Origin: a virus
Strand: one strand, 5' to 3'
Length of the DNA: 20,704 bases
Virus record (IMG/VR): IMGVR_UViG_3300045999_001572
Coordinates: 1-20,704 of that record
Part shown: positions 1 to 20,704 of the stretch, piece after piece
How positions within the stretch are numbered: the first letter of the stretch is position 1
Layout: each line of letters starts with the position of its first letter
The notes under the pieces: model-generated
The model's input: only the letters and a program-made list of their open reading frames with translations
Databases searched by the model: none
Told to the model about the DNA's origin: nothing
Made by a program: the position numbers and the translations under genes

Positions 1-1
1 G

Positions 2-2362
2 AATACATTAACAGGAACTGCTGTTAATGCTATTACTGGCTCAGCTTTCTTCCAGGCAAATCAAGCATTTGCTCAAGCTAACGCTGCCAATGTTCTAGCA
101 TTCAACTCTGCTGCTGGTGCTAATGCATGGGCTAATACAATTGGTGTTAGATCAAACAACTTTGCACTTTCTCTTGGTACACAATTTAATAGTCTTAATA
201 CATATGTTTCATCAACAGGAACTGCTGTCAATGCTATAAGTGGTGCAGCTTTCTTCCAGGCTAATCAAGCCTTCTTTACTGCAAATAATGCTTTACCTAA
301 AACTGGCGGCACGATTAGTGGTGATTTGATCATTAGTGGCAACATTACTATTTCAGGCAACACGACATACACAAATACCCAGACTCTTCTGATTGGCGAC
401 AACATTTTTGTGTTAAATGCCGATCTTCCTTCAACTTCTGCGCCTTCAGAAAATGCTGGCATGACAGTTAATAGAGGTAATGCTGCCAACGCCGAAATTA
501 TCTGGAATGAAACTAATGATAGATGGACGTTCAATAGCGGCACAGGAACATATCTAAACTTAGCATCAAATACGGACGTTGATACAACTGGTCTTGCATC
601 AAATGCTTACGCAAATGTTATCGGCCAAAGATCAAACAACTTTGCACTTTCTCTTGGTACACAATTTAATAGTCTTAATACATATGTTTCATCAACAGGA
701 ACTGCTGTCAATGCTATAAGTGGTGCAGCTTTCTTCCAGGCTAATCAAGCCTTCTTTGTTGCTAATACGTCTGGTGATGAAGCAGAAGGCGCTTTCTTAA
801 GAGCTAATGGCGCATTTAATCAAGCTAATCAGGCATTTGCGAAAGCCAACTCAACATCATTTACATCTAACGTAGTCATTTCTGTTGCAGATAGCACCAA
901 TGCAGCACTAAGAATTACACAGACTGGTACAGGCATTGCTCTGCTTGTTGAAGACAGCACGAATCCCGATAGTACCCCAACAGTCATCACGGACGCAGGA
1001 CGGATCGTCACTGGCAGTGATACAGCTTACAGTGTGGATAACACATATGGCGGCCAAATTACCCCGCGTATCCAGACCCACGGCACCACGACTGAGAGTG
1101 CGGCACTCGCTGCAACATTGTGGACGACCTCGGGCGCTGGTAGTCAGGCAGTTCTTTCCAAATCTCGCAGTGGAACAATCGGCACCAACACAATTGTGCA
1201 AAACAACGATGATCTTGGTGCCATTGTATTTGATGGCGATGATGGTTCCTTGTTCACTGTTGCTGCATCCATAGTTGGATCTGTTGATGGGACACCTGGA
1301 GCAAATAATATGCCAGGTAGACTCGTTTTCAGCACAACCGCTAACGGCGCATCAGTCCCAACAGAACGTATGCGTATTACTGCTAATGGTAATATTGGCA
1401 TTGGCACAACATCTCCATCAGCAAATCTTCATGTTGTTGGTAATGCAATAATTTCTACTGCTTTGACTGTTGGTACAATAAATGTTGCTCCTACAATTGG
1501 TGCAGCATTTGATAAAGCTAACGCTGCCAACGTTTTAGCATTCACTTCTGGCAATGAAGCTGAAGGCGCTTTCTTAAGAGGCAATGTGTCTTGGTTCCAT
1601 GCAAATGCTGCCTTCTTCCAAGCCAATCAAGCATTCTCCAAAGCTAACGCAGCCAACGTTCTAGCATTTAATGCTTTACCTAAAACTGGCGGAACATTAT
1701 CTGGCGGTCTCAGCCTTGGAACAACAGTTGTAGCTAATCCTTTCAATACAGGTTCTCATTTAACACTTTATGATGGCGCTGGAACTTCTAGATATGGTTT
1801 AAGTATATCAACAGGACAGTTAAATACTATAATCGGTACAGTATCTGGTGCAAGCGTTGTAAATGTAGCTAATGCTGAAATCACAAAAACAAATACGAGC
1901 GGATTCTTTGTATTTGGTAATCAAAGAAGTTATGCTGGATTGACAGAAATTACGTCTGTAACACCAACTTCAGGATCAGCCACAGTCACTATTTCTGGAT
2001 TAGATTTGAGTATCTATAAAATGTTATTGGTTGAATGCCATGGTATTACTTCTACTAGTGTAACAGCACCAAATTATCCACACCTATTAATCGGCGGAAG
2101 CACAACAACTGATGTGCAATTTACATCAATTGTATTTACTGCCGGTTCGGATTATATAACAGCATTTTGTTATATCGACTTACTTACAGCTAAATATCAC
2201 TCATCATCAGCAACAGTTACAGACAATACTAATTTCGGCACAGGTGGATCGGTATATTGTGGTGATACAGATATCACTGCGTCTGACACTTCAATTTCTA
2301 TTTCATTTAGCGCCTCTACTTTTACTGCTTCTGGAACTATTAAATTATATGGAATATCTTAA
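2..2362 (+). CDS. Long tail-fibre-like structural protein, 5'-truncated by window edge
   Basis: The frame is open from base 2, so the ATG at 326 is internal and the true start lies upstream of the window; 786 codons are visible. The N-terminal visible part carries Ala-Phe-Asn heptads (FFQANQAF, ANVLAFNSAAGANAW). Next comes a beta domain opening with LPKTGGTISGDL and containing LNADLPSTSAPSENAG (about 290-570), then more heptads. A GC-rich beta domain follows (about 950-1400), ending in MRITANGNIGIGTTSP, a motif common in phage fibres. After further heptads the protein ends in a Ser/Thr-rich beta tip finishing KLYGIS. No S74-type self-cleaving chaperone domain is visible; a separate chaperone gene follows with TAATG overlap. 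The same modules recur in the fibre at 3655-9270, so the two are paralogues. Likely role (inference): receptor-contacting or baseplate-attached fibre. The exact T4 counterpart cannot be assigned. Confidence 0.85.
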   Translation, partial: NTLTGTAVNAITGSAFFQANQAFAQANAANVLAFNSAAGANAWANTIGVRSNNFALSLGTQFNSLNTYVSSTGTAVNAISGAAFFQANQAFFTANNALPKTGGTISGDLIISGNITISGNTTYTNTQTLLIGDNIFVLNADLPSTSAPSENAGMTVNRGNAANAEIIWNETNDRWTFNSGTGTYLNLASNTDVDTTGLASNAYANVIGQRSNNFALSLGTQFNSLNTYVSSTGTAVNAISGAAFFQANQAFFVANTSGDEAEGAFLRANGAFNQANQAFAKANSTSFTSNVVISVADSTNAALRITQTGTGIALLVEDSTNPDSTPTVITDAGRIVTGSDTAYSVDNTYGGQITPRIQTHGTTTESAALAATLWTTSGAGSQAVLSKSRSGTIGTNTIVQNNDDLGAIVFDGDDGSLFTVAASIVGSVDGTPGANNMPGRLVFSTTANGASVPTERMRITANGNIGIGTTSPSANLHVVGNAIISTALTVGTINVAPTIGAAFDKANAANVLAFTSGNEAEGAFLRGNVSWFHANAAFFQANQAFSKANAANVLAFNALPKTGGTLSGGLSLGTTVVANPFNTGSHLTLYDGAGTSRYGLSISTGQLNTIIGTVSGASVVNVANAEITKTNTSGFFVFGNQRSYAGLTEITSVTPTSGSATVTISGLDLSIYKMLLVECHGITSTSVTAPNYPHLLIGGSTTTDVQFTSIVFTAGSDYITAFCYIDLLTAKYHSSSATVTDNTNFGTGGSVYCGDTDITASDTSISISFSASTFTASGTIKLYGIS
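149..757 (+). repeat. Exact 129-bp direct repeat inside the first fibre gene (149-277 and 629-757)
   Basis: Bases 149-277 and 629-757 are identical by eye, with an offset of 480 bp (160 codons, in frame). They encode the segment starting RSNNFALSLGTQFNSLNTYV and running through the FFQANQAFF heptads. There is not one synonymous difference over 129 bp, whereas other copies of the same protein modules have diverged at the DNA level. This points to recent duplication, gene conversion, or a recombination site. Confidence 0.9.
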
Positions 2363-2655
2363 TGTCTAAAACAACTATTGTAGATATCAATACTGGTAAA
2401 ATCACAACACAAGACTGGACTCAAGAAGAAATTGATGCCAGAAAAGAAAGATTTTTACCAGCACAATGGAAAAATTTACGTGAACACCGCAACAAACTCT
2501 TAATAGAGAGCGATAGTATGCTTCTTATAGATAGATGGAATTTACTTTCTGAATCTAAAAAACAAGAATGGTTAAATTATAGACAATCTCTAAGAGATTT
2601 GCCAGACGATATTACTGATCCTTTCAACGTAACTTGGCCAACAAAACCAGAGTAA
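2362..2655 (+). CDS. Tail fibre assembly chaperone-like protein (copy 1)
   Basis: A 97-residue protein whose ATG overlaps the fibre stop (TAATG); a double stop, TAATAA, ends it. Its C-terminal two thirds has the pattern typical of small phage tail assembly chaperones (Phage_tail_APC-like): LREHRNKLL near 39-47, then D..LLIDRW, and YRQSLRDLPDDITDPFNVTWP near 73-93. It shares LR..R...L.E.D......DRW...YRQ.LRDLPD...DPFN.TWP with the 98-residue protein at 9280-9576, so the two are paralogues, each directly behind a long fibre gene. Inferred role: folding or trimerisation helper for the fibre just upstream, perhaps retained on the fibre tip. The family match is from memory of the motif. Confidence 0.8.
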   Translation: MSKTTIVDINTGKITTQDWTQEEIDARKERFLPAQWKNLREHRNKLLIESDSMLLIDRWNLLSESKKQEWLNYRQSLRDLPDDITDPFNVTWPTKPE

Positions 2656-2661
2656 TAACAA

Positions 2662-3000
2662 ATGGCAACTTTTGAAGAACTCTATATTGATCAAGGAACA
2701 GACTACTCTAAGAAGATAGTTCTTAGAGACGAGTCAACAAACTCACTGATCAATGTGTCGGGATATACTGTTCGCAGTCAAATGCGTAGATCATTCTATT
2801 CAACGAATGCGTCCGCAAATATCACTTGCACGATAACAGATGGAGCAAATGGAGAGATTACACTTTCACTTACTCCAAATGTTACATCAAACATTAAAGC
2901 TGGTAGATATATCTATGATGTTGAAACTGTAGATGCTAACAACATTACTACTCGTATTCGTGAAGGTATCATCAACATTTATCCAGAGATCACACGATAA
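2662..3000 (+). CDS. Small virion structural protein, Ig-like/BppU-N-like beta fold
   Basis: A 112-residue protein, six bases after the preceding stop and overlapping the next start (TAATG). It begins MATFEELYIDQGTDYSKKIV and contains predicted beta-strand stretches: VSGYTVRSQMRRSF, an ITDGANGEITLSLTP hairpin, and AGRYIYDVET near 80-90. The order 'QG..Y...I.L.D......L.v.GY.v..q.r' followed by 'G.Y.Y.VE' resembles the N-terminal domain of baseplate upper proteins and small Ig-like proteins next to the spike genes of T4-like marine phages. It has no signal peptide or membrane segment. Position between a fibre chaperone and a PAAR tip suggests a baseplate or spike accessory part. The family assignment is tentative. 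Confidence 0.6.
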   Translation: MATFEELYIDQGTDYSKKIVLRDESTNSLINVSGYTVRSQMRRSFYSTNASANITCTITDGANGEITLSLTPNVTSNIKAGRYIYDVETVDANNITTRIREGIINIYPEITR

Positions 3001-3323
3001 TGCCAGGCGCACATAGAGATACAGATAGCAGATTTTGTGGAGCAAAGACTAAAGCTGGTGGGCAAGGAACTGTAAGAGTAAACGGTCTTCTTTGGGCAGT
3101 AGAAGGCGATGTTGACACTCACTGCGATCAAGGATCATTAAGTGCAGTTTATGGCGCACTAAACGTTCGCATCGAAGGGAAACTCGTTATTTGTGCAATG
3201 GGAGACATGGCTGCTCCAGATAAGCTAGGTTGCTTCATCAAACATCCAACAGGTGCTACAAATCCAAAAGGACATTCAAACGATGTAATCGTATACGGAG
3301 GAGCTGCTGGCGGCGGTTCATGA
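3000..3323 (+). CDS. PAAR-like baseplate spike tip protein
   Basis: A 107-residue protein starting at a TAATG overlap and ending in an ATGA overlap with the next gene. It is rich in Gly, His and Cys. A segment reading GGQGTVRVNGLLWAVEGDVD (20-39), followed by THC (40-42), matches the PAAR pattern of small beta-turns with V.VNG..A..GD. Candidate metal ligands are His5, Cys13, His41, Cys42, Cys65, Cys78 and His82. PAAR proteins cap the trimeric spike of contractile machines as a sharp metal-bound cone; T4 gp5.4 has this role. Neighbouring fibre and baseplate-like genes fit. The literal Pro-Ala-Ala-Arg string is not present, so this is a PAAR-like, not canonical, tip. Confidence 0.75.
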   Translation: MPGAHRDTDSRFCGAKTKAGGQGTVRVNGLLWAVEGDVDTHCDQGSLSAVYGALNVRIEGKLVICAMGDMAAPDKLGCFIKHPTGATNPKGHSNDVIVYGGAAGGGS

Positions 3324-3655
3324 CTTGGTATTTCAATGAGATTGTTCGCTCAGGCAACTCACAGGCAAGAATCAAGAACTATTATCCAGACACAGGGTTA
3401 ATAGTTCTTTATGATATAAAGGGAGTCATAGAAGCTGGCTCAACCATTGTTGGTGATGAATCTGGAACAACAACAACTTTAACGAATTTTGTTATTGCAA
3501 GAGAGTTTGATTTAGGATATGAACCAGATTATTGGGACTATATACTAGAGAATGGAATTTATGACGATAGTGGCGACTTCATTGCCCTTGATGCTCACTT
3601 CACAGGCAAACCAAGTCAAGATTATCAGACAACTTATTGGATTGTATTAGGTTAA
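3320..3655 (+). CDS. Small structural protein with a VYQG-type beta repeat
   Basis: 111 residues. The open frame extends back to 3230, but the ATG at 3320 overlaps the PAAR stop (ATGA) and the upstream part reads as a Lys/Arg/Cys-rich shadow of the PAAR gene, so 3320 is chosen. It starts MTWYFNEIVRSGNSQARIKN. Residues about 15-55 (ARIKNYYPDTGLIVLYDIKG, then STIVGDESGTTTTL) align without gaps to the second half of the beta domain found in the C-terminal regions of gp14 and gp15. The rest is acidic and aromatic (YEPDYWDYILENGIYDD). Its stop overlaps the start of the big fibre gene (TAATG). Role unknown; from the context, probably a baseplate or fibre-attachment component. Confidence 0.7.
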   Translation: MTWYFNEIVRSGNSQARIKNYYPDTGLIVLYDIKGVIEAGSTIVGDESGTTTTLTNFVIAREFDLGYEPDYWDYILENGIYDDSGDFIALDAHFTGKPSQDYQTTYWIVLG

Positions 3656-6600
3656 TGGCAGTAGCAATTTCAAATTTAACGGCTTATTGGGCAACATCAG
3701 CCAGCAGTGTGAATACTGCTATCAAAATGAATGCCAATGATGTTGTATCAGCGGCAAATTCTAAGTTACTAGATTTACAAGTCAATGATGTTTCTAAGTT
3801 TGTTGTATTTAAAAGCGGAAACACTGTTGCAAACGGAATTATAGTAGCAAATTCGTTTGTTACATCTGGCGGAATAAATCTCATCTCTGCTATTCAAACT
3901 ATCAATGTTGGCAGTGGTGATATCGGTCCTGCCTTCTTTCAAGCCAATCAAGCGTTTTCTCAAGCTAATCAGGCTTTTGCTGCCGCCAACTCATCTTCTC
4001 CTCAATCAATTGGCGATGCGTTTGGTCAAGCCAACCTTGCGTTTGCCAAAGCCAATGCAGCTAATGTTCTAGCATTTAACACAGGTGCAGGCGCTAATGC
4101 ATGGACTAATACTGTTTATGGCTTTATCAACACATACACTCAAACCGTAGGTACCGCTGGTAATGCTTATGCGAGAGAAGTTGGCACAGCAGGTAATGTT
4201 TATGCGAGAACAGTCGGTACAGCAGGTAACGTTTATGCAAGAGAAGTTGGCACTGCTGGAAATACATATACTCAGACTGTCGGCGCTGCATCAAATAGCT
4301 ATGCAGACTCTCTATTTGCATCATCAGGCGGATCAGCAGGACAAGCATTTAATAAAGCTAACACTGCCAACATTACAGCCGATCAAGCATTTAATAGAGC
4401 TAACGCAGCCAACGTTCTAGCTTTTAACTCTGCCGCAGGGGCTAATGCATGGACTAATACTGTTTATGGATTCATCAATACATATACTCAAACAGTTGGT
4501 ACTGCTGGAAATACTTATGCTCAGAGCGTTGGTGCAGCATCTAATCTACTAGTTGGTGCTGCTTTCTTTCAAGCTAATCAAGCCTTTGCTGTTGCTAATA
4601 CTTCTGGCGCTGAAGCTGAAGGTGCCTTCTTCCAAGCTAATCAAGCATTTAATACTGCCAATACAGCGGCAGCAAACGCTTTAGGTGCGTTTACAAGATC
4701 AAATGTTGCATGGTTTCATGCTAATGCTGCCTTCTTCCAGGCAAATCAAGCTTTTGCTGAAGCCAACACTGCTGAAACATCAGCTTCGGCAGCATTCAAT
4801 AAAGCTAATTCCGCCAATGTTCTAGCGTTCAATAGTGCTGCTGGTGCTAACGCATGGACCAATGCTGTTTATGGATTTACTAATACTTACATACAAACAG
4901 TAGGTGCTGCATCTAATCTATTAGTTGGCGCTGCTTACTCTCAAGCCAATCAAGCGTTCAACACCGCAAATACAGCGGCAGCAAACGCTCTAGGCGCTTT
5001 CTCTAGATCAAATATAACATTTACTCATGCCAATGCTGCTTTCTCACAAGCTAATCAAGCTTTTGCTGTTGCTAATACTGCTGGCGCTGAAGCTGAAGGT
5101 GCCTTCTTCCAAGCTAACCAGGCTTTTGCACTAGCCAATGCTGCTAACGTTCTTGCGTTCAATGCTTTGCCAAAAACTGGCGGCACTATAACTGGTAATG
5201 TTTCTATAGTTGGAAATCTTTTCATATCAGGCAATAGTCAGTTTCAAAATGTAACTACATTGTCTATTGGTGATCCACTAATCTATCTGGCCGCAAATAA
5301 CTATTCTTCTGATATTGTAGATATCGGTTTTATTGCAAATTATGTAAACTCCACTGGTTCTAATGTTCATACGGGTCTATATCGTGAACATGAAAACAAG
5401 ATGTATTACTTGTTCCAAGGATACGATAAAGAACCTGTTGATAATCATATTGGAGCGTTATCTAACAATATGACATTGGCTGTTCTTAACGCAGATTTGA
5501 TCACATCAAATCTTGTATTAGGCGGCATAAACGCTATATCTTGGATATCAGGAGCATTTACAAGAGCTAACACTGCCAATATTACAGCCGATCAAGCATT
5601 TAATAGAGCTAACGCAGCCAACGTTCTAGCATTCAATAGTGCCGCTGGCGCCAATGCTTGGGTTAATACAGTTTATGGATTTACTAATACTTACATACAA
5701 ACAGTTGGTACTGCATCTAATGTCTGGTCTAACACAATCGGTGTATATGCAAATGCTTATGCAAACGTTATTGGAACAAGATCAAATAACTATGCTCTAT
5801 CTATTGTTGGTCCAGCATTCAATCAGGCCAATTCTGCTAATGTTCTAGCATTCAATAGTGCTGCTGGCGCCAATGCTTGGGTTAACACAGTATATGGATT
5901 TACTAACACATATACACAAACAGTAGGTGCAGCAAGTAATTCACTGGCGGTAGCGGCATTCTCTCAAGCTAATCAAGCTTTTGCACAAGCAAACACATCT
6001 TCTCCACAAACAGTTGCAGATGCTTTTGGACAAGCCAATCAAGCTTTTGCTCAAGCCAATGCTGCTAACGTTCTAGCATTTAACAGTGCTGCTGGTGCTA
6101 ATGCGTGGGCTAATACAATTGGTGTAAATGCCAATGCTTACGCAAATGTTATTGGAACAAGATCAAATAACTATGCTCTATCTATTGTTGGTCCAGCTTT
6201 TAATAAAGCTAATGACGCTAATGTTTTAGCATTTAACTCTGCCGCTGGTGCTAATGCATGGACTAACACTGTTTATGGACTAAGTAATACGTTTACACAT
6301 ACTATTGGCGGCGCAGCTTTTGGTCAAGCCAACTTAGCTTTTGCCAGAGCCAATGGTAGTTTTAATCAGGCTAATCAAGCTTTTGCTTTAGCCAATGCCG
6401 CTAACGTTCTAGCATTTAATGCTTTACCTAAAACTGGTGGAACTGTTACAGGCGATCTTATTCTAACAGGCACCACTATTCTAATTAACAATTCGGCTGG
6501 CGCTGGTGGCACAGATGAAGGCGGTGAAATAAAACTTGCAAATCCTACATCAAATTCTATCCTTTCTGGTCCAATTGCTATTGACATTTATCAAAATAGG

Positions 6601-9270
6601 ATTCGTTTCTTTGAAACAAATAGTCCTAATCGCGGAGCATTTATCAATCTAGCTTCTACTAGTGCTGGTGCTGCTACCGATCTTCTAGCGTCACCATCAG
6701 CAACAGATACAGTAGCTAGAAATTCGGCAGGTGCAGCATTTGATAAAGCTAACGCTGCCAACGTTCTGGCATTCAATGCTCTTCCAAATACAAACGGCGT
6801 AGTATTTAATGGAACTTTAACTGCGAGTGCAAATCTTTCAGCAGATAAAATAATATCGACAAACAACGGCAATGGTGAAAACTTCAGACTTGGTGATGAT
6901 GCTTGGATCGGCGATACAAATATTGCTAATGCTTTTCGTATTAAAGGTCAACAAAACGCATCAATTGGTTACGTTATATTTGGACCAAACGACGGCAAAC
7001 TTTTAGGTCGTGATGGTACAGGCCCCCTAACATATGACGGCAACAATGTTTGGCACGCTGGTAATGATGGAACGTCTTCGGGTTTAGATGCCGATCTGCT
7101 TGATGGTCAACAAGGTTCATATTACGCCATAGCTACTGATAGTGCTAATGCATTCAATAAAGCCAATGGTGCCAACGTTTTAGCATTCAATAGTGCTGCT
7201 GGTGCCAATGCTTGGGCTAACACAATAGGCATATATGCAAATGCTTATGCAAACGTTATTGGAACAAGATCGAATAACTTTGCTCTTTCTCTTGGAACTC
7301 AGTTTGATAGTATCAACACTTATGTTTTGAACACAGGTACTGCTGTTAATGCTTATGCAAACGTTATTGGAACAAGATCAAATAACTATGCTCTATCCAT
7401 TGTTGGTCCAGCATTTGATAAAGCCAACTCAACGACATACACATCAAATGTAGTAATTTCTGTTACTGATAACACTAATGCGGCACTAAGAATTACTCAG
7501 ACAGGTACTGGTGATGCAGTAAGAGTGGAAGACAGTGCAAATCCAGATAGCACTCCATTCGTCATTACGGCAACAGGTGATGTTGGTATTGGTGTAACAT
7601 CTCCCGATACAAAACTCGCAGTTGTAGGTAGTGGTCAAGGACTCAATTTTAATACTGCCGATAATCTTGGCGCATCAATTCTTGTTGGTGATAGCGGAAC
7701 AGCAGCTCAAAATGGTGGTTCAATTGTATTCTCTGCATTTTCTGAAGCATGGAAATTTGCTGCTATTAAATCACATGTTTTAAATGGCACATCAAATACA
7801 GTAGGCGACATTTCTATTCTTACTCGTCGTGTCACGACAGATTCAACATTAACAGAAACAGCGAGATTTACATTTACAGGTAACGTTGGTATAGGAACAA
7901 ATAATCCGCAATACAAACTTGACGTTTCTGGCGCAGTAAATGCTTCGGCCTTTCTAATTAATGGTATTCCTGCTCTTCCAAATACATCTGGCATTTCTTT
8001 TAATGGAAATCTAAATTTTCCAAATGGTAATGTATCTATCGGTTCAACCACATCAGAAGGTCTTCTAACTCTTAGAGGTTATACTGGAGGCACTGTAGGT
8101 TCTGTTGTCGATAATTTTACAAAAACTCTTGTTATCGGTGGCGCTTATAATCAACCTTATAATTCAGGCAATACAGTACTACTTCACATATTAGACTATG
8201 ATAATGATACTGGTTCTGATGTTTATCCTGTCTACATTGAAGATGAAAACAACATTGTTGACTTTTTCATAAACGCAGGAAATAACGGAACAATTAGCAC
8301 GAAAAAAGTATATGTTGGAGGAAATTTAGGTATTGGCATTACATCTCCAACATCTAAGTTGCATGTTTCTGGCACAGCAAATATTACCTCTTCACTAGAA
8401 GTATTAGGATCAAACATAACATCTGCAATTGCAGCAGGCAACACGTTTACACATACTATTGGTGGCGCAGCATTTTTCCAAGCTAATCAAGCCTTCGCTG
8501 ATGCTAATACTGCTGAAACATGGGCAGCAGGAGCCTTCTTAAGAGGTAACGTTGCATGGCTTCATGCCAATGCAGCATTCTTCCAAGCTAATCAAGCCTT
8601 CGCTGACGCTAATACTGCTGAAACATGGGCAGCAGGAGCCTTCTTAAGAGGTAACGTAGCGTTTAGTCAAGCAAATCAGGCATTTGCTGTTGCGAATGCG
8701 GCACTACCTTCTTCATCGTATACAGCAGCAGATGTTTTAAGCAAATTATTGACTGTTGATGGTACAGGATCATTATTAGATGCCGATCAGCTGGACGGTT
8801 GGCATCAGTCAGAACTTGGAGGAAAACAGTTAGCAGCCGCTTCTGTAGGAACAGGTACTACGGCAGATTATAGTTGGGTTACTGCAGGATCTATAAATTG
8901 GTCAGGGCCGGCACCTGTTCATCTTAGTGTTATGCTTAGAGGTCTGAGTCATGGCGCAGCAACTTCTCAGCCACTTAGGATTCAGTTTTCGGATGATAAG
9001 GGTGTAACGTTTACGACAGCAATAAACATTTCTCCGCCTGTTGCGGCTTCTACAGCATTAAACGGACACATACTTGTTTACAGACCATCTGCAACAACAT
9101 CAACTAAAGTTATAGTATGGAATACAAGCCCACAAGATCGCTCTAGTTCAAATGTAGGAACATGGGAACTTCCAGGCGCTGGCGGCACGGCAGCATTGTC
9201 TAATGTTAGATTTGGTTTTGCTTCTGGTAATTTTGACGCAGGAACAGTTTATGTCTATGCTTATAGTTAA
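3655..9270 (+). CDS. Giant tail-fibre-like structural protein with Ala-Phe-Asn heptads
   Basis: 1871 residues from the ATG at 3655 (TAATG overlap); an ATG at 3637 lies inside the previous gene and is less likely. After a roughly 90-residue N-terminal region (MAVAISNLTAYWATSASSV...), helical AFxxANx heptads dominate, with ANVLAFN occurring 11 times. Set between them are beta domains: about 5175-5530 (TGGTITGNVSIVGNLFISGN to NADLITSNLVLGG), 6430-6730, 6780-7120 (ends GLDADLLDGQQGSYY), 7440-7660 (ALRITQTGTG, VEDSANPDSTP, GIGVTSP), 7660-7990 (VGIGTNNP) and 8030-8390 (GIGITSP). The tip, 8701-9270, has LLDADQLDGWHQS and a beta-rich end. DADxLDG and GIGxTSP motifs are frequent in phage fibres. Likely a trimeric fibre that alternates coiled-coil shaft and beta knobs. 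No S74 chaperone domain is seen; a chaperone gene follows. Confidence 0.87.
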   Translation: MAVAISNLTAYWATSASSVNTAIKMNANDVVSAANSKLLDLQVNDVSKFVVFKSGNTVANGIIVANSFVTSGGINLISAIQTINVGSGDIGPAFFQANQAFSQANQAFAAANSSSPQSIGDAFGQANLAFAKANAANVLAFNTGAGANAWTNTVYGFINTYTQTVGTAGNAYAREVGTAGNVYARTVGTAGNVYAREVGTAGNTYTQTVGAASNSYADSLFASSGGSAGQAFNKANTANITADQAFNRANAANVLAFNSAAGANAWTNTVYGFINTYTQTVGTAGNTYAQSVGAASNLLVGAAFFQANQAFAVANTSGAEAEGAFFQANQAFNTANTAAANALGAFTRSNVAWFHANAAFFQANQAFAEANTAETSASAAFNKANSANVLAFNSAAGANAWTNAVYGFTNTYIQTVGAASNLLVGAAYSQANQAFNTANTAAANALGAFSRSNITFTHANAAFSQANQAFAVANTAGAEAEGAFFQANQAFALANAANVLAFNALPKTGGTITGNVSIVGNLFISGNSQFQNVTTLSIGDPLIYLAANNYSSDIVDIGFIANYVNSTGSNVHTGLYREHENKMYYLFQGYDKEPVDNHIGALSNNMTLAVLNADLITSNLVLGGINAISWISGAFTRANTANITADQAFNRANAANVLAFNSAAGANAWVNTVYGFTNTYIQTVGTASNVWSNTIGVYANAYANVIGTRSNNYALSIVGPAFNQANSANVLAFNSAAGANAWVNTVYGFTNTYTQTVGAASNSLAVAAFSQANQAFAQANTSSPQTVADAFGQANQAFAQANAANVLAFNSAAGANAWANTIGVNANAYANVIGTRSNNYALSIVGPAFNKANDANVLAFNSAAGANAWTNTVYGLSNTFTHTIGGAAFGQANLAFARANGSFNQANQAFALANAANVLAFNALPKTGGTVTGDLILTGTTILINNSAGAGGTDEGGEIKLANPTSNSILSGPIAIDIYQNRIRFFETNSPNRGAFINLASTSAGAATDLLASPSATDTVARNSAGAAFDKANAANVLAFNALPNTNGVVFNGTLTASANLSADKIISTNNGNGENFRLGDDAWIGDTNIANAFRIKGQQNASIGYVIFGPNDGKLLGRDGTGPLTYDGNNVWHAGNDGTSSGLDADLLDGQQGSYYAIATDSANAFNKANGANVLAFNSAAGANAWANTIGIYANAYANVIGTRSNNFALSLGTQFDSINTYVLNTGTAVNAYANVIGTRSNNYALSIVGPAFDKANSTTYTSNVVISVTDNTNAALRITQTGTGDAVRVEDSANPDSTPFVITATGDVGIGVTSPDTKLAVVGSGQGLNFNTADNLGASILVGDSGTAAQNGGSIVFSAFSEAWKFAAIKSHVLNGTSNTVGDISILTRRVTTDSTLTETARFTFTGNVGIGTNNPQYKLDVSGAVNASAFLINGIPALPNTSGISFNGNLNFPNGNVSIGSTTSEGLLTLRGYTGGTVGSVVDNFTKTLVIGGAYNQPYNSGNTVLLHILDYDNDTGSDVYPVYIEDENNIVDFFINAGNNGTISTKKVYVGGNLGIGITSPTSKLHVSGTANITSSLEVLGSNITSAIAAGNTFTHTIGGAAFFQANQAFADANTAETWAAGAFLRGNVAWLHANAAFFQANQAFADANTAETWAAGAFLRGNVAFSQANQAFAVANAALPSSSYTAADVLSKLLTVDGTGSLLDADQLDGWHQSELGGKQLAAASVGTGTTADYSWVTAGSINWSGPAPVHLSVMLRGLSHGAATSQPLRIQFSDDKGVTFTTAINISPPVAASTALNGHILVYRPSATTSTKVIVWNTSPQDRSSSNVGTWELPGAGGTAALSNVRFGFASGNFDAGTVYVYAYS
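4561..4854 (+). repeat. Run of 14 uninterrupted 21-bp (heptad) coding repeats
   Basis: Read from 4561, the codons fall into 14 successive seven-residue units, mostly of the form A-F-x-x-A-N-x: AFFQANQ, AFAVANT, SGAEAEG, AFFQANQ, AFNTANT, AAANALG, AFTRSNV, AWFHANA, AFFQANQ, AFAEANT and so on to SAAGANA. Ala at positions 1 and 5 gives 4-3 spacing as in coiled coils, with Phe next to the first Ala and Asn at position 6. Similar runs occur elsewhere in both fibre genes, broken by short phase shifts. Confidence 0.85.
5752..7413 (+). repeat. Dispersed ~67-bp repeat family in the giant fibre gene
   Basis: Three near-identical copies, at about 5752-5818, 6133-6199 and 7348-7413, encode NAYANVIGTRSNNYALSIVG followed by PAF. 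They differ by a few third-position changes, such as TAT/TAC and AAC/AAT. A partial copy near 7240-7290 switches to the NNFALSLGTQF variant, which is also found in the first fibre gene. Confidence 0.8.
8467..8657 (+). repeat. Tandem 105-bp period repeat near the fibre tip
   Basis: Bases 8467-8552 and 8572-8657 are 86-bp copies with two mismatches by eye, offset by 105 bp, which is exactly five heptads (35 residues). They encode FFQANQAFADANTAETWAAG and then AFLRGNVA. The exact heptad multiple keeps the coiled-coil register. Confidence 0.88.
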
Positions 9271-9279
9271 GGAATAAAA

Positions 9280-9576
9280 ATGACAAAATACTTTCACACT
9301 GTAATTACATTAGATGGAGTTTTTGAAGTTCCTTTTACTCAAGAAGAAGCGACTGAAAGAGAATTACAAGAATTTCATGCTACTTGGGCAGGTCTAAGAT
9401 TTGAAAGAGATCAGAAGCTACAAGAAACTGACGTTTTGGTCTTGCCTGATCGTTGGATGAGATATACTCCAGAAAAGCAACAGGCCATATCAGATTATCG
9501 ACAAGCTCTCAGAGATTTGCCAGATACAGTAGAAGATCCATTCAATTTTACATGGCCAGAACCACCTAACATATAA
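9280..9576 (+). CDS. Tail fibre assembly chaperone-like protein (copy 2)
   Basis: 98 residues, nine bases after the giant fibre gene, with an AAGGA ribosome site overlapping that gene's stop. The C-terminal region has LRFERDQKLQETD near 39-51, DRWMRYTPEKQQ, and YRQALRDLPDTVEDPFNFTWP near 72-92. This mirrors the copy at 2362-2655 in the conserved LR..R...L.E.D, DRW and YRQ.LRDLPD...DPFN.TWP positions, while the N-terminal 35 residues differ. This fits a shared folding domain with a client-specific N-terminus (inference). It is the last gene of the fibre module; a late promoter box sits at its stop codon. Confidence 0.8.
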   Translation: MTKYFHTVITLDGVFEVPFTQEEATERELQEFHATWAGLRFERDQKLQETDVLVLPDRWMRYTPEKQQAISDYRQALRDLPDTVEDPFNFTWPEPPNI

Positions 9577-9579
9577 ATA
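9572..9579 (+). promoter_or_regulatory. T4-type late promoter box before gene 13
   Basis: An exact TATAAATA lies across the stop of the chaperone gene, 20 bases before the gene 13 ATG, followed by a GAGG ribosome site (9589-9592). TATAAATA is the known -10-like box of T4 late promoters, recognised by the gp55 sigma factor. Its placement at the start of the neck-gene operon supports function. Confidence 0.65.
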
Positions 9580-9599
9580 CTCTATAAAGAGGTAAAAAA

Positions 9600-10340
9600 A
9601 TGGCTATACCAGCAAGCAGAGAACAACACAAAGATTGGTGCCTAAGACAATTGGGTCATCCAGTTATTCAGATCAACGTTGATGATGATCAAGTTGATGA
9701 CTGTGTAGACATGTCTCTACAATACTTTCAAGATTTTCATTTTGATGGAGTAGAACGTTGGTATCTCAAGCATAAACTTACTGCCGAAAACATTACCAAT
9801 CAATACATTCCAATCACAGAAAACATCATTGGTGTAAATAGAGTTTTTCCTGTAAGCACGACTAACGCCACGATCAATATGTTTGACTTGCGCTATCAGT
9901 TGCGCCTACATGAACTGTATGACTTTACATCCACATCATATGTCAACTATGTTTTGACAATGCAGCACATTCGCACACTGGACTTGCTATTTTCTGGTGA
10001 ACAACCAATTCGTTTCAATCGTCATACCGACAAGCTATATTTGGACATGAACTGGGCAATGGTTCAGCCAGACGAGTGGCTAGTTATTGAAGGTTTCATA
10101 ATAGTCGATCCTGACACATATACTGATGTGTGGAATGATAGAATGCTCAAGCGTCTGACAACTTCTTATATCAAGAGAGTTTGGGGCAACAATATGAAGA
10201 AGTTTGGTGGTATGCAGTTGCCTGGCGGTATTACTATGAACGGTCAGCAAATCTATGACGAAGCTGTTGCCGAAATTAAAGAAATAGAAGACTTAATCCG
10301 TAACACATACGAAGAACCACCTCAGTTTCTTCTTGGATAA
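9600..10340 (+). CDS. gp13: Neck protein gp13 (head completion)
   Basis: 246 residues, shorter than T4 gp13 (about 309). It begins MAIPASREQHKDWCLRQLGH and continues with PVIQINVDDDQVDDCVDMSL, then QYFQDFHFDGVERWYLKH. This N-terminal block of an acidic helix plus FHFDGVE...YLKH is typical of T4-like gp13. A middle segment has RLHELYDFTSTSY, and the C-terminus has LITSYIKRVWGNN-like and MQLPGGITMNGQQIYDEA regions. In T4, gp13 and gp14 form the neck that seals the DNA-filled head and joins it to the tail. A GAGG ribosome site lies seven bases before the ATG, and gene 14 begins three bases after the stop. Located in the cytoplasm during assembly, then in the virion neck. Confidence 0.93.
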   Translation: MAIPASREQHKDWCLRQLGHPVIQINVDDDQVDDCVDMSLQYFQDFHFDGVERWYLKHKLTAENITNQYIPITENIIGVNRVFPVSTTNATINMFDLRYQLRLHELYDFTSTSYVNYVLTMQHIRTLDLLFSGEQPIRFNRHTDKLYLDMNWAMVQPDEWLVIEGFIIVDPDTYTDVWNDRMLKRLTTSYIKRVWGNNMKKFGGMQLPGGITMNGQQIYDEAVAEIKEIEDLIRNTYEEPPQFLLG

Positions 10341-10343
10341 GAC

Positions 10344-11216
10344 ATGGCAACCTCAAATTATTTCAACAATTTTAATCCAGCAACGACAAACGAAAATCTT
10401 TTACTAGAGGATTTGATTGTTGAATCTATTCAAATTATGGGACATGACGTTCAGTATCTTCCTAGAGAAGTATATGATTCTGCTGATGATGTATTAGGCG
10501 AGAGTGTCAATTCCAAATTTAGTCGTGCATACAGAATGGAAATGTATCTAGCCAACGTTGAAGGTTATGAAGGCGACGGCGACTTCTTCTCTAAGTTTGG
10601 TCTAGAAATTCGTGATACATCAAACTTTGTTATTTCTCGTAGAACGTTTGAAAGATATGTTCCAAAAACTATCGCTATCAGACCTCGCGAAGGCGATCTG
10701 ATCTATGTTCCTTTGTTAGCTAAAATTTTTGAAATCAAGTTTGTTGAAGAAGAACTGCTATTCTTCTCACTAGGCAAGCGTAATCCTTATATATATGAAT
10801 TGCGCTGTGAAGTCTTCCGTTATAGCAACGAAGACTTTGAGACAGGAGATGATGCAATTGACGCGATTGAACATTCTTCTGGATATACCATTCAGCTTAC
10901 ATTTGGCAGCGGATCTGGCAATTACATTCTTGACGAAAATGTTTATCAGGGAGCAAATCTTGCTTATGCTACAGTGGTTGCCGAAGTCAAGCATTGGATT
11001 CCAGAAAACAAGATTTTGGAAGTTGTAAACATCAAGGGAGCGTTTAGTAATACTCTACCTGTCATTGGTGTCACATCAAACACTCGTTATACTCTAACAA
11101 GCAGTGATGATTTGGCAGACTTGGTTGATTATGATGATAGTGATAACAGAGTTATTCAAAATGAGGCCGCTACATTTATTGATTTGAGTGAAATTAATCC
11201 ATTTGGAGTTCCATAA
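10344..11216 (+). CDS. gp14: Neck protein gp14 with extra C-terminal VYQG domain
   Basis: 290 residues against about 256 in T4. The N-terminal part (LEDLIVESIQIMGHDVQYLP, residues 21-40, then REVYDSADDVLGE) and SKFGLEIRDTSNFVISRRTF are typical of T4-like gp14. Residues about 189-255 form a beta domain (NYILDENVYQGANLAYATVV ... GAFSNTLPVIGV) which aligns without gaps to one in gp15. This insertion could account for the greater length. The C-terminus returns to a gp14-like FIDLSEINPFGVP. In T4, gp14 works with gp13 as a collar and head-tail joining part. Its stop overlaps gene 15 (TAATG), which suggests coupled translation. Confidence 0.93.
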   Translation: MATSNYFNNFNPATTNENLLLEDLIVESIQIMGHDVQYLPREVYDSADDVLGESVNSKFSRAYRMEMYLANVEGYEGDGDFFSKFGLEIRDTSNFVISRRTFERYVPKTIAIRPREGDLIYVPLLAKIFEIKFVEEELLFFSLGKRNPYIYELRCEVFRYSNEDFETGDDAIDAIEHSSGYTIQLTFGSGSGNYILDENVYQGANLAYATVVAEVKHWIPENKILEVVNIKGAFSNTLPVIGVTSNTRYTLTSSDDLADLVDYDDSDNRVIQNEAATFIDLSEINPFGVP

Positions 11217-12223
11217 TGCTATCAAGTCAATACTTTTATCATCAGCTAACTCGTAAGTATGTTATTCTTTTTGGTAATATGTTCAATACTATTACCGTAA
11301 TGAGAAAGAACAAGGAAACTGGCAGTGAAATAGAACGCTTTAAAGTGCCTATCGTATATGCTCCAAAAGAAAAGTACTTTTCACGACTAAGAGCGGATCC
11401 TGATTTGAACAGACCTATTCAGGTTTTGCTTCCTCGCATGTCGTTTGAACTTGTTGGCTTTCAATACGATGCTACCAGAAAACAAAACTCTCTAATAAGA
11501 AATAGTAGTGCAAATACTTCAACCAAGTTTGCAACTCAGTATATGGGTGTACCATACAATCTATCTTTCGATCTTCAAATATATGCTCGTAATGTGGACG
11601 ATGGTACCCATATTGTTGAGCAAATTTTACCTTATTTTGCTCCTGGTTATACGATCACGGCCAATGTTATTCCTGAGATGGACTTTCTCAAAGACATTCC
11701 TATTGTTTTGAACAACGTAACAAACACTATTGAACATGAAGGTAACTTTGACTCTGTTAGATATGTTTCATGGACACTCAACTTTACAATGAAAACATAC
11801 TATTTTGGTCCAGTTGCCACTCAGGGTATCATCAGAAAAGTCTTTACAAATATCTATCATGATGATAGTCTTCAAGCAGGATCTATTGTTCGTGTTAACA
11901 CAAACAACGGAAATAATGGAACATATAAGATAGATGATACTGTCTATCAGGGCGGTAACTATCAGACTGCTACAGCATTCGGTAAAGTATTTGCATGGAA
12001 TGCAAACACAGGCAAGCTTGTGATTACAGGCGCACAAGGTACGTTTACGACAAACAGTAAGATTATAGCGGTATCTACGAATGCTTCTTACAATCTTTCA
12101 TCTTTTGAAGCAGCTCCGCTCAAGTTGGTTGAGATCAAGATTGAACCTAATCCTATTGATGCTGAACCTGAAGATGATTACGGATATACAACAACTATTA
12201 CAGAGTGGCCTAATACAATATGA
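11216..12223 (+). CDS. gp15: Tail completion / sheath stabiliser gp15 with extra VYQG domain
   Basis: 335 residues against about 272 in T4. The start is at a TAATG overlap, with GGAG (11205-11208) upstream. MLSSQYFYHQLTRKYVILFG (1-20), NTITVMRK, PIVYAPKEKYFSRLRADPDL and LPRMSFELVGFQYDATRKQN are hallmarks of T4-like gp15. It continues with MGVPYNLSFDLQIYARNVDD and WTLNFTMKTYYFGPV. Residues about 234-297 are a beta domain shared with gp14 (VYQG at 243-246), followed by a short LVEIKIEPNP tail. In T4, a gp15 hexamer caps the tail tube and sheath and contacts the neck. The gene ends in an ATGA overlap with gene 16. Confidence 0.94.
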   Translation: MLSSQYFYHQLTRKYVILFGNMFNTITVMRKNKETGSEIERFKVPIVYAPKEKYFSRLRADPDLNRPIQVLLPRMSFELVGFQYDATRKQNSLIRNSSANTSTKFATQYMGVPYNLSFDLQIYARNVDDGTHIVEQILPYFAPGYTITANVIPEMDFLKDIPIVLNNVTNTIEHEGNFDSVRYVSWTLNFTMKTYYFGPVATQGIIRKVFTNIYHDDSLQAGSIVRVNTNNGNNGTYKIDDTVYQGGNYQTATAFGKVFAWNANTGKLVITGAQGTFTTNSKIIAVSTNASYNLSSFEAAPLKLVEIKIEPNPIDAEPEDDYGYTTTITEWPNTI

Positions 12224-12657
12224 GTAAGACACATGATGCGCTAAGTGAAGCTCTTGGTATAGAATCTTCAAAAAGTGTGGAAATTATACCGCCGAAGAAA
12301 GAACAGGAAGTTACAGTCAATACTCCGCATGAGGAAGATGACATAAAAGCCGACTATAATCTTTCTCGCAGAACTTTTCGTGATTTGATTAGTAAAGGCA
12401 ATCAAGCTATTGAAGGCATTACCGACTTGGCTAAAGAGTCGGAAAGTCCAAGAGCATATGAAGTTTTGGCTACACTTATGAAAACTGTGGCAGATACAAC
12501 CAAAGACCTTTACGATTTGCAGAAGAAGACTAAAGACCTTAAAGATAATGGCAAAAAAGAAGAAACTACTGTAACAGTTGAAAAAGCAGTGTTTGTTGGC
12601 AGTACAGCCGAATTACTTCAACGAGTTAAAGAAGAGAAGAGAAATGAAAAGCTTTAA
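12220..12657 (+). CDS. gp16: Small terminase subunit gp16
   Basis: 145 residues against 164 in T4; it starts within the gene 15 stop (ATGA). The N-terminus has LSEALGIE (8-15), found in T4-type small terminases, followed by a charged linker. A central helical region (LSRRTFRDLISKGNQAIEGI, 48-67, then AYEVLATLMKTVADTTKDLY, 79-98) matches the oligomerising coiled-coil core. The tail is Lys/Glu-rich with LLQRVKEEKRNEKL. It binds DNA ends and regulates the gp17 packaging motor. Unlike T4, gene 17 does not follow at once: three genes come between, and the first of them starts inside the last 14 bases of this gene. Confidence 0.92.
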   Translation: MSKTHDALSEALGIESSKSVEIIPPKKEQEVTVNTPHEEDDIKADYNLSRRTFRDLISKGNQAIEGITDLAKESESPRAYEVLATLMKTVADTTKDLYDLQKKTKDLKDNGKKEETTVTVEKAVFVGSTAELLQRVKEEKRNEKL

Positions 12658-13177
12658 ACAGTTTATAAAAGAGTCCGTCGGTTCTTCGCTTTCACAGTGG
12701 AAAAATGAAGAACCTGTCAAATATACCGAGCATCTTCAAAAGTTTTTTGGTAAACCAGACGAATTGACCGCTAATAGAGCAGTATGGTATGATGTAGACG
12801 GATTCAAGAGAATTGAAGTGTTAGATGAGTATATTCTACACTCTTCGCCTGTGCCACACTACGACTATGTTTATTCTTATGTTGATCTAAAAGTTCCACA
12901 TAAGTTGTCAAATGCTTTGGCAGATAGCAGCGAGAGCATTCTTCTTGATCATCTTAAAGGTGAAGTTGGCGCGAGATGTGCAAGTCTAAGCGCAAATGCA
13001 GTTACAATACAGTATGTGCTAGATGTGGTAGAAGGTAACGTTAAACCAAGTAAAGAAGAATATGAGTCTCGCATCAAGTCAATGAAGGCGATGTTTAAGA
13101 ATGGTAAAAAGTATGAACTTGATTGGTGGCCAGATGAGACGGGTGACGCTGATCCAAAGAATCCATATTATAAATGA
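12644..13177 (+). CDS. Putative capsid-targeted internal protein, family unknown
   Basis: 177 residues from the ATG at 12644. The frame extends back to 12578, but that part only shadows gene 16; the internal ATG gives the conserved N-terminus MKSFKQFIKE|S and has purine-rich GAAGAGAAGAG upstream. This decapeptide matches the T4 capsid-targeting sequence pattern MKTYQEFIAE|A, with the cleavage site [IL]-x-E of prohead protease gp21 after Glu10. The mature part contains FFGKPDELTANRAVWYDVDG (34-53), HSSPVPHYDYVYSYVDLKVP (66-85) and a helical region ending in ELDWWPDETGD. I do not recognise a domain. Inferred role: packaged in the capsid and ejected with DNA. The function of the mature domain is unknown. 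Confidence 0.8.
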   Translation: MKSFKQFIKESVGSSLSQWKNEEPVKYTEHLQKFFGKPDELTANRAVWYDVDGFKRIEVLDEYILHSSPVPHYDYVYSYVDLKVPHKLSNALADSSESILLDHLKGEVGARCASLSANAVTIQYVLDVVEGNVKPSKEEYESRIKSMKAMFKNGKKYELDWWPDETGDADPKNPYYK

Positions 13178-13186
13178 GACAATCAA

Positions 13187-13594
13187 ATGAAAACTTTTAG
13201 AGAGTTTATATTAGAACAAGCAGAACATCCTGGTGGAGTAGAAGCTACTGCTGGTGTTGGATTTGGACTAGGAAAAGAACAACAAAGATATAGATTTAAA
13301 GTTTCCGAACTAATAAAACACGCTCAAGACAAAAAAACTAAAGCGTTGAAAGTTGATTCCCTGGCAAAGAGAACATTAGGAAATCGTGAAGGCGAATCAA
13401 AAGAAAGCGAAACAAAAAGAGTTCAAAATGCCAGCCTAGAACATCCTATTATTACAACTCGTCATCCTGAACACGGTCATGTTGTCTTAGACGGAACTCA
13501 TAGACTACAAAAAGCAAGAGATGCTGGACATGAGACTATTCAAGCAAGAAATATTCCATGGCGCGAAATGAAAAGATACAGAATAAAAGAATGA
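13187..13594 (+). CDS. Putative capsid-targeted protein with ParB/sulfiredoxin-like core
   Basis: 135 residues; the ATG lies nine bases after the previous stop. The N-terminus MKTFREFILE|Q matches the capsid-targeting pattern, with an [IL]-x-E cleavage site after Glu10. A Gly-rich linker follows (VEATAGVGFGLGKE). Residues about 37-122 look like a ParB/Srx fold: FKVSELIKHAQ at the start, then HPIITTRHPEHGHVVLDGTH (86-105), then RLQKARDAGHETIQARNIP. DG-x-HR followed by A...G...I.AR is the usual strand-loop-helix core of ParB-like nucleases and related nucleotide-binding proteins. Being short, it holds little beyond tag plus core. Activity (nuclease, CTP or ATP use, DNA binding) cannot be judged. 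It ends in an ATGA overlap with the next gene. Confidence 0.78.
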   Translation: MKTFREFILEQAEHPGGVEATAGVGFGLGKEQQRYRFKVSELIKHAQDKKTKALKVDSLAKRTLGNREGESKESETKRVQNASLEHPIITTRHPEHGHVVLDGTHRLQKARDAGHETIQARNIPWREMKRYRIKE

Positions 13595-14328
13595 AAACGT
13601 TTCGTCAGTTTATCAGAGAACAAAAAGAAAGTATAGCACCTCAAGGAGTAATCTTTAAAGGTAATAAAATTGCTTTTGTCGGCGAAGAACATGGCACTCC
13701 AATAAAGTTGAATCCTGATATTCTGCGAAGAGTTCAAGATATTGGTAAGAAATATGGTTATTGGTACGAAGGTAGTGGTGGCGGCGCAGACAATAACAAG
13801 AAAATTTTTGGTAATAGAAGTAACTATGAAGGATCTTGGGACGATGAGTTTAGAAAAGAAATTGATGGTTATCCAATAGAGTTCATTTATACATTATTTT
13901 CTAATCCTGAGGTTAATGGTCAAAAAGAATCATTAATTGATCTAAAACTTTCCATATTTGACAGCATTCTAAAGAATCAAAAGAAGTTCTCTTTCTTCAA
14001 AGATAGAGAGTATGGTTCAGCAGAGTTAAAAGAGTTTTTAACCAAAGCAAGTGAATCTCACACGAACTTTATAGAATTAAGCAGCCAACCAGCAACAAAA
14101 GAAAATGTTGCATCTTTCATTGACAAAGGTGACAAGCTAATGTGGCCGAAGAACTGGGAAGAGTATCCAAATAATGCTGGTAAACTTGCAAAAAAAGCAA
14201 ATGATATGAGAGATAATTATCTGTTGAGTAGAACAGAAGGAGTTTATTTTGCTGGTTCAGGACATCTAAAAGACCTTATTGATCTTGATAGTTCTTTAAA
14301 ATTGATTGGCGGAGAAAAGATTGAGTAA
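13591..14328 (+). CDS. Putative capsid-targeted TraB/ChaN/EreA-fold protein
   Basis: 245 residues from the ATG at 13591 (ATGA overlap). The open frame begins at 13558, but that would add 11 residues ahead of the conserved MKTFRQFIRE|Q tag, so the later start is chosen. After the tag comes KIAFVGEEHGT (26-36), then a 170-residue helical middle. The C-terminal pattern is MRDNYLL with Arg207, followed by GVYFAGSGHLKDL with GSGH at 222-225. A first G-E-x-H, a late Arg-containing helix and a final hydrophobic strand ending G-x-G-H form the signature of the TraB/PrgY/TIKI, ChaN and erythromycin-esterase-like superfamily (hydrolases or metal-binding enzymes). The fold match is by motif only. Inferred role: an enzyme carried in the capsid and injected on infection. 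Its last eight bases overlap the gene 17 start. Confidence 0.75.
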   Translation: MKTFRQFIREQKESIAPQGVIFKGNKIAFVGEEHGTPIKLNPDILRRVQDIGKKYGYWYEGSGGGADNNKKIFGNRSNYEGSWDDEFRKEIDGYPIEFIYTLFSNPEVNGQKESLIDLKLSIFDSILKNQKKFSFFKDREYGSAELKEFLTKASESHTNFIELSSQPATKENVASFIDKGDKLMWPKNWEEYPNNAGKLAKKANDMRDNYLLSRTEGVYFAGSGHLKDLIDLDSSLKLIGGEKIE

Positions 14329-15985
14329 AGGTTACAATAACAATCCAAATCTTCCAAAAGAAGATTACAAACATGCTTTCTCTCAGCAAGAGCTAGACGA
14401 GTTTATAAAGTGCGCTGACGATCCTGTATACTTTGCCACAAAATACATGAAGATCATCAACGTTGATCATGGTCTTATGCCATTTCGCATGTGGGACTTT
14501 CAGAAAGACATGCTCAATACGTTTCATGAGAATCGCTTTTCCATCTGTAAACTTCCACGTCAGGTCGGTAAGACAACTACATCTGTTGCATTTTTATTAC
14601 ACTACATTCTGTTCAATGAAAATGTAAACGTAGCCATTCTTGCCAACAAGGCCGCAACAGCCCGCGAAATCATGGGTCGTCTACAGTTAGCTTTTGAATA
14701 TCTACCGCGCTTTCTACAGCAGGGCGTCAAAGAATGGAATAAAGGTTCTATTGAACTGGCAAATGGATCTCGCGCTCTTGCGGATTCTACTTCTGGCAGC
14801 TCTGTTCGTGGTCGTTCCTTTAACGTAGTATTCCTTGACGAGTTTGCGTTCGTTCCGAACAATATTGCCGAAGCATTCTTCATGTCGACCTATCCTACTA
14901 TTTCTTCTGGTCAGACAACAAAAGTTATTATCGTTTCCACTCCCAATGGACTCAATCAGTTCTATCGTATGTGGACAGAATCAGTTGAACATCGCTCTGA
15001 TTATGTTCCTGTAGAAATTCACTGGAGTATGGTACCAGGTCGCGACGAGGCGTGGAAAGAGCAGACTATTCGTAATACGTCCGAAGATCAGTTCAGACAA
15101 GAGTTTGAGTGTGAGTTTATTGGTTCTACAAACACTCTTATTCATCCTGCCAAGTTGAGATCGCTGGTCTGGTTAAATCCAGTTCGTCATGATGGATTCA
15201 TGGACATTTATAAAGAACCCGAAGCAGGACGCACTTATACGATGACAGTAGATGTGGCCGAAGGTCAGGGTCTAGATTACTCGACGTTTTCTATATTTGA
15301 TGTTACAGAAATACCTTATAGGCAAGTTGCTAAATACAAAAACAATAAGATTACTCCACTGCTATTTCCAACAATCATTCTGCAAGCTGCAAAGATGTAT
15401 AATGAGGCATTTGTTCTGGTGGAAATCAACTCAATTGGACTTCAGGTAGCCGACATTCTACATTTTGAACTGGCTTATGACAATCTGATAAAGATTCAAG
15501 CTAAAGGTAAACAAGGTCAGCAGTCTACACCAGGATTTACCAAAAAGATCGCTTATGGTCTTAAGACTTCGGTCCAGACGAAAAACATCGGATGTGCCAA
15601 TCTCAAGACGCTAATCGAAAGTGATAAACTTATTATAAACGACAAAGACACAATTTCAGAGCTGATGACCTTTTCTTCTGACAAGAAGAGTTTCAAGGCA
15701 GAAGAGGGCAATACTGACGATTTGGCTATGACTTTGGTACATTTTGGATGGCTTACCGCTCAAAGATACTTCAAAGAAAACATTAAAAACGACATACGAC
15801 AAACTCTGCAAGAAGAGCAATTGAACTTACTGGATCAAGATATTATGCCTTTTGGCGCCATATCTGGATATCAAGGTAATGATACGAGCATGGATTATGA
15901 ACTAGATGAGAATGGTAATGTATGGTTTGAGGATAGAAGCAAAAGATATCCTTGGGACGACTTAAATTGGAAAGTTAAACTGTAA
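14321..15985 (+). CDS. gp17: Large terminase subunit gp17 (ATPase-nuclease)
   Basis: 554 residues using TTG at 14321, which has GGAG (14311-14314) six bases upstream. An earlier TTG at 14306 has no ribosome site. ATPase domain: Walker A LPRQVGKT (78-85), Walker B VVFLDEF (169-175) and coupling motif STPNG (206-210). Nuclease domain: TVDVAEGQGLDYS with Asp311, VLVEINSIG with Glu368, and the acidic pair Asp466/467 in NTDDLAMTLVHFGWLT, matching the RNase H-like metal site of T4 gp17. All catalytic positions are present, so it appears functional. It powers DNA packaging into the prohead through portal gp20 and cuts the concatemer. T4 gp17 is 610 residues; this one is shorter, mainly at the C-terminus by eye. 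Confidence 0.96.
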   Translation: MSKGYNNNPNLPKEDYKHAFSQQELDEFIKCADDPVYFATKYMKIINVDHGLMPFRMWDFQKDMLNTFHENRFSICKLPRQVGKTTTSVAFLLHYILFNENVNVAILANKAATAREIMGRLQLAFEYLPRFLQQGVKEWNKGSIELANGSRALADSTSGSSVRGRSFNVVFLDEFAFVPNNIAEAFFMSTYPTISSGQTTKVIIVSTPNGLNQFYRMWTESVEHRSDYVPVEIHWSMVPGRDEAWKEQTIRNTSEDQFRQEFECEFIGSTNTLIHPAKLRSLVWLNPVRHDGFMDIYKEPEAGRTYTMTVDVAEGQGLDYSTFSIFDVTEIPYRQVAKYKNNKITPLLFPTIILQAAKMYNEAFVLVEINSIGLQVADILHFELAYDNLIKIQAKGKQGQQSTPGFTKKIAYGLKTSVQTKNIGCANLKTLIESDKLIINDKDTISELMTFSSDKKSFKAEEGNTDDLAMTLVHFGWLTAQRYFKENIKNDIRQTLQEEQLNLLDQDIMPFGAISGYQGNDTSMDYELDENGNVWFEDRSKRYPWDDLNWKVKL

Positions 15986-15996
15986 ATCTTGCTTTT

Positions 15997-16004
15997 TCTA
16001 AATA
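15997..16004 (+). promoter_or_regulatory. Probable late promoter box before gene 18
   Basis: TCTAAATA differs at one position from the T4 late box TATAAATA. It lies in the 57-bp gap between genes 17 and 18, 38 bases before the ATG. A strong ribosome site (AAAGGAG, 16029-16035) follows. A dedicated promoter would suit the high copy number of sheath protein. No terminator hairpin is evident in this gap. Confidence 0.5.
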
Positions 16005-16042
16005 ATAGAGAATAATATCCATTCTTATAAAGGAGAAATACT

Positions 16043-18028
16043 ATGGCAAATCTATTGTCACCTGGTGTTTATGTATCAGAATTTGACTTGACAACTATAG
16101 TTCCAACAGTCGGAACTACAGATGGCGCATATGCTGGTACATTCGCGTGGGGTCCTGCAAACTCAGTTATGCTCATTTCCAATGAAGTATCGCTAGTTAA
16201 CACTTTCCGTAATCCATCAAATAACAACTATATCGACTTCTTTACCTGCGCCAACTTCCTACAGTATGGTCAAAATCTTAAAGTTGTTCGTGTTATGGGC
16301 GCTGACGGCAGAAACGCCGTATCAAATACGACCGCCGATTTAGCAAATAACGATTTGCAAATTCTCAACAGAGATGATTACGAATATAATTATGGCGCGA
16401 TTGCAAATGCTACCTCAAATTCTACTGTAACTTTTAGCCGTCAAGCGCAGTTTGCTGCCAAGTATCCAGGCGTAATTGGCAATAGTTTGAAAGTTTCTAT
16501 GTGCGCTAATACAGTTGCATACTCAGGAGTAATGTCACTTAAAGCTAATGTAGGTACCGGCAATGCTCACGTTATCTTTACTGATAACCCAGCTGCTGAT
16601 CCAAACAGAGTATTGAATGTAGGTGATTTCATAACGCTAACAGGAAATGTTATTAATCTTCAAAGTGGCGCGACTACTTCTGCGCTAGGTTCAGTAACAG
16701 CTAAAGTTCTTGCAATTACCTCTGAAAACGTAAGGATTGATACCGCATCAACTGCCAACATCACAAACGCTACAGTTACAGCGACATGGGAATATGCAGG
16801 AAACTTTGATGATGCTCCAGGAACATCTGAAGTTGGTGAAGATTTAGGTGCTGTAAACGACGAATTGCACATTATCGTAGTAGACGAAGACGGTTTGTTC
16901 ACAGGAAGAAAGAATCGTGTTCTCGAAAGATTCTCTTTCCTATCAAAGGCAAGAGATGCTAAGTTAAGAAATGGACAATCAAACTATTATGTCGATGTAA
17001 TTAATAGAAGATCGCAGTTTATTTGGATTACAAGTCATCCAACCGTATCAGGCAACTGGGGTGGAACACTTGCTAATACCACATTTATCGATGCAGCTAC
17101 AAGAAATTACACTTCATCTCTAAACGGCGGACAAGATTCTGTTGCAACTGCTGCGGACAGACTTAATGCATATTCTCGTCACTTCTCTAACAAGGAAGAA
17201 ATTGATGTTTCACTTGTTCTTACAGGTGAATCAGATGAAGCATTGATTGAAGGTATTAAGACAGCCGTTCTTGATGAAAGAGCAGACTGTTTAGCTTTCA
17301 TTTCACCTCCTGAAAATCTAGCTGTATTTAACCAAGGTAAAGAAGCACTTGACATTGTAAATTATCGCAACACTCTAACTTCATCAAACAGACTTGTAAT
17401 GGATTCTGCTTGGAAGTATCAGTTTGACAAGTATAACAATGTCTATCGTTGGATTCCAATGAACGGCGACATTGCAGGTCTCTGCGTAGCTACCGATCTT
17501 TCCCGCGATCCTTGGTATTCTCCAGCAGGTTTCAATCGTGGTCAGATCAAGAATGCGATCAAGATTTCTTGGAACCCAACACAGGGCGAGAGAGATACGC
17601 TTTACAAGAAGGGCATTAACCCAATCGTTAACTTCCCAAGCGAAGGCGTAATTCTGTACGGCGATAAAACTCTACAAACTAGACCATCAGCATTTGACCG
17701 CATTAACGTGCGCCGTCTGTTTGACGTTCTAGAAAAAACTATCGCTACAGCATCCAAGTATTCACTATTTGAGTTTAACGATCAGTTTACTCGCGCTCAA
17801 TTTGTTGCTCTTGTAGAACCATATCTTCGTGATGTTCAAGGTCGTCGTGGTATCTTTGACTTCCGTGTGGTTTGTGACGAAACAAACAATACTCCTGAAG
17901 TTATTGACCGCAACGAATTTGTTGGTGACATCTACATCAAGCCTGCTCGTTCGATCAACTTCATCCAGTTGAACTTCGTTGCTGTTAGAACTGGCGTAAA
18001 CTTCGATGAAATCGTTGGTAAGTTTTAA
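16043..18028 (+). CDS. gp18: Contractile tail sheath protein gp18
   Basis: 661 residues, almost the same as T4 gp18 (659). It starts MANLLSPGVYVSEFDLTTIV, the usual SPGVYV.E.D start of sheath proteins. The conserved core includes LKVVRVMGADGRNAVSNT, then SLKVSMCANT. A variable beta-rich insertion follows (about residues 155-250, NAHVIFTDNPAADPNRVLNV and on), as expected for the exposed protruding domain. The C-terminal third has INPIVNFPSEGVILYGDKTL, DRINVRRLFDVLEKTIATAS, FNDQFTRAQFVALVEPYLRD, and a final FVAVRTGVNFDEIVGKF, the hallmark sheath C-terminus. It polymerises around the gp19 tube and contracts on infection. It is preceded by a good ribosome site and a late promoter box. Confidence 0.97.
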   Translation: MANLLSPGVYVSEFDLTTIVPTVGTTDGAYAGTFAWGPANSVMLISNEVSLVNTFRNPSNNNYIDFFTCANFLQYGQNLKVVRVMGADGRNAVSNTTADLANNDLQILNRDDYEYNYGAIANATSNSTVTFSRQAQFAAKYPGVIGNSLKVSMCANTVAYSGVMSLKANVGTGNAHVIFTDNPAADPNRVLNVGDFITLTGNVINLQSGATTSALGSVTAKVLAITSENVRIDTASTANITNATVTATWEYAGNFDDAPGTSEVGEDLGAVNDELHIIVVDEDGLFTGRKNRVLERFSFLSKARDAKLRNGQSNYYVDVINRRSQFIWITSHPTVSGNWGGTLANTTFIDAATRNYTSSLNGGQDSVATAADRLNAYSRHFSNKEEIDVSLVLTGESDEALIEGIKTAVLDERADCLAFISPPENLAVFNQGKEALDIVNYRNTLTSSNRLVMDSAWKYQFDKYNNVYRWIPMNGDIAGLCVATDLSRDPWYSPAGFNRGQIKNAIKISWNPTQGERDTLYKKGINPIVNFPSEGVILYGDKTLQTRPSAFDRINVRRLFDVLEKTIATASKYSLFEFNDQFTRAQFVALVEPYLRDVQGRRGIFDFRVVCDETNNTPEVIDRNEFVGDIYIKPARSINFIQLNFVAVRTGVNFDEIVGKF

Positions 18029-18036
18029 TAATAGCA

Positions 18037-18044
18037 TATAAATA
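18037..18044 (+). promoter_or_regulatory. T4-type late promoter box before gene 19
   Basis: An exact TATAAATA lies in the 40-bp gap between genes 18 and 19, 25 bases ahead of the gene 19 ATG. An AGGAG ribosome site (18056-18060) lies between box and start. This matches the known T4 late promoter consensus in sequence and placement. Confidence 0.65.
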
Positions 18045-18068
18045 TAAGAGCAATTAGGAGTATAACAA

Positions 18069-18644
18069 ATGGCTTTCAATATTCAACAATTTAGATCAGA
18101 GATGAGAGGAGACGGTGCGCGTCCTAATCTATTCGAATGCACTCTGACTTTTCCTGCTGGTGTAGGAGACGTTGCTGCTCCATACACATTTATGGCACGC
18201 TCCGCACAGTTGCCAGGTTCAACGGTAAATTCAATACCTGTAAATTATTTCGGCCGTGAGTTGAAGTTTGCTGGAAATAGAACTTTCCCAGAGTGGACAG
18301 TAGTTGTCATCAACGACGAATCTTTCAATGTGCGTAATGCTTTTGAAAGATGGTTAAACTTCATCAACAGTCATGCTGGCAATCTAAGAGCGCCAGCATT
18401 CTTGACGGGTGATGGTGGTTATCAGTCTGATGGTAAGATTGTTCAGTTTGGTAAGAAAGGCAACAGATTAAAGAAGTATAAGTTTATCGGCATGTTCCCT
18501 ATTGACGTAAGCCCAATTGAAATGGATTGGGGAGCAAACGATGCTATTGAAGAATTTTCTGTAACATTTGCCTATCAGTGGTGGGAATCAGATACTACTG
18601 ACGGTCAATCGGCAGATAGATTCGTTACTTCTGCTGACGCATAA
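18069..18644 (+). CDS. gp19: Tail tube protein gp19
   Basis: 191 residues against 163 in T4. MAFNIQQFRSEMRGDGARPN, LFECTLTFP, then FMARSAQLPGSTVNSIPVNY and FGRELKFAGNRTFPEWTVVV form the usual beta-sandwich tube subunit. These are followed by NDESFNVRNAFERWLNFINS and, late in the protein, FIGMFPIDVSPIEMDWG with FSVTFAYQWWE. These elements match T4-like gp19 throughout. The extra length is spread over a short loop (LTGDGGYQSDGKI) and a C-terminal tail (DTTDGQSADRF). It stacks in hexameric rings as the inner tube through which DNA, and any capsid cargo, passes. It has its own late promoter box upstream and a hairpin downstream. Confidence 0.96.
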   Translation: MAFNIQQFRSEMRGDGARPNLFECTLTFPAGVGDVAAPYTFMARSAQLPGSTVNSIPVNYFGRELKFAGNRTFPEWTVVVINDESFNVRNAFERWLNFINSHAGNLRAPAFLTGDGGYQSDGKIVQFGKKGNRLKKYKFIGMFPIDVSPIEMDWGANDAIEEFSVTFAYQWWESDTTDGQSADRFVTSADA

Positions 18645-18654
18645 TATAATGATT

Positions 18655-18686
18655 TTCAGAGGGATAGGTTCGCTTATCCCTCTGAA
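18655..18686 (+). terminator. Perfect 12-bp hairpin between genes 19 and 20
   Basis: The arm TTCAGAGGGATA (18655-18666) pairs fully with TATCCCTCTGAA (18675-18686), leaving an 8-base loop, GGTTCGCT. It starts 11 bases after the gene 19 stop and ends 17 bases before the gene 20 ATG. The following sequence (TTAGATTGG) is only weakly T-rich, so it may be a partial terminator or an RNA end-stabiliser that separates the abundant tube mRNA from the low-copy portal gene. It could also act as an RNA processing site. Confidence 0.7.
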
Positions 18687-18703
18687 TTAGATTGGAGAAA
18701 GTA

Positions 18704-20425
18704 ATGGCAGTTCAGCTATTCGGCTTTGAGATAGGTCGTAAAAAACAGCAAGACAAAGACGAACAAAGTAAGACTTTTGCGTTACCGCCCAATGATGATG
18801 GCGCGGTAACAATACAGTCTGGCGCTTATTATGGTACATATGTTGATCTAGATGGCACAGTTCGTAATGAAGTCGAACTGATTACCCGTTATAGAGAAAT
18901 GTCTATGCAGCCAGAACTTGAAACTGCAATTGATGAAATTGTTAATGAAGCGATTGTTCAAGATGATGACGGTAAGGCGGTCGAGATTAACGATGATAAT
19001 CTCAAGCAAAATGCTGCAATCAAGAAAAAAATCCAAGAAGAATTTAATTACATACTGAAGTTGCTTAATTTTGGTAACATGGGACATGATATTTTCCGTC
19101 GTTGGTACATTGACGGTCGTATGTTCTATCATATCGTAATTGACGAAAAAAGTCCTAACAAAGGCATTCAAGAGCTAAGATACATTGATCCTCGCCGTAT
19201 TCGCAAAATTCGTGAAATCCAAAAAGTTAAAGAACCTGGATCAGGCATAGAAGTTATCAAAAGAATTAACGAATACTACCTATACAATGAACGTGGTATT
19301 ATTGGAGCGCATTCAAATCTAGGCACAAAGATTGCTGTAGATTCTATTGTTAACGTTAATTCAGGACTAATGGACGCCAAACGTTCAATGGTCTTATCTT
19401 ATTTACACAAAGCAATCAAGCCTCTCAATCAGCTTAGAATGGTTGAAGATGCTGTTGTTATCTACAGACTCTCACGCGCACCCGAGCGCAGAGTGTTTTA
19501 TGTGGACGTTGGCAACATGCCAACAGTAAAGGCTGAACAATATCTCCGCGATATTATGGTAAAGTATCGCAACAAATTAGTGTACGATTCAAATACTGGC
19601 GAAATTAAAGACGACCGTAAGCATCTTTCAATGCTGGAAGATTTCTGGTTACCTCGTAGAGAAGGTTCTAGAGGAACTGAAATTACAACATTGCAGGGCG
19701 GTCAAAATCTTGGCGAATTAGAAGACGTTAAATATTTTGAAAAGAAGCTATATAAAGCTCTTGGCGTTCCTATTTCCAGACTAGAACAGCAACAAGGTTT
19801 TTCTCTTGGTCGCACAACAGAAGTTACTAGAGATGAACTTAAGTTTAATAAGTTTGTTCAGAGACTTCGTTCAAAGTTTTCTACACTGTTTGATGATCTT
19901 CTTCGCGTACAACTTGTTCTCAAGAAAGTATGTTCAGAAGATGAATGGAACGAGTTTAAAGAAGAAATCTGGTACGATTTCAAGAAAGACAACAACTTTA
20001 CAGAACTAAAAGAAGCTGAACTTCTTCAAAATAGACTATCGATGTTACAGCTTATTGATCCATATGTTGGACGTTACTATTCAACTGAATGGGTTCGTAA
20101 GAAAGTTCTCATGATGGACGACGAAGAAATTGAAGAAGTCATGCAGCAAATTGAAAATGAAAAAGCTGCCGATGTACCTACCGATGATCAAGGTAATCCA
20201 TTGCCGCAGCAAGCAGGTGCACCTGTACCAAACATTGTTCCTCCAACACCACAGGAACAAATGATGCAGCAATATGCAGCACAACAAGGTGTGCCTCCTG
20301 AACAAATGCCTGTTCAAGATGGTACAGGCAAAGATCAGATGAATCCATTAGATATGGGAACAGATGCTCAACAAATGAGAAATCGTCAAAGATTTGTAAA
20401 TGATACTTTGGAGCCAGCTAGATAA
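18704..20425 (+). CDS. gp20: Portal vertex protein gp20
   Basis: 573 residues from the ATG at 18704, which has GGAG (18694-18697) six bases upstream; the frame could begin at a TTG at 18692, but that overlaps the ribosome site. T4 gp20 is 524. Landmarks: ITRYREMSMQPELETAIDEI (60-79) then VNEAIV, ELRYIDPRRIRKIREI (157-172), RAPERRVFYVDVGNMP (258-273), EDFWLPRREGSRGTEITTLQ (312-331) and LGVPISRLEQQQGFSLGRTT (353-372). These are conserved in T4-like portals. The added length is a Pro/Gln-rich C-terminal tail (about 490-573). The dodecamer sits at one vertex, nucleates the prohead, docks gp17 and later the neck. The stop overlaps the next start (TAATG). Confidence 0.96.
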   Translation: MAVQLFGFEIGRKKQQDKDEQSKTFALPPNDDGAVTIQSGAYYGTYVDLDGTVRNEVELITRYREMSMQPELETAIDEIVNEAIVQDDDGKAVEINDDNLKQNAAIKKKIQEEFNYILKLLNFGNMGHDIFRRWYIDGRMFYHIVIDEKSPNKGIQELRYIDPRRIRKIREIQKVKEPGSGIEVIKRINEYYLYNERGIIGAHSNLGTKIAVDSIVNVNSGLMDAKRSMVLSYLHKAIKPLNQLRMVEDAVVIYRLSRAPERRVFYVDVGNMPTVKAEQYLRDIMVKYRNKLVYDSNTGEIKDDRKHLSMLEDFWLPRREGSRGTEITTLQGGQNLGELEDVKYFEKKLYKALGVPISRLEQQQGFSLGRTTEVTRDELKFNKFVQRLRSKFSTLFDDLLRVQLVLKKVCSEDEWNEFKEEIWYDFKKDNNFTELKEAELLQNRLSMLQLIDPYVGRYYSTEWVRKKVLMMDDEEIEEVMQQIENEKAADVPTDDQGNPLPQQAGAPVPNIVPPTPQEQMMQQYAAQQGVPPEQMPVQDGTGKDQMNPLDMGTDAQQMRNRQRFVNDTLEPAR

Positions 20426-20704
20426 TGAAGAAGTATGAAGAGTTCATCGCTGAATCTTTAGCTGCTGAGATTAAGTCAGAACCTAAATCAAATGCATCAA
20501 GAGAAGCTAGAAGACTCGGTCTAACTTATGTAGGATTTGGACGTTATGCTGATAATAAAGGACGAGTTGCATATCTTGTAGATAATGATAGACTTGTTCC
20601 TTTTAAATCGCAAGAAGATGTACAAGGAATGTACAAAAAGGCACGTGAGATGCCATCTTCTGAATCAACTAAAGCCTTAGAAGCACAAGCCTCCTCTCTT
20701 CCTC
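20425..20704 (+). CDS. Putative capsid-targeted prohead/internal protein, 3'-truncated by window edge
   Basis: The ATG lies in a TAATG overlap with the portal stop, and the frame stays open to the window end (93 residues visible). The N-terminus MKKYEEFIAE|S closely matches the T4 capsid-targeting sequence MKTYQEFIAE|A, including FIAE before the expected gp21 cut. Residues 31-60 (LGLTYVGFGRYADNKGRVAY, then LVDNDRLVPF) resemble a short Y-x-G-F-G-R-Y motif that I have seen in other T4-like virion proteins. After it come charged, Ser/Ala-rich helices. In T4 the gene after 20 is 67, a prohead core protein, so a scaffold-core or internal protein is likely. Homology to gp67 itself is not visible. 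Confidence 0.75.
   Translation, partial: MKKYEEFIAESLAAEIKSEPKSNASREARRLGLTYVGFGRYADNKGRVAYLVDNDRLVPFKSQEDVQGMYKKAREMPSSESTKALEAQASSLP

Follow-up and report, generated by a model that had tools for sequence, protein, structure and literature searches.

A probable accessory internal-protein island, marked by a shared T4-type N-terminal tag, between the terminase genes of an uncultured T4-like phage

The DNA analysed here, referred to as the window, is the 20,704-nt IMG/VR record IMGVR_UViG_3300045999_001572, from an uncultured virus. Matches to T4-type families identify gp13, gp14, gp15, gp16, gp17, gp18 and gp20 within it, while gp19 is assigned from position only. The terminase small subunit gene gp16 (12220..12657; phrog_445, 6.3e-40; Pfam DNA_Packaging, 7.3e-13) forms the left border of a cassette of three open reading frames, all on the plus strand like the other features described below. 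These are cargo gene A (12644..13177, 177 aa), which overlaps gp16 by 14 bp; cargo gene B (13187..13594, 135 aa), which follows A after a 9-bp gap; and cargo gene C (13591..14328, 245 aa), which shares a 4-bp ATGA overlap with B. The right border is the terminase large subunit gene gp17 (14321..15985; Pfam Terminase_6N, 5e-28; phrog_2, 1.1e-60), which starts with a TTG at 14321 behind a GGAG and overlaps C by 8 bp. In T4 itself, genes 16 and 17 overlap with no gene between them. The original prediction, made from sequence alone, had described three consecutive genes between 16 and 17 with these same overlaps and gap, and both descriptions held. Its proposal that the cargo is placed for co-production with the packaging motor is still only inferred; the cassette contains no late-promoter octamer of the T4 type, but across the window this octamer is no more frequent than chance.

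Each of the three genes opens with a related ten-residue tag: MKSFKQFIKE in A (12644..12673; followed by S, with cleavage predicted after Glu10), MKTFREFILE in B (13187..13216; followed by Q) and MKTFRQFIRE in C (13591..13620; followed by Q). A DNA pattern for the tag finds these three sites and no others in the window; its reversed control finds none. In the T4 record, IPII and IPIII begin MKTYQEFIAEA; residues 4 and 7 of the T4 tag control targeting, residues 8 and 10 control processing, and the ten residues are enough (PMC9026906 section 10). A, B, C and a fourth gene described below all carry T4-type residues at both pairs of positions. The typical pattern is M-K-[ST]-[FY]-x-[QED]-[FY]-[IL]-x-E. 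When one representative was taken from each of 24 groups of tagged bodies, two of them from T4, K2 was present in 24, T/S3 in 22, F/Y4 in 23, Q/E/D6 in 23, F/Y7 in 22, I/L8 in 20 and E10 in 24; the search pattern had left positions 3, 5, 6 and 9 free. Several variants alter residues important in T4, such as those of loci L102, L192 and L196 with Lys as residue 10, and these may escape cleavage.

Outside the 16–17 interval and the gene after gp20, the strict tag is rare, occurring in one of 1,328 distinct ORFs of at least 60 aa. This figure derives from 27 matches among 1,354 ORFs, 19 of which were the gene after gp20 and seven of which were 16–17 cargo that had escaped exclusion, lying in loci without gp16 or having a longer upstream start. 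When viral contigs were scanned for the tag pattern, at least 120 stretches were returned. A slightly wider pattern matched 7 of 11 records, with none in the control; no inference is drawn from this, because five of the records had been picked by pattern.

The original prediction had proposed a search for the tag in the rest of the genome; across the window and its relatives the tag does recur outside the cassette, including on a fourth gene at the window end that the prediction had missed. This gene lies after the portal gene gp20 (18692..20425; phrog_213, 4e-213) and its first 93 codons (20425..20704) are present before the window cuts it off. Its tag, MKKYEEFIAE followed by S (20425..20454), is close to MKTYQEFIAE of T4, and the translated fragment resembles the N-terminus of a 317-aa ADP-ribosyltransferase (ART). 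Of 39 distinct loci, 38 have an ART after gp20 and in 26 it bears the strict tag; PF03496 was recovered in all four full-length homologues scanned (L188, at L188:5755-6708, 1.2e-17; L154, 1e-21; L128, 3.9e-26; L193, 7.2e-21). No tblastn match to the ART was found in annotated phage records. The tagged ART beside the portal gene is read as a core cargo gene and may act as a counterpart of T4 Alt. T4 Alt is an injected, gp21-processed ART (PMC9026906, PMC5694885); it is cut after ITE-6, whereas the ART of this clade is a PF03496 protein with a tag of the internal-protein type, and homology between the two is not established.

Behind the tags the bodies are unrelated. With the first 13 aa removed, A, B, C and the ART fall into separate blastp groups, and tagged bodies as a whole form the 24 groups, without similarity to one another at E 1e-4. 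A shared tag on the unrelated bodies of A, B and C, as originally predicted, is real and not a chance resemblance. It could still be argued that the three genes arose by duplication and have diverged, common descent alone keeping their N-termini alike; they are tandem genes with a common start, and their tags are identical at 22–23 of 30 nucleotides. Across all four tags of the window, pairwise identity is 18–23 of 30 nucleotides and 5–8 of 10 residues, and one to four of the common residues per pair are encoded by different codons. Against duplication, different known domains occur among the 24 groups, the body of C lacks the tag in 18 of 28 loci (untagged homologues aligning from about residue 20–25), and the body of A also occurs behind other heads. 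Moreover, when nine orthologues of A are compared, identity drops from 69% within the tag to 49% over the next six residues, with 90% for the body. Duplication is judged very improbable.

The functions of the three bodies are for the most part obscure. The body of A is found in many uncultured phages (67 loci in IMG/VR), yet no match to A was found in Pfam or NCBIfam, nor by tblastn in annotated phage records, and its PHROGs match to phrog_36941, 'head maturation protease', is weak (0.005). The best fold matches of A, to YbjN-family and type III secretion chaperone chains (Z 5–6; rank 1 with 104 aligned, rmsd 3.9), were rejected as below the noise level quoted for the tool. B matches phrog_17560, of unknown function (5.6e-12), and more weakly the ParB-like phrog_33277 (0.0052); tblastn in annotated phage records retrieved 22 records at E 0.009 to 1, among them Erwinia and Salmonella phage genes, several annotated as ParB (best 9e-3). 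A ParB/sulfiredoxin-like domain in B is thus possible. For C, a structure model is predicted with a mean pLDDT of 81, falling below 50 at residues 1–16. Its best PDB match is poor (Z 3.9, 78 aligned, rmsd 3.4), and among viral proteins only one, a phage protein without characterisation (1e-22), scores below E 0.001. C contains the motifs GEEHG and GSGHL, which resemble a TraB/EreA-type pair, but no search supports this; a TraB-family protein comes up at E 0.59. C had no tblastn match in annotated phage records, and profile searches of solved structures gave nothing below E 0.07. The folds and functions of A and C remain unresolved after these searches. Long C homologues of 600–824 aa occur in L243 and L251; the ORFs on either side resemble terminase and portal genes, and their C-terminus resembles a polyvalent ART. 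Pfam, PHROGs and NCBIfam gave no match for L243, so this resemblance is not counted.

In relatives, the 16–17 junction is a hotspot for tagged genes. It carries an insert of at least 150 bp in 43 of 71 loci, spread over 25 of 36 gp17 clusters; such inserts are present at the neighbouring 15–16 and 17–18 junctions in only 3 of 66 and 2 of 75 loci. Among 47 distinct ORFs inserted at 16–17, 35 have the strict tag and nine a variant (44/47 together), as against none of 18 inserted ORFs at six other junctions. ORFs were counted as distinct when their last 60–100 residues differed, and near relatives are therefore counted separately. Five extra loci (L348, L349, L354, L358 and L389), each with a strictly tagged insert, stand outside the 47; two further gp17 scans mostly yielded already known contigs. 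The original prediction had proposed comparing this interval across related phages to see whether it is a hotspot for other tagged genes, and the outcome is that it is. The inserts are replaced rapidly. Mapped on a gp17 tree of 55 rows, the empty or filled state changes 13 times (shuffled mean 17.0), at least eight of the changes being forced by well-supported branches, and the content class changes 25 times, against a shuffled mean of 28.1 (16 of 200 shuffles gave a value this low). Domains recognised in the cargo of relatives are ADP-ribosyltransferase (ART-PolyVal, 5.9e-8), GNAT (2.1e-5; both above cut-off), GP88 (8.1e-9), ParB-like and DUF5661. Genome G001 carries the tag elsewhere, on a GNAT protein and on a SAM-lyase-family protein (S-AdoMet_lyase, 2.3e-9), the latter with no tblastn match in annotated phage records.

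The original prediction named the lack of a gp21-type protease as grounds for rejecting it. The window ends before the gp21 gene; among 20 records of relatives, mostly fragments, 15 contain a protease of this type. Head proteins of the relatives have motifs of the same hydrophobic-x-Glu form as the tag: in gp23 propeptides LNE is followed by A, S or T (5 of 5 rows), and 6 of 7 gp22 sequences open with MNE and then S or N. Cleavage of the cargo after Glu10 is nevertheless inferred by analogy, the specificity of gp21 in this clade being assumed from T4.

Published cyanophage virion proteomes support an association between tag and virion in part only. In three proteomes, nine proteins carry the strict tag and five were detected where 1.7 would be expected (pooled p = 0.014). 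S-CREM2 gives four of four detected (one-sided p = 0.003; 0.0003 outside structural and lysis genes, post hoc), S-SCSM1 one of two and S-SZBM1 none of three. Enzymes are among the detected tagged proteins, and one of the five rests on a single peptide. The match in SSZBM1_64 (CP12) of S-SZBM1 is probably due to chance; it was retained among the nine, and without it the result is five of eight (p = 0.009). Two of the four strict matches in S-SCSM1 were left out because they are not annotated genes. For this phage 48 genes are marked in the record as coding for virion proteins and the paper gives 45; 48 was used. The tag scan reached base 177,000 of 177,834 in S-SZBM1 and left out bases 50,001–56,999 of S-CREM2, inside one tail-fibre gene, while S-CREM1, with 14 virion proteins according to its paper, was outside the comparison. 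The authors of the proteomes caution that non-structural proteins may be contaminants remaining after CsCl purification (PMC9602691 section 13; PMC10665884). Five cyanophage records have a tagged gene of 102–106 aa in the 16–17 interval, and relatives of this gene occur in 137 phage records, tag and place not being confirmed individually. In the open-access literature searched, nothing connected cyanophages, or a cargo site at 16–17, with a capsid targeting sequence; 'capsid targeting sequence' together with 'cyanophage' returned only a T4 review with 'cyanophage' merely in its reference list, and the exact tag strings were not found.

An alternative is that the 16–17 junction is an ordinary hyperplastic accessory site, as in cyanomyoviruses, and that the shared N-terminus serves another end, such as late localisation to a membrane or complex. 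In its favour, cyanomyoviruses have a hyper-variable region with metabolic genes between g15 and g18 (PMC2984593), maps of S-CAM9 and S-RIM4 show the like upstream of gp17, and none of the three strictly tagged 16–17 proteins of S-SCSM1 and S-SZBM1 was found in virions. The two sites share their part of the structural module and their variable insertions; the cyanomyovirus region, however, holds 4–14 genes with metabolic functions (PMC2984593), whereas one to three genes, nearly all tagged, are inserted in the loci listed here, and no metabolic gene was recognised among the cargo scanned. The tag also agrees with T4 at the residues governing targeting and processing, and recurs on ARTs beside the portal gene and on the enzymes detected in cyanophage virions. 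This alternative is accordingly considered unlikely.

A second alternative, also unlikely, accepts prohead entry but gives the tagged proteins their role inside it, in head assembly, as additional parts of the scaffold core or as DNA condensers, and not as injected effectors. The T4 core does consist of gp21, gp22, gp67 and gp68 together with Alt and the internal proteins (PMC9026906), and much of the scanned cargo lacks a recognisable enzyme domain. An assembly role is ill-suited, however, to the rapid swapping of unrelated bodies and to a junction of less than 150 bp in 28 of 71 loci, and ART, GNAT and SAM lyase domains are hard to explain as scaffold.

The preferred reading, to which we give a probability of roughly 0.8, takes the 16–17 junction for an accessory island of internal proteins, in which the internal-protein system of T4 recurs in variant form at a different genomic position. 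Against it stand the non-detection of the three strictly tagged 16–17 proteins in the cyanophage proteomes and, among the nine orthologues of A, a tag that is less conserved than the body. Capsid-targeted cargo is known from T4, where the internal proteins likewise combine the same ten-residue N-terminal pattern with unrelated bodies and vary among relatives (PMC12373910, PMC3012670, PMC9026906). Unlike the cargo described here, T4 ipII and ipIII lie beside gene e; the bodies here have no blastp similarity to IPII or IPIII (IPI was outside the comparison) and include enzyme-type domains. Polyvalent proteins, whose domains include ART and ParB-like ones, are also proposed to be effectors that are injected (PMC5512222), and one 16–17 cargo matches Pfam ART-PolyVal. 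They are defined by at least two disparate domains per polypeptide, which A, B and C (135–245 aa, at most one recognisable domain each) do not meet; the cargo here is short and mostly single-domain, with one gene per effector and a common tag instead of fusion.

In the proposed mechanism each cargo gene would encode a ten-residue capsid targeting sequence followed by an effector body of its own. While the head is being assembled, binding of the tag to the scaffold core would bring the protein into the prohead, where a gp21-type protease would cut after Glu10 and release the body. The freed body would be packaged alongside the DNA and enter the next host with it, to act against that host early in infection, be it through inhibition of restriction, modification of host proteins or the like. 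The ART beside the portal would be core cargo on the same tag, with the 16–17 genes exchanged between phages. That labelled genes are swapped at the same spot in relatives suggests a plug-in site for proteins delivered with the DNA. The tag, its near-universality at 16–17, the turnover of bodies, the untagged homologues of C, the body of A behind other heads and gp21 in relatives are shown. Capsid entry rests on analogy and partly on the cyanophage proteomes; cleavage, injection, targets and any anti-defence activity of A, B and C are inferred, and no virion proteomics exists for this uncultured phage. The original prediction of an accessory locus attaching one capsid-entry tag to different bodies is thus supported, as is its suggestion of a variable island; the host-takeover or anti-defence role it foresaw stands as inference only.

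A bolder reading, which may as easily prove wrong as right, is that environmental T4-like phages in general use the capsid targeting sequence known from T4 as a portable address code, with 16–17 as its main plug-in site in this clade, and that it loads into heads a wide range of effectors unrelated to one another: ADP-ribosyltransferases, SAM lyase/hydrolase, kinases, nucleotidyltransferases, GNATs, ParB-like proteins and perhaps Cas9 in S-CREM2. If true, it would explain the 'regulatory' enzymes recurrent in cyanophage virions, the tag being one possible reason for the SAM hydrolase, kinases and NMNAT-like proteins in these proteomes. Injected phage proteins act ahead of phage gene expression, and few have known targets. 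Were the address code portable, a scan of N-termini would catalogue the proteins injected at infection, and with a short sequence rule candidate proteins for host takeover and anti-defence could be listed directly from metagenomes. Such a rule would cover uncultured phages as well as cultured Synechococcus phages, in which the prediction is immediately testable.

The window covers part of a T4-like phage's structural module, with the gene order gp13, gp14, gp15, gp16, A, B, C, gp17, gp18, gp19, gp20 and the start of one further gene; gp19 was assigned by position only. A (12644–13177), B (13187–13594) and C (13591–14328) lie between the genes for the small (gp16) and large (gp17) terminase subunits, which in T4 overlap directly, and start MKSFKQFIKE, MKTFREFILE and MKTFRQFIRE, respectively. 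The original prediction described the junctions from gp16 through A, B and C to gp17 as a 14-bp overlap, a 9-bp gap, ATGA and an 8-bp overlap, and this held on rereading of the sequence. When the window was scanned with a degenerate DNA pattern of the tag, only the starts of A, B and C matched; the reversed control gave no match. The predicted count of three tagged genes was incomplete; a fourth, at 20425–20704, had been overlooked, and encodes MKKYEEFIAESLAAEIK... before it is truncated by the window end. The window also contains two related tail assembly chaperone genes (2362–2655 and 9280–9576; Phage_tail_APC, 6.4e-16 and 3.1e-16), each directly 3' of a long ORF (678 and 1877 aa, respectively); similar repeated motifs are found in both long ORFs.

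T4 internal proteins IPII and IPIII start MKTYQEFIAEA (T4 record). A strict form of this capsid targeting sequence (CTS), M[KR]x[FYLI]xx[FYHL][ILMV]x[ED] at the ATG start of an ORF of at least 60 aa, was collected from gp17 relatives, the two long relatives G001 and G002, eight cyanophage loci, DLP6 and two T4 loci. The 65 distinct ORFs obtained fell into 24 body groups (blastp E 1e-4, first 13 residues removed), and residues were counted in one representative of each. Position 2 was K and position 10 was E in all 24, although the pattern permits D at the latter; F or Y occupied position 4 in 23 and position 7 in 22, and I or L position 8 in 20. At positions left free, T or S was found at position 3 in 22/24 and Q, E or D at position 6 in 23/24. 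The tag consensus thus matches the T4 sequence even where the search did not force it.

A gp17 search of IMG/VR gave 493 relatives; the top 80 were retained, making 81 loci with the window (37 groups at 97% gp17 identity). At least 150 bp separated gp16 and gp17 in 43 of the 71 loci having both genes (25/36 groups). These inserts encode 47 distinct ORFs of at least 40 aa: 35 with a strict tag, nine with a variant (including MLTFKQYIRE, MKSYKQFISK and MLRFRQFLKE) and three without a tag (in L142, a 62-aa ORF of L187 and an 87-aa ORF of L189). At the six other junctions between gp13 and gp20, insertions occurred in only 13 of 323 locus-junctions, and none of their 18 distinct ORFs was strictly tagged. 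Five later loci (L348, L349, L354, L358 and L389), left out of the 43/71 and 47-ORF counts, all carry a strictly tagged insert. At L189:2684–3201, a 41-aa tagged ORF is followed by an untagged B-like piece, resembling a decaying cargo gene.

On a gp17 tree of 55 sequences, 13 changes between empty and filled junctions were needed, compared to a shuffled mean of 17.0 (as low in 18/500 shuffles), and at least eight are forced by well-supported branches. With six content classes, 25 changes were needed, compared to a shuffled-label mean of 28.1 (as low in 16/200). Junction content thus follows the gp17 tree only loosely. One locus, L201, has a 637-bp insert, while L199 and L202, whose gp17 is 97–98% identical to its own, have 11 bp.

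The bodies are diverse. Inserts at the 16–17 junction include matches above cut-off to ART-PolyVal (L152, 5.9e-8) and GNAT (L166, 2.1e-5), as well as matches to DUF5661 (L102, 7.8e-18, behind a variant tag), a ParB C-terminal-domain PHROG (L161, 2e-31) and GP88 (L389, 8.1e-9); many other cargo ORFs there matched no family in domain searches. B matches phrog_17560, of unknown function (5.6e-12), and weakly ParB-like models (0.0052) and phage genes, a number of which are annotated ParB (best 9e-3). A and C have no curated family match, and fold searches with their structure models gave no firm match. In those models the tag region is of low confidence (C residues 1–16, pLDDT below 50; first ten residues of A, mean 49). 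Residues 86–135 of body A weakly match (0.005) a PHROG annotated head maturation protease.

Homologues of A occur in 67 IMG/VR loci (62–100% identity). Some of these begin with the tag and others with a different short head (e.g. MKIHEILAES), while still others are fused behind further domains, in one case a CTP_transf_like domain that itself has a tag-like start. C was found in 28 loci; in 18 of these the match is confined to the body, from about residue 20–25, which stands alone (216 aa) or forms the first domain of 600–824-aa proteins. Since A occurs behind other heads and in fusions, and the C body matches alone, tag and body are separable modules. Two proteins of 754 and 604 aa with a C homologue as first domain (L243:1948–4212 and L251:3941–5755) are encoded between ORFs resembling, by look, other phages' terminase and portal genes; their C-termini appear ART-like by eye, but the L243 protein matches no model. 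In another uncultured phage (L287:346–5859), several consecutive genes have tag-like starts (MLKFTKFLTE, MINFSNFITE, MINRFSQFLVEE), among them a gene that looks nucleotidyltransferase-like and a fusion containing the body of A; this may be a second kind of cargo array.

Tagged genes are also found elsewhere. Among loci extending at least 400 bp past the portal gene, gp20, and differing in its last 600 bp, 38/39 have an ADP-ribosyltransferase (ART) gene 3' of gp20, no more than about 150 bp from the gp20 match. Its tag is strict in 26 and a variant in most of the other 12 (e.g. MLRYDQFLSE, MMKFEDFISE); the four full-length copies scanned match PF03496 (1e-17 to 4e-26). The fourth tagged gene of the window is the 5' part of a member of this family. 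In T4, the ADP-ribosyltransferase Alt is injected and is processed by gp21 (PMC9026906, PMC5694885). Further tagged genes in G001, a 167-kb relative, encode a GNAT protein and a 277-aa S-adenosylmethionine lyase family protein (L219:6344–7177; S-AdoMet_lyase, 2.3e-9, above cut-off); at its own 16–17 junction (L165), just 5 bp separate the two genes.

The prohead protease gp21 (PF03420) was found in 15 and gp23 in 14 of 20 relatives' records, which are mostly fragments. In 5/5 rows the relatives' gp23 propeptide contains an LNE whose next residue is A, S or T; in 6/7 rows, gp22 begins with an MNE site preceding S or N. Both are compatible with a short hydrophobic-x-Glu motif, although their identity as cut sites is inferred.

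The strict pattern, fixed beforehand on gp17 relatives, was then tested on three T4-like cyanophages whose virions have published mass spectrometry data: S-CREM2 (PMC10665884, Table 3), S-SCSM1 (PMC9602691) and S-SZBM1 (PMC9146016, Table 1). In S-CREM2 all four strictly tagged gene products were detected, compared to 52/219 genes overall (one-sided p = 0.003): a SAM hydrolase (19 peptides), an APH-like kinase (21), a cytidylyltransferase (3) and a 78-aa protein (1). The entries at L435:3837–5081, 7704–10313 and 10579–12846 comprise the hydrolase and kinase, with tag starts, and a virion-detected Cas9-like protein with a tag-like stretch, RFASFMAE, at residues 18–25. This stretch is a variant outside the strict pattern, as is MQTFSMFFSED, the start of gp136 (8 peptides) from the 16–17 interval; the second 16–17 protein detected, gp137 (4 peptides), is untagged. 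In S-SCSM1 one of two was detected, an NMNAT starting MKSFLQFLKE (L432:39420–40649); the 106-aa 16–17 protein, MKTFKQFMSE, has no virion label. In S-SZBM1 none of three was detected, two of them in the 16–17 interval; the cytidylyltransferase that was detected begins with MRFRQFIIEA, a variant lacking one residue. Pooled, 5/9 were detected against 1.7 expected (one-sided p = 0.014). The proteomes favour, in part, a link between tag and virion, but this remains unproven for 16–17 proteins, as all three that carry a strict tag in these phages went undetected. These may have been missed through short length and low copy number, or may not be packaged; either is possible. The authors of the proteomes caution about contaminants (PMC9602691, PMC10665884).

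The principle of a CTS with variable bodies is already known from T4, as is plasticity of the g15–g18 region in cyanomyoviruses (PMC2984593). Within limited literature searches, what appears new is that the 16–17 junction receives tagged cargo almost exclusively, that the tagged bodies are so varied and include enzymes, that a tagged ART adjoins the portal gene, and that tagged cyanophage enzymes are among the virion-detected proteins.

A, B and C would probably be transcribed with the late structural operon. This proposal is based on the overlaps and the one short gap across the cassette and the absence of an internal TATAAATA, although that octamer occurs in the window overall only at chance frequency. 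The tag would then bind the scaffold core, drawing each protein into the prohead, where gp21 would cut after Glu10; the freed bodies would stay alongside the DNA inside the head and be delivered into the next host. In T4, internal proteins with no sequence similarity outside the leader inhibit distinct GmrSD restriction enzymes (PMC12373910). By analogy, and with host and target unknown, the swapped bodies are likely either to counter variable host defences or to modify the host early on.

What the first reader, a model, noticed from the sequence alone, without database searches (positions are those of the whole stretch)
13591..14328. TraB/ChaN/EreA-like enzyme carrying a capsid-entry tag
Seen: GEEHGT near the N-terminus (31-36), then Arg207 and GSGH (222-225) in a hydrophobic strand near the C-terminus, directly after MKTFRQFIRE. 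Known: this G-E-x-H ... R ... G-x-G-H layout marks the TraB/TIKI, ChaN and erythromycin-esterase-like fold, which includes peptidases and proposed toxin domains. Inference: an enzyme of this fold ejected with phage DNA would be an unusual early effector, perhaps acting on a host peptide, haem or small molecule.
Basis: partly seen in the sequence, partly recalled or inferred. Interest (0 to 1): 0.75.

Follow-up and report, generated by a model that had tools for sequence, protein, structure and literature searches.

The report
Phage head-cargo protein resembling TraB enzymes
A T4-like aquatic phage carries a gene for a protein bearing the tag that loads proteins into the phage head, followed by a widespread but undescribed phage domain whose invariant residues match the TraB/TIKI enzyme superfamily; it is probably an enzyme injected into the host with the phage DNA, but its target is unknown and no activity has been shown.

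Summary
Its first ten residues (MKTFRQFIRE) match the T4 internal-protein capsid-targeting sequence (MKTYQEFIAE). Two neighbouring ORFs inserted between genes 16 and 17, and the ORF at the gene-67 position, carry the same kind of tag (4 in the window, 0.1 expected). The domain has no Pfam, PHROG, NCBIfam or INPHARED-phage relative above noise, but IMG/VR holds about 200 relatives: free-standing, tagged, or fused to ART, NUDIX, ParB-like or amidoligase domains, often in head/packaging regions. In 99 distinct sequences G31xxH34, E60, R207 and G222xxH225 are (near-)invariant. Spacing and layout are those of the TIKI/TraB superfamily. Profile-profile comparison with bacterial TraB/PrgY proteins aligns R207 and H225 in register (probability 66%, E 6e-5; decoys far lower, but 14-61% with more sequences). 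The top PDB fold match is a TraB-family chain, not significant on its own; nothing matched ChaN or EreA. Best reading: head-packaged, injected TIKI/TraB-like hydrolase, a new family of a known superfamily. Catalysis and target are inferred.

The parts
13591..14328 (+). Gene for CTS-tagged TraB/TIKI-like protein, 245 aa (28.0 kDa; 26.7 kDa if cut after E10)
13591..13620 (+). Capsid-targeting sequence MKTFRQFIRE (residues 1-10), predicted prohead-protease cut after E10
   Evidence: PMC9026906 on residues 4, 7, 8, 10 of T4 IPIII
13681..13692 (+). First GxxH motif (GEEH, residues 31-34); G31 and H34 98/99
13768..13770 (+). Invariant Glu60, 26 residues after His34, directly after a predicted strand (57-59)
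14209..14211 (+). Invariant Arg207, aligned in register with the invariant Arg of TraB/PrgY proteins
14254..14265 (+). Second GxxH motif (GSGH, residues 222-225) at the end of the last predicted strand; G222 and H225 99/99
13187..13594 (+). Neighbouring CTS-tagged ORF (MKTFREFILE) with a DGTHR ParB/sulfiredoxin-like motif; similar domains are fused to the TraB-like domain in other contigs
12644..13177 (+). Neighbouring CTS-tagged ORF (MKSFKQFIKE), unknown function, absent from some relatives
12220..12657 (+). Terminase small subunit (gp16); in T4, genes 16 and 17 overlap with nothing between them
14306..15985 (+). Terminase large subunit (gp17)
20425..20704 (+). ORF at the T4 gene 67 (prohead core) position, also with a CTS-like start MKKYEEFIAE; runs off the window

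Best explanation
The gene encodes an internal head protein. The N-terminal ten residues carry it into the prohead core, the phage's gp21-type protease probably removes them after Glu10, and the mature 235-residue domain is injected with the DNA. The domain is a new phage family of the TIKI/TraB superfamily; His34, Glu60, Arg207 and His225 are proposed to form a hydrolytic site that cuts a peptide or ester bond in a host target early in infection. Shown here: the ORF, the tag-like N-termini, family conservation, domain fusions and genomic contexts. Supported but not proven: superfamily membership. Inferred: packaging, cleavage, injection, catalysis and target.
For: Tag: MKTFRQFIRE vs T4 IPII/IPIII MKTYQEFIAE; four tagged starts in the window against 0.1 expected; tag kept in the T4-like relatives L001-L009, L029, L030, L082, L083. 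Domain: G31, H34, E60, R207, G222, H225 (near-)invariant in 99 distinct sequences. His34 to Glu60 is 26 residues; the same pair is 24-26 apart in TraB sequences read here, 28 in ChaN, and 28 in RRSP and Bcr135 (PMC6254334). hhalign vs five TraB/PrgY-type proteins: probability 65.8%, E 5.7e-5, Arg and GxxH in register; score 38.4 against at most 23.2 in 60 column-shuffled controls and 22.8 over 46 unrelated families. Fold search: the top PDB row for the window protein, and the highest TM listed in both searches, is 7w5z_E/8b6h_DQ, deposited as 'TraB family protein'; two giant-virus proteins named TraB are among the top seven viral rows. Effector context: fusions with ART-PolyVal, NUDIX, amidoligase, ParB-like DGxHR; position in head/packaging regions in several lineages.
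Against: Fold matches are insignificant one by one (PDB E 1.6, TM 0.30-0.34, prob 0.08) and no ChaN, EreA, PMT or RRSP structure was found. The profile match covers only the C-terminal 66 columns and fell to 14-61% when four more TraB sequences were added; against 30 mostly GumN-type TraB proteins it was 4%. The first Glu of the 2His/2Glu motif of RRSP is missing. Three-dimensional clustering of the residues was not measured. No virion proteomics or activity data exist for this phage.
Confidence: 0.6

Rival explanations
1. The domain is head cargo but not an enzyme: a TraB-like or other fold used for binding, for example blocking a host defence protein the way T4 IPI blocks a restriction enzyme.
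For: T4 IPI is an injected restriction-enzyme inhibitor (PMC9026906, PMC3012670); PMT shows that TIKI-fold proteins can lack the catalytic set (PMC6254334); the first Glu is missing here.
Against: H34, E60, R207 and H225 stay invariant at about 40-45% identity and in very different fusions, which is more typical of an active site than of a binding face in an arms race.
Confidence: 0.2
2. The fold is unrelated to TIKI/TraB and the GxxH/E/R/GxxH layout is convergent.
For: No significant fold match in the PDB; no Pfam or PHROG hit.
Against: Profile match with controls, TraB proteins near the top of both fold libraries, zero of 200,000 shuffles.
Confidence: 0.25
3. The protein acts in head assembly or DNA packaging inside the producing cell rather than as an injected effector.
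For: In several lineages the gene lies beside terminase or portal genes; T4 prohead-core and scaffold proteins are also cut by gp21 (PMC9026906).
Against: L029 has it in a nucleotide-metabolism region, still with the tag; fusions with ART, NUDIX and ParB-like domains resemble polyvalent-effector architectures (PMC5512222); absent from the cultured phage records searched.
Confidence: 0.15

Closest known systems
T4 internal proteins IPI/IPII/IPIII and Alt (CTS-directed head cargo)
   Same: N-terminal ten-residue tag with aromatic residues at 4 and 7, Ile at 8, Glu at 10; T4-like gene order around it
   Different: Unrelated mature domain; coded between genes 16 and 17, which overlap in T4; not basic (pI about 5.8 if cut)
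TIKI/TraB superfamily (TraB/PrgY/GumN, Pfam PF01963; TIKI proteases; RRSP)
   Same: Two GxxH motifs, Glu 24-28 residues after the first His, Arg ahead of the second GxxH, strand-helix-strand-Glu order
   Different: Below every Pfam threshold; shorter Arg-to-GxxH distance (18 vs 26-29); unique conserved GSWDD and FxNxxxN stretches; no first ExH Glu
Polyvalent proteins of phages (Iyer et al. 2017, PMC5512222)
   Same: Some relatives are domains of large proteins with ART-PolyVal, NUDIX, amidoligase or ParB-like domains, next to terminase/portal genes
   Different: In the window it is a single-domain protein with a CTS; text searches of that paper found no mention of TIKI, EreA, TraB or erythromycin esterase
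ChaN / erythromycin esterase (PF04187 / PF05139)
   Same: C-terminal GSGH strand aligns in register with ChaN at low probability
   Different: No conserved GExH Glu, no fold match, no significant profile match to Ere

Membership tests
TIKI/TraB superfamily | Two GxxH motifs at strand ends, one N-terminal and one C-terminal | tested here: met
   G31/H34 and G222/H225 at 98-99 of 99; predicted strands 27-32 and 217-222
TIKI/TraB superfamily | Conserved Glu 24-28 residues after the first motif His | tested here: met
   E60, 26 after H34, 98/99; 24-26 in TraB, 28 in ChaN
TIKI/TraB superfamily | Conserved basic residue ahead of the second GxxH | tested here: met
   R207 99/99, aligned to TraB Arg by hhalign
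TIKI/TraB superfamily | Sequence-profile relationship to known members | tested here: inconclusive
   Probability 66% with five PrgY-type sequences, 14-61% with nine, 4-8% with GumN-type TraB and ChaN; decoys well below
TIKI/TraB superfamily | Shared fold | tested here: inconclusive
   TraB-family chain is the top PDB row with one model and best listed TM with both, E >= 1.6, TM <= 0.34
TIKI/TraB superfamily | Catalytic residues cluster in space | not testable with these tools
   No coordinates are returned
TIKI/TraB superfamily | Hydrolase activity | not testable with these tools
   Needs bench work
Pfam PF01963 TraB_PrgY_gumN | Score above the curated cut-off | tested here: not met
   No hit for the protein or nine members
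ChaN / EreA families | GExH motif with conserved Glu two residues before His; fold match to ChaN/Ere | tested here: not met
   Position 32 is E in 8 of 99; no fold hit
T4-type CTS internal head protein | N-terminal ten-residue CTS with determinants at 4, 7, 8, 10 | tested here: met
   F4, F7, I8, E10
T4-type CTS internal head protein | Present in the virion, cleaved by gp21 and ejected | not testable with these tools
   Needs proteomics

The most novel reading that the evidence does not exclude
Phages package and inject a TIKI/TraB-type peptidase that cuts a host protein, perhaps a defence component, at the start of infection; the same module is shuffled between single-domain CTS cargo and large polyvalent proteins, from which prohead-protease sites (QGVAE linkers flanking it in L045 and L108) release it inside the head.
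Probability: 0.25. Interest if true: 0.8.

Novelty: new variant of a known kind. Interest (0 to 1): 0.58.

Why it matters
It gives a defined, testable family of probable injected phage effectors (about 200 uncultured-virus members, none found in the cultured-phage collection, in PHROGs or in 398 bacterial genomes) with a named candidate active site, and it links T4 head-cargo targeting to the polyvalent-effector world. If active, it would add a TIKI-type hydrolase to the known weapons delivered with phage DNA.

Tried and rejected
Pfam, NCBIfam, PHROGs and PDB sequence searches with single proteins and family profiles gave nothing usable. INPHARED tblastn with four different members: no match. 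Cellular homologues: none in genome contigs with two peptide patterns and 0 of 398 Pseudomonadota genomes (no positive control in that search). Global profile alignment was uninformative. Ere profiles did not align even with TraB or ChaN, so that comparison has no power. Foldseek with a second, shorter member (L068, pLDDT 90.5) did not improve PDB matches. The idea that Glu32/33 is catalytic was rejected on conservation. ChaN-like haem binding was not pursued: no fold or profile support. A simple terminase/portal neighbour count (47 of 180 loci) uses only a few reference proteins and misses other structural neighbours, so it is a lower bound.

Full report
Observation. The ORF at 13591-14328 is as described: 245 aa, GEEHGT at 31-36, Arg207, GSGH at 222-225. 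Relatives share the 13591 start and lack the upstream ATG; dN/dS is 0.08-0.10. The window is a 20.7 kb uncultured-virus record with the T4 late order: head-tail and sheath genes, gp16, gp17, gp18, gp19, gp20. Its gp20 is at best 56% identical to cultured phages, nearest the Synechococcus myoviruses.

Tag. Three ORFs inserted between genes 16 and 17 start MKSFKQFIKE, MKTFREFILE and MKTFRQFIRE, and the ORF after gp20 starts MKKYEEFIAE; shuffled sequence gives 0.1 such starts per window. T4 IPII and IPIII, read here, start MKTYQEFIAE. In T4 the first ten residues suffice for head targeting, with residues 4 and 7 for targeting and 8 and 10 for processing (PMC9026906); all four are met. In T4, genes 16 and 17 overlap, so the three tagged ORFs look like an inserted cargo block, and parts of it come and go between relatives.

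Family. No library knows the domain, and four members found nothing in 50,697 phage records. IMG/VR gave 91, 184 and 199 relatives in successive scans. BFVD has one close relative, an uncultured Caudovirales protein (E 4.5e-24, TM 0.85). In 99 distinct sequences the polar residues that never or almost never change include H34, E60, S82, D84, N105, N109, N172, R207 and H225.

Superfamily. Active TIKI proteins have a His and Glu in the N-terminal part, an Arg, and a second His (PMC6254334: RRSP E3900, H3902, E3930, R4001, H4030; Bcr135 H85, E113). Here H34 to E60 is 26 residues; in the TraB sequences read here it is 24 and 26. The pattern arose in 0 of 200,000 shuffles of the invariant columns. 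Profile comparison with five PrgY-type TraB proteins gave probability 65.8%, E 5.7e-5, with Arg on Arg and GxxH on GxxH. That score, 38.4, exceeds 60 column-shuffled controls (maximum 23.2) and 46 unrelated families (maximum 22.8), and also exceeds ChaN against the same TraB set (33.5). Adding four sequences lowered it to 14-61% depending on the query alignment, so I call it support, not proof.

Structure. Two models are confident (pLDDT 88 and 90.5). Predicted order is strand-GxxH-helix-strand-Glu ... helix with Arg-strand-GxxH-helix. PDB matches are all insignificant, but the first row for the window protein, and the best listed TM in both searches, is the Tetrahymena complex IV chain 7w5z_E/8b6h_DQ, whose deposited name is TraB family protein (also PMC10060162). 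In BFVD an unnamed Edafosvirus protein (prob 0.97) and two giant-virus proteins named TraB are in the top seven rows. ChaN, EreA, PMT and RRSP did not appear. Residue clustering was not measured.

Context. Relatives occur as single domains and in large proteins with ART-PolyVal (L018, below Pfam's cut-off), NUDIX (L043), amidoligase (L106), DUF6321 (L031) and DGxHR ParB-like domains (L047, L048, L108). A DGTHR protein is also the immediate tagged neighbour in the window. In several non-T4 lineages the gene lies next to terminase, portal or major head genes; L029 has it in a nucleotide-metabolism region but with the tag. In L045 and L108 the domain is flanked on both sides by QGVAE linkers, frequent in some of these contigs and absent for the reversed pattern; they fit a prohead-protease xxE site, which is inference.

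Verdict. Head-packaged, probably injected TIKI/TraB-like hydrolase; a new family in a known superfamily, in a known delivery class. Target, activity and packaging remain to be shown.

Noticed in passing
L045 ORF 2-718; L108 ORF 3-3224; L103 ORFs 3286-7059 and 11160-12545: Repeated QGVAE(G/D/S) linkers, flanking the TraB-like domain exactly in L045 and L108; possible prohead-protease sites that cut head polyproteins into domains.
   Followed up: partly
window 13187-13594: CTS-tagged DGTHR ParB/sulfiredoxin-like protein directly upstream; weakly similar to ParB-annotated proteins of Erwinia jumbo phages and to domains fused with the TraB-like domain.
   Followed up: partly
window 20425-20704: ORF at the gene 67 position begins with a CTS-like peptide, MKKYEEFIAES.
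   Followed up: partly
window 3637-9270: 1877-aa ORF built of many near-repeats (FxQANQAFAxANxA, GANAWTNTVYGF), probably a fibre, without a Pfam match.
   Followed up: no
window 2362-2655 and 9280-9576: Two copies of a tail assembly chaperone domain (PF16778), one after each fibre-like ORF.
   Followed up: no
L106 5125-10794: 1890-aa protein with TraB-like and amidoligase domains and a nucleotidyltransferase-like N-terminus (the last by eye).
   Followed up: no
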